Origin: Hydrogenovibrio marinus | Lineage (GTDB): Bacteria > Pseudomonadota > Gammaproteobacteria > Thiomicrospirales > Thiomicrospiraceae | Reading direction: 5' to 3' | Assembly (NCBI RefSeq): GCF_013340845.1 | Contig: NZ_AP020335.1 | Location: 620,001-684,000, forward strand | Length of the DNA stretch: 64,000 bases | Shown: in pieces, positions 1-64,000 of the stretch | Position numbering within the stretch: position 1 is the stretch's first letter | Layout of the letters: the number at the start of each line of letters is the position of its first letter | The notes under the pieces: model-generated | What the model saw: the letters and a program-made list of their open reading frames with translations, nothing else | The model's database searches: none | Told to the model about the DNA's origin: nothing | Position numbers and translations under genes: made by a program

Positions 1-663
1 ATTCCAATCGAACTATGGCGCTGGGGAATTAAGAATCGCACCGGATCGCTAAGAGTTTTTTCAGAGGATGTTGTCAAAGTTAATCTTATGCCTGTTTTAA
101 CAGGGAGTGTTTCCAATAGGGGGATATTGTTTAAAGGTTTGCGTTACACATGCTTGGAGGCAATAAAAGAAGGCTGGTTTGAGCGTGTTAATCACACTCG
201 TCCTAAAAAGGTTGAAATCTCCTTTGACCCTCGTTTTACCGACAAAGTTTACCTGAGACCTGATGATTCTATAAATAGTTATTGGGTATGTGATTTAGCG
301 GATGAAAGTCGGCGGTATTCTGGGATGAGCTTTGCTGAAGCTGAGCAGATTTATAACGAAGCCAAGCGCACAGAAGCACAAGCACAGCAACTGTCCAGGT
401 TTAAAAAAGTCGATATAGATCAACAGATAAATGCAGTGATTAATGAGGAAAGGAAAAAATCAGTATCAAGGGACAATAAATCAATCAATGGTATTCGTGA
501 GAACCGAAATGAGGCTCGAAATGAAGAAAGGGGTCGTCAAGAACTGGTTGGCAGAAAAAAGATGGATCATCAGGGTGAAAATGTAGTCTCTTTTAGTCAA
601 GAAACAAAAGAAGATCTTGATTATCCATCTTTAGATGAATTTTTGGAGGATGGTGATGACTAA
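1..663 (+). CDS. tnsB: Tn7-like transposase TnsB, C-terminal part
   Basis: The frame is open from the first base, so the gene begins upstream of the window; about 220 C-terminal residues are present. TnsB is the DDE transposase that binds the transposon ends, cuts the 3' ends and joins them to the target. What is visible is the segment beginning IPIELWRWGIKNRTG, typical of the Mu-transposase C-terminal beta-barrel that follows the catalytic core, then a charged tail of about 100 residues rich in Glu, Arg and Asn. In Tn7 this tail contacts TnsC. The catalytic DDE residues lie outside the window. The stop overlaps the start of tnsC by 8 bases, and the order tnsB-tnsC-tnsD-tnsE is that of Tn7. 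An ATG at 88 is internal, not a start. Confidence 0.9.
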   Translation: MPIELWRWGIKNRTGSLRVFSEDVVKVNLMPVLTGSVSNRGILFKGLRYTCLEAIKEGWFERVNHTRPKKVEISFDPRFTDKVYLRPDDSINSYWVCDLADESRRYSGMSFAEAEQIYNEAKRTEAQAQQLSRFKKVDIDQQINAVINEERKKSVSRDNKSINGIRENRNEARNEERGRQELVGRKKMDHQGENVVSFSQETKEDLDYPSLDEFLEDGDD

Positions 664-2293
664 AATTTTTGAAGCTGAATATATCAAGGGTGAAATTGAA
701 GAGTATAAAGGCAATCCTTTAATTAATGCATTACCACCAATAAATTCCGTGCAAGAGACTGCAAGGTTGTTGAATCGTTATCCTGTTGTAACAGACGAAG
801 AGCGAGCATTGCCATCCCACATCCGGCGGCATGCGATGATGAGAATTCTGGATAAATTCTTATACCCGACGAGGATGCATCTTCAGCTTGAACAAATGAT
901 TTCAGGCATGATACGGCGAGGTTATTTGAACAGAAATATCGCGAATGCAGAATACCAAGAAAACTTGAATAAAGTTGATGAAACTGATTTTGTGCAGGTC
1001 TCTAGAAATGCCGGTAGTGAAGCCTTGTCCAGTTCTGTGATTGGTTGTTCTGGGTCGGGTAAAACCACCGCTACGGAAGCGATTTTAGCAGGCTATTCCA
1101 AGCAAGCTATTTATCATCCAGAATATCAGCATACTCAGTTGGTTTGGCTTAAGCTTGATTGTCCGCATGACGGTTCCGCAAAAAGTTTATGTATTCATTT
1201 TTTTCGTGAGGTTGATCGCATTCTTGGGACGGATTATGAGAATACATATGTCAAGTCAAGGTCTTCTGCTGAAACAATGTTAGGCAGTATTGCTCGGGTT
1301 TCAGCTCTCCATTCTTTGGGGATTTTAGTGATAGATGAGATACAGCATTTGAAAGCTGCAAAATCTGGGGGTGCCCAGACTCTCCTTAATTTTTTCGTGA
1401 CAATGACCAATGTCATAAAGGTACCTGTTTTATTTATTGGGACACCCAATGCGACAGCACTTTTCTCTGGAACCATGCGTTCTGCAAGAAGAGCCTCGCA
1501 ATTTGGTAGCCTGGATTGGAATCGTTTTGAGCAAGGTGTTCATCAAGACGGCAAATCAGATTGGGATAAATTTATAGGCAGGTTATGGAAGTTGCAGTGG
1601 TTAAAGTCGCCCGTGCCACTTCATAATGAAGTTAAGGCATTGTTTTGGGAGTTAACGCAGGGCGTTGCTCATATAGCTGTGACCTTATTCTTTTTAAGTC
1701 AGGCTCGAGCAGTGATGTCAGGCAGAGAAGTGATTGATGTTAAATTGCTTAAAAAGACATTTGATGATGAGTTTGAAATGGTAAGACCCATGATTGAGGC
1801 GTTAAAGAGTAACCGACCAGAGCAAATTGTGAAATATTCAGATTTGGATTTGCCCAAAAATTCATTTAGGGCTATTGCCATGCAAGACGTCATTGAAAAA
1901 ACTTTTTCGGAAAAACAACCATCGAAAGTAGATGAAAGGGAAGCTTCATTTAAGTCTATGTTGCTGCAAGCAGGTATTGGCGAAGACTTGGTAGACCTTG
2001 TTGCTCAGCAGGCAATGCAAGACAATCCAGATGCAAACTTTTTTGAATTGATGAGTTATGTTAGCCAAATGCAGTCTGACTTTAAGTTGGGGGATGGCAA
2101 TGAAAGCAAGGGGGTAAAACCAGCTTCAAAAAAAGCATCAAAACCTAAAGTTACAAGACGGGAAGCTCAATATGAGCAAGATGATTTGAGGCTGCTTGAT
2201 GGCCAAGATTCAGAGGAGGTTTATCAATATTTGCAACAGGCCGGTTGTGTATTGAATGTAAGTCATTTTATTAGTCTGAAAAAATTGGCCTAG
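656..2293 (+). CDS. tnsC: Tn7-like transposition regulator TnsC (AAA+ ATPase)
   Basis: TnsC is the ATP-dependent matchmaker that links the TnsAB transposase to a target selected by TnsD or TnsE. The 545-residue product matches Tn7 TnsC in length (about 555). It has a Walker A motif (GCSGSGKTT, around residue 130) and a Walker B motif (LGILVIDEIQHL, around residues 221-232). I chose the ATG at 656 because GGAGG lies 6 bases upstream at 645-649; in-frame ATGs at 635 and 650 lack a site. The C-terminal region carries a basic linker rich in Lys and Ser. It overlaps tnsB by 8 bases and is followed 10 bases later by tnsD, so the genes are probably co-translated. No disabling change is visible. Confidence 0.93.
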   Translation: MTKIFEAEYIKGEIEEYKGNPLINALPPINSVQETARLLNRYPVVTDEERALPSHIRRHAMMRILDKFLYPTRMHLQLEQMISGMIRRGYLNRNIANAEYQENLNKVDETDFVQVSRNAGSEALSSSVIGCSGSGKTTATEAILAGYSKQAIYHPEYQHTQLVWLKLDCPHDGSAKSLCIHFFREVDRILGTDYENTYVKSRSSAETMLGSIARVSALHSLGILVIDEIQHLKAAKSGGAQTLLNFFVTMTNVIKVPVLFIGTPNATALFSGTMRSARRASQFGSLDWNRFEQGVHQDGKSDWDKFIGRLWKLQWLKSPVPLHNEVKALFWELTQGVAHIAVTLFFLSQARAVMSGREVIDVKLLKKTFDDEFEMVRPMIEALKSNRPEQIVKYSDLDLPKNSFRAIAMQDVIEKTFSEKQPSKVDEREASFKSMLLQAGIGEDLVDLVAQQAMQDNPDANFFELMSYVSQMQSDFKLGDGNESKGVKPASKKASKPKVTRREAQYEQDDLRLLDGQDSEEVYQYLQQAGCVLNVSHFISLKKLA

Positions 2294-2303
2294 GTAAGTT
2301 TTG

Positions 2304-3860
2304 ATGATTGCCAACTTTCCTGTGCCTCAAAAAGACGAGTTGCTTAGTAGTGTTTTGGCAAGATTTGTGGCGAGACAGGGCTTAGAAAGTCACAAAGTGG
2401 CATTAGATGTGTTGTTTGGTGATAGAAAGGTTGTGACATCGGCGCTTTTCCAAGGCCGAATAAACTTATTGTTGGAAAGAGTCGGTCATATTTGGAGTAC
2501 CTCTGAACAAGAGGTCGTCTATCAACATACTATGTTGCCATTATTTGCACCTTTTTTACCGTCTAATCAAGTAATGAAAATTATTGAAGATGTTTCCTTT
2601 AAGAAAGGGAATACGGTAAGTCTACGAACAGGCATGAACGCTTCTTTGCTTAATTGGCGCGAGAACTATATGTTTTGCCCGCAATGTTGGGAGTCTGAAA
2701 AAAGGGAGTTGGGATTTGTGTATTGGCATAGGAGCCATCAAGTACCAGGAGTCACTTATTGCTCTATTCATAATTGTAAGTTGGTTGATTCTGAAAAAAG
2801 TATGCAGCATACGCAGCGCCATGCTTTTGTTGTTCCCCAAATTCAGCAAGATAAAATGCTTTCTTGTAGTGAAGTTAAGCTGAACGACAGAGAGGTCTTG
2901 CTGTCTCAGTCGGTAAGCCAACTTTTTGAATTGCCATCTGATAGTTCAATGCTTGCAGGCATTTCATCCGACAAATGGAGTGCATTTTATTCTAACTATG
3001 CAGTTCAGCAGGGGTTTTTGAATGGAAGCCGGATTGATCATAAGCGCATAGAGCAGGCTATAATTGCCTTCTGGGGTAAAGAGTGGCTTAAGAAAAATGC
3101 GCTGTTCTTTGAAGGGGATGGTAGTTGGTTGAGGCGAATTTTTCAAAAGCATCGTCGAGGCTTTTCATACTTGCAGCATTTTGTTGTGTGGCTGGCAATA
3201 GAACAAAAGTCTATTGATGTTTTTGAGCGATTGAGTTGGGTAGAGTCTATTCAAAAGAAGGTAAAAAAGACAAAGTCGACCACTACTGATAGGGATGTTA
3301 AAGAGGTTCGATGCATGTGGTTGGATTTGAGGCGAAAGCAACCAGAAGCATCCCTAAAAATGCTTAGAGCAACTCAAGCAGGAGCGCGTTTGTATACCTG
3401 GCTTTATCGACATGATAGGGCATGGCTGGATGAAAACAAGCCAAAAAAGGTGGCAAATTATGTAAATTCGAGAGTTAATTGGCAAGAAAGGGATGACAAG
3501 TTGGTGCGCCAGTTGATTGTGATTATGCAAAGTAATGAGTTTGAGCTAGAAGGGCCAAGAAGAAGTAGGAGTTGGTATGCGAATAAACTGGGAGTCAAGT
3601 CCTTGATTGAAAAGCACCTTGATAAGTTGCCGAGGGTTTCATTGTTTTTTAGTAAATATTCCGAAACCATTGAAGAGTACCAATGTAGGCGATTAGCAAG
3701 GGTGCTGGCCGACCTTGTTTTAAAAAGTGAGCAATTAATTCCAATTTGCGAGGTGGAGAGATATGCAGGATTATCTGAGCAACGTAAAACAACAGCTGCA
3801 AGACGTATTGTTTCAAAGAGTGTCCCAGCCTGGCAGATATCTCAAATCATTTCCAAATGA
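2304..3860 (+). CDS. tnsD: Tn7-like target selector TnsD (TniQ family)
   Basis: TnsD/TniQ proteins bind a specific chromosomal attachment site and recruit TnsC; in Tn7 the site is at the end of glmS. The 518-residue product is close to Tn7 TnsD (508). The N-terminal TniQ domain (PVPQKDELLSSVLARF) is followed by a zinc-finger-like cluster starting near residue 124: CPQC, then YWHRSHQVPGV, then CSIHNC. The rest is helical and basic, as expected for site-specific DNA binding. An in-frame TTG at 2301 precedes the ATG; I use the ATG at 2304 behind TAGGTAAG. The last 98 bases overlap tnsE in another frame. No glmS is in the window, so the target this protein recognises cannot be read here. Confidence 0.9.
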   Translation: MIANFPVPQKDELLSSVLARFVARQGLESHKVALDVLFGDRKVVTSALFQGRINLLLERVGHIWSTSEQEVVYQHTMLPLFAPFLPSNQVMKIIEDVSFKKGNTVSLRTGMNASLLNWRENYMFCPQCWESEKRELGFVYWHRSHQVPGVTYCSIHNCKLVDSEKSMQHTQRHAFVVPQIQQDKMLSCSEVKLNDREVLLSQSVSQLFELPSDSSMLAGISSDKWSAFYSNYAVQQGFLNGSRIDHKRIEQAIIAFWGKEWLKKNALFFEGDGSWLRRIFQKHRRGFSYLQHFVVWLAIEQKSIDVFERLSWVESIQKKVKKTKSTTTDRDVKEVRCMWLDLRRKQPEASLKMLRATQAGARLYTWLYRHDRAWLDENKPKKVANYVNSRVNWQERDDKLVRQLIVIMQSNEFELEGPRRSRSWYANKLGVKSLIEKHLDKLPRVSLFFSKYSETIEEYQCRRLARVLADLVLKSEQLIPICEVERYAGLSEQRKTTAARRIVSKSVPAWQISQIISK

Positions 3861-5484
3861 TATCCCTTTAGATTATTTAGGTAGAATAAAAAAGGGGCAC
3901 AATCTAAATCGAAAATCCTTATTTGTTGAGGCTGTATTTGAGGGTGAAGCAAAAAAATTGTGGGTGCCAGTGGAATTATTACCTTTTTTAATCAAGGGGC
4001 GTGCCTATGGAAAGGTTGATAAACAAAAAACAACTGTGTCCAAGCAGTTTAAGGGGCGTCAGCTAAAGCAACTTGAGACATTTTATATTAGAAATGTTCA
4101 GCAAATTAAGGGTGTAAAAGTCAAATCCAATAATAGTTTCTATTTCAAGTTATTTACGGCTAATGGAGACTATCTTATTTCTGCTTTTGAATTAGCAAGA
4201 GCTTTGTATTTCCGCGATAAACATTTGGTTGATGCGGCTTTTCGACCGAATGGTCTATTTGAGTTGGCTTCCTATAACATCGGAGATAAGGAGGTGGAGA
4301 TAAGGTTTCCTGAAACTACTGAATATCCAGCCAGCAATTTAAATTGCCTACAGACGAAACAGCATTTAATTAATTTGTTTTTGAATGAAGATTATCGGAA
4401 GAGTTTTGGGAGTATTTTTGCGAAAAGATTCAAGGCTGAAAATAGCAATAACTTCCATTTTAATTTTGTACCGCCAAATCTCGATGGGTTGCATTTTGAG
4501 GTCTTGTGCAAAAAACTAAAAAATGTTGGCTATCTAGTATACGAGGTACGAGGCATACAAAACCGTTCATTCTTTTATGATGGTATTGTTCGTTTTATAC
4601 ACCCAAGAAAAAAAGATGTTGTAAAGACAGGTAGTTCTGGAGAAAGCGGCACTGGGGATAGGGTTATAAATCGTCCAAATCAATCTGATGAAATAGATTT
4701 GGATAAAAGTCCTGGTTTGGGAAAAAAGAAGAAAAAAATCGAAGAAAAAGACACATATTACCAAGTTTTGAACTCTGTAAGAACCATTGTAAATAGTCAT
4801 CAGGTTGAGAAGGAAACCGGAAAAAATTCTTCAGGGATGCCACAAGAAGGGAGTCGAATTAATTCCGGTGTAATATCGGCAGGAAAGAAGTTGGCCGAAG
4901 GTAGTGCGAATTTTGTTGAACCACATTTAAGTGGTGGTAGTTCTATTTCAGCTGTTAATGAAGGCGGTAATACAGTTGATAGGTTCCGCTTGTTCATTGA
5001 AACGATTGATAGTGTGGTGGACGCTTTGAAGTGTAAGGAATACAAAATATTCCATTTGCTACTTCCTAAGCCGGAAGCAGGATTTGAAAATGACAAGTGG
5101 AAAAACTTGATTACTGCTAAACCGAGGCTTGTTTGTGTGGCACAATTTCATTTCAAAAATGTAGTTTTTGTTGCTCTTGACGTTGATATTGCTGATTTGT
5201 CAAAGAGCCATACGATTAGTAGTAGGTTAGTGGTTTTTAAAAATGATGATAAAAATACTGAGAAAGATAAGCTCAAAATTATTTTACAGGCCTTGTCTAA
5301 TTCAAAAACTATAAGCTGGCCGAGTGCTGAAGTGTTTGACAAGATTTGTGATTTAGATGTTCGTATGATTCACCCGGCTAAAAAACTCTATGAGCATATA
5401 GAAAAACCTCAGGACAGAAAAAAATTTTACATTTCATATTGGGCAGAGAAGTGGCAAGAGAAAATCAAGGGTGTGTTTAAGTAA
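3763..5484 (+). CDS. tnsE: Tn7-like target selector TnsE
   Basis: TnsE directs Tn7 to discontinuously replicating DNA and conjugal plasmids through the sliding clamp. This 573-residue product (Tn7 TnsE is 538) shares recognisable blocks with it: ELARALYF near residue 143, FNFVPPNLDGLHFEV around 230, the EPHLSGG segment around 390 after a low-complexity Ser/Gly/Lys linker, and a C-terminal IHPAKKLYE block. The ATG at 3763 has GGTGGAG 6 bases upstream but lies 98 bases inside tnsD; similarity to Tn7 TnsE begins only about 30 residues later, so a downstream alternative start is possible. It is the last transposition gene. In Tn7, cargo genes follow tnsE. Confidence 0.85.
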   Translation: MQDYLSNVKQQLQDVLFQRVSQPGRYLKSFPNDIPLDYLGRIKKGHNLNRKSLFVEAVFEGEAKKLWVPVELLPFLIKGRAYGKVDKQKTTVSKQFKGRQLKQLETFYIRNVQQIKGVKVKSNNSFYFKLFTANGDYLISAFELARALYFRDKHLVDAAFRPNGLFELASYNIGDKEVEIRFPETTEYPASNLNCLQTKQHLINLFLNEDYRKSFGSIFAKRFKAENSNNFHFNFVPPNLDGLHFEVLCKKLKNVGYLVYEVRGIQNRSFFYDGIVRFIHPRKKDVVKTGSSGESGTGDRVINRPNQSDEIDLDKSPGLGKKKKKIEEKDTYYQVLNSVRTIVNSHQVEKETGKNSSGMPQEGSRINSGVISAGKKLAEGSANFVEPHLSGGSSISAVNEGGNTVDRFRLFIETIDSVVDALKCKEYKIFHLLLPKPEAGFENDKWKNLITAKPRLVCVAQFHFKNVVFVALDVDIADLSKSHTISSRLVVFKNDDKNTEKDKLKIILQALSNSKTISWPSAEVFDKICDLDVRMIHPAKKLYEHIEKPQDRKKFYISYWAEKWQEKIKGVFK

Positions 5485-5510
5485 TGTGAGATATGACTTG
5501 TTATTGTAAT

Positions 5511-5539
5511 ATTCTTTTTATGCTGGAATATGCTATGAT
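5511..5539 (+). promoter_or_regulatory. candidate promoter for the O-antigen locus
   Basis: An extended -10 element, TGCTATGAT, lies at 5531-5539 with a weak -35-like ATTCTT 17 bases before the hexamer. It sits in the 159-base gap between tnsE and ddhD and would transcribe the first O-antigen genes. Only the extended -10 is convincing; the start site is not shown. Confidence 0.4.
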
Positions 5540-5540
5540 T

Positions 5541-5619
5541 CATTAAAGACAAACTTTAATGTAATTCAATGTGCGGTCAAAATTTCTTACCATTAAGAAA
5601 TGAGCAAACATTAATGTAA
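5541..5619 (+). repeat. paired palindromic direct repeats upstream of ddhD
   Basis: CATTAAAG-ACAAA-CTTTAATG at 5541-5561 is a perfect 8-base inverted repeat, ATTTCTTA-CCAT-TAAGAAAT at 5582-5601 is another, and ACATTAATGT at 5608-5617 is a 10-base palindrome. In addition, CAAACTTTAATGTAA (5550-5564) recurs as CAAACATTAATGTAA (5605-5619), with 14 of 15 bases identical and a 55-base offset. The position immediately after the candidate -10 suits a repressor-binding region. Alternatively, being right after tnsE, these could be TnsB-binding repeats of a transposon end. The sequence does not decide between the two. Confidence 0.6.
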
Positions 5620-5643
5620 AAATTAATAAAATATAGTCTCAAA

Positions 5644-6639
5644 ATGAACAAAAATAAATGTAGGGTTACAACAACAGAAGGTAAAGAGTTCGTTTCTGAG
5701 GGCTCTATGTCGATATTGGACTCGGCACTTGGTGCTGGGTTTATATTTGAATATAGTTGTAAAAACGGGCAGTGTGGTGTCTGTAAGACAACCTTGCTAG
5801 ACGGGGATGTTGAAGAGATTGCCCCTCAACAGTCGCTAACAAAGCAAGAAAAGCAGCAGGGCATGATCCTGTCATGTTGTTGTGAGCCTGTTTCTGATAT
5901 TTTGATTGATGCCGAAGATCTGAGCGCGCTACATGGCATTGAGATAAAAACTCTACCCGCTAGGATTAGCAGTATTCAGCAGATGTCACCAGATATTGTA
6001 GAGGTTGTTCTAAGGCTGCCGCCAACAGCTGATTTTAACTTTCTAGAAGGCCAGTATCTTGATGTGATTGGGCCTAATGGAGTTAGAAGAAGTTATTCAA
6101 TAGCAAGTTCTTCTTCACAAAAAGAAATTACTCTTTTAATCAAAAAGGTTGAGGGCGGGGTGCTAAGCCAATATTGGTTTTTCGATGCTCGAGAAAATGA
6201 CTTGGTTAGAATTGAAGGGCCAAAAGGCACCTTCTTTATTAGAGATTTGGGTAAGTCACTTTTATTTTTGGGTACGGGTACGGGTATTGCGCCAGTTATC
6301 TCAATGTTACAGGCCTTAGATGAAAAGGAAGGCTTTGTTCAAACACATCCAATACGAGTCTTTTGGGGTAATAGGTTCAAGGAAGATTTTGTGTTGTGCC
6401 CTAAGTTTAAAAGGCTGGATGTCGATTTTGTAAAGGTTTTGTCAAGACAGGATGATGTTTGGGTTTTTGAAACTGGTTATGTTCAGGATGTTGCTCTAAC
6501 AAAGGTGTCAGATTTGAATAATTTGCAAGTTTATGCGTGTGGTTCAAATGAAATGATTCAAAGTGCTAAAAGGAAGTTTTTTGATTCTGGCTTGCCTGAA
6601 AAAAACTTTTTTTCTGATGCCTTTGTACAAAGTTTGTAG
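5644..6639 (+). CDS. ddhD: CDP-6-deoxy-3,4-glucoseen reductase (E3)
   Basis: This flavin/iron-sulfur reductase passes electrons from NAD(P)H to the DdhC (E1) reaction intermediate to complete C3 deoxygenation of CDP-4-keto-6-deoxyglucose. The 331-residue product has an N-terminal plant-type [2Fe-2S] domain (C39-x4-C44-x2-C47 and a Cys cluster at 78-80), an FAD-binding motif (RRSYSIASSS), an NAD(P)-binding LGTGTGIAPV and a C-terminal CGSNEM motif. It opens a ddhD-ddhA-ddhB-ddhC series with the same gene order as in Salmonella (rfbI-F-G-H) and Yersinia. The ATG at 5644 follows an AT-rich leader with no strong ribosome site. Confidence 0.92.
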   Translation: MNKNKCRVTTTEGKEFVSEGSMSILDSALGAGFIFEYSCKNGQCGVCKTTLLDGDVEEIAPQQSLTKQEKQQGMILSCCCEPVSDILIDAEDLSALHGIEIKTLPARISSIQQMSPDIVEVVLRLPPTADFNFLEGQYLDVIGPNGVRRSYSIASSSSQKEITLLIKKVEGGVLSQYWFFDARENDLVRIEGPKGTFFIRDLGKSLLFLGTGTGIAPVISMLQALDEKEGFVQTHPIRVFWGNRFKEDFVLCPKFKRLDVDFVKVLSRQDDVWVFETGYVQDVALTKVSDLNNLQVYACGSNEMIQSAKRKFFDSGLPEKNFFSDAFVQSL

Positions 6640-6671
6640 TTTTGAGTTATTTAAATAATAGGATGCAGTAG

Positions 6672-7448
6672 ATGAAAGCAGTGATTTTAGCCGGAGGGTT
6701 GGGAACAAGATTAAGTGAAGAGACAAGTGTAAGACCAAAACCAATGGTTGAAATTGGTGGTAAGCCGATTCTTTGGCATATTATGAAAATGTACTCTGCA
6801 CACGGTATCAACGATTTTGTTATCTGTTGCGGATATAAAGGCTATGTCATCAAAGAGTATTTTGCTAACTACTTTCTTCATCAATCGGATGTTACTTTCT
6901 GTATGAAAGAAAATCGAATGGATGTCCATGAAAAACGTGCTGAGCCCTGGACGGTCACCCTTGTGGATACCGGGGATAACTCTATGACAGGTGGGCGCCT
7001 AGGTAGAGTTGCTGATTACATTAAAGATGAAGAAGCTTTTTGTTTTACATATGGAGACGGTGTTGCTGATATCAATATTAGTGAGTTGATTCAATTTCAC
7101 AAATCACATGGTAAACAGGCAACATTGACTGCAACTTATCCACCAGGTCGTTTTGGCGCATTAGACATTCAGGGACATCAAATTAAACAGTTTAAGGAGA
7201 AGCCCAAAGGTGATGGAGCCATGATCAATGGGGGGTTCTTTGTCCTTTCGCCAAAAGTTTTAGAAAGAATTTCAGGTGATGACTGTGTTTGGGAGCAAAG
7301 TCCCTTGGTGAGCTTGGCTGAAGACGGTGAGTTAATGGCATTTGAGCATGAAGGTTTTTGGCAGCCTATGGATACCTTACGAGACAAAACTCATTTGGAA
7401 GAGCTTTGGGATGCTAAAAAAGCTCCATGGAAATGTTGGGAAGAATAA
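6672..7448 (+). CDS. ddhA: glucose-1-phosphate cytidylyltransferase
   Basis: It makes CDP-glucose from CTP and glucose-1-phosphate, the first step toward CDP-3,6-dideoxyhexoses. The 258-residue product, a normal length for RfbF, has the nucleotidyltransferase signature [11 protein letters not shown] with the downstream [16 protein letters not shown], and the GDGVAD metal-binding segment. It begins 32 bases after ddhD and is followed after 3 bases by ddhB, indicating one operon. Nothing is unusual about the active site. Confidence 0.96.
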
Positions 7449-7451
7449 TTA

Positions 7452-8522
7452 ATGGTCGATAAGAATTTTTGGCATGGCAAAAAGGTCTTTCTGACTGGTC
7501 ATACCGGATTTAAAGGTAGTTGGTTATCCATTTGGTTGCAATCTTTGGGGGCTGTTGTGAAGGGTTATGCTCTTGCGCCACCAACTACTCCCAGTTTATA
7601 CGAAGAAGCAAGTGTAGATAAACTAATCGATTCTGAAATTGGTGATATCCGCAATCTTGATAAATTGACAATCAGCATAGTCAATTTTGATCCTGATATC
7701 TTGATTCATATGGCGGCGCAACCACTAGTAAGGCTGTCCTATAAAGAGCCTCTTGAAACCTATGACGTTAATGTAATGGGAACAGCTAAGGTGCTTGAGG
7801 CGGCAAGAGGTTGTGCAAACCTTAAAGCGATAGTCAGTGTCACCACAGACAAGTGTTATGAGAACAAAGAATGGGTATGGGGTTATAGAGAAGATGAGCC
7901 GATGGGAGGGCATGACCCTTATTCCAGTTCGAAAGGGTGTGCGGAACTGGTAACCTCTGCCTATCGTCGGTCTTTTCTTCAAGATGCTGGTATTGGTTTA
8001 GCATCGGCAAGAGCGGGTAATGTAGTCGGTGGTGGTGATTGGGCTGATGATAGGCTTATTCCAGATATTTTACGCGCATTTGAGCAAGAAAAACCCGTTA
8101 TTATTCGCAACCCAAAATCCACAAGACCATGGCAACATGTGTTAGAACCTTTGTCTGGATACTTGGTTTTAGCGCAAAAGCTTTATGAAGATCCTAGTGA
8201 ATACGCTGAAGGCTGGAATTTTGGTCCTAATGAAGAAGATGTGAAACCAGTTGATTGGATTTTAGACAAAATGACAGCATTATGGCCAAATTCTGAATGG
8301 AAGTTGGATGAAGGTGATCATCCTCATGAAGCTGGATATTTAAAGTTGGATGTTTCCAAAGCAAAATCCTATTTGCAATGGCATCCAATGTGGCGATTGG
8401 AACAAACCTTAGAGCGAATTGTAAAATGGCACAAGGCATGGCTGAATAAAGAAGATATGCAAAGTGTGTGCCTAGAAGAAATTAATGATTATATGAGAGA
8501 TATGGATAATGCAAACCACTGA
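7452..8522 (+). CDS. ddhB: CDP-glucose 4,6-dehydratase
   Basis: It converts CDP-glucose to CDP-4-keto-6-deoxyglucose. The 356-residue extended SDR has the NAD-binding [11 protein letters not shown] near residue 16, the [10 protein letters not shown] segment (Thr and Asp/Lys of the dehydratase active site) and YSSSKGCAE carrying the catalytic Tyr-x3-Lys. The [10 protein letters not shown] and TRPWQHV motifs are typical of RfbG. It overlaps ddhC by 14 bases, which suggests translational coupling. Confidence 0.96.
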
Positions 8523-9825
8523 ATCGATCAGAAATGAGATTTCGGAGTTGGTAAAGAAATATGCTGAACTGCAATATGCTGAAAAGCCGTTTGAACCAGG
8601 GAAATCGGTAGTTCCTCCTTCAGGAAAGGTTATTGGTGAATTAGAACTGCAGTATATGGTAGAAGCGTCCCTAGATGGGTGGTTGACTACGGGACGCTTT
8701 AATGAGCAGTTTGAAAAGGAATTGGCTGGATTTATCGGAGTGAATCACTTAATTACGGTTAATTCAGGCTCTTCAGCAAATTTAGTTGCATTTGCTGCGC
8801 TAACCTCTCCGAAATTAGGCGATAGGGCTATTAGAAAGGGAGATGAAGTAATTGGTGTTGCAGCAGGTTTTCCAACGACGGTGAACCCGATAGTCCAATT
8901 TGGTGCGATTCCAGTTTTTGTAGATGTCGATATTCATACTCATAATGTTAATGCTGACTTGATTGAAGCTGCTATTACGTCAAAAACCAAGGCGATTATG
9001 TTGGCACATACTCTTGGAAATCCATTTGATATTGCAAAAGTAAAAGCGATCTGTGAAAAATATAATTTGTGGCTTGTCGAAGACTGTTGTGACGCGCTGG
9101 GTGCCAAGTACGGTGGGCAACATGTTGGGACTTTTGGTGATATCGCAACATGCAGTTTTTACCCTGCGCACCATATTACGATGGGTGAAGGTGGAGCGGT
9201 TTTCACAAATAACCCTCAGCTGATTACGATTGCGGAGTCATTCAGAGACTGGGGAAGAGATTGCTACTGTAAGCCTGGGTGTGATAACACCTGTGGCACT
9301 AGATTTAATATGCAACTTGGCGATTTGCCTCAAGGCTATGACCATAAATACACTTATTCACATCTTGGTTACAACCTAAAGATTTCAGATATGCAAGCCG
9401 CTTGTGGATTGGCACAGTTGAAACGTCTCCCTGAATTTATCGCCAAGCGAAATGCCAATTTTGACTATTTGAAAAACCGTTTGTCCACCTTGGCTGATTT
9501 TCTTGAATTGACTGATGCAACCGAAAATTCAACGCCATCGTGGTTTGGTTTTCCTATTACGGTAAAAGAATCAGCCGGGGTTAAGCGTGTTGATTTAACA
9601 AAATATCTAGACCAGCAAAAGATAGGAACTAGACTTCTGTTTGCGGGAAATTTAATTAGGCAGCCATATTTTAAAGATATTGAATATCGCATTGTTGGTC
9701 AATTAGGCAATACTGATAAAACCATGAACCAAACCTTTTGGTTGGGCATTTATCCAGGGTTGAAAAAAGTGCATTTAGATTATGTTGTGGAAAGGATGGA
9801 AGAATTCTTTGGAGTAGGGTTTTGA
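8509..9825 (+). CDS. ddhC: CDP-4-keto-6-deoxyglucose-3-dehydrase (E1)
   Basis: This PMP/[2Fe-2S] enzyme of the DegT fold removes the C3 hydroxyl together with DdhD. The 438-residue product shows [13 protein letters not shown], where the usual PLP-binding Lys of aminotransferases is replaced by His, the hallmark of E1 dehydrases. The Cys-rich stretch [11 protein letters not shown], which ligates the iron-sulfur cluster, is intact. The expected product is CDP-4-keto-3,6-dideoxyglucose, the branch point for abequose, paratose, tyvelose, ascarylose or yersiniose. No abe, prt or tyv gene follows, so the ThDP enzyme at 12814-14616 is the likely next user. Confidence 0.95.
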
Positions 9826-9877
9826 TTTTTCGTCTATAGAAACTGTAAGCGATTGTTCTATCTGATATGAGGAAAAA

Positions 9878-10759
9878 ATGATTAAAAAAGTGACAGTAGG
9901 AATTGTCGGTACAGGAAATATTGGAACGGATTTATTAATGAAAATTCAACGTTCTAAGTACCTAGAGTGTTCAATTTTTGCAGGCCGAAATCTTGCATCC
10001 TCAGGAATGAGTAGGGCAGCATCAATGGGTGTTAGGGTTAGTGATGAGGGTATTGATGCGATAGTTAACCAGCCAGACTTATGTCAAATAGTATTTGATG
10101 CTACTTCAGCGGGAAGTCATTTAATTCATGCTCCCATATTGAAGTCTTTGGGTAAGTTTGTGATTGATATGACGCCTGCAAAAATTGGATTGTTGTGTGT
10201 TCCAGAAGTAAATTTAGAGAAAGCAATCAATTCGAATAATGTGAATATGATTACTTGCGGGGGGCAGGCATCTATACCTTTAGCATATGCTATAACAAAG
10301 GTTCATCCTGAGATAAACTATATTGAAACAGTGTCCACAATTGCTTCAAGAAGCGCTGGACCTGGCACGAGAATCAATATTGATGAGTATATTGAGGCAA
10401 CAGAAAAAGGGTTAAAAAAATTTTGCAAAGTTGAAAATGCGAAAGCCATGATTAATTTGAATCCTGCCAATCCCGCTATAGATATGCAGACTTCAGTGTT
10501 GGTTGAGGTTGATAATCCTAATATAAAAAAAATAGAGTTAGAAATTGATCAAATGGTTTCACGTATACAAAGATACGTTCCTGGCTATAAGTTAGTGTTG
10601 CACCCAACTTATGATAGTGGGCGGCTTTTAGTTACTGTAAGAGTTCAGGGTGTTGGTGATTATTTACCAAAATTTGCAGGAAACTTAGACATTATTAATT
10701 GCGCAGCCATTAATGTGGCTGAACATTACGCATTAAAGCTAGTAGAAGGTGTGAAGTAA
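9878..10759 (+). CDS. acylating acetaldehyde dehydrogenase (MhpF/DmpF type)
   Basis: This family interconverts acetaldehyde, CoA and NAD+ with acetyl-CoA and NADH, usually in complex with the aldolase encoded next door. The 293-residue protein has the Rossmann motif GTGNIGTDLLMKI and the catalytic-Cys motif ITCGGQASIP. The stop overlaps the aldolase start as TAATG, as in meta-cleavage catabolic operons. No other aromatic-degradation gene is near; instead the pair sits between ddhC and sugar-nucleotide reductases. Its role here is inferred: it may supply acetaldehyde or acetyl units for a branched sugar. RBS GAGG lies before ATG 9878. Confidence 0.88.
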   Translation: MIKKVTVGIVGTGNIGTDLLMKIQRSKYLECSIFAGRNLASSGMSRAASMGVRVSDEGIDAIVNQPDLCQIVFDATSAGSHLIHAPILKSLGKFVIDMTPAKIGLLCVPEVNLEKAINSNNVNMITCGGQASIPLAYAITKVHPEINYIETVSTIASRSAGPGTRINIDEYIEATEKGLKKFCKVENAKAMINLNPANPAIDMQTSVLVEVDNPNIKKIELEIDQMVSRIQRYVPGYKLVLHPTYDSGRLLVTVRVQGVGDYLPKFAGNLDIINCAAINVAEHYALKLVEGVK

Positions 10760-11781
10760 TGAGCAAAAATATTGATGTTACTTTATATGATGTGACTTTA
10801 CGAGATGGTTCTCATGCCATTAAGCATTGTTTAACCAAAGAGCAGATAGTTAACTATGCTAGTTTAGCCGACGCAGCCGGAGTTGGTGTTGTTGAAGTTG
10901 GTCATGGAATTGGATTGGGTGCATCTTCTTTGCAAATTGGAAAAAGCTTGCTAGCAGATGAAGAGATGCTGACGTTGGCAAGAGATTGTTTGAAAAGTTC
11001 ATTACTGGCGGTTCATGTGGTGCCGGGTTATGCAACAGTTGCAAGGGATATCTCTTTGGCGATTGATTGTGGTGTTGATGTTGTAAGGGTGGCTGCGCAA
11101 TGTACCGAAGCTGATACTACAGAACAGCATATTTCATACGTTAGGGGAACAGGTAGAAGGGTATTTGCTGGGCTAATGATGGCTCATATGATTTCACCAG
11201 AGATGTTGGTGCAGGAAGCATTGAAAATGGAGTCGTATGGCGCTGAATGTATAACGATTTTGGATTCCGCTGGAGCGTTTTTGCCAGAAGATGTCTATAA
11301 GCGGGTTAGTTTACTTGTAAAGTCACTAAATATTCCTGTAGGGTTTCATGCGCATAATAATTTAGGGATGGCGATTGCAAATTCTTTAATTGCAGTTAAA
11401 GCTGGGGCAACCATAATTGATGGATCAATATCTGGCTTTGGCGGTGGGGCTGGGAATGCAAGCATTGAACTTCTTGCAGCCGTTTTTTCGATGGAAAAAT
11501 ATAGCACAGGTGTTGACTTATATAAATTGCTTGATGCTGCAGATATGGCAGAAGATATTTTTGAAGTTCTGCCCAAAATTACTAGTTCAAGTGTCGTTAG
11601 CGGTATGAGTGGTGTTGTTTCAGTTTTTTCAAAACCTGTTGCTCGCGCAGCTGAAATCTACAATGTTGATCCAAGAGATGTTTTTTTTGAGTTAGGCCGA
11701 TTAGGAGCAATTGCAGGGCAGGAGGATTTGATAATTGAAGTTGCTCAAAACTTAGCTGAAAAGGTAGTTGATGATGCGTGA
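10759..11781 (+). CDS. 4-hydroxy-2-oxovalerate aldolase (MhpE/DmpG type)
   Basis: A class II, metal-dependent aldolase that reversibly splits 4-hydroxy-2-oxovalerate to pyruvate and acetaldehyde. The 340-residue TIM-barrel protein retains the catalytic residues of the family: TLRDGSHA near the N terminus (Arg, Asp, His) and the metal-binding GFHAHNN near residue 195, followed by the DmpG communication domain. It is translationally coupled to the dehydrogenase before it and overlaps the next SDR gene. Together with the ThDP enzyme it suggests that a hydroxy-oxo acid, rather than simply pyruvate, could be the acyl donor for a branched sugar; that is inference. Confidence 0.9.
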   Translation: MSKNIDVTLYDVTLRDGSHAIKHCLTKEQIVNYASLADAAGVGVVEVGHGIGLGASSLQIGKSLLADEEMLTLARDCLKSSLLAVHVVPGYATVARDISLAIDCGVDVVRVAAQCTEADTTEQHISYVRGTGRRVFAGLMMAHMISPEMLVQEALKMESYGAECITILDSAGAFLPEDVYKRVSLLVKSLNIPVGFHAHNNLGMAIANSLIAVKAGATIIDGSISGFGGGAGNASIELLAAVFSMEKYSTGVDLYKLLDAADMAEDIFEVLPKITSSSVVSGMSGVVSVFSKPVARAAEIYNVDPRDVFFELGRLGAIAGQEDLIIEVAQNLAEKVVDDA

Positions 11782-12814
11782 TTTTATTGCGAAAGATTTA
11801 GAGCGCTCACTTGATGATATCTTGGAGCAGCTAAGTCCTTTAAGGGGGGCGGAGGTATTAATAACTGGTGGTACAGGCTTTGTAGGCTCATGGCTTGCAA
11901 GAGCACTGTGCTGGTTAAATGATTATAGAGCTTTTGATACTAAAATAATCTTATTATCGAGAACACCTTTGAAGTTAAAGGAAGCCGATGAGTGCTTTTT
12001 TGATAGGAGTGACGTTTCGTTTATTAAATCTGACATTAGAAGCATCAAAGAATTGCCACAATCAATAAGTTACATTATTCATGCAGCAGCCAGTCCAGAT
12101 AATAGGGTTCATATGTCGGACCCTGTGAATACCATGGATGTGATTGCAAATGGTACAAAATCGATACTTGATGCAGCATCAAGGTTGGCTGATTTAAAGT
12201 GCGTTATGCATCTGAGTTCAGGGCAGGTTTATGAAAGCTTGAATAATGGAGAATTAATTGAAGAAGGCAGGCAAAGATGTGGCTTGAAATCAGGTATAAC
12301 TTCTATTTACCCTGAAGCGAAACAATTTTCTGAGTCTTTGTGTATGGCATATAGGAGTCAATACAAAGTTCCTGTGGTTGTTGTGAGACCTTTTGCCTTT
12401 ATAGGGCCATTTCAAAGCTTAAATAAGCCATGGGCCGTAAACTCTTTTCTACAAGAGGCATTAAATGCTCAGCCAATAAGAATTCTTGGAAATGGAAAGC
12501 CTAAGCGAAGCTATTTATACGCTACGGATATGGCGGCATGGCTTTTGGCAATGCTTGCAAGTGGGCGCGATGGTGGGGTCTATAATTTAGGTTCCTCTGA
12601 AGAAGTATCGCTTCTCGATGTTGCAGTAGCAATCAATTCAATACTAAAAGACAAAGTAGATATTGTTGTAAAAGAAATAGATTCATCTGAGTCAAAATTT
12701 ATTCCAGATTTATCCTTCGTTAAGGAAAGTTTTAAGGTTAAGGAAAATTTCAGTTTTACCGAGGCTTTGAACCGCACAGTAGAGTGGAATCTTTATAGGT
12801 TGGGAAGAAAGTGA
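11771..12814 (+). CDS. SDR-family sugar-nucleotide reductase/epimerase
   Basis: A 347-residue extended SDR with GGTGFVGSWLARA at the N terminus and the catalytic Tyr-x3-Lys in YPEAKQF, preceded by the LSSGQVYE serine. It resembles NAD-dependent epimerase/dehydratases that act on nucleotide sugars, including CDP-sugar 4-reductases. Lying between the aldolase and the ThDP enzyme, with overlaps at both ends, it probably acts on the CDP-3,6-dideoxy-4-keto sugar or its branched product, as YerF does in yersiniose synthesis. The substrate cannot be read from sequence. An in-frame TTG (11768) and ATG (11774) flank the chosen ATG; AAGG at 11761-11764 fits 11771. Confidence 0.75.
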   Translation: MMRDFIAKDLERSLDDILEQLSPLRGAEVLITGGTGFVGSWLARALCWLNDYRAFDTKIILLSRTPLKLKEADECFFDRSDVSFIKSDIRSIKELPQSISYIIHAAASPDNRVHMSDPVNTMDVIANGTKSILDAASRLADLKCVMHLSSGQVYESLNNGELIEEGRQRCGLKSGITSIYPEAKQFSESLCMAYRSQYKVPVVVVRPFAFIGPFQSLNKPWAVNSFLQEALNAQPIRILGNGKPKRSYLYATDMAAWLLAMLASGRDGGVYNLGSSEEVSLLDVAVAINSILKDKVDIVVKEIDSSESKFIPDLSFVKESFKVKENFSFTEALNRTVEWNLYRLGRK

Positions 12815-14616
12815 TGAACAAAATAAGGGTGGCAGATTATATAGCGAATTACCTATATGAAGTGTTGGGTATAGAGCATGTGTTTCTAGTGACAGGTGGA
12901 GGTGCTATGTTTTTAAATGATGGCGTTGCCAAGCATGGGAAGTTGATCCCTATCTGCAACCATCATGAGCAAGCATCAGCTATGGCAGCAGTGGGATATG
13001 CAAAATATCAAAATTCCTATGCTGCAGTAATGACAACAAGTGGGTGTGGTGCAACTAATGCTGTGACAGGGGTGTTAGATGCTTGGCAAGACAATACGAG
13101 CGTATTTTTTATATCTGGTCAAGTCAAGAGAAAAGAAACAGTTTATAACTCGGAGCATAACGTCCGACAAGTAGGGGTGCAAGAGGCGAATATTGTTCCT
13201 ATAGTTGAATCCATTACAAAGTACTCGGTGATGATTAATGATCCTACAGAGATTGCATACCATTTGGAAAAAGCAGCATTTCTGGCAAAAAATGGTCGTC
13301 CAGGACCTGTTTGGTTAGATATTCCGCAAGATGTTCAGGGGGCAATGGTAGAGCTGGATAAGTTGAAACACTTTGATGTATCTCGTGAATGTGCTGAACA
13401 TTTTGCTCATGCAGAGGTTGAGGTAGAAGCGTTTTATGAGGTTTTGATGAACTCCAAAAGACCTATTATTCTTGCAGGGAACGGAGTAAGGTTGGCTGAT
13501 GCTGTGCCTGAGTTTAATGAAATGGTTCTAAAATATCAAATCCCAGTTGTTACTACGTATTTAGCTATTGACCTTCTGAGTAATAGTGCCTTGAATATTG
13601 GACGAGTTGGGATTAAAGGTGATAGAGCAGGGAACTTTGCATTACAAAATTCTGACCTAGTGGTTGTCTTAGGTTCTAGGTTATCTGTTGCTGTAACAGG
13701 GTTTGAATACGATTTGTTTGCAAGAGATGCTCAAAAATATGTTGTTGATATCGACAAAGAAGAGCACATGAAAAACACAGTTCAAATAGATGAGTTTATT
13801 CACATGGATGTAAAAAAGTTCCTTTTAACATTAAATGGTTTTGCTCATGCTAAGTTGGCAATTGATGGTTGGCGGGACAAGTGCATTCATTGGAAGGAAA
13901 AATGGCCGGTAGCATCATCAAGTTATGAAATAAACAGTGCGCCTGTTAATTTATATACATCTATAAAATATTTAGAAAAGTATTTAAAAAAAGATACTGC
14001 GGTGGTCGCAGATGCTGGGTCTGCATATTATGTCACCGCGCAAGCGTTGCAAGTCAATTATCAGCAAAGGTACATTACTTCGGGTGCTCAAGCCGATATG
14101 GGTTTTTCAATTCCAGCTGCTATCGGAGTATCTGTAGCGAAGGCAGGAGAGGTTGTGGCGATTACAGGGGATGGATCATTTCAGATGAACATCCAAGAGC
14201 TACAGACAATAGTGCAGCATAAACTACCAGTAAAGCTTTTAATTTGGAATAACAATGGGTACCTATCAATCCGAACAACGCAGAATAAGTTTTTTGATGG
14301 CAGGTTAATGGGAACTGAATATGAGACTGGGATTTCATTTCCTGAAGTGGAGAAAATTGCAAAAGCATATGGCATAAGCTTTTACAAAGTCGAAACTCTA
14401 AGCGTTTTAGATAGTGTCTTGAAACAAGTTATGTCGGCAGATGGACCTGTAATTTGTGAAATAATTGCACCGCCTGATCAGGAGATTATACCTACGGTAT
14501 CTTCTATTAGAAGAGATGACGGTACTATGCTTTCTATGCCTTTTGAGGACATGTATCCATTTTTGCCGAGAGATGAATTTCTTAAAGAAATGATTGTTGC
14601 CCCCATTGGTATATAA
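12814..14616 (+). CDS. ThDP-dependent acetolactate-synthase-like enzyme (YerE-like)
   Basis: The 600-residue protein has all three ThDP-enzyme domains. The N-terminal Pyr domain has the cofactor-activating Glu in CNHHEQASAMAA, a central domain follows, and the C-terminal PP domain has GDGSFQMN...WNNNGY, which binds the diphosphate and Mg. In this context it is most like YerE, which transfers an acetyl unit from pyruvate to C4 of CDP-3,6-dideoxy-4-keto-glucose in yersiniose synthesis; it is far from any ilv gene and has no small subunit next to it. ATG 12814 overlaps the stop of the preceding gene. Donor specificity (pyruvate or a longer 2-oxo acid) is unknown. Confidence 0.82.
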   Translation: MNKIRVADYIANYLYEVLGIEHVFLVTGGGAMFLNDGVAKHGKLIPICNHHEQASAMAAVGYAKYQNSYAAVMTTSGCGATNAVTGVLDAWQDNTSVFFISGQVKRKETVYNSEHNVRQVGVQEANIVPIVESITKYSVMINDPTEIAYHLEKAAFLAKNGRPGPVWLDIPQDVQGAMVELDKLKHFDVSRECAEHFAHAEVEVEAFYEVLMNSKRPIILAGNGVRLADAVPEFNEMVLKYQIPVVTTYLAIDLLSNSALNIGRVGIKGDRAGNFALQNSDLVVVLGSRLSVAVTGFEYDLFARDAQKYVVDIDKEEHMKNTVQIDEFIHMDVKKFLLTLNGFAHAKLAIDGWRDKCIHWKEKWPVASSSYEINSAPVNLYTSIKYLEKYLKKDTAVVADAGSAYYVTAQALQVNYQQRYITSGAQADMGFSIPAAIGVSVAKAGEVVAITGDGSFQMNIQELQTIVQHKLPVKLLIWNNNGYLSIRTTQNKFFDGRLMGTEYETGISFPEVEKIAKAYGISFYKVETLSVLDSVLKQVMSADGPVICEIIAPPDQEIIPTVSSIRRDDGTMLSMPFEDMYPFLPRDEFLKEMIVAPIGI

Positions 14617-14625
14617 GTAATATTT

Positions 14626-15561
14626 ATGAAAATAGCAATCCTTGGGGCAACAAGTCAAATAGCAAAAGATTTAATTCTGTCGATTAGAGATAGAGAGCCA
14701 GAGCATGAACTTATATTATTTTCTCGTTCAAATAAAAAAGTGTCTGAACAGTTTGAATTGTTGGGGGAGAGCGTAAATTACCCATGTTTTGAATATGTTG
14801 ATTTTAATGAACAGTTTAGCTTTGATGTAATTATTAATTTTATTGGGATTGGTGATCCTGCAGCTGCACTTGATATGGGGCGAGATATATTTGAGGTTAC
14901 AGAGTATTTTGATAATTTAGTACTAAACTATCTAAGAAACTGTCCTAGCAGTAAATATATTTTTATAAGCAGTGGAGCCGTATTTGGTGGAAACTTTGAA
15001 AGGCCAGTTGATAATAATACTACTTCAGTTATTCACCTTAATCAATTGCAGCAGACTGATTGGTACGGTGTCGCTAAACTTAATGCAGAGGCAAAGCACC
15101 GTGCGATACAACATTTTGATATTGTTGACGTTCGGGTATTTAATTACTTTAGTAGTACACTGAACGTTAATGCACGTTTTCTAATAACGGACATAATTCG
15201 TGCAATAAAAAATAAAGAAAAATTACAAACAGCACCCGAAAATATTGTTCGAGACTTTATTACACCAGTCGATTTTTACTACTTAATTTCTAGAATAATC
15301 CAGTCGCCACCTGGAGTTAACTTTGCTTTAGACTGCTATACAAAGGAACCTGTTGATAAATTCAGTTTGCTAAATACCTTCTCAGAAAAATATGGACTGG
15401 AGTATTGTATTAAGCGAGATGGAGTATCTGTGAATGCGACAGGTGCTAAGCTTAACTATTACTCTATAAATAAAATAGCTTACAAAGTTGGCTATCAACC
15501 ATCAATGACTTCACTAGAGGGAGTTTTGGATCAGGTCAGAAAAATGAGTTTGATATCGTAA
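14626..15561 (+). CDS. SDR-family reductase, probable YerF-like role
   Basis: A 311-residue NAD(P)-dependent SDR with GATSQIAKDL at the N terminus and YGVAKLNAE as the catalytic Tyr-x3-Lys, preceded by ISSGAVFGG. It is distant from well-named families. Its place directly after the ThDP enzyme suggests it reduces the newly added acyl side chain, as YerF does for yersiniose, but this is by context only. It overlaps gmm by one base. The DNA is among the most AT-rich of the locus. Confidence 0.7.
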   Translation: MKIAILGATSQIAKDLILSIRDREPEHELILFSRSNKKVSEQFELLGESVNYPCFEYVDFNEQFSFDVIINFIGIGDPAAALDMGRDIFEVTEYFDNLVLNYLRNCPSSKYIFISSGAVFGGNFERPVDNNTTSVIHLNQLQQTDWYGVAKLNAEAKHRAIQHFDIVDVRVFNYFSSTLNVNARFLITDIIRAIKNKEKLQTAPENIVRDFITPVDFYYLISRIIQSPPGVNFALDCYTKEPVDKFSLLNTFSEKYGLEYCIKRDGVSVNATGAKLNYYSINKIAYKVGYQPSMTSLEGVLDQVRKMSLIS

Positions 15562-16013
15562 TGCTGTCATTAAAAGCTTTTGCAGGATTAATAGAGAATG
15601 CACCGTTGGTGTCCATTGATTTACTTGTAAAAACAGATTCGCGGTTTTTACTGGGCAAAAGAATTAATAAACCAGCAAAAGGATTTTGGTTTGTGCCTGG
15701 AGGTCGAGTCTACAAGGATGAAACGATTGCTATGGCGATAAGGCGGATTTCATGCAAAGAAATAGGTAAAGAGCTATTTCTTGATGAGTTCGATTTTTTT
15801 GGGGTGTTTGAACACTTTTATAGTGATAGCTTTGTTTCAGAAGATGTTTCAACGCACTACATAGTGCTTGCATATAAGATAAAGTTGGATGTTCTACCTC
15901 AATCTATTCCAATGTCAGAGCATGATGAATTCAAGCTGTTTTCAAGAAGTGAAATTTTTCAGCACGAGTCCGTGCATGAATATACAAAACAGTATTTTAC
16001 AGCAAAGGTTTAA
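15561..16013 (+). CDS. gmm: GDP-mannose mannosyl hydrolase (Nudix)
   Basis: The 150-residue protein has the modified Nudix box typical of Gmm/Wca[20 protein letters not shown] followed by a truncated helix without the canonical REUXEE. Gmm hydrolyses GDP-mannose or GDP-glucose to GDP and the sugar and may balance GDP-sugar pools. It is common next to gmd in colanic acid, fucose and colitose clusters, and here it precedes gmd by one base. Confidence 0.88.
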
Positions 16014-16014
16014 T

Positions 16015-17130
16015 ATGAAAAAAGCGTTGATTACCGGGGTAACCGGACAGGATGGATCTTACTTAGCGGAGTTTTTATTGGAAAAAGGGTATGAGGTTCA
16101 TGGAATTAAACGGCGGGCATCTTCGTTTAATACACAAAGAATCGATCATATATTTCAAGATCCGCATGTCGAGAATGCCCGGTTTAAGCTCCACTACGGT
16201 GACTTGACGGACTCCTCGAATTTGACACGCATCCTAAAAGAGGTTGAACCTGATGAGGTCTATAACCTTGGAGCGCAATCTCATGTTGCAGTCAGTTTTG
16301 AATCGCCTGAGTATACAGCAGATGTTGATGCCATAGGTACCTTACGCCTTTTGGAAGCGATTAGGTTCCTTGGGTTGGAAAAGAAGACTAAATTTTATCA
16401 AGCGTCGACGTCAGAATTGTTCGGCTTGGTACAAGAAACTCCTCAGAAAGAAACAACACCTTTTTATCCACGTTCACCGTATGCAGTGGCAAAGATGTAT
16501 GCCTATTGGATTACTGTAAATTATCGGGAATCTTATGGGATGTATGCCTGCAATGGGATTTTGTTTAACCATGAATCACCGCGTCGTGGAGAAACCTTTG
16601 TAACCCGTAAGATTACAAGAGGGTTGGCGAATATCGCTCAAGGTTTGGAGCAATGTTTATATATGGGTAATATGGATGCACTTCGTGACTGGGGGCATGC
16701 AAAAGACTATGTCAGAATGCAGTGGATGATGTTGCAACAGGACCAGCCTGAAGACTTTGTGATCGCAACCGGGGTTCAATATTCCGTTAGACAATTTATC
16801 GATTGGTCTGCCAGAGAGCTTGGAATTACTCTTAAGTTTGCGGGGGAGGGGGAAAAAGAAATCGCTGTTGTTGAGAAAATTGAGAGTTCTAATGCTCCGG
16901 CATTAAAAGTTGGAGATGTCATCGTTAGAGTCGATCCACGTTATTTCCGTCCTGCAGAAGTGGAAACCTTGCTGGGAGATCCTTCAAACGCTAAGGAAAA
17001 GTTGGGATGGATGCCGGAAATTACAGTGCAAGAAATGTGTTCGGAAATGGTTGCAGAAGATTTGAAAGTTGCCAAGCGTCATGCACTTTTGAAAAAGCAT
17101 GGGCATGACATTCCTGTTTCCGTGGAGTAG
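16015..17130 (+). CDS. gmd: GDP-mannose 4,6-dehydratase
   Basis: It converts GDP-mannose to GDP-4-keto-6-deoxymannose, the common precursor of GDP-fucose, GDP-perosamine and GDP-colitose. The 371-residue product has [16 protein letters not shown] at the N terminus, the STSELFG serine/threonine segment, and [10 protein letters not shown] as the catalytic Tyr-x3-Lys. The frame is open back to 15889, but ATG 16015 gives the conserved N terminus and immediately follows the gmm stop. It feeds colD and the ColC/Fcl-like enzyme downstream. Confidence 0.96.
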
Positions 17131-17139
17131 GAAGAGCTC

Positions 17140-18063
17140 ATGAAGATATTGTTAACCGGCGCTAATGGCATGGTGGGAAAAAACATTCTCGAATCAGCTT
17201 TATCCTCTCAATTTGACTTTATTTTTCCATCAAGCTCGGAGTTGGACTTGCTTGATAAGGAACAAGTGGGTCGTTTCATGAAAAAACATTCTCCCGATAT
17301 GGTTATTCATGCAGCCGGGATTGTTGGGGGCATTCAAGCCAATATTGCAAATCCAGTGAAATTCCTAGTGGATAACATGCAAATGGGATTGAATATACTA
17401 ACCGAAGCGAGAGATGCTGGCGTTACACGTTTTATGAATATGAGTAGCTCTTGCATGTATCCCAGAGGTGCTCAAAACCCTTTATCGGAAGACTTGATAC
17501 TAAAAGGGGAACTTGAGCCTACAAACGAAGGTTATGCACTAGCAAAAATTGCCAGCACCCGTCTTTGTGAATATATCCGTCGAGAAGATGAAGAGTATTT
17601 ATATAAAACTGTGATTCCATGTAATCTCTATGGCAGGCATGACAAGTTTGATCCAAACCACTCACATATGATTCCCGCCGTGATTCGAAAGATATCAGAA
17701 GCAAAAGAGCAGGGCAAAGAGGTCATTGATATATGGGGTGATGGTCTGGCAAGAAGGGAGTTTATGTATGCCGGGGATTTAGCAAATTTCGTGTTTTATG
17801 CAATATCGAAGTTTGAAGAAATGCCTCAAAATATCAATGTAGGCCTGGGGCACGATTACACGATAAATGAATATTATCGGGCCATCGCCGATGTTATTGG
17901 TTTTGACGGGGAGTTTGAACATGATTTGTCAAAACCTGTAGGAATGAAACAAAAGTTGATTGATGATAGTCAGTTAAAAGAGTTTGGTTGGCGTTATAAA
18001 ACTTCATTAGAAGATGGAATTCAGAAAACATATCAGTTTTATTTAGAGAGTATAAACAAATGA
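17140..18063 (+). CDS. GDP-colitose synthase ColC or GDP-L-fucose synthase Fcl
   Basis: A 307-residue bifunctional epimerase/reductase of the GDP-fucose synthase family, with GANGMVGKNI at the N terminus, the MSSSCMYP segment and YALAKIAS carrying Tyr-x3-Lys. Family members act either on GDP-4-keto-6-deoxymannose (Fcl, giving fucose) or on its 3-deoxy form (ColC, giving colitose). Because colD follows with a 4-base overlap and no other ColC candidate is present, ColC is the better guess; sequence inspection alone cannot exclude Fcl. Confidence 0.85.
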   Translation: MKILLTGANGMVGKNILESALSSQFDFIFPSSSELDLLDKEQVGRFMKKHSPDMVIHAAGIVGGIQANIANPVKFLVDNMQMGLNILTEARDAGVTRFMNMSSSCMYPRGAQNPLSEDLILKGELEPTNEGYALAKIASTRLCEYIRREDEEYLYKTVIPCNLYGRHDKFDPNHSHMIPAVIRKISEAKEQGKEVIDIWGDGLARREFMYAGDLANFVFYAISKFEEMPQNINVGLGHDYTINEYYRAIADVIGFDGEFEHDLSKPVGMKQKLIDDSQLKEFGWRYKTSLEDGIQKTYQFYLESINK

Positions 18064-19229
18064 GTAATTATCCATTAGCGTCCAGCACGTGGGATGAGAA
18101 AGAATTGGCAGCCATTCAGAAAGTGGTCGACTCCAATATGTTTACGATGGGTAAATATGTTGCAGAATATGAGAAACTTTTTGCTGATTATTTTGGCTCG
18201 AAATATGCAGTGATGGTCAGTTCGGGCTCAACGGCGAATTTATTAATGGTCGCCGCTTTATTCTATACCCAAAATGAAAAGTACAAGCTTCAAAGAGGCG
18301 ATGAAGTGATTGTTCCTGCCGTTTCATGGTCGACGACCTACTACCCGTTATATCAATATGGCTTGAAGATAAAGTTCGTCGATATCGATCCGCAGACCTT
18401 GAATATGGATTTAAATCAGCTGGAACTTGCGATTACAGATAAGACAAAAGCCATTTTGGCAGTCAACCTCCTTGGTAATCCAAACGACTTTTCCAAAATC
18501 CATGAGGTCATCGGGGATAGAGACATTCTTCTGTTAGAAGACAACTGTGAATCAATGGGAGCATCTTTGCAGGGGCAACAAGCCGGAACTTTCGGGTTGA
18601 TGGGAACTTATAGTTCATTCTTCAGCCATCATATCGCAACGATGGAAGGTGGCTGTATCGTGACGGATGATGAGGAACTATATCACATCCTTTTGTGTAT
18701 CCGAGCGCATGGTTGGACACGAAACCTGCCAAAAGAAAATTTGGTGTCCGGCACCAAAAGTGATGACCCATTTGAAGAAGCCTTTAAGTTCGTTTTGCCG
18801 GGTTATAATGCCCGACCGCTTGAAATGAGTGGCGCAATCGGGATCGAACAGTTAAAAAAATTACCTAGCTTCATTAAGAACCGCCAGGAGAATGGCGCGT
18901 ATTTTACGGAGTTGTTTTTAGATCATCCATATTTGCAAATACAGCAAGAAATAGGTAAGAGCAGCTGGTTTGGCTTTTCACTAGTGATAAAAGATGGCTC
19001 AGAAGTTAACCGAAGTCAGATAGTTTCGAAGCTGATGGAAGGTGGAGTTGAATGTCGTCCAATTGTGTCGGGAAATTTTGCAAAAAACGAAGTTGTTAAG
19101 TATTTTGATTATGAAATCCATGACTCGTTAGATAATGCTGAATATATTGATGTAAATGGTTTTTTTGTGGGTAATCATCAGTTTGATATAAAAAACAAAA
19201 TCTCTGACCTGCGCAAGTTATTGGGTTGA
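18060..19229 (+). CDS. colD: GDP-4-keto-6-deoxy-D-mannose 3-dehydratase
   Basis: This PLP/glutamate-dependent enzyme of the DegT fold removes the C3 hydroxyl in GDP-colitose synthesis. The 389-residue product contains FFSHHIATMEGG, with His in place of the usual PLP Lys, and long blocks recalled from Escherichia coli ColD, such as RAHGWTRNLPKEN, KFVLPGYN and GNFAKNE. ColD needs no ferredoxin-reductase partner, unlike DdhC. It is coupled to the ColC/Fcl gene and ends 4 bases before the next glycosyltransferase gene. Confidence 0.95.
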   Translation: MSNYPLASSTWDEKELAAIQKVVDSNMFTMGKYVAEYEKLFADYFGSKYAVMVSSGSTANLLMVAALFYTQNEKYKLQRGDEVIVPAVSWSTTYYPLYQYGLKIKFVDIDPQTLNMDLNQLELAITDKTKAILAVNLLGNPNDFSKIHEVIGDRDILLLEDNCESMGASLQGQQAGTFGLMGTYSSFFSHHIATMEGGCIVTDDEELYHILLCIRAHGWTRNLPKENLVSGTKSDDPFEEAFKFVLPGYNARPLEMSGAIGIEQLKKLPSFIKNRQENGAYFTELFLDHPYLQIQQEIGKSSWFGFSLVIKDGSEVNRSQIVSKLMEGGVECRPIVSGNFAKNEVVKYFDYEIHDSLDNAEYIDVNGFFVGNHQFDIKNKISDLRKLLG

Positions 19230-19233
19230 TTTT

Positions 19234-20232
19234 ATGAAGATTTTATACGTTGATCTTCTTTATGATTATGGCGATAAAACCAGAGGTTTAAACTTAATTG
19301 GTCAAGAAGGTTTCAAGTCTAGCTTTGAAAAGTTAGGGCATGATGTAGTACCTTTCTATTATGATGATTTTTTATCTAATCTTGAGGTGCTACAACAAAA
19401 TTTGCTATCTGAAGCAGATAAAGTTATGCCAGATTTAATTTTTTTCTGCTTGTTTGAGAATCAGTTTGAGCATGAGACACTTGTTCAGTTGAAGAACAAA
19501 TATACGACTGTTAACTGGTTTGGAGATGATCAGTGGAGGTTTGATAGTTTTACCAAATTTTATGCCAGTGATTTTACATGGTGTGTTACCACGGACTTAT
19601 TCTCCGTTGAAAACTATAAAAAAATTGATCAACCCAATGTTATCTTGAGTCAATGGGCAGCCATTGATACGCATGTACAGTTTGATGAGTCGCAGATTTA
19701 TAAGTATGACGTTTCTTTTGTTGGGGGATATCATCCATATAGAGAGTGGTTTATAAAACAACTCGGCGCAAGGGGAATCAATGTTGAAGTCTTTGGTAAT
19801 GGTTGGGGGAATGGACCTCTTTCAGCAGAAGCTATGATGAGACTTTTTGCGGAATCAAAAATCAACCTCAATATATCCAATAGTAATAGTTATGATATTC
19901 GCTATCTATTTTCTTCACTAAGGGCTTTTAGCTCATCTATTAGGTCTTTAAAGTCGCATAGCCAGATTAAAGCAAGAAATTTTGAAATCCCCTTTTTTGG
20001 TGGGTTTCAGTTATCTGATTACGTTCCAGGTATTGAGCAATATTATGATCTTGGAAAAGAAATAGTGTGTTATTCAAGTGTTGATGATGCTGCCCTACAA
20101 ATTAAATACTATTTAAGCAATGACTTTGAAAGAGAAGAAATTAGGAAGTTGGGGAATATAAAAGCCAAAAAAAATCATGGTTATAGTAATAGGTTTAAGA
20201 AAGTTTTTAGAGAGTTATCTCTTTGCAGATAA
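19234..20232 (+). CDS. CgeB-like glycosyltransferase
   Basis: The 332-residue protein resembles the CgeB/spore-maturation type of GT-B glycosyltransferase: an N-terminal half beginning KILYVDLLYDYG with WFGDDQWRFD, a central VSFVGGYHPYREWFIKQL, and a C-terminal ARNFEIPFFGGFQLSDY nucleotide-sugar segment. It probably adds one sugar of the O unit at the cytoplasmic membrane face. Donor and acceptor are unknown. It is the last gene of the first tight run; an 85-base gap with no recognised signal follows. Confidence 0.75.
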   Translation: MKILYVDLLYDYGDKTRGLNLIGQEGFKSSFEKLGHDVVPFYYDDFLSNLEVLQQNLLSEADKVMPDLIFFCLFENQFEHETLVQLKNKYTTVNWFGDDQWRFDSFTKFYASDFTWCVTTDLFSVENYKKIDQPNVILSQWAAIDTHVQFDESQIYKYDVSFVGGYHPYREWFIKQLGARGINVEVFGNGWGNGPLSAEAMMRLFAESKINLNISNSNSYDIRYLFSSLRAFSSSIRSLKSHSQIKARNFEIPFFGGFQLSDYVPGIEQYYDLGKEIVCYSSVDDAALQIKYYLSNDFEREEIRKLGNIKAKKNHGYSNRFKKVFRELSLCR

Positions 20233-20317
20233 GTTTTATAGGAAAGTTAGTTGTTTGAATCACTAAGATGGTGAGCGCTATTAATTAGTTTTTATTCTGA
20301 ATATAAAGAGATATTGT

Positions 20318-22288
20318 TTGCTAGAAATCAAGAGTAAATCATTGGAAGAAAATGTAGCTAGATTATTTTTTAGTCGAGTAAGTTTTGTTTTTTGGGTGTT
20401 GTTTGTAATTATGGTTTTTTTCGGAAAACACCTATTTGGCAGTCTAGTGACATTGTGGGACACGCACGATTTGGGATATGTAAACTTTTTATATTTCAGT
20501 GACTCAATTGGTAGCGGTTATATTCCATTTTGGAATCCTTTTATTCAATCTGGTGTGTTTTTTCCATCACTAAATAATGCAGGATTGTTCACATTTATTC
20601 AACTTCCATTTGCCCTTATGGCTCAGGTTTTAAATCCTGTGGTTGTATATGAGTGGTTAATACAGTTTTACTTGTTAGTAGCTGGAATCGGTGCGTACTT
20701 CTATTTTTCAATTATAAATGTTCAACGACCAGTAGCAATTTTTGCTGCAGTTTCCTTTTTAATGGTATTGATAAATTTTATAGGTCAAGTTTCATTTATA
20801 GTTTCTTTGTCAAGCTTTTTTTGGTTTTTGTACTTTTTTCATTTTATTGAGTTGCGCAAGTTAAATTTATCGCAAACATTTATGGTTGCTGCACTATTGG
20901 GGACTTATATAGTTAGTGGTTATCCTTGGATGAATTTTGTGGATATTGCCGTTTTGTTTACTTATGCAGTAGTACTCACGTATAGATCAGATGATAAGTT
21001 CAATGCTCGACTAAAAAAAATGTTGGCTTTTATTACAGTTGTTGTGTGTGTGTATCTTTTGTACATCATGCCTGGAGTGTTGAATTTAAGATCTGAATAT
21101 AGTCTATTTTGGGGAGATTTAATTAATTATGAACCACGTTTAAGAAGTATAGGCGTTCAAGCTCCACAGTTATTTTTCCCGAATCTGAACCAAGCGATTA
21201 TAAACTCTATTGAACCAGTATTAGCAAGTGCAAAGCTATGGGTTCAGGGGGTTGGGTTGGTGGTGTTTTTGGTGTTCGTGAACTCATTTTTGAGGGGAAT
21301 AAAGTTTGATAGGTTGCAGTTTACATGGTGGGCTTTATTTGTTTGTTTTTTAGTTTATTCAGCTGCGCCATCACTACACTTACTGGGTGTAGTTAATTTG
21401 ATTCCATTTTTTAATTCAAATAGGTGGTTTGGAATTGGATTGTTTTATGTCTGCATTTCAATAATTGCACTGACGTCCTACCGGTTGAATTTTTACTTTC
21501 ATAAAGGATATAAGAGTTTTCATCAAATAATGTTTTTTTTGATAGCTGGTAATGTTACTTACTTTTATATGTTGCATAACCCAAACAATAACTGGGTTTC
21601 AAGCGCTGAGGTTTTTATTCATAAAGCAGATGCGCGTATAAAGGCTCCTTTGTACAACGGTAATGAAAGGATTCAGAGAAAAAGCAAAGAGTATATTTAT
21701 AACAATACCGAGTGGTTAGAAAAGAAGGTTCCTACAACTCATGGATATAATAATCTTGGTAATCCATGGTATTGGAGTTTTAAAAATTCTGAATTATTCA
21801 AAAACATTGTTTCAATAACCAGAGATGTTCGAGTAATCAAAAAGCTTGATCGAATTGATTATTCATCAGATAACCAATTTTATGATGCATATGTTAGAGC
21901 GGTGCAGGAAACCTTTCCTAGTTTTGGTGTCTTTAAGAAAGATGCGCCTAACTTTACCCCAGATAAGCAGCTTAAAGTTCAGGGCTTGAGTGTTCAAACA
22001 ACACCTAATCAAACGAAAGTTCATTTTGCAGTCAATAATAGTGCGCTATTGTCTTTCAATACTCCTTATGATCCTAGCTGGGAAGTTTACGTTAATGGTA
22101 AGCGAGCCACCATAATTAAAGTTAATGCTTTTTTTATGGGGGTTGTGCTACACAAAGCAGGTGAATACGATATTCAATTTAAGTATAGGCCTTACTTTAC
22201 TTACCTGGTGTTTATCTCTGGGTATTTGGTTTTACTTGTGGCCTTACTAATCGGTTTTAGGGGTATGAGAAGAAATAAATGTATTTGA
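20318..22288 (+). CDS. multi-spanning YfhO/GT-C-like membrane protein
   Basis: A 656-residue integral membrane protein starting at TTG. The first two-thirds contains about ten hydrophobic segments; a hydrophilic region of roughly 170 residues follows and one more hydrophobic segment lies near the C terminus. An early luminal motif, TLWDTHDLGY, has the acidic residues expected of a GT-C fold enzyme, and the layout matches YfhO-type proteins. It overlaps gtrA, which is followed by gtrB, so it is the likely third member of a Gtr-type system that moves a sugar from undecaprenyl phosphate to the O unit in the periplasm. Sugar identity is unknown. Confidence 0.7.
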   Translation: MLEIKSKSLEENVARLFFSRVSFVFWVLFVIMVFFGKHLFGSLVTLWDTHDLGYVNFLYFSDSIGSGYIPFWNPFIQSGVFFPSLNNAGLFTFIQLPFALMAQVLNPVVVYEWLIQFYLLVAGIGAYFYFSIINVQRPVAIFAAVSFLMVLINFIGQVSFIVSLSSFFWFLYFFHFIELRKLNLSQTFMVAALLGTYIVSGYPWMNFVDIAVLFTYAVVLTYRSDDKFNARLKKMLAFITVVVCVYLLYIMPGVLNLRSEYSLFWGDLINYEPRLRSIGVQAPQLFFPNLNQAIINSIEPVLASAKLWVQGVGLVVFLVFVNSFLRGIKFDRLQFTWWALFVCFLVYSAAPSLHLLGVVNLIPFFNSNRWFGIGLFYVCISIIALTSYRLNFYFHKGYKSFHQIMFFLIAGNVTYFYMLHNPNNNWVSSAEVFIHKADARIKAPLYNGNERIQRKSKEYIYNNTEWLEKKVPTTHGYNNLGNPWYWSFKNSELFKNIVSITRDVRVIKKLDRIDYSSDNQFYDAYVRAVQETFPSFGVFKKDAPNFTPDKQLKVQGLSVQTTPNQTKVHFAVNNSALLSFNTPYDPSWEVYVNGKRATIIKVNAFFMGVVLHKAGEYDIQFKYRPYFTYLVFISGYLVLLVALLIGFRGMRRNKCI

Positions 22289-22635
22289 AATATTTGACTA
22301 TAGGTGTAGTTAATACACTTGTTGGTTATTTTTTGTTGGTAGTGCTTTTGTTTTTTGGATTTCATTATGCTGCGGCCGTTTTGTTGGCAACAGTTGCAGG
22401 GATTCTGTTTAATTACCGTACATATGGTATTTATGTTTTTAATAACAAATCATGGCGTTATTTATTCAGGTTTTTTATGATTTATGCTGCATTGTATTTT
22501 TTAAATGTGTCAATAATAGCGTTCTTTAATCAATATAACATGAATTTATACTTGGCTAGCTTTCTAGCACTTATTCCAATTGCGTATTTGAGCTTTTTTT
22601 TAAATAAGAGATATGTGTATGCAAAAAAAAATTAG
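22279..22635 (+). CDS. GtrA-family flippase-like protein
   Basis: A 118-residue protein with four hydrophobic segments and the family start YLTIGVVNTLVGYFLL. GtrA proteins are proposed to flip undecaprenyl-phosphate-linked sugars made by GtrB. It overlaps the YfhO/GT-C-like gene by 10 bases and gtrB by 23 bases, so the three are probably made together. Confidence 0.88.
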   Translation: MYLKYLTIGVVNTLVGYFLLVVLLFFGFHYAAAVLLATVAGILFNYRTYGIYVFNNKSWRYLFRFFMIYAALYFLNVSIIAFFNQYNMNLYLASFLALIPIAYLSFFLNKRYVYAKKN

Positions 22636-23557
22636 TATTGTAACTCCGTGTTATAACGAAGAAGCAAATGTCAAAGAGTTATATGAACAAGTAAAAAACG
22701 TAATCTCGTCTGAACTGCCTAGTTACGATTATGAACACATTTTTATAGATAATGCTTCAACTGATAAAACAGGCGATGTTTTAAAAGAGATCGCTTCAAC
22801 TGATAAAAAGTTAAAAATAATCATTAATTCAAGAAATTTTGGCCATATTCGTTCCCCTGTGTATGGGCTAACCCAAGCTTCTGGTGATGTTGTGTTCCTT
22901 GTTGTTGCTGATTTACAAGACCCACCAAGTTTAATTCCTAAATTTATTGCAGAATATGAAAATGGTTACAATATTGTTCTTGGAGTCAAGCAAAGTAGTT
23001 CTGAAAATAAGTTGATGTATAAACTTCGTGAGTTTTACTATTCTGTTTTGCATAAAATGTCAGAAGTAGAGATATTCAAAAACTTTACAGGGTTTGGCTT
23101 GTACGATAGAAAGTCCATAAATGCATTAAAATCAATTAGAGATCCATATCCTTTTTTCAGAGGCATGGTTGCTGAAGTAGGTTTTAGGGTAAAGAAAATA
23201 CAATATGACCAGCCAGTAAGAGTGAGAGGAATAACTAAAAATAACTTTTATACTCTTTATGACATAGGTATTTTGGGTTTAATCAACAATTCTAAAGTGA
23301 TGCTTAGAATGGCTATATTTGTAAGTGTAATGATTGGCACTATTTCGTTTTTAATTGGTGTTGTCTATTTGGTAATGAAAATAGTTTACTGGGATCAAAT
23401 GCCTGTTGGTGTTGCTCCTTTGGTTATTGGAGGGTCGTTTGCATTCTCTGTACTGCTGTTTTTTATCGGAATTTTAGGGGAGTATATTGGTCAAATTTAT
23501 ACTCAGGTCTTGGATAGACCTTTGGTTTTTGAGCAGGAAAGAATAAATTTTGATTAA
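22613..23557 (+). CDS. GtrB-family polyprenyl-phosphate glycosyltransferase
   Basis: The 314-residue GT2 enzyme has an N-terminal catalytic domain (SIVTPCYNEEANVKEL, then VADLQDPPSL) and two C-terminal transmembrane segments, as in GtrB/DPM-like enzymes. It transfers a sugar from a nucleotide donor to undecaprenyl phosphate on the cytoplasmic side. A second ATG at 22619 is equally possible as a start. With GtrA and the GT-C-like protein it forms a side-chain glycosylation trio inside the O-antigen locus. Confidence 0.9.
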   Translation: MCMQKKISIVTPCYNEEANVKELYEQVKNVISSELPSYDYEHIFIDNASTDKTGDVLKEIASTDKKLKIIINSRNFGHIRSPVYGLTQASGDVVFLVVADLQDPPSLIPKFIAEYENGYNIVLGVKQSSSENKLMYKLREFYYSVLHKMSEVEIFKNFTGFGLYDRKSINALKSIRDPYPFFRGMVAEVGFRVKKIQYDQPVRVRGITKNNFYTLYDIGILGLINNSKVMLRMAIFVSVMIGTISFLIGVVYLVMKIVYWDQMPVGVAPLVIGGSFAFSVLLFFIGILGEYIGQIYTQVLDRPLVFEQERINFD

Positions 23558-24554
23558 AGCTTCAATAGTGGTGCCCGAGGCATATCAAGAAAACAAACTG
23601 TTTGATTTAAATAACTCGGCACTTAATCGTGATAATTGTTTATACCCATTTCATCTGCTAAAAGAGGGTTTTAAGGGAAAAGGGTATGATTTGGCTACGT
23701 CCGATATCAATGAGCCTTCAAGTTCTAATATTGTAATCTATAACGAGATGCCTAAGCATTTGCCAATGCTTGGTGAAAGAGAAAAATCTTTTTTGTTACT
23801 TTTTGAAAGTAAGTTGATTAAGCCGGATAATTGGGATATTGAAAAGCACCAGTTTTTTAATAAAGTTTTTACTTGGCATGATGATTTTGTTGATAATGAA
23901 AAGTACTTTAAGATTACGTTTCCGATGTGTTTTCCTGAAAAAATTTCAAAAGAACTATCTAAGAAAGAAAAGCTTTGCACATTAATAGCGGGCAATAAGA
24001 CGGTAAGTCATCCTTTGGAGTTATATTCCAAAAGGGTTGAGGCAATAAGGTGGTTTGAAAACCATCATATTGACCAATTCGATTTGTATGGAATTGGGTG
24101 GGATAGCTGCCATTTTAAAGGTCCTAAACTTTTTAGAGCACTGAATAGAATTAAATTCCTTTCCAAGCTTTTAGCGCCAAAATTCCCGTCATATCAAGGT
24201 AAAGTAGAAAAGAAAAAAAATGTTCTTGAAAAGTATAAGTTCGTGATATGTTTCGAAAATGCGAAAGATATTCCGGGCTATATTACAGAGAAAATCTTTG
24301 ATTGCTTTATTGCTGGTAGTGTCCCGATTTATTGGGGGGCTTCCAATGTGAACTCATATATTCCAAGTGGCTGCTATGTAGATATGAAGAACTTTTCAAG
24401 TTATGAAGAGTTATATCAGTTTATTTCAAAGATGCCAGATAATGAATACAGCCATTATTTAGATGAAATAGAATCATTTCTGTTGTCAAAAGGAGCAGAT
24501 GTTTTTTCTGCTGAGCACTTTGTTCGAACAGTAATAAGTCAAACAGTAAGCTAA
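23550..24554 (+). CDS. GT10 family (alpha-1,3-fucosyltransferase-like) glycosyltransferase
   Basis: The 334-residue protein ends with the GT10 signature region: KYKFVICFENAKD, then YITEKIFDCFIAGSVPIYWG, which binds the GDP-sugar. Enzymes of this family use GDP-L-fucose, and some O-antigen members accept the 3-deoxy analogue GDP-colitose. Since the locus makes a GDP-6-deoxy sugar through gmd and colD, this is the obvious candidate transferase for colitose; that assignment is inference. It begins at TTG 23550, overlapping gtrB by 8 bases. Confidence 0.85.
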   Translation: MIKASIVVPEAYQENKLFDLNNSALNRDNCLYPFHLLKEGFKGKGYDLATSDINEPSSSNIVIYNEMPKHLPMLGEREKSFLLLFESKLIKPDNWDIEKHQFFNKVFTWHDDFVDNEKYFKITFPMCFPEKISKELSKKEKLCTLIAGNKTVSHPLELYSKRVEAIRWFENHHIDQFDLYGIGWDSCHFKGPKLFRALNRIKFLSKLLAPKFPSYQGKVEKKKNVLEKYKFVICFENAKDIPGYITEKIFDCFIAGSVPIYWGASNVNSYIPSGCYVDMKNFSSYEELYQFISKMPDNEYSHYLDEIESFLLSKGADVFSAEHFVRTVISQTVS

Positions 24555-24611
24555 CTGAAGCGATAATGTTTAGTAATAGAAAAATTTATTAGAAGTTATG
24601 AGGTTAGTCGA

Positions 24612-26015
24612 TTGATTAATGTTATTTTGTGTGGAGGCTCAGGAACGAGACTGTGGCCACTAAGTCGAACAATGCTTCCTAAGCAGTTTGTTCGGTTATT
24701 TGATGGGCATTCCCTTTTTCAAGATACGCTCATTCGTAATCAATCTGTCTGTAACCACTCTTTTATTGTTTCGAATACAGAGCAGTTTTTTCTTGCAGCA
24801 GATCAATTAAGTCAAGTTGCTTCATTAAAAGCGGATTTTTTATTGGAGCCTATTGGGCGTAACACTGCACCAGCTATCGCACTTGCATGTTTGGCTTTAG
24901 AACAAGATGATGTCGTGCTTGTAACAACGTCCGATCATTTGGTCAAAGATCAAAAGGCATATGAAGAGGCTGTAATAAAAGCTAAGGCTCTAGCTGAAGA
25001 GAATAATCTAGTAACCTTTGGTATTCGCCCAACATACCCTGAAACCGGTTTTGGTTATATTGAGGCGTCTGACCAAGATGTACTCTCTTTCAAGGAAAAG
25101 CCCGATGTTGATTCAGCTAAGTTGTATCTGGAAAAGGGGAATTATTTTTGGAACTCTGGAATGTTTTGTTTCAAAGCCGGCGTGTTTTTGAAGGAACTTG
25201 AAAGACTTTCTCCAGAAGTTTATCAAGCATCTGTAGAAGCGATAAATTTAGCATGCGAAGAAGACTACTCTTTGGATAGTAGAGTGTTTAAAGTTGGATT
25301 AGATGCTATGCAAAATATTCCTGAAGACAGTATTGATTATGCAGTAATGGAAAAGTCTGACATTGTTAAAGTGGTTCCCTGTGATATGGGGTGGTCAGAC
25401 TTAGGAAGCTTTGACGCGCTGTATGATGAAGTGAAAGCATCATTTGATGATAATGCGGTATTGCCAAGGTTAAACAATTCTCCAGAACCAATATGTGTTG
25501 ATGCTAAAAATAACCTCTTAGTTACTAGAGATCGACAAATAGCATTGATTGATGTCGAAGAGTTACTAGTAGTTGATACTTCAGACGCGATTTTAATTTC
25601 GAAAAGAGGCAGTTCTCAAAAAGTTAAGCAAGTCGTTGCTGAGATTAAAAAAAGTGCTCCAGAATTAGCGGAAGTCCACCGTTTGGCTCATCGCCCTTGG
25701 GGGACGTATGAGGTTTTGGTTGACTCAGAGCAATATAAAGTTAAACGTATAGTTGTAAAGCCAGGCAGCAAGCTTTCTCTGCAAAAACATTTTCACCGCA
25801 ATGAGCACTGGATTGTGGTTTCTGGAACGGCCACTGTCACTGTTAATGAAGAAAGGTTTCTAGTGAGGGCGAATGAATCAACCTATATACAGATGGGACA
25901 GTTACATCGCTTAGAAAACGAAGGCAAAATTGATTTGGTGATGATAGAAGTGCAGGTAGGTGAGTACACAGGTGAAGATGACATTGTAAGAGTAGAGGAT
26001 GTTTATGGAAGGTAG
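24612..26015 (+). CDS. manC: mannose-1-phosphate guanylyltransferase/phosphomannose isomerase
   Basis: Bifunctional enzyme making GDP-mannose from mannose-1-phosphate, and mannose-6-phosphate from fructose-6-phosphate. The 467-residue product has the nucleotidyltransferase motif LCGGSGTRLWPLSR, EKPDVDSAK, and a C-terminal cupin with RPWGTYE and KPGSKLSLQKHFHR. It starts at TTG 24612, directly giving the conserved N terminus. It overlaps manB, and together they supply GDP-mannose for gmd. Confidence 0.97.
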   Translation: MINVILCGGSGTRLWPLSRTMLPKQFVRLFDGHSLFQDTLIRNQSVCNHSFIVSNTEQFFLAADQLSQVASLKADFLLEPIGRNTAPAIALACLALEQDDVVLVTTSDHLVKDQKAYEEAVIKAKALAEENNLVTFGIRPTYPETGFGYIEASDQDVLSFKEKPDVDSAKLYLEKGNYFWNSGMFCFKAGVFLKELERLSPEVYQASVEAINLACEEDYSLDSRVFKVGLDAMQNIPEDSIDYAVMEKSDIVKVVPCDMGWSDLGSFDALYDEVKASFDDNAVLPRLNNSPEPICVDAKNNLLVTRDRQIALIDVEELLVVDTSDAILISKRGSSQKVKQVVAEIKKSAPELAEVHRLAHRPWGTYEVLVDSEQYKVKRIVVKPGSKLSLQKHFHRNEHWIVVSGTATVTVNEERFLVRANESTYIQMGQLHRLENEGKIDLVMIEVQVGEYTGEDDIVRVEDVYGR

Positions 26016-27405
26016 GGAGAAAACCTTGCAGTGTTTCAAGGCCTATGACATTCGAGGGAAAGTGCCAGAAGAACTGAATGAGAACCTGGCATATCAAGTA
26101 GGGCGGGCATTTGTTTCAGAGTTGTCTGCAAAAAAAGTTGTTGTTGGTCAGGATGTCAGGCTAGAAAGCCCAGAGATTGCATCTTCATTGGCGAGAGGAA
26201 TTGTGGATTCGGGAGCAGATGTTCTGGATATTGGTTTATGTGGAACGGAAGAAGTTTATTTCAGCACCTTTCATCATGAGGTAGATGGAGGCATCATGGT
26301 TACTGCCAGCCATAACCCTAAGGGGTACAATGGCATGAAATTGGTAGCAGCAGGAGCACGTCCTATATCTGGTGATTCCGGTCTCAAAGACATTGAGCGA
26401 AGAGTTATTGAAAAGGACTTTAAAAAAATTAAGCCTGAGATTGGTAGAGTTACCAAAATGTTGGATAAGTCGTTGTATGTTCAACACTTGCTCTCTTATG
26501 TTGATTTGTCTTTACTAAAGCCTTTCAAAATAGTTATGGATGCTGGTAATGGTTCCGCAGGTGCTGTGATAAAGGAAATTGTTGAATCGTTGCCATTTGA
26601 ATGTGTCTTTTTGAATGAAGTGCCAGATGGCACGTTCCCAAATGGTGTTCCAAACCCTTTGATACCTGAAAATAGGGCTGTAACTTCCAGGGCAGTTAAA
26701 GAGCACCAGGCAGACTTGGGCATTGCATGGGATGGTGACTTTGATCGTTGCTTTTTATTTGATGAATATGGGGAGTTCATAGAAGGGTATTATTTGGTAG
26801 GTTTATTGGCTGAAACCCTTCTGACTAAGAGCCCGGGTGAAAAGATCATTCATGATCCTAGGTTAACATGGAATACTATCGAGCAAGTTCAAAAAGCAGG
26901 CGGAATTCCTATTCAGTCAAAAACCGGGCATGCATTCATTAAAGAGCGGATGCGAAGGGAAGACGCAATTTATGGTGGAGAAATGTCAGCGCACCACTAC
27001 TTCAAGAGTTTTGCTTATTGTGATTCGGGAATGATTCCATGGTTGTTAATCGCGGAGTTAATGTCAAAAACTGATAAGAAATTATCTGACCTTGTTGATG
27101 CGCGAGTGAGGGCTTTTCCTTGTAGCGGGGAAATTAACTACACCGTTGATGATGCATCTAAAGTTATAGAAAAAGTTGAAGATTATTATTCATCACAGAA
27201 ACCTATAGTCGACTATACAGATGGTGTTAGCCTTGAGTTTGATAATTGGAGAATGAATCTTAGAGCTTCAAATACAGAGCCTTTGTTAAGACTGAATATA
27301 GAGAGCAGAGGAGATAAAAATTTGGTTTTGGAAAAAGTGAAAGAAGTTGAAAGACTTGTAGTCGACTCTCAGAAAGAACATCACCTACAATATGTTAGCC
27401 CCTAA
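26005..27405 (+). CDS. manB: phosphomannomutase
   Basis: It converts mannose-6-phosphate to mannose-1-phosphate. The 466-residue alpha-D-phosphohexomutase has CFKAYDIRG near the N terminus, the phosphoserine loop TASHNPKGYNG, the metal-binding DGDFDRC and the sugar-binding GGEMSAHHYF. I chose ATG 26005, with GAGG 7 bases upstream, over ATG 25999, which has no space for one. It overlaps manC by 11 bases. Confidence 0.96.
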   Translation: MEGREKTLQCFKAYDIRGKVPEELNENLAYQVGRAFVSELSAKKVVVGQDVRLESPEIASSLARGIVDSGADVLDIGLCGTEEVYFSTFHHEVDGGIMVTASHNPKGYNGMKLVAAGARPISGDSGLKDIERRVIEKDFKKIKPEIGRVTKMLDKSLYVQHLLSYVDLSLLKPFKIVMDAGNGSAGAVIKEIVESLPFECVFLNEVPDGTFPNGVPNPLIPENRAVTSRAVKEHQADLGIAWDGDFDRCFLFDEYGEFIEGYYLVGLLAETLLTKSPGEKIIHDPRLTWNTIEQVQKAGGIPIQSKTGHAFIKERMRREDAIYGGEMSAHHYFKSFAYCDSGMIPWLLIAELMSKTDKKLSDLVDARVRAFPCSGEINYTVDDASKVIEKVEDYYSSQKPIVDYTDGVSLEFDNWRMNLRASNTEPLLRLNIESRGDKNLVLEKVKEVERLVVDSQKEHHLQYVSP

Positions 27406-27438
27406 TAGGCTAGCTATTCAATATTACAAGAGAATATT

Positions 27439-28866
27439 TTGTCTTTAGTTATTTTTGGAAGGCTAGCTCAATTCATAGTCGCTCTTATAACAATAAAAGT
27501 CGCAACGAGCTTATTAACCCCATCTGAAATGGGGAAGGTGTCGTTGATACTTAGTACAGTAGCTTTTTTTGTGCTTTTATTGGTAAATCCGGTTGGTATG
27601 TTTATCAATCGTAGGCTTCACTCATGGAATGAAACGGGAAAGGCAAAAAAATACTTTATATATCACCTGTATTACCTCTGTTTGATATCTCTATTTTCTG
27701 CAGTTTTTTTGTATTGGCTTTACAATAGTGGAGTGCTTGATTTTGGCGTTCAGATATATTGGCTGATCTTTCTGACGGGCGCATCTATAGTTTTTAATAC
27801 AATTAATCAAACATCCATCCCTTCGTTAAACCTGCTTGGATATACGCCTCAGTTTGTTATTCTGACGGTTGCTACAGTTTCAAGTAGCTTCTTTTTCGCT
27901 GTCCTTTTAGTTTATCTGTATGCTTATGAAGCTAAATATTGGGTGCTGGGCATCTTAGCGGGTCAGCTGGTTTTAGGTTTATTTGGCTTAAAAATTCTGT
28001 TTTCAAAACTTGGAAAATATGAAAGCCCGAGTTCCCATATGGCAATTAGTAGAAAGCATTTGGTTTCTCTTTTTAGCTTTTCTTGGCCAGTAATGATAGC
28101 TGCTGTTTTAGGTTGGTCTCAATTCCAAGGTTATCGGTATGTTGTTGAATGGCAAATAGGTTTGGCTTCATTGGGGCTGTTTGCTGCTGGCTATGGAGTA
28201 AGTGCAGGGCTAATAGCTGGTTTTGAGTCGGTGCTGACAACCTATTTCCAGCCAAAAATGTACAAGGATATAAACTCAAAACAACATAATGAGCAATTGG
28301 TTTGGCAAAGGTATGCAAAATCAGTCATTCCCTCGGCATTATTGGTTGTGGGGTTGATTGCCATATTGTCCGATGACCTTGTGCGAATATTTTTAGGGGA
28401 AAAGTTTTATGCCGCCAAAGAGTTTGTTGTTTGGGGGGCTTTGTCAGAAGGAGCTAGAGTAGTCATTGGTGTTTATTCGTTAATTGCGCATATTAAAATG
28501 AAGACACAGTGGTTAATTGTTCCTAGTGTAATTGGTGCGGTTCTATCTATTTCGTTATCAATTATTTTTTTGCAGAAATTCGGTGTGTTGGGCGTGGGGA
28601 TTGCTTTATCAGTAGCCGGACTAGCTTCTATAGTAGCAATTCATGTGCTTTTGGCAAAACACGTAGCAGCAAGCTTCCTAATTTTTAAGTTAATACTTCC
28701 CGTTGGAGCATTTATTGCATTACTTTGGGGGTGGTCAATGATTATTGGCGATTTGATAAGTGGCTATGGCGGGGTGGAAATAATACTGAGAACGACTATA
28801 ATTGGACTGCTTTATATCGCGCTTCAGTATTTATTGCTGCGAGATTTTGTTAGGGAAGCGCATTAG
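27439..28866 (+). CDS. wzx: O-antigen flippase Wzx
   Basis: A 475-residue integral membrane protein with about 12 hydrophobic segments, beginning IFGRLAQFIVALITIKVATSLL, typical of the polysaccharide-flippase (MATE/MOP) superfamily. Wzx moves the completed undecaprenyl-linked O unit to the periplasm. It is the only such gene in the locus, which with a wzy gene defines a Wzx/Wzy-dependent system. A TTG start is used. Wzx proteins are too diverse to name the sugar unit. Confidence 0.88.
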   Translation: MSLVIFGRLAQFIVALITIKVATSLLTPSEMGKVSLILSTVAFFVLLLVNPVGMFINRRLHSWNETGKAKKYFIYHLYYLCLISLFSAVFLYWLYNSGVLDFGVQIYWLIFLTGASIVFNTINQTSIPSLNLLGYTPQFVILTVATVSSSFFFAVLLVYLYAYEAKYWVLGILAGQLVLGLFGLKILFSKLGKYESPSSHMAISRKHLVSLFSFSWPVMIAAVLGWSQFQGYRYVVEWQIGLASLGLFAAGYGVSAGLIAGFESVLTTYFQPKMYKDINSKQHNEQLVWQRYAKSVIPSALLVVGLIAILSDDLVRIFLGEKFYAAKEFVVWGALSEGARVVIGVYSLIAHIKMKTQWLIVPSVIGAVLSISLSIIFLQKFGVLGVGIALSVAGLASIVAIHVLLAKHVAASFLIFKLILPVGAFIALLWGWSMIIGDLISGYGGVEIILRTTIIGLLYIALQYLLLRDFVREAH

Positions 28867-28943
28867 TACAAATTGCAGTTAAGAATTAAATTTAAATGAT
28901 TCCAGAGGGGTAAGAAAGAATCCCCATTTTTAAAGAGAAATAC

Positions 28944-30020
28944 ATGGTTTTTCATGTGCCTACAAAGAGTTTTAACTTTACAGTTCCTATGACAAATAGC
29001 CCCCCTTTAGTTTGTATTTGCATGCCTACCTATAATTCGGAAAAAACAATTGGTTCAACATTGGAATCGATTCTAAATCAAACTTATTCAAATTTTATTG
29101 TCAAAATATCTGACAATGCATCTACTGATAGAACATTAGAAATTATTCGGTCATATCAAGACCCTAGAATTAGTATTTTTACAAGTGACAAAAATATTGG
29201 TGGAGAAGGAAATTTTAACCGCTGTATCGAATTGTCAGAAGGAGAGTATACTGCTATCTTTCACTCCGACGATATCTATGATCCTAGAATGCTCCAAGAG
29301 CAGGTTTCATTTATGGAGAAAGAGCCTTCAGCAGGGGCTGTTTTCACTGAGGCAAGGGTTATCGATGAAGCCGATAAAAGAATTGGCTATATCAAGTTGC
29401 CAAAGATTTCTACTCATGAAAGCTCTAGCCTATATGGCTTTGAAACTCTTTTCAAAGCAGTTCTAAAGCATTCCAACTTTTTTATCTGTCCAAGTTTTAT
29501 GGTTAGGACAAGTGTTTATAAACATGAAGTTGTTTGTTGGAAGGGGGAACAGTTCAGGTCTAGTGCAGATTTAGATGTTTGGCTTAGAATCTTGAGTAAA
29601 AACAAAATAGGTCATATAGCTAAACCTTTGATCCACTATCGGCTTAGCAATTTGCAGGGTTCAGCCTCTATCAGGAAAGGTGTAGAAGAAGCTGACTTTT
29701 TTTTGGTTATAAACCACTATTTGGCAAAAAAAGAAGTACAAGAACTCTTAGGTAAGCATGATGGTCTGAATTACAGAGATCTTGTAAGAAGAGACCATGT
29801 TATGAGAGCAATAAATTTATTTTTGTCAGGCAGAGAGCAAGAGTCAGGTAATCTTCTAGGAAAAGTCTTTTCTTGGGAAATGTTTCAAAGATCTTGCCAG
29901 TCTAAAAAGGGTGTCATTACTTTGATAGGGGCGCTTTATCTGAAGTTTATTTTGTTTTTTAAGCTAAGAAGGTTTGGCGCAGTCTCTCTAGACGCCATTA
30001 AGTCTAGATTTAACAAGTGA
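28944..30020 (+). CDS. GT2 family glycosyltransferase
   Basis: The 358-residue enzyme has an N-terminal GT-A domain: VCICMPTYNSEKTIGSTLESIL, ISDNASTDRT, and the DXD-like HSDDIYDP, then SADLDVWLRI. It probably adds one residue of the O unit. The ATG at 28944 has AGAGA upstream; ATG 28990 would also keep the whole domain. It stands 77 bases after wzx and 12 before wzy. Donor unknown. Confidence 0.87.
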   Translation: MVFHVPTKSFNFTVPMTNSPPLVCICMPTYNSEKTIGSTLESILNQTYSNFIVKISDNASTDRTLEIIRSYQDPRISIFTSDKNIGGEGNFNRCIELSEGEYTAIFHSDDIYDPRMLQEQVSFMEKEPSAGAVFTEARVIDEADKRIGYIKLPKISTHESSSLYGFETLFKAVLKHSNFFICPSFMVRTSVYKHEVVCWKGEQFRSSADLDVWLRILSKNKIGHIAKPLIHYRLSNLQGSASIRKGVEEADFFLVINHYLAKKEVQELLGKHDGLNYRDLVRRDHVMRAINLFLSGREQESGNLLGKVFSWEMFQRSCQSKKGVITLIGALYLKFILFFKLRRFGAVSLDAIKSRFNK

Positions 30021-30528
30021 AAGATTGTCATTGTGTATAGTCAAAACTCCTCTAGATTAGCGCTAAATTTATCATTATCAATATTGCTTCTAACAACAGT
30101 CTTTTCGTGGTTTCTCTTTCCTATTTTGGTGAAGTTTCTTGCCCCTTTTGCATTTAGGCTTGGATTCATTCTAATTTTTTCGATGGCTATCATCATAAAT
30201 TTTAAATACAGTACTGCAAATAAGCTTACTTTTTCGAAAGAAGAGAGACTTTTGTTTTTGTTTTGGGTGGGGTATTTGTGTACTTTGACTGTAGCAACTA
30301 TTATTGCTAATGATTTATATGCCTATATACAGCTTTCAAGTAGGATACTTAAAGTATTATTCTTTGTTTTTTTATTGTTTTATATTGATAAGACTTACAT
30401 CTATAAAATATTTTCAATTTATGCAAACCTGATGTCTGTGATAGTTATTATGGCAATCATTGAACTGGTCTAATGGAAACGGACACTTCAATGAGAGACA
30501 ATAGATGTTGTCGAATCTAGGAGTGGTT

Positions 30529-30819
30529 ATGAATCAGAAGCGAGTTTATAAAACTTACACCAAAGAATTTAAACAAGAAGCGGTCGCGCTTGTCACTGAA
30601 CAAGGTTATAGCGTTGCTGAAGCGGCGCAAGCGCTAGGCGTTAATCCAAACTTGCTTTACAAGTGGAAAGACAAGCTTGAAGCGCAAACCAATGGTGCGG
30701 CCTTAAGCGATAATGAGCGTGAAGAACTCAAAAAGCTGCGAGCTGAAAACAAGCGGCTTCGAATGGAAAAAGACATTTTAAAAAAGGCCTCAGCCTTCTT
30801 CGCCCGAGAAATGCACTAG
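30529..30819 (+). CDS. IS3-family transposase OrfA (copy 1)
   Basis: A 96-residue helix-turn-helix protein of the IS3/IS911 type: KTYTKEFKQEAVAL, then SVAEAAQALGVNPNLLYKWK, followed by a leucine-zipper-like segment LKKLRAENKRLRMEKDILKK. It binds the IS ends. I chose ATG 30529, which has AGGAG 6 bases upstream, over ATG 30505. The frameshift heptamer A_AAA_AAG at 30780-30786 near its end lets ribosomes move into the orfB frame to make the OrfAB transposase. Confidence 0.93.
   Translation: MNQKRVYKTYTKEFKQEAVALVTEQGYSVAEAAQALGVNPNLLYKWKDKLEAQTNGAALSDNEREELKKLRAENKRLRMEKDILKKASAFFAREMH
30780..30786 (+). other. programmed -1 frameshift site of the IS
   Basis: The heptamer A_AAA_AAG in the orfA frame is the standard IS3-family slippery site. 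A -1 shift here continues as GLSLLRPRNALGF in the orfB frame, which has no stop before its end at 31691. The same site is at 41093-41099 in copy 2. Confidence 0.8.
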
Positions 30820-30839
30820 GATTTGAGTTTATCCATACG

Positions 30840-31691
30840 TTGGCGCAAGAAGGCTACTCGGTTAAATTAAGCTGTAAGGTGATGAGTTTTAGCCGCTCCG
30901 GCTATTACGATTGGATCAAGCGTCCCAAGGCTATTATTACCGAAGAACAACTGCGACTGTATCGGCGAGCTAAAGCCCTTTTTATAGCCAGTCGAAACAG
31001 TCTCGGTTCACGAGAACTGATGAAGCGATTACGTAAAGAAGGCTTTAAGGTTGGGCGCCACAAAGTCATCAAGTTAATGGAAATCTTAAACCTAAAGGTT
31101 GAACAGCGTGTTGCATTCAAAGTCACCACAAAACGGGACCCAAGCCACGCTGTGGCAGATAACCTTGTGAACATGGACTTTAACCCCACAGGCATGAATC
31201 AAGTGTGGGCCGGTGATATCACCTATTTAAAAACCGCACAGGGTTGGCTATACCTGAGCGTGGTGATGGACTTGTACTCACGCCGGATTATCGGTTGGTC
31301 AATCAGCCCGCGCATGACCACCGAACTCGTGCTTGAGTCGCTCAAGCAAGCCTACTGGCTTAGAAAGCCGCCCAAAGGGGTGATCTTCCATAGTGATCGT
31401 GGATCACAATACACCAGTGACGCATTTAGAGCGCAGCTGAAACAATTCAAAATCCGAGCCTCAATGGGCGATGTTGGCGCGTGTTGGGATAATGCCGTGG
31501 TTGAAAGGTTCTTTGGCAGTTTAAAGCATGACTGGCTGCTCAAAGTACATCAACCTAACCATGAGCATATGATTGACGATGTGAAAGCGTATATGCGTTA
31601 TTACAACTTAGAAAGGCTTCATACAAGCAATGGTGACATGAGTCCTATTGAATATGAAAATTATAAACGTGATGTGTCCGAAATTGCTTGA
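30840..31691 (+). CDS. IS3-family transposase OrfB (copy 1)
   Basis: The rve-type integrase catalytic domain, 283 residues from the first TTG, but the frame is open back to the slippery site at 30786 and it is mainly expected as the C-terminal part of OrfAB. DDE motif residues are visible: WAGDITYLKT (Asp), FHSDRGSQYTS (Asp) and the WDNAVVERFFGSLK Glu. An N-terminal HTH_21-like stretch, SRSGYYDW, is present. No defect is seen, so the element is probably active. Confidence 0.94.
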   Translation: MAQEGYSVKLSCKVMSFSRSGYYDWIKRPKAIITEEQLRLYRRAKALFIASRNSLGSRELMKRLRKEGFKVGRHKVIKLMEILNLKVEQRVAFKVTTKRDPSHAVADNLVNMDFNPTGMNQVWAGDITYLKTAQGWLYLSVVMDLYSRRIIGWSISPRMTTELVLESLKQAYWLRKPPKGVIFHSDRGSQYTSDAFRAQLKQFKIRASMGDVGACWDNAVVERFFGSLKHDWLLKVHQPNHEHMIDDVKAYMRYYNLERLHTSNGDMSPIEYENYKRDVSEIA

Positions 31692-32523
31692 CCAGTACAT
31701 TATGGTTTGTCTCCGCTATATGCTCCCTTTCCACTTTTCAGAATTCAAGGCTTTGCGGAAGAACCAGGCACCTTCGCATTTAGCTTAATGCCCGCACTTT
31801 TTTGGACACTTTATGTTAATAAGTCAGTCGTACGCTCTGTAATACTTGCAATTGGTATATTGGGTTCACTCTCATTAGGTGTTGGTGTGTTACTAATTGT
31901 TTTGTTACCGTTGATAATTAAAGTAATGCACAAGTTTTTAGTTTCCAGCGTTATTTTGTTTGTTTTGCTAATATTAATAGTTTTGTTTTCATTTGTGCCG
32001 TTGTTGACAGGTGAACCCTTGTTTTATTGGCTTGCCGATAAGTTGATGTATTGGTTTGGCTCTGGTATTAAGTTTAACTTTCCGTATGTTAACCCCCAAA
32101 CAATTTTAGAAAACTCTAAAGAGGCTTCACTAACAGATAGATTGGCGGCTGTAACCGTAGTGTTAAATTATTTATTTCATCATCCTTTTGGAACAGGAGC
32201 TGGTCTTGGTATGACTACTGTGAATTATGCTATAGCAATAGGATTCGCAAATGCAGCCTTAGAGGCGGGCTTTATGGGAGGAGTTTTTTACATAATTATG
32301 TTTTTAATTTTGGCGTGTATGGTATACGTTAAAATCTGGAAAATGGCGAAGTTTTCGACGGATGAGAAAATGATTATAGCAATAGGATTAAGTGTTCTTA
32401 CTTGTATTGTAATGGGTTTGCAACGTCAACAGCCGGACTTAAGTTTTTGGCATATGTGGATATATGCTTCATTTCTATATCTAACCATGAAGGCAAAAAG
32501 TGAAGAGAATGCAAGGGAGACAT

Positions 32524-32643
32524 GTGAAAGAATACATAAATTATAAACTAGCTAAGATTATATGGTCGTTTTTTATACTTCTTCTGCTAATTTTCTATGC
32601 AGCTAATGGAACTAATTTTTTATATGGTTCAGGTTTCAGATAG
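32524..32643 (+). CDS. small membrane ORF, possibly a gene remnant
   Basis: A 39-residue frame beginning at GTG 32524 with AGGGAG 5 bases upstream, overlapping the end of wzy by 23 bases. It encodes a basic N terminus and one hydrophobic segment (IIWSFFILLLLIFYA), like a signal anchor. A frame offset by one continues for about 30 codons more (VSDSKVYLDPILISRK), which suggests the 5' end of a gene ruined by a frameshift and deletion. The 149 bases to the next gene hold nothing else recognised. Confidence 0.35.
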   Translation: MKEYINYKLAKIIWSFFILLLLIFYAANGTNFLYGSGFR

Positions 32644-32791
32644 CAAAGTATATTTAGATCCTATTTTAATCTCAAGAAAATGTTCTTTGGAGCCACAGCT
32701 TCTGTTTACTATTGTGTTTGTTCATATATCCAGTGTCAAAAAATGAATGGCTAGTGTAGTGTTTTGAAGATCATGAGGTATTTCAACAACG

Positions 32792-33838
32792 ATGGCAAAA
32801 TTTTTTTTAAATGCATATAACGTGCACACTGGCGGTGGAAAGGTGCTGCTTGAAAGTCTGATCGCGGTAATGCCAGAAAACTTAAGTGTAGTGATGTTGT
32901 TAGATACTAGGATGGAAGTGTCTAATGAGCTGATTAAAGAGAATGTCTCTATCAAGAGAGTTCCTGCCTCAATTTTACAAAGGCTTAAAGCCGAGATTTG
33001 GTTAAAAAGAAACGTACTGTCAGATGATTTGGTTCTCAATTTTGGCAATTTACCACCATTATTTCGCTTAAAAGGTAAGGTTGTCGTTTTCCTTCAGAAT
33101 AGATTTTTAGTAGACAAGTTCGACTATTCTTTTTTCTCATTGAAAACTAAGTTAAGGTTGTATGTAGAAGCCTTATGGCTAGTTAAGAAGGTAAAAAATG
33201 TAGATGAGTTTATTGTTCAAACTCTTTCAATGAAGCGGTTATTGAAAAAGAGAGTGAACGAGAGTGTTAAGGTTAAAGAAGTTTCTTTTGTTAACGTCGC
33301 ATCGAAAGGCGAAGCATCGGCATTCTTAGGTAATGAGTGTAATAAAACAGACTTTTTTTATCCAGCGTCGGGAGAGCCACATAAAAATCATAAGTTATTA
33401 ATTGAGGCGTGGTGTTTATTATCTAAAGAGGGTTTTTTTCCATCGCTACTATTGACGTTGGAAAGAGAAAAATTCAAAGAATTGTGTGCGTGGATAGATG
33501 AGAAGGTTTCTGAATATAATCTAGGTGTTAAAAACCTGGGGGGATTGACGCATGAAGAAACATATGACAATTACCGCACCAGTAAAGCGCTGATTTTCCC
33601 ATCAAAATTTGAATCGTTTGGTTTGCCATTATTAGAAGCCAGTCAAATAGGGTTGCCGATTTTGGCTCCGGAATTAGATTATGTTAGAGATGTTGTGGAT
33701 CCTTTACAATCATTTGATCCAGACTCTGAGGTTTCCGTGGCAAGGGCCGTGAAGCGTTTTTTATATGTAACTTCTCCTTCAACTAGAGTTCAAACGGCAG
33801 AGTATTTTTTACAATCAATTTTATTTGGCAACAAATAG
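32792..33838 (+). CDS. GT4/GT1-like family glycosyltransferase
   Basis: The 348-residue GT-B enzyme has AYNVHTGGGKVLLESL near the N terminus, FFYPASGEPHKNHKLLIEAW at the start of the C-terminal domain and the donor-binding FPSKFESFGLPLLEASQIGLP. It probably adds one residue of the O unit. It follows the broken wzy after a 245-base stretch that includes a probable gene remnant. Sugar specificity is unknown. Confidence 0.87.
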   Translation: MAKFFLNAYNVHTGGGKVLLESLIAVMPENLSVVMLLDTRMEVSNELIKENVSIKRVPASILQRLKAEIWLKRNVLSDDLVLNFGNLPPLFRLKGKVVVFLQNRFLVDKFDYSFFSLKTKLRLYVEALWLVKKVKNVDEFIVQTLSMKRLLKKRVNESVKVKEVSFVNVASKGEASAFLGNECNKTDFFYPASGEPHKNHKLLIEAWCLLSKEGFFPSLLLTLEREKFKELCAWIDEKVSEYNLGVKNLGGLTHEETYDNYRTSKALIFPSKFESFGLPLLEASQIGLPILAPELDYVRDVVDPLQSFDPDSEVSVARAVKRFLYVTSPSTRVQTAEYFLQSILFGNK

Positions 33839-33947
33839 TGCAGAAGTGCTGGTTGAGTAACGATTTTTTTCGTTGTTAAGCTTATCTGTTCGTTTTGAGT
33901 AGTATTGTGATTTAGAAGCATAACCTATGTTTAAAAGGATTCTATAA

Positions 33948-34802
33948 ATGAGAGTGTTGGTTATTGGGGCTAGTGGAATGATTGGAAGCACTATTTTTCG
34001 TGTGTTAAGCGAAGATGATTCCCTAAGCGTATATGGCGCAGTTAGAAATGCTGATTCTAGGCAGTGCTTTAACGCAGAAGCGAGAGAGAGAATTATAAGT
34101 AGTGGCGACTTATTGTTTGATAATAACTTAATAAGGTTGATCGAACATACCTCACCAGATGCCATAATAAACTGCGCAGGGGTGACTAAACATCTGCCTG
34201 AATCTTCTGATCCTCTCATATCAATACCAATGAATGCCGTGTTTCCCCATAAATTGGAAAGCATGTGTAATGTGGCAAGTGCTAGGCTTGTACATATAAG
34301 TACAGATTGTGTTTTTTCAGGACGTGCCGGTAATTATACGGAAGAAGATGTAACCGATAGTGTTGATTTATATGGTAGGTCAAAAGCACTAGGTGAGGTG
34401 GTTGGCAAAAACTCAGTGACTTTGAGAACATCTACTATTGGTCATGAGTTCTCAAGTACATATGGATTGCTTGAGTGGTTTTTAGCACAAGAAGGCCTGT
34501 GCTACGGTTATGCAAAAGCATATTTTTCAGGGCTTCCTACAGTTGTATTTGCTGAGATCATTCGAGATCAAGTTCTTCCAAATTCCAACCTAACTGGGTT
34601 GTATAATGTGGCTGCTAAAAGGATTTCAAAATTTGATTTATTGAATATGATTGCTGATGTGTATAAAAAGACGATAGAAATTATACCTAATAACGAGTTT
34701 TCTATTGATAGAAGTCTGGATGCTGGAAAGTTCTTGAGAGATACAGGGTATTCAGCTCCTGAATGGCAAGATATGATTGATACAATGTACAAGTTTAAAT
34801 AA
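33948..34802 (+). CDS. wbvR: RmlD-like 4-reductase, UDP-L-QuiNAc pathway (WbvR-like)
   Basis: The 284-residue RmlD-type SDR has GASGMIGSTIFRVL, the STDCVFSG serine/threonine segment and YGRSKALGE with Tyr-x3-Lys. Set with the next two genes, it matches the WbvB-WbvR-WbvD route of Vibrio cholerae O37, in which WbvR reduces C4 on the way to UDP-N-acetyl-L-quinovosamine. The longer FnlB/WbjC reductase (about 370 residues) of UDP-L-FucNAc synthesis is absent, which favours L-QuiNAc over L-FucNAc. Confidence 0.75.
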   Translation: MRVLVIGASGMIGSTIFRVLSEDDSLSVYGAVRNADSRQCFNAEARERIISSGDLLFDNNLIRLIEHTSPDAIINCAGVTKHLPESSDPLISIPMNAVFPHKLESMCNVASARLVHISTDCVFSGRAGNYTEEDVTDSVDLYGRSKALGEVVGKNSVTLRTSTIGHEFSSTYGLLEWFLAQEGLCYGYAKAYFSGLPTVVFAEIIRDQVLPNSNLTGLYNVAAKRISKFDLLNMIADVYKKTIEIIPNNEFSIDRSLDAGKFLRDTGYSAPEWQDMIDTMYKFK

Positions 34803-34814
34803 ATGGTCGGTTCA

Positions 34815-35828
34815 ATGTTTGAAAATAAGGTTTTAATGATTACTGGCGGCACGGGGTCTTTTGGGAAAGCCGTTTTAAAAAGGTTCCTGAACACGAATGT
34901 AAAAGAAATTCGAATATTCAGTAGAGATGAAAAAAAGCAAGAGGATATGCGAATTTCCTTTGCCAATGAAAAACTCAAATTTTACATTGGGGATGTTAGG
35001 GATCCTGGAAGTATTAGCCAAGCAATGGTTGGTGTGGATTATGTATTTCATGCGGCAGCCTTGAAACAGGTTCCTTCTTGTGAATTTTATCCAATGGAAG
35101 CTGTGAAAACAAATGTAATAGGCACTGAAAATGTTCTGAGTGCCGCCGTAGCTAATGATGTAAAACGCGTTGTCGTTCTTAGTACAGATAAAGCTGTTTA
35201 CCCTATCAATGCAATGGGAATCTCTAAAGCAATGGCTGAAAAGGTAGTTGTCGCAAAGTCCAGAACGGTTAGCAATGGTGGACCAGTTTTATGCTGTACG
35301 AGATATGGCAATGTTATGGCCTCTAGAGGATCAGTGATTCCTTTGTTTGTTAATCAAATAAAGTCTGGCGAACCCTTGACAATAACAGATCCGTCAATGA
35401 CCCGTTTTCTGATGTCTTTGGAGGAGTCTGTAGACCTTGTTTTACATGCATTCAAAAATGGGCAGCAAGGTGACATTTTTGTTCAAAAAGCTCCTGCATC
35501 TACTATTGAAGACCTTGCGAGTGCGTTGATTCAGTTGTTTGATAAGCATGTCTGTACTATAAAAACAATAGGAACACGGCATGGGGAAAAGTTGTTTGAA
35601 TCTCTGATTTCCAGAGAGGAAATGGCCAAAGCGGAAGATATGGGAAGGTATTACCGTATACCTGCTGATAATCGAGATTTGAACTACAACAAATATTTTG
35701 TAGAGGGCGAAACTGATATCTCGAGCCTGGATGATTATACTTCTCACAATACGGTACGCTTGACTGTTGATGAGGTTAAAAAGGTTTTACTAAATTTGGA
35801 TTACATTAAGGAAGAACTTGATGCTTAA
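34815..35828 (+). CDS. wbvB: UDP-GlcNAc 4,6-dehydratase/5-epimerase (WbjB/WbvB/FnlA type)
   Basis: It converts UDP-GlcNAc to UDP-2-acetamido-2,6-dideoxy-L-arabino-4-hexulose. The 337-residue product has ITGGTGSFGKAVLKRFL, STDKAVYPINAMGISKAMAE with the catalytic Met/Lys type of the CapE/FlaA1 family, and RYGNVMASRGS. I start at ATG 34815, which gives the family's usual N terminus (MFENKVLMITGG); ATG 34803 adds four residues and no better ribosome site. It overlaps the next gene by 8 bases. Confidence 0.9.
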   Translation: MFENKVLMITGGTGSFGKAVLKRFLNTNVKEIRIFSRDEKKQEDMRISFANEKLKFYIGDVRDPGSISQAMVGVDYVFHAAALKQVPSCEFYPMEAVKTNVIGTENVLSAAVANDVKRVVVLSTDKAVYPINAMGISKAMAEKVVVAKSRTVSNGGPVLCCTRYGNVMASRGSVIPLFVNQIKSGEPLTITDPSMTRFLMSLEESVDLVLHAFKNGQQGDIFVQKAPASTIEDLASALIQLFDKHVCTIKTIGTRHGEKLFESLISREEMAKAEDMGRYYRIPADNRDLNYNKYFVEGETDISSLDDYTSHNTVRLTVDEVKKVLLNLDYIKEELDA

Positions 35829-36945
35829 AGTTATGACGATTGTTGGGACAAGACCGGAAATTATAAAAATGTCCATGGTAATTTCGGAGTTTGATAAGCA
35901 CACTCATCATGTACTTGTTCACACTGGACAGAATTACGATTATGAATTAAATCAACTGTTTTTTGAAGACTTAGGTATTCGCAAGCCGGATCATTTTCTG
36001 GAAGCCGTAGGAGAAACGGCCGCCCAAACAATAGGGCGGGTTATCGAAAAATCTGATGCAGTAATGGAAAAGGAGCAGCCTGATGCCGTTTTGCTATACG
36101 GTGATACGAACTCCTGTCTTGCAGTTATTGCCGCAAAAAGAAGAAAGATCCCTGTGTTTCATATGGAAGCTGGTAACCGTTGTTTTGACCAAAGGGTTCC
36201 TGAGGAGTTAAACCGTAAAGTTTTGGATCATTTGAGTGATATCAACTTGGTTCTTACTGAGCATGCAAGGAGATATTTGATTGCTGAAGGAATTCGACCT
36301 GAGACAATAATAAAAACAGGAACCCATATGGAGGAAGTGTTGAACCACTACATGCCCAAAATTGAAAGTTCCGATGTTTTAACTCGTATGGACTTGGAGA
36401 GGGATAAATTTTTCATTGTAAGTACTCATAGGGAAGAGAATGTTGACTCTCCAGAGAACTTAAGAGATATGGTTGAGGCATTAAATAAAATTGCAGAGGA
36501 ATATGGTTTTCCTGTGATTGTGTCAACCCATCCTAGAACAAGAAAGCGTTTGGACGAGCTGGAATTGGATAGTTTGAATCCAAATGTGATTTTTATGAAA
36601 CCTTTTGGGTTTTGCGACTATATCAAGCTCCAAATGGAAGCCTTATGCGTTATCTCCGACAGTGGCACCATCACTGAAGAGGCAGCATTGCTAAATTTAC
36701 CGGCAATCATGATCAGAAATGCCCATGAAAGACCAGAAGGTATGGATGTAGGAACTCTGATTATGTCTGGATTAAAAAAAGAGCCAGTGCTGGATAGTAT
36801 AAATATAATTTTATCCCAGCACAAAAGAGGGGTTCAAACTATGAACTCCGTTGAAGATTATAGTGGTGGACCTGTTTCTAAAAAACTACTCAGAATTGTG
36901 ATGAGTTATACAGGGTATATAAATAGAACTGTATGGTCTAAATAG
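35821..36945 (+). CDS. wbvD: UDP-N-acetyl-hexosamine C2 epimerase (WecB/WbvD/FnlC type)
   Basis: The 374-residue GT-B-fold epimerase begins KVMTIVGTRPEIIKMS and contains HTGQNYD, HMEAGNRCFDQRVPEE and SDSGTITEEAALL, the binding residues of non-hydrolysing UDP-GlcNAc 2-epimerases. It catalyses C2 epimerisation in UDP-L-FucNAc/L-QuiNAc synthesis. ATG 35821 follows AAGGAAG; an in-frame TTG precedes it. This closes the three-gene UDP-6-deoxy-L-HexNAc block; a 205-base gap follows. Confidence 0.9.
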   Translation: MLKVMTIVGTRPEIIKMSMVISEFDKHTHHVLVHTGQNYDYELNQLFFEDLGIRKPDHFLEAVGETAAQTIGRVIEKSDAVMEKEQPDAVLLYGDTNSCLAVIAAKRRKIPVFHMEAGNRCFDQRVPEELNRKVLDHLSDINLVLTEHARRYLIAEGIRPETIIKTGTHMEEVLNHYMPKIESSDVLTRMDLERDKFFIVSTHREENVDSPENLRDMVEALNKIAEEYGFPVIVSTHPRTRKRLDELELDSLNPNVIFMKPFGFCDYIKLQMEALCVISDSGTITEEAALLNLPAIMIRNAHERPEGMDVGTLIMSGLKKEPVLDSINIILSQHKRGVQTMNSVEDYSGGPVSKKLLRIVMSYTGYINRTVWSK

Positions 36946-37036
36946 GGTTTGTTCTTGGAATAAGAGCTGAAGGCAAGCTGAGGAAACATAAGGCTTGTCA
37001 GTGCCAGTTTTTACTAGATGTAAAACTCGTCAATAC

Positions 37037-37078
37037 TACGGCTTTGTTTTTTATTCCAAAGTAGCCAGAAAAGCCGTA
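37037..37078 (+). repeat. inverted repeat in the wbvD-GT4 gap
   Basis: TACGGCTTT at 37037-37045 pairs with AAAGCCGTA at 37070-37078 across a 24-base loop, followed by TTTCTTT. It could be a weak terminator within the 205-base gap 36946-37150, which otherwise shows no gene. Confidence 0.3.
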
Positions 37079-37150
37079 TTTCTTTGCTCTATTGCTTTAA
37101 GTATCTAGGGGGGGTTAGGTGCTTAGAGTTAATATGAAGGTTATTACTTA

Positions 37151-38350
37151 ATGAATTTGTTATTGATAATTGATGATTATCTCCCGAAAAGTACTCGTGT
37201 CAGCGCTAAGATGATGCATGAACTGGCTGTAGAGCTCAGAAAAAATGGAAATAATGTAATTGTTTTAACGCCAGGCGATAAGTTGCAAGCCGAGCCTTTG
37301 ATTAAAGAAGTCATCGATGGCATTGATGTATGGCTATTTCGTTCTGGTCCTGTCAAGGATGTTTCTAGAATTAGGCGTTTAATTAATGAATCTATGCTCT
37401 CATATAATGCTTGGAAAGCAATAAGGACAGAGCTAGGTAGCCAGAAAATTGATGGCGTTGTTTATTATTCACCATCCATTTTTTTTGGAGATTTGGTTTT
37501 AAAATTGAAGCAGTACTATGGTTGTAGCGCTTATTTAATTTTAAGAGACATATTTCCTCAGTGGGCAATAGACGAGAAAATTATAGGAGAGCATTCACTT
37601 GTTACCTATTATTTGAGATATTTTGAACGCAAAAGCTACTGTGCTGCAGACAAAATTGGTTTAATGTCGGAAAAGAACATTGAAGTCTTTCAGAATCTAC
37701 ACCCAAGTATTCAAAATATTGAAGTTTTGCATAACTGGGTTGCTGTTGATGAACAGCAAAACGTTCAACCTTATTGGAGAGAGAAGCTAGAGTTACAGAA
37801 TAAAGTGATTCTGCTATATGGAGGTAATATTGGTAAGGCTCAGGATATGCCGAATTTGCTGCGGCTGGCAAGGTCGCTGAAAGATGAGTCAAGAGCTCAT
37901 TTCGTCATAGTTGGTCAGGGCGAAAGCTTTCAAGAAGTTGCAGATTATATTAATAAAGAGGCTTTGATTAATGTGACACTGATGCCTTCAATTTCTCAGA
38001 ATGAGTTTAAGGTACTGTTGTCTGAAGTTGATATCGGTCTTTTCTCGTTAGCTAGTACCCATACTGCGCACAACTTTCCCGGGAAGATTTTAGGATACAT
38101 TGCAAATGATTTACCTATTTTGGGAAGTGTAAATCCAGGCAATGATTTGATGTCTGTTATTAACGACCATAACGCAGGCTCTGTTTTTGAGAATGGGGAT
38201 GATGCAGCCCTGTTGAAAGCTGCAAAAGAGTTAATTCAATCAGATGAGCTGCGCAGGCAGTGCGGTTATAATGCCCGCGCTTTGTTGGATTCGCATTTTT
38301 CAGTTTGTTCGGCTGCAACTAAGATTGTGTTAGCTTTAGAGTCGGAATGA
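37151..38350 (+). CDS. wbuB: GT4 glycosyltransferase, WbuB-like
   Basis: The 399-residue GT-B enzyme (IIDDYLPKSTRVSAKMMHELA at the N terminus; ILLYGGNIGKAQDMPNLLRLA; HNFPGKILGYIANDLPILG) resembles WbuB, which transfers L-FucNAc-type sugars in the E. coli O26 locus. It is followed, as there, by a wbuC-type gene. It probably transfers the UDP-L-6-deoxy-HexNAc made by the three genes upstream. The exact sugar is not determined. Confidence 0.82.
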   Translation: MNLLLIIDDYLPKSTRVSAKMMHELAVELRKNGNNVIVLTPGDKLQAEPLIKEVIDGIDVWLFRSGPVKDVSRIRRLINESMLSYNAWKAIRTELGSQKIDGVVYYSPSIFFGDLVLKLKQYYGCSAYLILRDIFPQWAIDEKIIGEHSLVTYYLRYFERKSYCAADKIGLMSEKNIEVFQNLHPSIQNIEVLHNWVAVDEQQNVQPYWREKLELQNKVILLYGGNIGKAQDMPNLLRLARSLKDESRAHFVIVGQGESFQEVADYINKEALINVTLMPSISQNEFKVLLSEVDIGLFSLASTHTAHNFPGKILGYIANDLPILGSVNPGNDLMSVINDHNAGSVFENGDDAALLKAAKELIQSDELRRQCGYNARALLDSHFSVCSAATKIVLALESE

Positions 38351-38359
38351 TTTATATTT

Positions 38360-38851
38360 ATGGAACGATATAGAACCTTTGGTCAAAATGACTGGCAAAC
38401 TCTACAAGAAAGGGCTGAAGCTTCTAATCGAAAGAGAGCTCACTTTAACTTGCATACTTCTTTTGATGAATCTATTCAAAAAACGTTGATTTGTCTTCTA
38501 TATGGTACTTACATACCTCCTCACTATCATCGCCATAAGTACCAAAAAGAGTTGTTTGTAGTTCTAAAAGGACGAGTAAAAGTATTGTTTTTTGATCATG
38601 TTGCGAAAGTGACAGAGGTGCTCTACTTGGGTGGAGAAGGTCAGTCATGCATGGTAGAAATTTCACATAACTCTATTCATACGGTAGTTTGCTTGTCTGA
38701 ACTAGCTCATGTAATGGAAATAAAGGAAGGTCCATTTTTAAAAGATGATTGCAAAGAGTTTTTGCAATGGACTATTTCCGAGCAAGATCAACGTGCGGGG
38801 GACTACGTTCGTTGGCTTGAAATTGCATCGGAAAACCAAGTGTATGGCTGA
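38360..38851 (+). CDS. wbuC: WbuC-family cupin metalloprotein
   Basis: A 163-residue single-domain cupin. Metal-ligand residues are visible in PHYHRHKYQKELFVVLKGRVK, plus a distal His in ISHNSIHTVVCL. WbuC proteins occur beside wbuB in loci that use L-FucNAc or L-QuiNAc; their biochemical function is not established. It starts 9 bases after wbuB. Confidence 0.87.
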   Translation: MERYRTFGQNDWQTLQERAEASNRKRAHFNLHTSFDESIQKTLICLLYGTYIPPHYHRHKYQKELFVVLKGRVKVLFFDHVAKVTEVLYLGGEGQSCMVEISHNSIHTVVCLSELAHVMEIKEGPFLKDDCKEFLQWTISEQDQRAGDYVRWLEIASENQVYG

Positions 38852-38951
38852 GTGTTATGGTGATAGTAAACATAAATCTGCAAGAGAGTGGCTATGAGGT
38901 GCTTGGCTTTTTTAGGCAGATTTAGTAGTAGTTTAATGGAATTGGTTTTGT

Positions 38952-40241
38952 ATGCTTAATTTCTGGTATCGTGTCATTGACTTTTTTGTACCATTGGCTA
39001 GTTTGTATTTTTGTTACATAATTTTTTTGAACCATGTCTTGCCAGAAAGCATACTTTGGTTGGGTTTGATGGTGAGTGGGTTGTTTCTGTTTACAACTCA
39101 GCTGTTGGGTGGTTATAGCAAATATGATAATCGTACTATAGCGCGAAAATTAGAAGTAGTACTAAAGGGGTGGATATTTGTTTTACTGGCACTGGTCTTA
39201 ATTGCCTTTCTCGTTGGTCAGCTGAATTCTCTTTCGCGCACAGTGTTCATTGTTTGGGCTTTTATAGTTCCTTTGATAGTGATTGCCCTAAAGGTTTTCA
39301 TTAATCGCGTTTTTATTTTGCGGATTAATAAGCCATTTCAGTGGCTCTTGGTTGGAGAAAAATATGAGTTTAATCACTTTGAACAGATGGCATTGAGTAA
39401 ACAAAAAATTGTAACTGTCCACATTTGCCATAACGATATTGGTGTATTAAATCAGTTTGTAAAAGAAAATTCGGTTACAGGAATTGTTTTAAATGTTAAA
39501 GAACCGGCGTCGAATGAGCTTGTGAGGGTTTTGACTCGTTTTGATTTAGAAGGTATCTCTCTTTATTCAATGAATCATTTCTTTGAAAGCTTTTTGAGAA
39601 AGTCTTTTATTCCCTATGATTTGATTGGCGTGGATTATTTGGATAACGTACGCCGTTTGTCAGGTTCTCAATATTTTTTGAAGCGTTTCATCGATACTAG
39701 TGTTTCGAGCACTTTATTGTTGATAACACTTCCTGTGATGGCATACTCTGTTTATAAAATAAAACGAGAGTCACCGGGGAGTATTTTTTTCAAGCAGTCC
39801 CGAGTTGGCCAGGATGCGAAATGCTTCGAAGTAATTAAGTTTCGCTCAATGCATGAGAACTCACACTTTAACCCATATACGCAGGAGAATGATTCTCGAG
39901 TTTTTCCATATGGTGAGTTTATGAGAAAGTCACGAGTAGATGAATTGCCACAGTTGTGGAGTGTATTAAAAGGGGATATGCACTTGTGTGGACCCAGAAC
40001 CGAGTGGGATATTTTGGTTGATAACTATGAAAAGGAAATACCGTTTTACCATGAACGACACTTGATTAAGCCAGGTATTACTGGTTGGGCGCAGGTAATG
40101 TATCCCTATGGAGCAAATACTGAGGATGCACGTCAAAAGCTTATGTACGATCTTTACTACATCAAGAATTGGTCAATTTGGTTAGAGATGGAAGTATTGA
40201 TTCGTACAGTGATGGTTGTCTTGGGAAAAAGAGGAGTTTAG
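38952..40241 (+). CDS. initiating undecaprenyl-phosphate sugar-1-P transferase
   Basis: The 429-residue protein has four N-terminal membrane segments, a soluble middle domain and the conserved C-terminal bacterial sugar-transferase domain (KRESPGSIFFKQSRVGQDAK, FRSMHENS, RKSRVDELPQLWSVLKGDM, GPRTEWDI, KPGITGWAQV). This family loads the first sugar phosphate onto undecaprenyl phosphate to start O-unit assembly. It is the last gene of the locus. The layout is like WcaJ/WbaP; the sugar cannot be named. Confidence 0.92.
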   Translation: MLNFWYRVIDFFVPLASLYFCYIIFLNHVLPESILWLGLMVSGLFLFTTQLLGGYSKYDNRTIARKLEVVLKGWIFVLLALVLIAFLVGQLNSLSRTVFIVWAFIVPLIVIALKVFINRVFILRINKPFQWLLVGEKYEFNHFEQMALSKQKIVTVHICHNDIGVLNQFVKENSVTGIVLNVKEPASNELVRVLTRFDLEGISLYSMNHFFESFLRKSFIPYDLIGVDYLDNVRRLSGSQYFLKRFIDTSVSSTLLLITLPVMAYSVYKIKRESPGSIFFKQSRVGQDAKCFEVIKFRSMHENSHFNPYTQENDSRVFPYGEFMRKSRVDELPQLWSVLKGDMHLCGPRTEWDILVDNYEKEIPFYHERHLIKPGITGWAQVMYPYGANTEDARQKLMYDLYYIKNWSIWLEMEVLIRTVMVVLGKRGV

Positions 40242-40352
40242 ATATATTAAAAATAAAGTCCAAGCAATAGAGACGGAGGTTGCTTTTTAGCGGTAGTTTG
40301 TTAATATCTCATTACGCTTAAGTGCGTATATATAAAAATATAAGGAGATATT

Positions 40353-40613
40353 ATGAAGATTTTTGCAATGGTTATGGGGATGTTATTTTCCTCTTTGGCG
40401 TTTGCGTCACCAGTGAATATCAATAATGCGTCAGCCGAGAAGATTGCATCTAGCTTAAGCGGTATTGGGCAGAAAAAAGCGGAAGCAATTGTGGCGTATC
40501 GTAAAGAGCACGGTAAATTCATGACAGTGTCAGATTTGGCAAAAGTAAAAGGCATTGGATCCAAGACATTGGCAAATAATGAGGCAGATATTCTTTTAGA
40601 AGACGCTAAATAA
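40353..40613 (+). CDS. comEA: ComEA-like helix-hairpin-helix DNA-binding protein
   Basis: The 86-residue protein has a cleavable signal peptide (MGMLFSSLAFASP) and one HhH pair: VNINNASAEKIASSLSGIG and then FMTVSDLAKVKGIGSKTL. Periplasmic ComEA binds incoming DNA during natural transformation. A strong AAGGAG site precedes the ATG. It is followed after 3 bases by ligE, another gene tied to periplasmic DNA handling, and a terminator hairpin lies just beyond. Confidence 0.87.
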   Translation: MKIFAMVMGMLFSSLAFASPVNINNASAEKIASSLSGIGQKKAEAIVAYRKEHGKFMTVSDLAKVKGIGSKTLANNEADILLEDAK

Positions 40614-40645
40614 GAAATGCTTTTGCAACTACTAATATCGAACAT

Positions 40646-40669
40646 AAGGAGGCTTTGCCTCCTTTTTGT
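40646..40669 (+). terminator. intrinsic terminator after comEA, inside ligE
   Basis: AAGGAGGC-TTT-GCCTCCTT followed by TTTG and TTTTT. It is a perfect 8-base stem with a T-rich tail, 33 bases after the comEA stop, and lies within the sequence coding for the LigE signal peptide, so it may limit read-through into ligE. Confidence 0.75.
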
Positions 40670-40841
40670 TTTTGTGGGGATTGCTGTGCCCGCTGTGGCG
40701 CTATCGGAAGCAGTAAAACCTAAGGTTTTGCTCCTTAAGGTATATAAGCCTACTCAAAAGATTGTCGGCTGGTTGAACTGGTCTAATGGAAACGGACACT
40801 TCAATGAGAGACAATAGATGTTGTCGAATCTAGGAGTGGTT

Positions 40842-41132
40842 ATGAATCAGAAGCGAGTTTATAAAACTTACACCAAAGAATTTAAACAAGAAGCGGTCGC
40901 GCTTGTCACTGAACAAGGTTATAGCGTTGCTGAAGCGGCGCAAGCGCTAGGCGTTAATCCAAACTTGCTTTACAAGTGGAAAGACAAGCTTGAAGCGCAA
41001 ACCAATGGTGCGGCCTTAAGCGATAATGAGCGTGAAGAACTCAAAAAGCTGCGAGCTGAAAACAAGCGGCTTCGAATGGAAAAAGACATTTTAAAAAAGG
41101 CCTCAGCCTTCTTCGCCCGAGAAATGCACTAG
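40842..41132 (+). CDS. IS3-family transposase OrfA (copy 2)
   Basis: Its protein sequence is the same as copy 1 OrfA: a helix-turn-helix and leucine-zipper DNA-binding protein of 96 residues starting at the ATG behind AGGAG. The -1 slippery heptamer lies at 41093-41099. Confidence 0.93.
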   Translation: MNQKRVYKTYTKEFKQEAVALVTEQGYSVAEAAQALGVNPNLLYKWKDKLEAQTNGAALSDNEREELKKLRAENKRLRMEKDILKKASAFFAREMH

Positions 41133-41152
41133 GATTTGAGTTTATCCATACG

Positions 41153-42004
41153 TTGGCGCAAGAAGGCTACTCGGTTAAATTAAGCTGTAAGGTGATGAGT
41201 TTTAGCCGCTCCGGCTATTACGATTGGATCAAGCGTCCCAAGGCTATTATTACCGAAGAACAACTGCGACTGTATCGGCGAGCTAAAGCCCTTTTTATAG
41301 CCAGTCGAAACAGTCTCGGTTCACGAGAACTGATGAAGCGATTACGTAAAGAAGGCTTTAAGGTTGGGCGCCACAAAGTCATCAAGTTAATGGAAATCTT
41401 AAACCTAAAGGTTGAACAGCGTGTTGCATTCAAAGTCACCACAAAACGGGACCCAAGCCACGCTGTGGCAGATAACCTTGTGAACATGGACTTTAACCCC
41501 ACAGGCATGAATCAAGTGTGGGCCGGTGATATCACCTATTTAAAAACCGCACAGGGTTGGCTATACCTGAGCGTGGTGATGGACTTGTACTCACGCCGGA
41601 TTATCGGTTGGTCAATCAGCCCGCGCATGACCACCGAACTCGTGCTTGAGTCGCTCAAGCAAGCCTACTGGCTTAGAAAGCCGCCCAAAGGGGTGATCTT
41701 CCATAGTGATCGTGGATCACAATACACCAGTGACGCATTTAGAGCGCAGCTGAAACAATTCAAAATCCGAGCCTCAATGGGCGATGTTGGCGCGTGTTGG
41801 GATAATGCCGTGGTTGAAAGGTTCTTTGGCAGTTTAAAGCATGACTGGCTGCTCAAAGTACATCAACCTAACCATGAGCATATGATTGACGATGTGAAAG
41901 CGTATATGCGTTATTACAACTTAGAAAGGCTTCATACAAGCAATGGTGACATGAGTCCTATTGAATATGAAAATTATAAACGTGATGTGTCCGAAATTGC
42001 TTGA
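41153..42004 (+). CDS. IS3-family transposase OrfB (copy 2)
   Basis: Its protein sequence is the same as copy 1 OrfB, with the DDE residues intact, and it is expected to be made mainly as OrfAB after the frameshift. A second frame open through the right IS end runs on into the ligE 3' part (from ATG 41961), so a small IS-derived extension could be fused to the LigE catalytic fragment. Confidence 0.94.
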   Translation: MAQEGYSVKLSCKVMSFSRSGYYDWIKRPKAIITEEQLRLYRRAKALFIASRNSLGSRELMKRLRKEGFKVGRHKVIKLMEILNLKVEQRVAFKVTTKRDPSHAVADNLVNMDFNPTGMNQVWAGDITYLKTAQGWLYLSVVMDLYSRRIIGWSISPRMTTELVLESLKQAYWLRKPPKGVIFHSDRGSQYTSDAFRAQLKQFKIRASMGDVGACWDNAVVERFFGSLKHDWLLKVHQPNHEHMIDDVKAYMRYYNLERLHTSNGDMSPIEYENYKRDVSEIA

Positions 42005-42754
42005 CCAGTACAGGTTGATGAGTGAAAAACTGGATGGTGTTAGAGGTGTATGGGATGGTCATGTGTTACGTTTTAGAAGTGGAAGGAAAATCCATGCGCC
42101 AAAGTGGTTTTTAGAGCAGCTGCCACCATTCGCCGTAGATGGAGAGCTTTGGACTAAGCGAGATGATTTTGAAAATATTTCTTCCATTGTTCGTCAGAAA
42201 ACACCAGATTATCGTTGGCATCAAATTACCTATAATGTCTTTGAAGTGCCCAACCAACCCGGCGGGTTAGTAGATCGTCTGGCTGTTTTGAAGCGATATC
42301 TGAAACAACGCCCTTCTAGGATTATTCAGATCATTTCGCAGACACGAATTGAGTCCGAGCAGCAGTTTAAGAGTCGATTAAGAGAAGTGCTGACTCAAAA
42401 AGGTGAGGGCCTTGTTGTTAGGCGTGGAGACGTGCCTTATGAGGTTGGGCGCTCCAATGATGCACTAAAAGTGAAGCCATTTAAAGATGATGAGTGCGAA
42501 GTTGTCGGTTATAAGCCGGGAACGGGAAAATATAAAGGTGAGTTAGGCGCAATTCAGTGTCGTCTAAAGAATGGTCGTGAGTTTTATATTGGCTCGGGTT
42601 TAAAAGATATTGATCGGGTGTCGCCACCCAAATTAGGTCAGAAAATTACATTTAAATATCAGAAGCTTACAATGCATGGTGTGCCACGGCATCCGGTATT
42701 TTTAAGGGTAAGACCGGTAGAATAAAGTAGTAGTTATAGACTGATTGGTTTGTG

Positions 42755-42818
42755 AAAATCTACCAGGTTGGGGTGTGTGGATATTGTGTGGTTTAGATAC
42801 CCCAACCTGACAGATTTT
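42755..42818. terminator. long inverted repeat between ligE and pcm, likely bidirectional terminator
   Basis: Arms of 20 bases at 42755-42774 (AAAATCTACCAGGTTGGGGT) and 42799-42818 pair except at two positions, across a 24-base loop. It separates the convergent ligE and pcm genes, each arm ending in A or T runs outward. One arm's sequence recurs at 59287-59307. Confidence 0.7.
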
Positions 42819-42831
42819 AGGAAGTCTTTAC

Positions 42832-43479
42832 TTAGAAAGAAAAGACTTCTTTGCCTTCTGCATTGATCAGGCTTGGCATGACAGTTTCAAACAGGGTTTC
42901 TGTTTCCCATTCAGTGTCACTGACGCGTGTCATTACTTGGCATGTCATCACGGGTGCTGAGCCTGTGGTGACGACTAGGCGCCCACCAAGGTTAAGTTTG
43001 TGCTGGTAGGCAATAGGGAGTTCAGATACGGCACCGGTAAATACAATGACGTCATAGGTTTTTCCATCATCCCAGTTATGGCTGGCATCGCCAATGGCGA
43101 ACTCAACATTGTCAAAACGCGTTAATCTGCTTTTTGCAACTTCCTGTAGGCTAGAAAAAATTTCGACAGTGGTGACGCTGGCCGCAGCTTCAGCCATCAA
43201 AGCAGTCATGTAGCCAGAGCCTGTGCCGATTTCTAGAACGGTTTCATCTTCTTCAATATCCACAGCCTGTAGCATGCGCCCTTCGACGCGAGGCGGGAGC
43301 ATGGTTTGTCCTTCACCAATCGGAAGTTCCAGGTCGCAATAAGCTAAAGCTTGCTGTGATTCTGATACGAACTCATGGCGAGGGATCGCCATGAAGAGAT
43401 CAAGCACTTTAGGATCCAAAACATCCCATGGACGAATTTGCTGTTCAACCATATTGAAGCGCGCTTGTTCTAAGTTCAT
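42832..43479 (-). CDS. protein-L-isoaspartate O-methyltransferase family protein
   Basis: The 215-residue SAM-dependent methyltransferase has the PIMT N-terminal segment MVEQQIRPWDVLDPKVLD, the SAM-binding VLEIGTGSGYMTALMA and a C-terminal beta region. The family repairs isoaspartyl residues; this shorter form, often found beside tolC-type or housekeeping genes, may have another substrate. It is transcribed away from thrS and converges on ligE. AGGA precedes the start on the minus strand. Confidence 0.85.
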   Translation of the reverse strand: MNLEQARFNMVEQQIRPWDVLDPKVLDLFMAIPRHEFVSESQQALAYCDLELPIGEGQTMLPPRVEGRMLQAVDIEEDETVLEIGTGSGYMTALMAEAAASVTTVEIFSSLQEVAKSRLTRFDNVEFAIGDASHNWDDGKTYDVIVFTGAVSELPIAYQHKLNLGGRLVVTTGSAPVMTCQVMTRVSDTEWETETLFETVMPSLINAEGKEVFSF

Positions 43480-43806
43480 AGTGCATTCCTACCGTGAAAT
43501 TATGTTAAGCCAACGGGGCTTGTCGTTAATATTGAATTATGTTGTTTTACAACGTTTTAACGTGGCTGATTAAGAATCGGCAAAGCATTATAACGGATTT
43601 TTATATGAAAGCCTAGAAGCTGGCGTTGAACTCCATTTCGGCAGTAGGTGTTTTTTTACTTGAAATTGCTGAAAAATCGATATTTTGGCGCAAGGAAACT
43701 GTGCTAAAATTATCTGCTTTTACGAAAGGTCATGATGCTTGCGTTTGTGGTTTTTCAGTTTAATTTTTGATGTTTGATTTTAACGATAAAGAGTAAGAGT
43801 TTAGAC
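43480..43806 (+). promoter_or_regulatory. divergent region upstream of thrS with candidate promoter
   Basis: No gene is visible in these 327 bases. An extended -10, TGCTAAAAT, is at 43702-43710 with a T-rich -35 region about 17 bases earlier, pointing at thrS about 100 bases downstream. The leader between them could hold the ThrRS autoregulatory operator known in E. coli, but I see no clear anticodon-like stem. Confidence 0.45.
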
Positions 43807-45732
43807 ATGCCAATTATTACCTTGCCAGATGGTTCAAAAAGAGAATTTTCCGAAGCTGTATCTGTGATGCAAATCGCCACGGATATTGGAACGGGACTGG
43901 CAAAAGCTACGGTAGCAGGGCGCGTGAATGGTGAGCTTAGAGATGCTTGCGACCTGATTACTGAAGATGCAGATGTTCAAATCATTACGCTTAAAGATGA
44001 TGATGGCGTTCATATTATGCGTCATTCTTGCGCGCATCTTTTAGGGCATGCCTTAAAACAGCTTTATCCCGACGTTAAGATGGCAATTGGCCCAGTTATT
44101 GAAAACGGCTTCTACTATGACGTAGACATGGAAGCGCGCATTTCGTCTGAAGATTTGGAAAAAATCGAACAGCGCATGAAAGAGCTGGCTAAAACCAAGT
44201 ATGAAGTTGTTAAGAAAATGACTGCTCGTGCTGAAGCTTTGGAAATTTTCAAAAGCCGCGGTGAAGATTACAAGATTGAATTGATTGAGGATATGCCAAA
44301 CGAAACTGAGTTTGGCTTTTACTATCATCAAGAATATATCGATATGTGTCGCGGTCCACATGTACCAAACATGGGGTTTATTAAGGCTTTCAAACTGACA
44401 CATGTTGCAGGTGCCTATTGGCGTGGTGATTCGGATAATAAGATGCTTCAACGCATCTACGGTGTTGCCTTCCCAAGCAAAGAAGAGTTGAAAGACTACT
44501 TGGTGATGATGGAAGAGGCCGAGAAGCGTGATCACCGTAAGCTTGGTAAGCAGTTGGATTTATTCCATGTTGATGAGTTGGCACCGGGTATGGCGTTCTG
44601 GCATCCAAAAGGAACAACGCTTTATAAAGTGGTCGAAGACTACATGCGTCAGCAGCTGAATGAAAGTGGTTATCAAGAAGTTCGCACGCCATTGATTATG
44701 GATCGCTCTCTTTGGGAGAAATCCGGTCACTGGGACAAGTTCAAAGACAACATGTTTACCACTGAAACAGAAAACCGTGATTATGCGGTCAAGCCAATGA
44801 ACTGCCCAGGGCATATTCAAGTGTTTAATCGCGATTTGAGCAGTTATCGTGACTTGCCAATTCGCTTGGCGGAGTTCGGTTTGGTTCATCGTAATGAACC
44901 ATCAGGAACATTGCATGGTTTGATGCGTGTGCGCTCGTTTACTCAGGACGATGCCCACATTTTCTGTACACCAGATCAAATCAAGCAAGAAGTGCAAGCC
45001 TGTATTGACTTGGTATTTAGTACCTATGCAGATTTCGGTTTTGACGACATTCAAGTGAAGTTCTCAACACGCCCTGAACAGCGTGTGGGTTCAGATGAAG
45101 TGTGGGGTCTTGCGGAAGCAGCACTTGAGCAAACATTGAAAGATGCTCACTTGGAGTATGCATTGCAGCCAGGTGAAGGGGCATTTTATGGCCCGAAAAT
45201 CGAGTTCCAGTTGAAGGATTGCATTGGTCGTGTTTGGCAGTGCGGGACAATCCAGCTTGACTTCTCGATGACTCAAGCAGAGCGTTTGAATGCGGTTTAT
45301 GTCGGTGCTGACAATGAAAAACATCATCCAGTAATGATTCACCGTGCAATCCTTGGTTCACTGGAACGTTTTGTGGGGATTTTGGTTGAACATTACGAAG
45401 GGAAATTCCCAACTTGGTTGGCTCCAGTTCAATTGGTGCTTGCCTCAATTTCTGAAGTGCACAATGAATATGTGGCAGATTTTGCAAAAAAATTGAAAAA
45501 ACATGGATTTAGAGTGCAAACGGACTTGAGAAATGAGAAGGTTGGGTTTAAAATTCGCGAGCACACTCTACAACGTGTTCCCTATATTTTGGTGGTAGGG
45601 GATCAAGAAATGGCTGATGGCACCGTTAACATACGTGCCCGAGGTGGAAATAACTTGGGTAGTTTTACATTTGAACAATTACTTCAAATGTTATCGGACG
45701 ACATCGCTAACCTAGGTAGAGTTGTGGAATAA
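43807..45732 (+). CDS. thrS: threonyl-tRNA synthetase
   Basis: This class II synthetase charges tRNA-Thr. The 641-residue product has the length of E. coli ThrRS (642), with an N-terminal TGS domain ([11 protein letters not shown]), the editing domain with [13 protein letters not shown] and CRGPHVPNM, the class II core ([27 protein letters not shown]) and the C-terminal anticodon domain ([16 protein letters not shown]). The frame is open back to TTG 43774, but ATG 43807 gives the conserved start. It leads the conserved translation gene block. Confidence 0.98.
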
Positions 45733-45756
45733 TTTTGGTATCAAGAGGATAAAACC

Positions 45757-46311
45757 ATCGCAGTTAGAAGAGGACGTGGCAAGCCACAACAAGTAGAAGC
45801 GCCTAAAGATAGAATTAATGCAGCTATCACAGAGGCTGAAGTTCGTTTGATTGATGCAGACGGTGAACAAAAAGGTGTCGTCTCAATAGAAGACGCTCTT
45901 GCAGCTGCGAAAGAAGCAGAACTTGACCTAGTGGAGATTTCTGCAAAATCCTCACCGCCAGTGTGCAGAATTATGGATTATGGGAAATATCAGTACCAGA
46001 AACAGAAAAAAGCACATGAAGCGAAGAAAAAGCAAAAACAGGTACAGGTTAAAGAAGTTAAGTTCCGACCTGGTACTGACATTGGTGATTACCAAGTTAA
46101 ACTGCGAAATGTTGTGAAATTTCTTGAAAACGGTGACCGAGTGAAAGTCACTATCTGGTTCCGTGGGCGTGAGATTACACATAAAGAATTAGGAATGGCA
46201 ATGCTTGAACGTATTCGTGAAGACTTAAAAGAGATCGCGACGGTTGAGCAAATGCCGAAAATGGAAGGTCGATCACTACAAATGATGGTCGCACCGAGCA
46301 AAAAGGTTTAA
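45757..46311 (+). CDS. infC: translation initiation factor IF-3, ATC start
   Basis: IF-3 binds the 30S subunit and rejects non-canonical start codons. No ATG exists near the expected N terminus: the conserved frame ([10 protein letters not shown], then [21 protein letters not shown]) extends upstream to ATC 45757 behind AAGAGG, giving 184 residues, close to the usual 180. E. coli infC starts at AUU for autoregulation by discrimination; the ATC here is the same trick. The first later start, TTG 45847, would delete the N-terminal conserved helix. It follows thrS by 24 bases. Confidence 0.94.
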
Positions 46312-46564
46312 TCCGATTTGCACAAAATTTGTTCTTGAGACTGAGTGCTTAAATTAAGACTTAAGAATAGGTAGGCTGGTTTCGAGCCGCAACAATCGAA
46401 ACAAATACAATAACTGGGGTGTGGTCAAACTCATTACCGGTGCAGCTCATTCAGTGCTGTTGATTGTAAAAGGGCTTCCTGCAAGGGAAGCAAAATTTAG
46501 AAACTGATGAATACGACTTAAAGGGAATTCCTTTAAATCGCTATTCCTTTATGGAGTTTTAGCA
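46312..46564 (+). promoter_or_regulatory. rpmI leader, possible L20 control region
   Basis: The 253-base gap between infC and rpmI holds two stems: GCTTCC/GGAAGC at 46474-46491 and TTAAAGG/CCTTTAA at 46518-46536, the latter just upstream of the rpmI ribosome site. In gammaproteobacteria L20 represses rpmI-rplT through a structured leader, so this is the likely place, but I did not identify the known L20 binding motif. Confidence 0.45.
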
Positions 46565-46762
46565 ATGCCTAAGATGAAATCAAATAAAAGTGCAACTAAG
46601 CGCTTTAAAAAAACCGGTTCTGGCGGTTTTAAATGCAAGCAATCGCATCTTCGTCATATCTTGACCAAGAAGTCTACTAAGCGTAAGCGTCAACTTCGTG
46701 CCGCAGGCATGATTCATGATCACGATGTGGCAATGGTTCGCCGCATGCTTCCATACGCGTAA
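46565..46762 (+). CDS. rpmI: 50S ribosomal protein L35
   Basis: A 65-residue basic protein with the family sequence [19 protein letters not shown] and a C-terminal RRMLPYA. It is part of the large subunit. GGAG precedes the ATG; rplT starts 11 bases after its stop with its own AAGGAG site. Confidence 0.98.
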
Positions 46763-46773
46763 GGAGATGACAG

Positions 46774-47130
46774 ATGGCAAGAGTTAAAAGAGGCGTAATT
46801 GCGCGCAGAAGACATAACAAAGTATTAAAAGCTGCTAAAGGTTACTATGGTGCTCGTCGCAAGGTTTTCCGTGTTGCGAAGCAAGCTGTAATCAAAGCTG
46901 GTCAATATGCTTACCGTGACCGTCGTCAGAAAAAACGTCAATTCCGTCGTTTGTGGATTGCGCGTATCAACGCTGCAACTCGTATGAACGGAATGACATA
47001 CAGCCGTTTTATTTCTGGTTTGAACAAAGCTGGAATCGCGGTTGACCGTAAAGTATTGTCAGACATCGCTATTCATGATGCTGCCGCTTTCTCTGCAATT
47101 GTAGAAAAAGCCAAAGCTGCACTAGCGTAA
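46774..47130 (+). CDS. rplT: 50S ribosomal protein L20
   Basis: A 118-residue, highly basic protein ([19 protein letters not shown]) that starts 50S assembly and represses its own operon in enterobacteria. Length and composition are normal. A strong terminator follows, separating it from pheST. Confidence 0.98.
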
Positions 47131-47147
47131 TTTCTGCAAAACGGAAT

Positions 47148-47175
47148 GAAAGGGGGCTTTAAGTCCCCTTTTTTT
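47148..47175 (+). terminator. intrinsic terminator after rplT
   Basis: AAGGGG on the left pairs with CCCCTT on the right around a short GC-TTTAAGT loop, followed by a run of seven T. It ends the thrS-infC-rpmI-rplT transcript. Confidence 0.88.
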
Positions 47176-47268
47176 CTCAAAATTTTGACTAAACCCGCAC
47201 GTACTACAAAACGTCTAGTTATTTCACTCCGGTTTATTCTAAATTTACCAACTTTATGTTCAGGATGG

Positions 47269-48410
<1,142 letters not shown>

Positions 48411-48438
48411 TGGCCTAGCCTGAAATTCGAGATAAAAG

Positions 48439-50829
48439 ATGAAAGTTAGTGAAAGTTGGTTGAGAGAATGGGTTAACCCAAAGTGGGATATACAGACCCT
48501 AGCAGAAGAATTAAGTTTAGCAGGCCTCGAGGTTGATGAAGTTTGTTCGGTTGCCCCGGAGTTTTCTGGTGTGGTCGTTGGGCATGTTTTGTCAGTTGAA
48601 AAGCACCCTGATGCAGATAAGTTGAATGTGACCCAAGTTGATGTGGGTGACGGTGAACCTGTACAGATTGTATGCGGTGCAAAAAATGTTGTCGCAGGCA
48701 TGAAAGCTTGTTGTGCAAAAGTCGGTGCAGTGTTGCCGGGTGATTTCAAAATCAAAAAGGCAAAACTGCGTGGCGTCCCTTCACATGGCATGCTGTGCGG
48801 CGCTACGGAAATTGGCTTGCCAGATGATGGTGTTGATGGTTTGCACGTGTTGCCAGAAGACGCGCCGATTGGTGTTGATGTTCGTGACTACATGAGCTTG
48901 AATGATGCCATTATTGATGTTGATTTAACACCGAATCGCGCGGATTGCTTGAGTGTTGAAGGTCTTGCAAGAGACATTGCCGCCATTAGTGGTGAACCAA
49001 TAACGGTACCATTTGAGCTGGAGCCTATTGCTACAACAGGTGCTTGCCATCAGGAAATTAAGGTCGAAGAAAACTCGGCATGCCCTAAGTATTTAGGATG
49101 TCTGGTAACGGATTACGATACTTGTGCGCAAACACCAGATTGGATGAAGGCAAGGTTAGAACGTTCAGGCATTTCTCCAAAAAGTCTAACAGTCGATATT
49201 ACCAACTATGTCTTGCTTGAATTAGGACAGCCAATGCATGCATTTGATGCAGGTAAGATTCAAGGAGACGTTCAAGTTCGCATGGCTAAAGATGGTGAAA
49301 AACTGACCACTTTGGATGAAAAAGAGTTGGTTCTACAAAGCAATACTTTAGTGATTGCAGATGATTCCGGTGCAATTGCATTGGCAGGGGTCATGGGCGG
49401 ACTCTCATCTGCCGTTTCAGATGAGACGCAGTCAATCTTCTTTGAGTGTGCGCATTTTGCACCTTTAGCGATTACTGGTCGTGCTAGACAATATGGTTTG
49501 CATACCGATTCATCACATAGATTTGAGCGTGGAGTTGATGCGTTCTTGCCTGAGAGAGCAATGGCTCGTGCTTTGCAGCTGTTCACTGAAATTGCTGGTG
49601 GGCAAGTGTCGGATGTGAAGGCAGTTGTTAATGAAGCAGCTTTACATCAACCTAAGGCGATACAGTTACGACCAGAGCGTGTGGAAAAATTACTTGGTGT
49701 TTCTTTGTCCAATGATGAAATCGAGAAAATTTTCCAACGCCTGAACTTCATCATAGATGCGAATGACGATGGCTGGATGATGACCGCGCCGACTTATCGA
49801 TTCGATATGGCGATTGAAGCGGACTTGATTGAAGAAATTGGTCGTGTGTATGGTTACAACAATTTGCCTGAGATTGAAGTCAATGCGCCGATGCGGTTGC
49901 CTAAGCTTGAAGAGCAAGAGCAAGAAATGCAATTGATTCGTCAAGTGTTGGTCAATAAAGGGTATCATGAAGCGGTAACCTATAGTTTTGTTGAAGAGAA
50001 CACTCAACAAAAGCTTTTCCCAGCGCAAAAAGCGATTTGCTTACAGAACCCGATTTCAGATGATATGAGAGCCATGAGGGTTTCTCTGTTGCCAGGGTTG
50101 TTGAGCACAGTTGCTTACAATCAAAATCGCCAACAAAGCCGTTTGCGTTTGTTTGAAACAGGACTGGTCTTCCTTAGCGAAGATGCATCTATTGACAAAT
50201 TACAGCAAATCCCAATGATTGGCGGTGTAATAGTCGGTTCTGTTTCGGCAATAGGCTGGTCGGAAGAAGATCGCCCAGTTGATTTTTATGACATGAAAGG
50301 TCATGTTGAGAGCTTGTTAGCACTTAGCCATGTTACCAATAAGGTTCGATTTGAAGCTAAAGCTTTACCTATTTATCACTCAGGACAGTCAGCGGTGATG
50401 GTGATGGAAGGACAAGAAATTGGTTCTATAGGTCAGCTACATCCGGGGCATGTAAAAATGCTAGGTGTTTCTGGTAAGGTGTTTATGTTTGAGATGCGTC
50501 TGGATACGATTTTAACGACACGTATTCCAAGTGCAAAACCAATTTCTAAGTTCCCGATTGTACAACGTGATTTAGCTTTCGTTGTTGAGGAAACGTTACC
50601 AGTACAAGCTATTATGGATGCACTGGGTGAAGTTTCATCTGACATCGTTCAATCTATTGAGTTGTTCGATTTGTATCAGGGAACAGGTCTTGGTGAGAAC
50701 CAAAAATCAGTTGCACTGACAATTAAATTGCAACACCAAGACAGAACACTTCAGGATGAAGAAGTGGACGCATTGATGCAGCAAATGATTGAAGCGGCAA
50801 AGCAGAAAGTCAACGCAGAATTAAGATAA
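48439..50829 (+). CDS. pheT: phenylalanyl-tRNA synthetase beta subunit
   Basis: A 796-residue subunit, normal for the family. The domain order is an N-terminal EMAP/tRNA-binding domain ([16 protein letters not shown]), B3/B4 editing domain, B5 domain, catalytic-like core ([18 protein letters not shown]) and C-terminal ferredoxin-fold anticodon-binding domain ([15 protein letters not shown]). It is co-transcribed with pheS and followed after 55 bases by ihfA. Confidence 0.98.
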
Positions 50830-50884
50830 ATTTACAAAATTAGAAGTCTATTTAGATAGAAAATAACTAAGAAGGTAAGGATGT

Positions 50885-51178
50885 ATGGCATTAACAAAAG
50901 CGGATCTTGCCCAAACACTAACCGATACGTTTGGTTTTAATAAACGCGAATCAAAAGAGTTGGTCGAGCAGTTTTATGCTGAAATGGCGACTGTGCTTGT
51001 GAAAGGTGAGCAGATTAAGCTTTCTGGGTTTGGTAACTTTGAGCTAAGAGATAAGTCAGCTCGTCCAGGTCGTAACCCTAGAACGGGTGAAGATGTTCCC
51101 ATTTCAGCAAGAAGAGTGGTAACATTTAAACCAGGTCAGAAATTACGAGCTCGTATCGATAACTATGGTAAAGACTAA
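50885..51178 (+). CDS. ihfA: integration host factor alpha subunit
   Basis: A 97-residue HU/IHF-family protein ([41 protein letters not shown] with the intercalating Pro). The position directly after pheT is conserved in gammaproteobacteria. It forms a heterodimer with IhfB and bends DNA. It overlaps the merR-type gene by 14 bases. Confidence 0.98.
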
Positions 51179-51557
51179 GTCGGGTGAATCCCCAAAGCAG
51201 TTGGAAATCGAACTTCCGGATAAGAAGTACTTTACCATTGGTGAAGTCAGCGAGTTGTGCGATTTAAAACCCCATGTGCTACGTTATTGGGAGCAAGTCT
51301 TTCCACAACTTGAGCCTAGCAAGCGTCGCGGCAGACGCTACTACCAACGCCGAGAGCTTGAACTGGTACTAGAAATAAAAACCCTGTTGCATGATCAGGG
51401 GTTTACCATTCCCGGCGCAAAAGCACGATTAAGTCGAGCTGAGCCGCCTTCAGATGTTCATTTCGACAAAGAGGCAGACGCTCAAGCCTATCAAAACCTT
51501 TTGAATATGAAGTCTGACCTTAGAGCATTTCTTGATCATATTCGTGAAACTTACTAA
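51165..51557 (+). CDS. MerR-family transcriptional regulator
   Basis: A 130-residue protein with a winged-helix MerR DNA-binding domain ([40 protein letters not shown]). It has no Cys-rich metal site. The gene is regularly found after ihfA in this group; its regulon is unknown. Translation is probably coupled to ihfA. Confidence 0.92.
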
Positions 51558-51637
51558 TTAAGTTTGTCCTATTATCCGTCTATTCAGGCAGCTCTAAAGC
51601 CTTGTAAAGATTTTATCAGTCAATAACCTGATACCGT

Positions 51638-51643
51638 TATAAT
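51638..51643 (+). promoter_or_regulatory. candidate -10 box for the DUF3392 gene
   Basis: A perfect TATAAT, 43 bases before the TTG start, with no good -35 at the usual distance. The gap 51558-51685 contains no tRNA or other gene that I can see. Confidence 0.4.
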
Positions 51644-51685
51644 GTCCAAGTACTCGTTTAATGATAATAAAACTAGGAGAGTGGT

Positions 51686-52030
51686 TTGGATCCGGTTCTT
51701 GCTTATGTAGTAAAACTCTTGGTTGGGCTGTCAGGTTTGATGCGTCCTTATCTTTCAGAAATCGGTTTGTCCATGGTTGCGACCTTGTTGGTGATTTATG
51801 GCAATGACATCAGCTTGTTTGTTAAGCAGCAAATAGGCTCATTGAAATACTTTTTACGGCTAACTCTATTTGTGCTGTTCTGTGCAATCGGCTTCGGGAT
51901 CATTACTGCGTATTTAACCCCTTTATTTGTCAGTTGGTTATCTCATATCAGTAACGTTTGGCTAGGTATTGCGGTTATCGTGACTTACTACATCATTGGC
52001 TTACTGGCACAGAAAAAAGGCTTGATTTAA
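51686..52030 (+). CDS. DUF3392-like inner-membrane protein
   Basis: A 114-residue protein with three or four hydrophobic segments (GLSMVATLLVIYG, FLRLTLFVLFCAIGFGIITAY, VWLGIAVIVTYYIIGLL). It resembles the small DUF3392 family of gammaproteobacteria, function unknown. Starts at TTG 51686 with AGGAG upstream. It converges with greB, 10 bases apart. Confidence 0.72.
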   Translation: MDPVLAYVVKLLVGLSGLMRPYLSEIGLSMVATLLVIYGNDISLFVKQQIGSLKYFLRLTLFVLFCAIGFGIITAYLTPLFVSWLSHISNVWLGIAVIVTYYIIGLLAQKKGLI

Positions 52031-52040
52031 ACTGCTGTAG

Positions 52041-52517
52041 CTATACATTTTCGTATTGAATATTGACTATGTACCAAACCCTTTCGCCATTAGGTGTCTT
52101 GACGTTAACCTCGTCATTTATGGTTTTTTGTAAGCAGGCTCTTGCAATAGGAGCATCTATGGATATGTAATCATTTTGATGATATATTTCTTCAGGCCCC
52201 ACAATTCTAAAGTTCAGTTTTTCTTCCTTTTCATTTTCTAGCTCAACCCAAGCGCCAAAATAGACTTTGGTGGTATCTGAGGGGGGAGTTGAAACGACAG
52301 TAATATCTTCAAGAGTTTTTCTTAGAAATCTGACTCGTCTGTCGATTTCTCGCAAACGGCGTTTATTGTATTGGTAATCAGCATTTTCAGATCTATCTCC
52401 CAAACTTGCAGCCCAAGCCACAATTTTTGTAACTTCAGGACGTTCTGTTTTCCAAAGGTATTCAGCTTCTTGCTTTAGTTTTTCATAACCTACTGATGTA
52501 ATGAGCTTTGTTTTCAT
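52041..52517 (-). CDS. greB: transcription elongation factor GreB
   Basis: GreB enters the RNA polymerase secondary channel and stimulates cleavage of backtracked RNA. The 158-residue product has the length of E. coli GreB, an N-terminal coiled coil (LITSVGYEKLKQEAEYLWKTERPEV) with the tip region GDRSENADYQYNKRRL containing the acidic residues that place the catalytic Mg, and a C-terminal FKBP-like domain. GreB rather than GreA is indicated by length and the YQYNKRRLREIDRR segment. Confidence 0.95.
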   Translation of the reverse strand: MKTKLITSVGYEKLKQEAEYLWKTERPEVTKIVAWAASLGDRSENADYQYNKRRLREIDRRVRFLRKTLEDITVVSTPPSDTTKVYFGAWVELENEKEEKLNFRIVGPEEIYHQNDYISIDAPIARACLQKTINDEVNVKTPNGERVWYIVNIQYENV

Positions 52518-52590
52518 GAATAAAGATAACTTTCGATACTGGTAAATAAATTATTGTAATTTGAAATGATTCTGCCCAGCTGAAAAAATA

Positions 52591-52611
52591 AAATGTAAAA
52601 AATTAACATTT
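52591..52611. promoter_or_regulatory. Zur-box-like palindrome 1
   Basis: AAATGT-N9-ACATTT, a 21-base palindrome upstream of the candidate -35 of the coiled-coil gene. Half-site and spacing match the gammaproteobacterial Zur box (AAATGT...ACATTT with 9 bases between). A near-identical copy starts exactly 60 bases downstream. Confidence 0.6.
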
Positions 52612-52614
52612 ATA

Positions 52615-52643
52615 TTGACGAGCATGAAGCAGTCTGGCATTCT
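52615..52643 (+). promoter_or_regulatory. candidate sigma-70 promoter between the palindromes
   Basis: TTGACG at 52615-52620 and CATTCT at 52638-52643 with a 17-base spacer. It lies between the two AAATGT-N9-ACATTT palindromes, so a protein bound to both would block it. Confidence 0.5.
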
Positions 52644-52650
52644 ATGCATG

Positions 52651-52671
52651 AAATGTAAAAAAATTACATTT
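52651..52671. promoter_or_regulatory. Zur-box-like palindrome 2
   Basis: A second AAATGT-N9-ACATTT site, perfectly symmetric over eight bases each side (AAATGTAA/TTACATTT), 24 bases before the start codon of the coiled-coil protein. Together with palindrome 1 it frames the promoter. Confidence 0.6.
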
Positions 52672-52695
52672 ATTTTTCTTAAAGGAGAAGGTGAA

Positions 52696-53268
52696 ATGAA
52701 AACTGTTAAGCACTCAAAAAAAGGTATTGTGTTGGCTATATCGATGTTACTTCCTGTAGCAGCTTTTGCGGATGCGAATGAAATGATTCAATCTCAGGAG
52801 CAGAAAACTGAGATTATTCAGAACCAACTGCAAAAGTCTGAGCAAATGCAAGAACGTGCCGAGCAAATGAATCAAAAGCTTGAACAACTGCAAAGCAATA
52901 TGCAAAAAGCTGAGCAAATGCAGGAGCGAAATGAGCAGATGAATGAAAAGATGGAGCAGATGCAATCACATATGCAAAATTCGGAACAGATGCAGGAAAG
53001 AGCTGAGAAAATGAACGAAAATACAGAAAGGTCGGAGAGAATGCAGGACAAAATGCATGACATGTCCGATAAAATGGAAAAGGCTGATAAGGTTCAAGAA
53101 CGAGCTCAAGAGATGGCTGAGCATGCAAACCGTAATCAAGAGATGAATGAAAAGACCGAAAATATGAGTGAAAAAGCTGAAAAAGCTGGAACAATGCAGC
53201 AAAATCAGAACCGTATCATGAATCAAAACATGGTTAATCCGGTAACCGTTCCAAATACAGCACAATAA
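52696..53268 (+). CDS. periplasmic coiled-coil protein with 24-residue repeats
   Basis: I recognise no named family. ATG 52696, with AAAGGAG upstream, gives 190 residues: a signal peptide (IVLAISMLLPVAAFADA) and then an almost continuous Gln/Met/Glu-rich helix. Three tandem 24-residue repeats start at codons 52837, 52909 and 52981, each beginning (S/A)EQMQER; the rest is a looser version. There is no Cys and little aromatic content. It could be a periplasmic tether or spacer; Met and Gln richness might also bind metal. It is followed by a strong terminator, and its promoter is flanked by two Zur-like boxes. A frame extends upstream to 52615 but lacks a ribosome site. Confidence 0.75.
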   Translation: MKTVKHSKKGIVLAISMLLPVAAFADANEMIQSQEQKTEIIQNQLQKSEQMQERAEQMNQKLEQLQSNMQKAEQMQERNEQMNEKMEQMQSHMQNSEQMQERAEKMNENTERSERMQDKMHDMSDKMEKADKVQERAQEMAEHANRNQEMNEKTENMSEKAEKAGTMQQNQNRIMNQNMVNPVTVPNTAQ

Positions 53269-53277
53269 TTTAAACTG

Positions 53278-53304
53278 CCCGGCTACTTTCTAGCCGGGTT
53301 TTTT
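53278..53304 (+). terminator. intrinsic terminator after the coiled-coil gene
   Basis: CCCGGCTA-CTTTC-TAGCCGGG followed by six T; perfect 8-base stem. It should end most transcripts before the barrel-protein gene. Confidence 0.9.
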
Positions 53305-53333
53305 ATATAGAAATCAAAAACTAGGAAATAAAG

Positions 53334-54053
53334 ATGATTAAGTATTTTATAGTTGTGTTATGCATGTTCAGTGGTTCTGTATTTGCAGCTGATTCCGCTT
53401 GGAAAGCAAGGGTGTCAAGTGGATTATTTTATTCATCGGGCCAGAGTCAGGTAACAGGAAGTGCTGACTCCACAATGTATTCAATACCGTTGATGATTTC
53501 CTTAGCAGGAAATCGAATGCATGCCAATGTATCAACTTCTTACATGGACATCTCAAATAAGTACCCAACAACACGAAGGGTCTCAAAAGTTTCAGGAATG
53601 GGCGATGTTACCCTGAGTTTAGGTTATGATTTGACAGAATCTCCGGCTTGGACTCTCACTTATAAACATAAGTTTGCAGTAGCTAATGTCAAAAAAGGAC
53701 TGTCAACGGGTAAAGACGATAATTATTTACAGTTAGATTATTTTTCGACTCTTGGACAGAGGGCGTCTGTTTTTGCTACCGCAGGTTATAAGCTTGTAGG
53801 GAAGGTGAGTGGATCAAACATGAAAGATAGTTCTTATGGTTCGGTCGGAATGGGCTACTTCTTTCCTTCCAAAACAAGTGTGGGAATATCGGTTGACTAT
53901 ACCGGGTCTTCGTATAAAACATTGAAAGACCAGACGGGGGGCTCGATTTTTTTGGGGCAAAGCTTAAGCAAATTGTGGAGCACCGCACTGTTTGGATCTT
54001 ATGACAATACTAGTACGGTAAGTGCAGGATTGACTTTCACGCGTAAGTTTTAA
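53334..54053 (+). CDS. outer-membrane beta-barrel protein, unknown family
   Basis: A 239-residue protein with a signal peptide (FIVVLCMFSGSVFAAD) and alternating hydrophobic/polar strands (VTLSLGYDLTESPAWTLTYKHKF, GSVGMGYFFPSKTSVGISVDYTGS). It ends in Phe (TFTRKF), the C-terminal signature for outer-membrane insertion. The size suits a 10- or 12-stranded barrel. GGAAATAAAG precedes the ATG. Its neighbours are other envelope proteins of unknown role. Function cannot be assigned. Confidence 0.75.
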   Translation: MIKYFIVVLCMFSGSVFAADSAWKARVSSGLFYSSGQSQVTGSADSTMYSIPLMISLAGNRMHANVSTSYMDISNKYPTTRRVSKVSGMGDVTLSLGYDLTESPAWTLTYKHKFAVANVKKGLSTGKDDNYLQLDYFSTLGQRASVFATAGYKLVGKVSGSNMKDSSYGSVGMGYFFPSKTSVGISVDYTGSSYKTLKDQTGGSIFLGQSLSKLWSTALFGSYDNTSTVSAGLTFTRKF

Positions 54054-54124
54054 ACGGTGATTCTGAGTGATGAGCTTGAATCAAGTTCTATTTGAGATAG
54101 GAAGGATGATATAAAATAAGCGTA

Positions 54125-54964
54125 ATGGAATCCAATCTTCAAACCAAAAAAGATCAACTCTTTGCGAAGGCTCTGGTATTGATACTAAAGCCTTTAGTCA
54201 AAATATTGATTCATAATAACATCACCTATATCGGCATCCAATCATTGCTGAAAAAAGCTTATGTCCAAGTTGCTGAGGCAGTTTTTGGGCTGCCTGATAA
54301 AAAACAGACAGATAGCCGTATTAGCTTATTAACAGGCATTCATCGTGGCGATGTCAAACGTATTAGAGAGTCTTTACAGGACCAAACGTTTGAAAAAGAG
54401 ATAAAAGCGAGTCTAGGTGCACAATTAGTATCTGTATGGCTCTCACACACTAAATACAATGATGAAAGTGGTAATCCTCTTCCTTTATTTAAAATGGCTA
54501 GTGAAGGGGCGCCATCATTTGAAGAGCTGGTTTTGTCTGTCTCAAAAGATAAGCACCCTCGATCTATTCTGGATGACTGGGTTAATCAAAGGTTAATTTC
54601 CACTTTAGAAGATGGGCGTATAATGCTTAACGATAAAGGCTATGTTCCCGAAGATGATTTTGAAGAAAAACTCTTTTTTGCAGGGAAAAATATAGGGGCA
54701 CATTTAGAGGTTGTGGCTTCCAACTTAGAAAGCCAAAATCCCCCTATGTTTGACAGAGCTATTTATTATTCTAAGCTTTCAGAAGAATCTATTGAAAAGC
54801 TTGAAAGTCGTTCTAAGAAAAAAATGATGGCGCTATTGACGGAGATGAATTTGCTCGCAAGGCAGTTTCAAGAAGCTGATGAAGCTAATGACAAAAACTC
54901 GGGAAAAATTCACTTAGGTGCTTATTTTTATAAAAAAAATGAGCAAGATGATGAGAGCAAATAG
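54125..54964 (+). CDS. DUF6502-like cytoplasmic protein
   Basis: A 279-residue protein without signal or membrane segments. The N-terminal two-thirds (ALVLILKPLVKILIHNNITYIGIQSLLKKAYVQ, then SRISLLTGIHRGDVKRI) looks like a helical DNA-binding, winged-helix-type domain, as in DUF6502 proteins. The family name is from memory of its general pattern and is not certain. Starts at ATG 54125, 71 bases after the barrel gene, and is followed after 52 bases by the lipoprotein gene. It could be the local regulator. Confidence 0.6.
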   Translation: MESNLQTKKDQLFAKALVLILKPLVKILIHNNITYIGIQSLLKKAYVQVAEAVFGLPDKKQTDSRISLLTGIHRGDVKRIRESLQDQTFEKEIKASLGAQLVSVWLSHTKYNDESGNPLPLFKMASEGAPSFEELVLSVSKDKHPRSILDDWVNQRLISTLEDGRIMLNDKGYVPEDDFEEKLFFAGKNIGAHLEVVASNLESQNPPMFDRAIYYSKLSEESIEKLESRSKKKMMALLTEMNLLARQFQEADEANDKNSGKIHLGAYFYKKNEQDDESK

Positions 54965-55016
54965 GGATTTGATTTGCTTAATATGGTCGTAAGCTTGTTG
55001 AGGGTGATTAACGAAA

Positions 55017-56204
55017 ATGCCTAGGTACTTTAAGCGCTATCAAGCGTTAAGCTTTTTATTGCTAGCAATTTTATTATTGCCATCTTGTGTACAGACAAGA
55101 CCTGATTCAGTAGATCTGGCGATGAATACATCGGTTTTTGGCGGAACGGGTAAGCAGTTAGACCCTGACAGTGGTTTTGGAGGCACAGGAAAGTCATCGT
55201 CAGGTTTCGGTGGTACGGGCATTATCGGAACGATTACTAAGTTTGGTAGTGTTTGGATAAATGGCATAGAAATTGGCTATGGAAATAAAACCCACATTTC
55301 ATCTAACCTGAAAAAACAAGACAGATTGAAATTAGGTCAACAAGTGCTTCTTTTAACAGATCCAAGAAATGATAAAACGATTACTCGTCAGATTGAAATT
55401 TTCTACCCGATTGCTGGAAAGGTAACAGAATTGAGTAGTGATGAAGTTGTGGTTTCAGGAAAGTACAAAGTCCAAATTAATAAAGAGACATTAGTTGATC
55501 GTGACTTGAAATTGTCCAAAAATCAGTATGTTGCGGTAAGTGGTTATCAGATCGCTGGTAAGCAATGGGTTGCTACTCGCTTGAATACTAACGACCAACA
55601 AAAGACTTTATATCAACCGATTCCTCAGTTTAGCAATGAAGGAAAGGTGAATCGCTGGATTATTGAAGCTGGCTCTGGCCAAATCAAAAACTATGAAGAG
55701 CAGTTGCAGCTAGGAACTGACATGCTGAACAATGCAGGTTCAGCGCATCATTTAGTCATTGAAGTTGTCAATAATAGCCAAGGAAGAGCGGAGATAAAGT
55801 CTATGATGCCTTACCCTGAGCATATCAAGATGCAAGACAAAGAACACTACAAGTCTGAACAGGGGCAGCTAGGAGACAAGGAAGGTAGACAATCTGAAAC
55901 ACAGCATAGACTAAATGCTAGTGGCGAGAAAGACGGAATTGATGCTAGAGATGCCATGGAAATGCACCAAGATGGTTCTCAACAAAATAGAGAACAGTTA
56001 ATAGAGCATCGAGAACAAATTGAAATGCAACATGAGCAGCAAAATGCTGTGCACGCGCAACAAGAGCAAAAAGAAATGTTCAAAGAAATGCAACAGCAGC
56101 AAAGAGAAGCTCAGCAACAGCAAAGAGAAATGCAACAACAGCAGCAGGAAATTCAGCAGGAAATGGAAACGATTAGGCAGCTGAGCAATCCTGAAAGAGA
56201 TTGA
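55017..56204 (+). CDS. DUF5666-like lipoprotein with Gln-rich coiled coil
   Basis: The 395-residue protein begins with a lipoprotein signal (FLLLAILLLPSCVQ, lipobox LPSC). Three FGGTG motifs follow near residues 42, 54 and 64. A region of about 140 residues with repeated small beta domains (GTITKFGSVWINGIEIGY; GKVTELSSDEVVVSGKYKV) resembles DUF5666. The last 90 residues are a Gln/Met/Glu-rich coiled coil, similar in composition to the periplasmic protein at 52696-53268. It is probably anchored in a membrane facing the periplasm. Function unknown. Confidence 0.72.
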   Translation: MPRYFKRYQALSFLLLAILLLPSCVQTRPDSVDLAMNTSVFGGTGKQLDPDSGFGGTGKSSSGFGGTGIIGTITKFGSVWINGIEIGYGNKTHISSNLKKQDRLKLGQQVLLLTDPRNDKTITRQIEIFYPIAGKVTELSSDEVVVSGKYKVQINKETLVDRDLKLSKNQYVAVSGYQIAGKQWVATRLNTNDQQKTLYQPIPQFSNEGKVNRWIIEAGSGQIKNYEEQLQLGTDMLNNAGSAHHLVIEVVNNSQGRAEIKSMMPYPEHIKMQDKEHYKSEQGQLGDKEGRQSETQHRLNASGEKDGIDARDAMEMHQDGSQQNREQLIEHREQIEMQHEQQNAVHAQQEQKEMFKEMQQQQREAQQQQREMQQQQQEIQQEMETIRQLSNPERD

Positions 56205-56327
56205 TGCTTTATAGGATTGTGTTGATTTTTTGCCAAAAGCAGTTGTCCTTGGTTACAGATTTGCTTGGCAACTAACATTTGAATTTTTGGGTGTTAGTTG
56301 GATTATGTTATGACAAAGGGTGAAAAA

Positions 56328-56612
56328 ATGGGTTGGATTATTAAAGATCACTATGAAGATGAATATGATTTTGAAATGGATCGGATGAATTTGGAATCCA
56401 TGGAAATTACCGCTTTTTCTTGTCCTAAATTACGCATCATAGAAGTACCTGTCGATGAAGATGATGTTGAAAAGATCGAGCAGGTTTATGAAGTTCTATT
56501 TCCGGGGTTATTCGAGGATGTACATCAGATGATGGAGTCCGAGGCTAGAGACCCATACAAAGTGAAGTGTTTTTATAAATATCGTAAGTCAGATTCTCAC
56601 GAACTTTCTTAA
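56328..56612 (+). CDS. hypothetical acidic protein
   Basis: A 94-residue protein, not recognised. It is rich in Asp, Glu and Met (DHYEDEYDFEMDRMNLESMEI), with a C-terminal CFYKYRKS. There is no signal or membrane segment. ATG 56328 is chosen because AAGGGTG lies just upstream; the frame extends to TTG 56298. It stands alone between the lipoprotein gene and a perfect hairpin. Confidence 0.55.
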   Translation: MGWIIKDHYEDEYDFEMDRMNLESMEITAFSCPKLRIIEVPVDEDDVEKIEQVYEVLFPGLFEDVHQMMESEARDPYKVKCFYKYRKSDSHELS

Positions 56613-56673
56613 AAGTGACAACATTTTCTGTCATACCATCTGATAGAATCTATTTAAATTAATAATACGTAAA

Positions 56674-56709
56674 AATCCAGTGTTTTTGGCGCACAAAAAA
56701 CACTGGATT
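56674..56709. terminator. perfect 14-base hairpin before the MCP gene
   Basis: AATCCAGTGTTTTT at 56674-56687 pairs exactly with 56696-56709 across an 8-base loop. The minus strand continues into a T run, the plus strand does not, so orientation is unclear. It may act as a terminator for read-through from the preceding gene. Confidence 0.55.
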
Positions 56710-56748
56710 GTCCTGGGTAATCATATAGCTTGCGGAGACTAGTTAAGT

Positions 56749-59229
56749 ATGAAAAGCACTAAAGATGCGGTGAAGGGTAGAAGTTTAGTACAGAATATGA
56801 CGCTTTATTTTGTACTGATCATTTCGGTCATAGGAATTGGGTTTGTTTTTTTAGACCACTTGGAAAATAAATCTGCGGCAAAATTTGAAGCCATTCAAGA
56901 ACAATTCAATCACAAAAGTAAGCTATTTAACGAAATTCAGTCTGCTTTAGGTTATGGTCATTTGATTCATGATTTCAAAAACCTTGTGCTTCGTGGTGAA
57001 CAGGATTACCGCACAAAAAGCTATAGCGAAAAAGTTGAAAAAAACACATCTCTTATTTTGAAATATATTTCAGATTATCGCCAATTACCCAGTTTGGATA
57101 AAACAGAAACGAGTGCGTTGAATGTGGTCGAAAATGTAGTTAAGGCATATGATGCTAAGATTGACCTTGTGAAAAAAATGCTGGCAGAAGGTGTCGCACC
57201 AAAAGAAATAGATGCACAGGTAGTGGTTGATGATAGACCAGCTTTGGAAGCCTTTGATCAATGGTATGCTTTTTTAAACAAGGCTGAAGTACAAAAAATA
57301 AAAGAGCTGAATGGGCAACGCCTTTTTGAACGACGTGTTGATTTGGTTGTAATCCTTGTAGCCTTGGTATTGTTAAGTCTCTTGGCATTTGAGGTGTTTG
57401 TCCGACGTGCAGTTATTTCTCCAGTTTTGAAACTGGAGAGTGAGGTTAAGCAAGTTTGTGTCGAGAATGGTCAAATCGATTTCACGCGACAGCTTAATGT
57501 CAGTGGCGTGAGAGAGCTTCAGTCACTTGGTCTTTATTTGCGCAGAATGCTGGATATGATTGGTGCGCAAATGGAAACAGCAGTGACTTTAGGAACCGTT
57601 GTGGATCAAAGTAGTTCAAATATCATGGTTGCCAATGAGGATTTGGTCATTACCTACGTGAATGGCTCCATTATCAATACGCTGCATAATGTTGAAAAAG
57701 ATATCCAAAAGATGTTGCCGCATTTTTCAACAGATAAGCTGGTGGGCGAAAACATCGATATTTTCCACGTGCATCCTGAGCACCAGAGAAAACTGTTGGC
57801 AAACCTAAAAGAGACTTATGTCGCGAAGTTAACGCTAGGTGAGCTGCATCTTGAGATAGTTGTGAATCCTATTTTTGATGCACAAGGTAACCGTAATGGC
57901 TTTGTTACTGAGTGGAAGGATGTTACTCAAACAGTGAAGATGGAAGCAATGCAGGAAGCTGTTGAAACCAATTTGAAAGTTATGGTTGAGAAAGCGGCAA
58001 AAGGGCATATCGGTGCGCAAATTGATGTTTCTCAGCTTGATGGCTTTATCCATGATTTGGGTGAGCAGATTAACTATATGTCTAGAGCGATTCATAATGC
58101 GAATATGAACATCGCGCAAGTTATCCATAAATTGTCTCAAGGCGATTTAACGCCACGAGTACAAGGTGAGTATGAAGCTGATTTGGGTGAGATGAAGAAT
58201 GCCATCAACAAATCCATGGACAATCTCTCTAATATCATGGCTCAAGTGAATGCTTCTACCTCTGACATTGCTTCGGATGTTCGTGATATGTCGAATCAAA
58301 ATGCCGAATTGTCAGGTCGTATTCAACAACAGGCGGCATCGATTCAAGAAACTGCAGCAACGATGGAAGAAATGACCTCTGCTGTGCGCAATAACGCAGA
58401 AAATGCGAAACAAGCCAATGAACTCACCATGAAAGCCAGTCAGAAAACCATTGAAGGTGCTGGTGTTATGAAGCAAACAATTCAGGCGATGAACAACATC
58501 AAAGAGTCCAGTGACCAAATTGAGCAAATCATTGGCTTGATTGATTCGATAGCCTTCCAAACGAACCTACTTGCATTGAACGCAGCGGTGGAAGCCGCAA
58601 GGGCCGGTGAGCATGGAAGAGGGTTTGCTGTGGTTGCCGGTGAAGTACGAAGCCTGGCAGGCAAATCGGCCGATGCAGCTAAAGAGATTAAACAGTTAAT
58701 TGACCGCTCTGTTGCTCAAGTGCAGGAAGGAACACAGTTGGCACAACAATCTGGAGATGCATTAGGTGAGATCAGCAGCTCCATGAACCAAGTGACCGAA
58801 ATGGTGGGCGAGATTGCCAGTTCCTCGGTTGAACAATCACAGGGAATTGAGCAGTTGAATCAAGCGGTTGTCTCACTGGATAAGAACACACAAGAGAATG
58901 CGCATCTTGTGGAGTTGTCTGCTGACAGTGCTGAATCTATTGCACAAAAAGCCGGTAGCTTGGTGAGCCAAATGCAACAGTTCAAAATTTCTCAAGACAT
59001 TCAGCAAAGAGTGAACTCGAATATGACCTCTAAAGTTTCGGGGGAAAAGTCGGTTGCTAAGTCTGAGCCAAAGAAAGTGGAATCACCTAAACAAGTTGTG
59101 GTGAAAAAAGCTGAGCCTGGCAAAGCTGGATCAGCTAAACCTCGTATAGAAGCGAAAGTGTCCGTGGCTAAGAAACCGGAAGCATCTGCTGCAAAATTAG
59201 GTGGTGGTGATGAGTGGGAAGACTTCTAA
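56749..59229 (+). CDS. methyl-accepting chemotaxis protein with PAS-like domain
   Basis: An 826-residue receptor. TM1 (around residues 18-36) and TM2 (around 201-225) flank a helical periplasmic domain of about 160 residues. HAMP follows, then a PAS-like cytoplasmic region ([20 protein letters not shown]), a second HAMP-like segment ([16 protein letters not shown]) and the signalling domain with the conserved hairpin ([37 protein letters not shown]). After a Lys/Pro/Ala-rich linker it ends EWEDF, similar to the NWETF pentapeptide that tethers CheR/CheB. The ligand is unknown. Confidence 0.95.
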
Positions 59230-59253
59230 CTTGAAGTCCTTTTCTGAGAAATG

Positions 59254-59280
59254 AAAAGCCGTCATATGACGGCTTTTTTA
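59254..59280 (+). terminator. intrinsic terminator after the MCP gene
   Basis: AAAAGCCGTCATATGACGGCTTTTTT-type palindrome, read as AAAGCCGTCA/TGACGGCTTT with a minimal loop and a run of T. It also has A runs on the left, so it may serve the convergent ndh gene. Confidence 0.88.
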
Positions 59281-59286
59281 TTGGTC

Positions 59287-59307
59287 AAAATCTGCCAGGT
59301 TGGGGGT
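59287..59307 (+). repeat. dispersed repeat, single arm
   Basis: AAAATCTGCCAGGTTGGGG followed by GT, nearly the same as each arm of the inverted repeat at 42755-42818. Here it stands alone between two convergent genes. Confidence 0.6.
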
Positions 59308-59319
59308 GATGATAAAGTG

Positions 59320-60627
59320 CTAGTAAAGTTTTAGCTTTGGCTTGATACGTCTTTCAATGAGACTTTCTACTAAAATCCAAAGCGTTTTCCAGTAACCATG
59401 CACCGCCAGTTGATGCTGTCGATAGAGGCTGGCATATGCCCAATGTGCCAGTTTGCCTTCAATCACCCAATGTTTGTGCAGTAACTGATCCAACAGGCTC
59501 CCCAGTGTTTGGAAGCGGCTAAGGGACACCAAGGCGCCATGGTCGCAGTATTTAAACTGCTTCAATGGCTTGCCTGTGATTTGGCGGGTGATATTTTGTG
59601 CGCAGTGTTTTGCCATCTGGTGAGCCGCTTGAGCAGTAGGCGGCACTGGACGAGTTGCCTCTTCGGGTTTCAGAAAAGCGCAGTCCCCGATTGCATAAAT
59701 GTTATCTTCACCTTTCACCAATAGGGAGTCATCTATTTCAATTTGGTTGATGCGATTCACCGGTAAAGCCAAGTGGGATAAAAATTCTGGAGCCTTAATG
59801 CCGGCTGCCCAAACCAAGAGATCGGCATGAATATCGCCATCAGCGGTATGTAATGTATAAGGCGTGACTTGCTTAACATTTTTATTGAGCTGAATGTTAA
59901 CGCCAAGCTCTTCCAAGGTTTTTTGAGCTTTGCATGCTAGATCTTCTTCCAGTGCCGGCAAGATACGGGGTGCCGCTTCAATCAAAGTGACTTCCAAGCT
60001 TTTGTGGTGAATGTTTTCAACGCCAAACTGTTCGAGACGATCGACTGCATTATATAGTTCTGCTGATAACTCTACGCCTGTCGCGCCTGCTCCAACGATA
60101 GCGATGCTGACGACTTCCCCTGAATGTGCCGTTTCTGAAAACTGAAGAAAGCGGTTAAGAAAAGACAAGTGGAAGTCTTCAGCTTCCTGAGCATCGTCCA
60201 GCTTGAAACAGTACTCACTGACGCCTTCGATGCCGAAATCATTTGAGTGTGCTCCCAATGCCATGACAAGAATATCGTAGTCAATGTGTCGAGGTTTAAG
60301 GATTTGTTTGCCATGATGATCAACCAAAGGCGCTAGACGTATTTGCCTTTTTTCTTTGTCTAATGCATCCATCTTTCCTAGGCGAAAGTAATAGTGGTTT
60401 TCTGCTGAGTGAGCGCGGTAACTGAGTGCTTCCATGCCAGTATCCAAGGAGCCTGCGACCACTTCATGCAACAAGGGTTTCCATAGATGAATTCGGCTGG
60501 GGTCAATCAGCGTAATTTTGGCTTGGTTGGTTTTGCCGAGTTTTCGACCTAGCCGGGTCGCAAGTTCCAACCCGCCAGCGCCGCCGCCGACAATGACAAT
60601 TTTAGGGGGTGAAGCGGTTTTATGCAT
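59320..60627 (-). CDS. ndh: type II NADH dehydrogenase (NDH-2)
   Basis: A 435-residue FAD-dependent membrane-associated oxidoreductase that passes electrons from NADH to quinone without pumping protons. It shows the FAD motif IVIVGGGAGGLELATRLG, the NAD motif IVGAGATGVELSAELYN, the AIGDCAF segment and the C-terminal amphipathic WILVESLIERRIKPKLKLY membrane anchor. I start at 60627 (MHKTASPPKIVIVGG), where GGAGG is 7 bases upstream; the frame extends to 60678. Length equals E. coli Ndh (434). It converges on the MCP gene. Confidence 0.92.
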   Translation of the reverse strand: MHKTASPPKIVIVGGGAGGLELATRLGRKLGKTNQAKITLIDPSRIHLWKPLLHEVVAGSLDTGMEALSYRAHSAENHYYFRLGKMDALDKEKRQIRLAPLVDHHGKQILKPRHIDYDILVMALGAHSNDFGIEGVSEYCFKLDDAQEAEDFHLSFLNRFLQFSETAHSGEVVSIAIVGAGATGVELSAELYNAVDRLEQFGVENIHHKSLEVTLIEAAPRILPALEEDLACKAQKTLEELGVNIQLNKNVKQVTPYTLHTADGDIHADLLVWAAGIKAPEFLSHLALPVNRINQIEIDDSLLVKGEDNIYAIGDCAFLKPEEATRPVPPTAQAAHQMAKHCAQNITRQITGKPLKQFKYCDHGALVSLSRFQTLGSLLDQLLHKHWVIEGKLAHWAYASLYRQHQLAVHGYWKTLWILVESLIERRIKPKLKLY

Positions 60628-60811
60628 CTTTAGCCTCCAAGAACGGGAAGTATTGGCAAAGATTTGGTCTGAACTCATGCTTTAAGTTCAGCTTGTTCTT
60701 TCATACTATAGCGGGGTTTTTCAATGAAATAAATGAAAGATGCGATTAATGTGAAATAAGTTTGAGTAGAACACGAGGAAGGAGAGGAGTGCCTTCCTTG
60801 CTTCAAGATAT

Positions 60812-62821
60812 TTAAATCCCCGTCATGACCAGAGCGATGACATCATTTTCATAGCCATCACCATTTTTATACTCTCGATAGCCCTCACTGACTTTGAAGC
60901 CGACAAGATAAGGTACACCGTCCCACAGCCAGTAGATAGTGTCATTTTGACCGTTATTGGCTTGAAGGATTTCGGTTGGTAGGTCCAATATTTCACCAAT
61001 ACCATGTTCTTTATGGGTTGTGGCAATAATCATACCTCGTCTATCGACAAAGAAGCTGAATGTGGTTTTGTTAATCTGTTGGTTCAAGTACTTTGGTTCA
61101 GTCTCTTTCAACATGGCTTCAAATTGAGGTTTGCTGTCGAAAACTAATGCAATCCCGCCAACGTTTCGGCGAGGGTTTTCCCAATCCTTAACAGCGGCGT
61201 GGTAAATATAGGTAAACTCGTCACCATAGAGGTTTGTTTTATGAAACTCCGATACAACATAAGCCTGAGTGTCTTCTATTGACAGACACTGAGACGTGTC
61301 ATTCGGGCGAGGGATGATCGTGTCAATCAAATGCCCTTCTACCGGGTTGGATACCGCCAGAATTCGACCTCTTTGATCGTAAAGCATAATATTGGTGTAA
61401 ACCGTGTACAGCTTGTTGATGTAGCCGAGAACGTCAGTCAACTTCCTGGTTTCGGTTTCGGTAATTTCTTGAGTCTGATTGTAGCGCGTCAAAACTTGAC
61501 GGAAAGTACTGTTAAGCGCCCACCAACGGCAGTCATTGGCACGTTCGTAGAGGTTTCTATCCATGACTTCAACACCAAGGGTTGCGCTGAATGCCGCTTT
61601 ACCTTGAATGGTTCTAACCAATACGTGATGGATATGGTGGATAAAGCTGTTAAATATCTCTTGAATGTCGATACTGATATTTTGGAAACTGTCCAATACT
61701 GGTAAGAAGGCTTTCACATCGCGTTTCAGAGATAGAATTTTTCCGTTCAGGATAACAATCAGCAATAAAGTACTTACCTTGAGGTTAGTTTCTTCCAGAT
61801 CTCTAAGATAAAGCGGGGAGTCCGGCGGAATAGTGACATCAATATCCTGGTCATCAGTTTTGTCAGCAAACGCTACTTGGTTTTGCACCTGTACAAACCC
61901 TAACCAAGGCAGCCCGTAGTAACCTTGGTAGCCATGGGTTTTGGTGGCATACTGCAATTTGTCACCGGAGCGCTCTGGGCGAGTGAAGTTGTGCGGTTCG
62001 ATCTGCTTGGTATTGCGCTTCGATTTATCGCTACTATTACAAGATATTACCTTGCCCTGATCGTCCAATAGCATGATTTCATAGCCTTGTTGACCTTGGG
62101 AAAGTGTTTTGTATATGCGCGTCATTTCATCTTGGAAGTTAAAACTCAGGCAAAGCACACCAACAACCTTTATTTCCCCTTTTACATTGGCTTCAATCTT
62201 TTTGGCATATATGTGGCTGTCGGATTTGTTAGGGAACATATCCGATTTACGATAGATCTCAACATACTCTTCCTTGGTCGTCATCGCTTCATGGATGAGA
62301 GGGTCACGCGTGAATGTAGCAGGGTTGCTTGTGTCCAGTTTCGCTTTGATTTCGCCTTCAGGCGAAATCAATAAAACATCATCGTACACGGTATATTTGG
62401 CGACATATTCGATGATTCTTTGATGAATGAACTCTTTATCTTCTTCTGAAACATTTGATTTTGCCATGAATTCGACCAAGTCGTCATCAGTCGCAAGGAA
62501 GCCGACATCCGCTGTTCGCTCAAAAAGGTTGCGGATAAGAATATCAATGGTTGCCTGCGCTTTTAGCATGATTTCGCTGTTGGCTTGGTTCAGGTATCGC
62601 CCAATCAACTCCTGAATCATAGTGTCGCGAAGGTTTTGGAATTCCTTTTGCGTTTCGACAATGGAAATAAGCAGTTGGGGATCGATGTTTTCATTGTTGA
62701 TTTTTCCGACCATAGCAACCGTTGTCCACCATAAATCTTGATGCTCAAGTTCATTCAAGTAGCGTTTTACTTCCGGCAAGAACTGTGTGAATTGTTTGTG
62801 ATCTTCAGCTTGTGTCGTCAT
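60812..62821 (-). CDS. soluble double-Cache sensor protein without output domain
   Basis: A 669-residue protein whose two halves each contain a PAS/Cache-like fold: DVLLISPEGEIKAKLDTSNP and the conserved YYGLPWLGFVQVQNQ in the first, NIMLYDQRGRILAVSNPVEG and IALVFDSKPQFEAML in the second. The mid-region LKVSTLLLIVILNGKILSL is the only hydrophobic stretch and is probably not a membrane span. There is no MA, HAMP, kinase, GGDEF or CheW domain; it ends VIALVMTGI. Cache domains normally sense extracellular ligands, so a cytoplasmic, output-less version is odd. It is divergent from an MCP gene and may work with chemoreceptors. Its function is not known. Confidence 0.7.
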   Translation of the reverse strand: MTTQAEDHKQFTQFLPEVKRYLNELEHQDLWWTTVAMVGKINNENIDPQLLISIVETQKEFQNLRDTMIQELIGRYLNQANSEIMLKAQATIDILIRNLFERTADVGFLATDDDLVEFMAKSNVSEEDKEFIHQRIIEYVAKYTVYDDVLLISPEGEIKAKLDTSNPATFTRDPLIHEAMTTKEEYVEIYRKSDMFPNKSDSHIYAKKIEANVKGEIKVVGVLCLSFNFQDEMTRIYKTLSQGQQGYEIMLLDDQGKVISCNSSDKSKRNTKQIEPHNFTRPERSGDKLQYATKTHGYQGYYGLPWLGFVQVQNQVAFADKTDDQDIDVTIPPDSPLYLRDLEETNLKVSTLLLIVILNGKILSLKRDVKAFLPVLDSFQNISIDIQEIFNSFIHHIHHVLVRTIQGKAAFSATLGVEVMDRNLYERANDCRWWALNSTFRQVLTRYNQTQEITETETRKLTDVLGYINKLYTVYTNIMLYDQRGRILAVSNPVEGHLIDTIIPRPNDTSQCLSIEDTQAYVVSEFHKTNLYGDEFTYIYHAAVKDWENPRRNVGGIALVFDSKPQFEAMLKETEPKYLNQQINKTTFSFFVDRRGMIIATTHKEHGIGEILDLPTEILQANNGQNDTIYWLWDGVPYLVGFKVSEGYREYKNGDGYENDVIALVMTGI

Positions 62822-63163
62822 AGTTTCGGCGTCAAATTATTCAGTTGATTGTAAAGGTTTGTTAACTTTTCTAAGCAAAGCTAATTCCATATTTTCTTTT
62901 ATAGTGTAATTACAGGTATTTATTAGCGTGAATCGGTAAAAGTACTAATGGAAATAAGGAGTGTAAAGTCGGTACATTTCGGTGCAAAGTTGAACCAAAT
63001 GGGTTTTAGAGTTTTTTAATTATTAGAGTTTAATGAAATTCTAGCGCCAAAAGTTTTGTTTGTGGGTTATATCAAAAAATTGTATTGAAGGCTCGCAATG
63101 CATGAGTAAAATGAAATTTGGAATATAAGAAACGTACTCGGAAAGTACAACTTGGAGGATGTG
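62822..63163. promoter_or_regulatory. divergent intergenic region between Cache sensor and MCP
   Basis: 342 bases, AT-rich, no gene on either strand that I trust. A small stem GTACT/AGTAC lies just before the MCP ribosome site GGAGG (63154-63158). I looked for a flagellar sigma-28 promoter (TAAA-N15-GCCGATAA) and found no convincing match. It presumably holds promoters for both genes. Confidence 0.4.
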
Positions 63164-64000
63164 GTGATTAAACGCTCGTTGAAAGCAAAAGTAACGGTTA
63201 TCTCGATCATTGTTGGATTGATTGTAGCAATCCTTGTAGGCTTGGCAATGTACTTCATTTTGGTTAAGCCTGTAGAGTCAAGGGTTCAAGATAAGTTGAT
63301 TAAAGATGCAAACGTTTTCATCGATCATCAACTTGAGCAGAAGTCGCAGGTGGGGGTCGCAGGAGCGACGGCGCTTAGTCTTGCACCGAACATCATCAAC
63401 GCACTGGGTGTAGAAGACAGAGCATCGCTGATTCCTTTCTTTAAGGGGATTAAGGCTGGGTATGCAAAAAAAACCAATTACAAGAATATTGGTGTTCAGC
63501 TGGTGACGTTTGATGGGCGCTCTCTAATCAAAACCTGGGATATGGATTCTTATGGCAAGAACGTTGGCGGTAGTCCAATTATCAAAAAAGCCATGGAAGA
63601 GAAGCAGGCATTCGGTATGCTGGCAGTCGGTGATCGAGGTGTTGGTATTATTTCTGTTTCGCCTATCTATGACGGTGAAGATTTCAGCGGTTTAGTGACG
63701 TTTGTACAAGGTTTGGCTTCAGTTGCCAAAAACTACGTCAAAATGGAAAACGGCATGTGGGTGATGTTGGTTGATCGACGCTATATCCAAAAAGATTATG
63801 GCAGTATGCCTGTCATCGAAAACAATATTGCGATTGATAAAAATTATATCTTGGCAAGTAACCGTTGGTTCCCAAAAGAGTCTGTTGATTTGCTGAAAAA
63901 GGTTTACGAGCCCGTAGATGGCAAGCAAACGACTTTTTACATCAAAGACAATCATGTTGTGATGGATTTGCCAGTGCTTGATGTTACTGGCGAAGTCATG
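63164..64000 (+). CDS. methyl-accepting chemotaxis protein, N-terminal part
   Basis: The frame runs from GTG 63164 (GGAGG 5 bases upstream) to the end of the window without a stop, 279 codons. It has a basic N terminus, a transmembrane segment (VTVISIIVGLIVAILVGLAMYFIL) and a periplasmic Cache-like domain (NIGVQLVTFDGRSLIKTW, FGMLAVGDRGVGIISVSPIYDGEDFSGLVTF). The signalling domain is outside the window; MCP is the best guess from the layout, but a sensor kinase or GGDEF protein could start similarly. Confidence 0.7.
   Translation, partial: MIKRSLKAKVTVISIIVGLIVAILVGLAMYFILVKPVESRVQDKLIKDANVFIDHQLEQKSQVGVAGATALSLAPNIINALGVEDRASLIPFFKGIKAGYAKKTNYKNIGVQLVTFDGRSLIKTWDMDSYGKNVGGSPIIKKAMEEKQAFGMLAVGDRGVGIISVSPIYDGEDFSGLVTFVQGLASVAKNYVKMENGMWVMLVDRRYIQKDYGSMPVIENNIAIDKNYILASNRWFPKESVDLLKKVYEPVDGKQTTFYIKDNHVVMDLPVLDVTGEVM

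Follow-up and report, generated by a model that had tools for sequence, protein, structure and literature searches.

The window analyzed here, a stretch of 64,000 nt of Hydrogenovibrio marinus, carries an O locus with a complete gene set for CDP-4-keto-3,6-dideoxyglucose (ddhA, ddhB and ddhC scoring above curated cut-offs, the ddhD-like gene recognized by its domains), followed directly by a cassette of five genes (Table 1). Gene calls confirmed that all five reading frames are intact and lie straight after ddhD-A-B-C, where an earlier sequence-only reading had placed them. Overlaps of 1, 14 and 4 bases link the first four, and a gap of 9 bases precedes the fifth. Pfam and NCBIfam profile searches bore out the families assigned in that reading: an MhpF-like dehydrogenase, an MhpE-like aldolase, an SDR, an acetolactate synthase-like ThDP enzyme and a second SDR.

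Table 1. Positions, strands and supporting matches of the ddh genes, the five-gene cassette and the gene that follows it.
Feature	Position	Strand	Support
ddhD-like reductase (2Fe-2S, FAD, NAD domains)	5644..6639	+	Pfam Fer2, FAD_binding_6, NAD_binding_1
ddhA, glucose-1-phosphate cytidylyltransferase	6672..7448	+	TIGR02623 483.1 bits, cut-off 300.25
ddhB, CDP-glucose 4,6-dehydratase	7452..8522	+	TIGR02622 514.1 bits, cut-off 278.45
ddhC/RfbH, CDP-4-keto-6-deoxyglucose 3-dehydrase	8509..9825	+	NF011936 752.6 bits, cut-off 423
Acylating acetaldehyde dehydrogenase (MhpF/DmpF type), 293 aa	9878..10759	+	TIGR03215 376.7 bits, cut-off 282.25
4-hydroxy-2-oxovalerate aldolase (MhpE/DmpG type), 340 aa	10759..11781	+	TIGR03217 358.7, cut-off 286; DmpG_comm domain
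Extended SDR (sdr1), 348 aa	11768..12814	+	Epimerase family
YerE-like ThDP enzyme (putative ErwE-type ligase), 601 aa	12811..14616	+	HHEQAS and GDGSFQMN motifs
SDR (sdr2), 311 aa	14626..15561	+	Alignment; no NCBIfam match
Nudix GDP-mannose mannosyl hydrolase	15561..16013	+	NF011963 160.2 bits, cut-off 146

The Nudix hydrolase more likely serves the neighboring GDP-sugar genes, which we take to be colitose genes, than the sugar branch discussed below. An IS3 element lies inside a weakly recognized Wzy-like gene of the O locus, and polymer formation is therefore uncertain. Carriage of the O locus as cargo of the Tn7-like genes (88–5484) was considered and rejected on tblastn and locus-end comparison: the Tn7-like genes were unmatched upstream of ddhD in Thiomicrorhabdus arctica (L137) and G007 (L135 and L102), and both O loci, like that of the H. 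marinus window, terminate close to a homologous DNA ligase gene.

The dehydrogenase and aldolase passed the equivalog scores of TIGR03215 and TIGR03217, respectively, and their alignments showed the catalytic residues to be intact, as had been claimed: Cys127 in the dehydrogenase, and R15, D16, H19, H197 and H199, the places of the DmpG catalytic residues, in the aldolase. The cofactor loop of the dehydrogenase is G36-R37-N38 where the comparators have G-I-D. In an alignment with DmpG, H86 and V287 of the aldolase occupy the places of BphI Leu87 and Tyr290, and Val occupies that of Leu89; these places were mapped through DmpG, with minus one as the sole offset between the two numberings that yields Leu87, Leu89 and Tyr290 of BphI together. 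All 12 comparators, L141 set apart, combine G-I-D with Leu and Tyr at both stereochemical places; this combination occurred in 0 of 14 locus proteins, whose dehydrogenases have G-R-x instead, a signature that represents one lineage and not 14 independent events. L088, L089 and L091 were assigned to the DmpFG type manually, on short stretches, and full mhpF genes were later confirmed there. In the tree, a 100/100 branch separated the locus MhpF and MhpE from the 12 comparator DmpFG/MhpEF pairs.

We take the G-I-D loop to be NAD-type and Arg in that place to be NADP-type. Excerpts of the BphI literature state that its 4S stereochemistry is set by Leu87 and Tyr290, and that both are replaced in engineered 4R mutants. 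From the G-R-x loop and the replacements at these two places we predict that the locus pair synthesizes the 4R acid at the expense of NADPH; a synthetic role, for which such substitutions would be expected, is probable. Membership in curated families would suit a catabolic pair that degrades 4-hydroxy-2-oxovalerate from aromatic degradation and was placed here by accident, but the residue signature and the polysaccharide neighbors are against it, and degradation genes were not seen adjoining in the ORF list. We consider this explanation extremely improbable and dropped it. No description of a branch with the G-R-x loop and altered stereochemical residues was found in the open-licence literature searched; the literature comparison drew on excerpts of PMC12247030, PMC8657720, PMC9912281, PMC12188165, PMC3962088, PMC4012138 and PMC4753412.

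YerE-like enzymes use several donors. According to excerpts of PMC12247030, YerE transfers from pyruvate to CDP-4-keto-3,6-dideoxyglucose; ErwE of Pectobacterium atrosepticum prefers 4-hydroxy-2-oxo acids, also takes 4-hydroxy-2-oxohexanoate and refuses pyruvate; and the caryophyllose enzyme (MMAR_2332) and JanthE-type enzymes have longer 2-oxo acid donors. The H. marinus ThDP enzyme scored below the cut-off of every NCBIfam model among the 25 of 54 listed. It was 68% identical to the T. arctica enzyme (L002) and 40% identical to that of a soft-rot genome, which we do not equate with ErwE. The best PDB match was 8rph, which carries the CDG motif reported for JanthE (PMC12247030, excerpts). A 62% identical relative (L005) adjoins an aminotransferase, with no mhpEF within its 11.7-kb stretch, which indicates that donor choice is not fixed in the ThDP clade. 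The ThDP tree had 78 rows, from which sequences below 250 bits or 480 aa and the short L055, L056, L057 and L061 were excluded; distant relatives were left out except for five that formed the outgroup, L087 and L104 are the same gene twice, and L100 and L139 are near-copies. Broad genome searches, with the best three candidates per genome scored, gave ThDP relatives in at least 8 of 370, at least 6 of 394 and at least 1 of 392 genomes; these tallies are lower bounds, because ErwE-like enzymes ranked below acetolactate synthases may be missed. Among plasmids, the query matched eight records, none of them near (identity at most 30.7%).

The sdr1 product was 64% identical to its counterpart in L002, 57–59% to those in L003, L004 and L006, and only 35% to that of the soft-rot locus (L100). 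In sdr2, whose relatives were 45–56% identical to the H. marinus protein, Tyr147 and Lys151 were invariant in the four sequences aligned. The sdr2 product is a candidate reductase of the branch ketone, and that of sdr1 may be a second reductase or an epimerase of the branch.

The five-gene set was also found elsewhere: T. arctica keeps its order, and the soft-rot locus contains homologues of all five genes. Among the matches listed, T. arctica (L002) agrees with H. marinus in all ten genes and in their order, its ddhD-like reductase being 61% identical (41% for the soft-rot locus), and the order mhpF-mhpE-sdr1-ThDP was unchanged in L003, L004 and L006. DmpG was present in 2 of the 62 genomes of the family, both of them among the three with such a ThDP enzyme; the third lacks DmpG and has another gene set. 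Given the ten-gene order in T. arctica and the rarity of DmpG in the family, the gene association is beyond chance. Judged by record titles, the loci in which mhpEF adjoin a ThDP enzyme of this kind come from five phyla. The available stretches of L026, L038 and L153 (3 of the 14 DmpFG-type loci) contained no ddh gene; many loci are short contigs, so an absent neighbor is weak evidence.

These results bear on whether the ThDP enzyme simply uses pyruvate and yields plain yersiniose, with mhpEF as passengers or part of unrelated metabolism. The general ThDP motifs are kept and YerE accepts pyruvate with the same acceptor, but mhpEF overlap neighboring cassette genes, recur across phyla, form their own branch and include the sole DmpG of the H. 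marinus genome. We therefore dropped this very unlikely explanation.

The soft-rot locus reads ddhD-A-B-C, ThDP enzyme, sdr2, mhpF, mhpE, sdr1. Near it we recognized, by eye, manC, manB, rmlD, rmlC, rmlA, an acetyltransferase-like gene, a galU/galF-like gene and gnd. We infer that the genome is Pectobacterium: its rpoB is 86% identical to that of Escherichia coli, three pectate lyase genes are neighbors, and 24 further species of the genus are in the genome set. The gene content fits the P. atrosepticum polymer, which contains Gal, Man, Rha, O-acetyl and erwiniose, a ten-carbon branched sugar (PMC8657720, excerpts). The locus also has an HpcH/HpaI aldolase, absent from the H. marinus window, that could be its donor-making enzyme.

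In the pathway that we propose, the MhpF-like enzyme would convert acetyl-CoA to acetaldehyde, probably with NADPH, and the MhpE-like aldolase would join acetaldehyde and pyruvate to 4-hydroxy-2-oxopentanoate, probably 4R. The ThDP enzyme would decarboxylate this C5 acid and attach what remains, a C4 3-hydroxybutanoyl unit, at C-4 of CDP-4-keto-3,6-dideoxy-D-glucose, supplied by ddhA-D. One SDR would then reduce the new ketone, and the other would carry out a further reduction or an epimerization. Six plus four carbons match ten-carbon erwiniose, whose full name is 3,6,8-trideoxy-4-C-(R-1-hydroxyethyl)-D-gulo-octose. C-7, derived by hand from this name, is R, in agreement with the predicted 4R acid. 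ErwE has been reported to carry out this transfer in vitro when offered an analogue of the acceptor (PMC12247030, excerpts). We assign a probability of roughly 0.8 to the cassette making CDP-erwiniose or a close stereoisomer by this route. The earlier proposal of a synthetic pair feeding a C5 hydroxy-oxo acid to the ThDP enzyme, for a four-carbon hydroxyacyl branch, thus stands as the best reading; its claim of a new pathway does not, since erwiniose is known, the ErwE donor has been reported and homologues of the whole set occur in one soft-rot polysaccharide locus.

The same logic with a longer or substituted acyl-CoA, such as propanoyl-CoA, would give an erwiniose homologue. ErwE's reported use of 4-hydroxy-2-oxohexanoate favors this, as does Val at the Leu89 place, since L89A lets BphI take longer aldehydes (excerpts). 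Val or Ile there is, however, a small change that is also found in 3 of the 12 comparators (L141 set apart), and no gene for an unusual acyl-CoA was seen beside the cassette when the ORF list was inspected by eye. We regard this variant as unlikely and keep the acetyl-CoA route.

If correct, that route accounts for the source of the unusual hydroxy-oxo acid that serves as donor in erwiniose synthesis. More broadly, we lean slightly toward the view that surface-polysaccharide loci of several phyla share an NADPH-dependent, stereo-inverted biosynthetic DmpFG branch making (4R)-4-hydroxy-2-oxopentanoate, and that YerE-like enzymes receive their donors from exchangeable modules. The modules named for these enzymes are DmpFG, an HMGL-type aldolase with a HAD phosphatase, and an aminotransferase. 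Were they exchangeable, the adjoining module would predict the sugar branch, and branched-sugar structures would become predictable from adjoining genes. In addition, the residue signature may distinguish DmpFG pairs that work in synthesis from those that work in degradation. Natural 4R-type aldolases would be useful biocatalysts if their existence is confirmed.

Among known systems, the erwiniose pathway, as seen in the soft-rot genome, combines ddhA-D and a YerE-like enzyme with mhpF, mhpE and a pair of SDRs within a single polysaccharide locus, as does H. marinus; the two loci differ in gene order, ThDP enzyme (approximately 40%), the HpcH/HpaI aldolase and their polysaccharide partners. 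Steitz 2022 is the primary paper on ErwE and the erwiniose pathway. The yersiniose pathway of Yersinia shares the acceptor and ThDP ligation at C-4, whereas its donor is pyruvate and its branch acetyl. Its gene set consists of YerE and a reductase, with no supply genes, whereas the overlapping run of H. marinus includes two extra supply genes. Caryophyllose and JanthE-type systems are similar in that the closest solved structure, 8rph, has the JanthE motif, but their donors differ, and the caryophyllose branch is longer. The catabolic DmpFG, MhpEF and BphIJ pairs belong to the same two families and have the same catalytic residues, whereas the H. marinus pair has a GRN loop of the G-R-x type, H86 and V287 at the stereochemical places, its own branch, polysaccharide neighbors and a proposed reverse direction. 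If this branch is indeed dedicated to synthesis, its aldolase would be the natural counterpart of the engineered BphI variants L87N/Y290F and L87W/Y290F.

The sequence-only reading had placed five overlapping or closely spaced genes right behind ddhD-A-B-C, and coordinates and curated models bore this out. Successive overlaps of 1, 14 and 4 bases join the first four genes, and a gap of 9 bases separates the fourth from the fifth. Curated models identified genes 1 and 2 as acetaldehyde dehydrogenase (acetylating; mhpF) and 4-hydroxy-2-oxovalerate aldolase (mhpE), together the DmpFG pair, and gene 4 as an acetolactate-synthase-like ThDP enzyme, which scored below the cut-offs shown. Gene 3 was an extended SDR by family models (sdr1; YPEAK motif in the window translation), and gene 5 was an SDR with no NCBIfam match (sdr2; Tyr147 and Lys151 kept in the four aligned sequences). 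Either SDR may be the one acting on the branch ketone. The H. marinus genome (2.49 Mb, one contig) gave one match to the DmpG communication domain, the cassette aldolase.

Coordinates of the cassette and of neighboring features in the window
Feature	Position	Strand	Remark
ddhD-A-B-C	5644-9825		directly before cassette
Five-gene cassette	9878-15561	plus	3′ of ddhD-A-B-C
ORF before IS3 copy 1	30033-30473		without Pfam match
IS3-family transposase gene, copy 1	30840-31691		inside weakly recognized Wzy-like gene (span 30033-32546)
ORF after IS3 copy 1	31707-32546		weak Wzy_C match, 22.5 bits (cut-off 31.7)
IS3-family transposase gene, copy 2	41153-42004		adjoins DNA ligase gene at locus end

The two IS3 copies share one listed translation. 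With copy 1 at its present position, the window's organism may no longer make the polymer. Immediately 5′ of the O locus are Tn7-like genes (88-5484: Mu-type transposase C-terminal piece, TniB-like ATPase and TnsD/TniQ, with a TnsE C-terminal match just below its cut-off); none were met upstream of ddhD in the Thiomicrorhabdus arctica or G007 stretches. The cassette is followed (15561-19229) by a Nudix mannosyl hydrolase, gmd, an fcl-like SDR and an RfbH-like DegT enzyme, a gene content that suggests a second 3,6-dideoxy sugar, perhaps of the GDP-colitose kind.

The cassette product would have ten carbons, a six-carbon sugar plus a four-carbon branch, which matches erwiniose. The proposed route to a four-carbon hydroxyacyl branch is in all likelihood right and the chemistry that of a known sugar; the claim of a new pathway does not stand, since erwiniose was already known. 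No description of the supply module (the donor-making genes) or of its residue signature was found in the open-licence literature searched. Erwiniose, with its ten carbons, is a component of the P. atrosepticum exopolysaccharide, together with Gal, Man, Rha and O-acetyl (PMC8657720).

A soft-rot enterobacterial genome, G550, was taken to test for cassette genes in an erwiniose-type locus. It was one of at least 6 of the 394 genomes of one order matched by the ThDP query (up to three candidates scored per genome). Its rpoB (86% identical to that of E. coli), its five pectate lyase matches, three of them neighboring genes, and the genus sample (25 genomes, G550 counted) indicate that G550 most likely belongs to Pectobacterium. 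Ahead of the cassette, the locus carries, in order, wza-wzb-wzc-like genes, a sugar-phosphate transferase, ddhD-A-B-C and an HpcH/HpaI aldolase, the last named by Pfam and most other genes by eye from translations. The cassette order is ThDP enzyme, sdr2, mhpF, mhpE and sdr1 (40%, 46%, 59%, 57% and 35% identical to the window, respectively), followed by transport, acetyltransferase-like and glycosyltransferase-like genes, manC, manB, rmlD, rmlC, rmlA, a galU/galF-like gene and gnd; no rmlB was seen in the 35 kb covered. Judged from sequence, this gene content fits the published P. atrosepticum polymer. An mhpE of this kind was present in 2 of the 25 genus genomes, and the G550 ThDP enzyme matched at least one of 392 genomes of its family, the sole match listed being itself (up to three candidates scored per genome).

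Relatives of the window ThDP enzyme were taken as the best 80 of 570 confirmed in the named genomes, with more beyond these. The closest among them was that of T. arctica (L002; 68% identity), and the search for the five-gene set in other loci succeeded there: all ten genes from ddhD to nudix lie in the window's order. The order mhpF-mhpE-sdr1-ThDP was common to Arcobacter (L003), Sulfuricurvum (L004) and a Mariprofundaceae MAG (L006), and mhpF and mhpE adjoin a ThDP enzyme of approximately 40% identity in L026, L037 and L038. A clustering of 60 loci, the window's among them, placed DmpF and DmpG family members in 8 loci. HMGL-like genes of approximately 533 aa turned up in 32 loci, HAD-like genes in 22 and aminotransferase-like genes in 5. 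In the ThDP tree (78 rows, SH-aLRT support only), the window grouped with L002, L003, L004 and L006 (99) and next with L005 (99). The DmpFG label (14 of 78 rows) required 6 changes versus 13.2 under shuffling, and none of 500 shuffles reached so low a number, a contrast inflated by near-copies. One 36% relative (L090, G426:C4:22905-24668) has internal stops (one TGA and two TAA) and has probably decayed.

Other genes stand beside some of the YerE-like enzymes. An aminotransferase-like gene (class I/II, called by eye without a model in the upstream cases) takes the place of mhpF and mhpE directly upstream in L005 (62%), L007 (56%) and L008 (55%), and lies downstream in L054 and L059; conversion of homoserine to 4-hydroxy-2-oxobutanoate would be one possible donor route there. 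The 32 HMGL loci, mostly from Clostridia (e.g., L011, L015 and L031), have the enzyme near a long HMGL-type aldolase-like protein, often with a HAD phosphatase-like protein and in many cases with ddh genes; this set may constitute a donor module.

Within the window's family, DmpG was found in 2 of 62 genomes (the window's own, G000, and T. arctica, G021) and the ThDP enzyme (E up to 1e-110) in 3 (the same two and G007, of the window's genus). By simple counting, the chance of both DmpG genomes lying within the three is 3 in 1891. G007 has the same ddh genes as the window (70-93% identity). Behind them in this locus (L102:4444-11760, ddh genes included) come genes named by eye as HAD-like, HMGL-like, SDR, dehydroquinate-synthase-like and sugar-kinase-like, and then a ThDP enzyme of 43% identity. 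As far as gene content tells, one shared ddh front end is followed by a different putative supply module in G007 than in the window, and L102 could be a carbocyclic branched-sugar locus.

Locus DmpFG pairs were compared with 13 others, E. coli MhpF/MhpE and 12 plasmid-borne pairs picked among 40 of 279 plasmid records. Eleven of the 13 (E. coli mhp and ten plasmids) had a degradation-type neighbor, and L144 adjoins TRAP transporter genes, an ambiguous context. The last, L141 (Phaeobacter piscinae plasmid pP23_c), looks biosynthetic because it adjoins ATP-grasp, aminotransferase and MFS transporter genes, and its pair possibly makes a hydroxylated amino acid; it was counted as a comparator for residues and as its own group in trees. 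The dehydrogenase loop was G-I-D in 12 of 13 comparators and G-I-D or G-V-D in five solved structures, versus G-R-(N/S/H/R) in 11 of 11 locus rows, or 14 of 14 with three G-R-N rows of one genus. In the aldolase, the place of BphI Leu87 held Leu in 12 of the 13 comparators, against His, Phe or Tyr in all 14 locus rows; the place of BphI Tyr290 held Tyr in 12 of the 13, against Val or Phe in all 14. L141 was the exception at all three places, with the polysaccharide-locus signature. Because a 100/100 branch parted the other 12 comparators from the locus rows and L141 in both the dehydrogenase and aldolase trees, the signature marks one lineage, with no independent repeats.

Where the second strand ends, replacement of Ile-Asp by Arg plus a neutral residue is a usual mark of NADP(H) binding, and the locus dehydrogenase is predicted to use NADP(H). 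C-7 of erwiniose is R, as worked out from the name of the sugar; the locus aldolase is predicted to make the 4R acid, which would give this configuration. At the two stereo places the window has His and Val, and the G550 locus has His and Phe. In the BphI studies, loss of the Tyr290 hydroxyl abolished 4S control, and L87N/Y290F or L87W/Y290F gave the 4R product (PMC3962088; PMC4012138). The window's His and Val differ from the Asn or Trp and the Phe of these 4R mutants.
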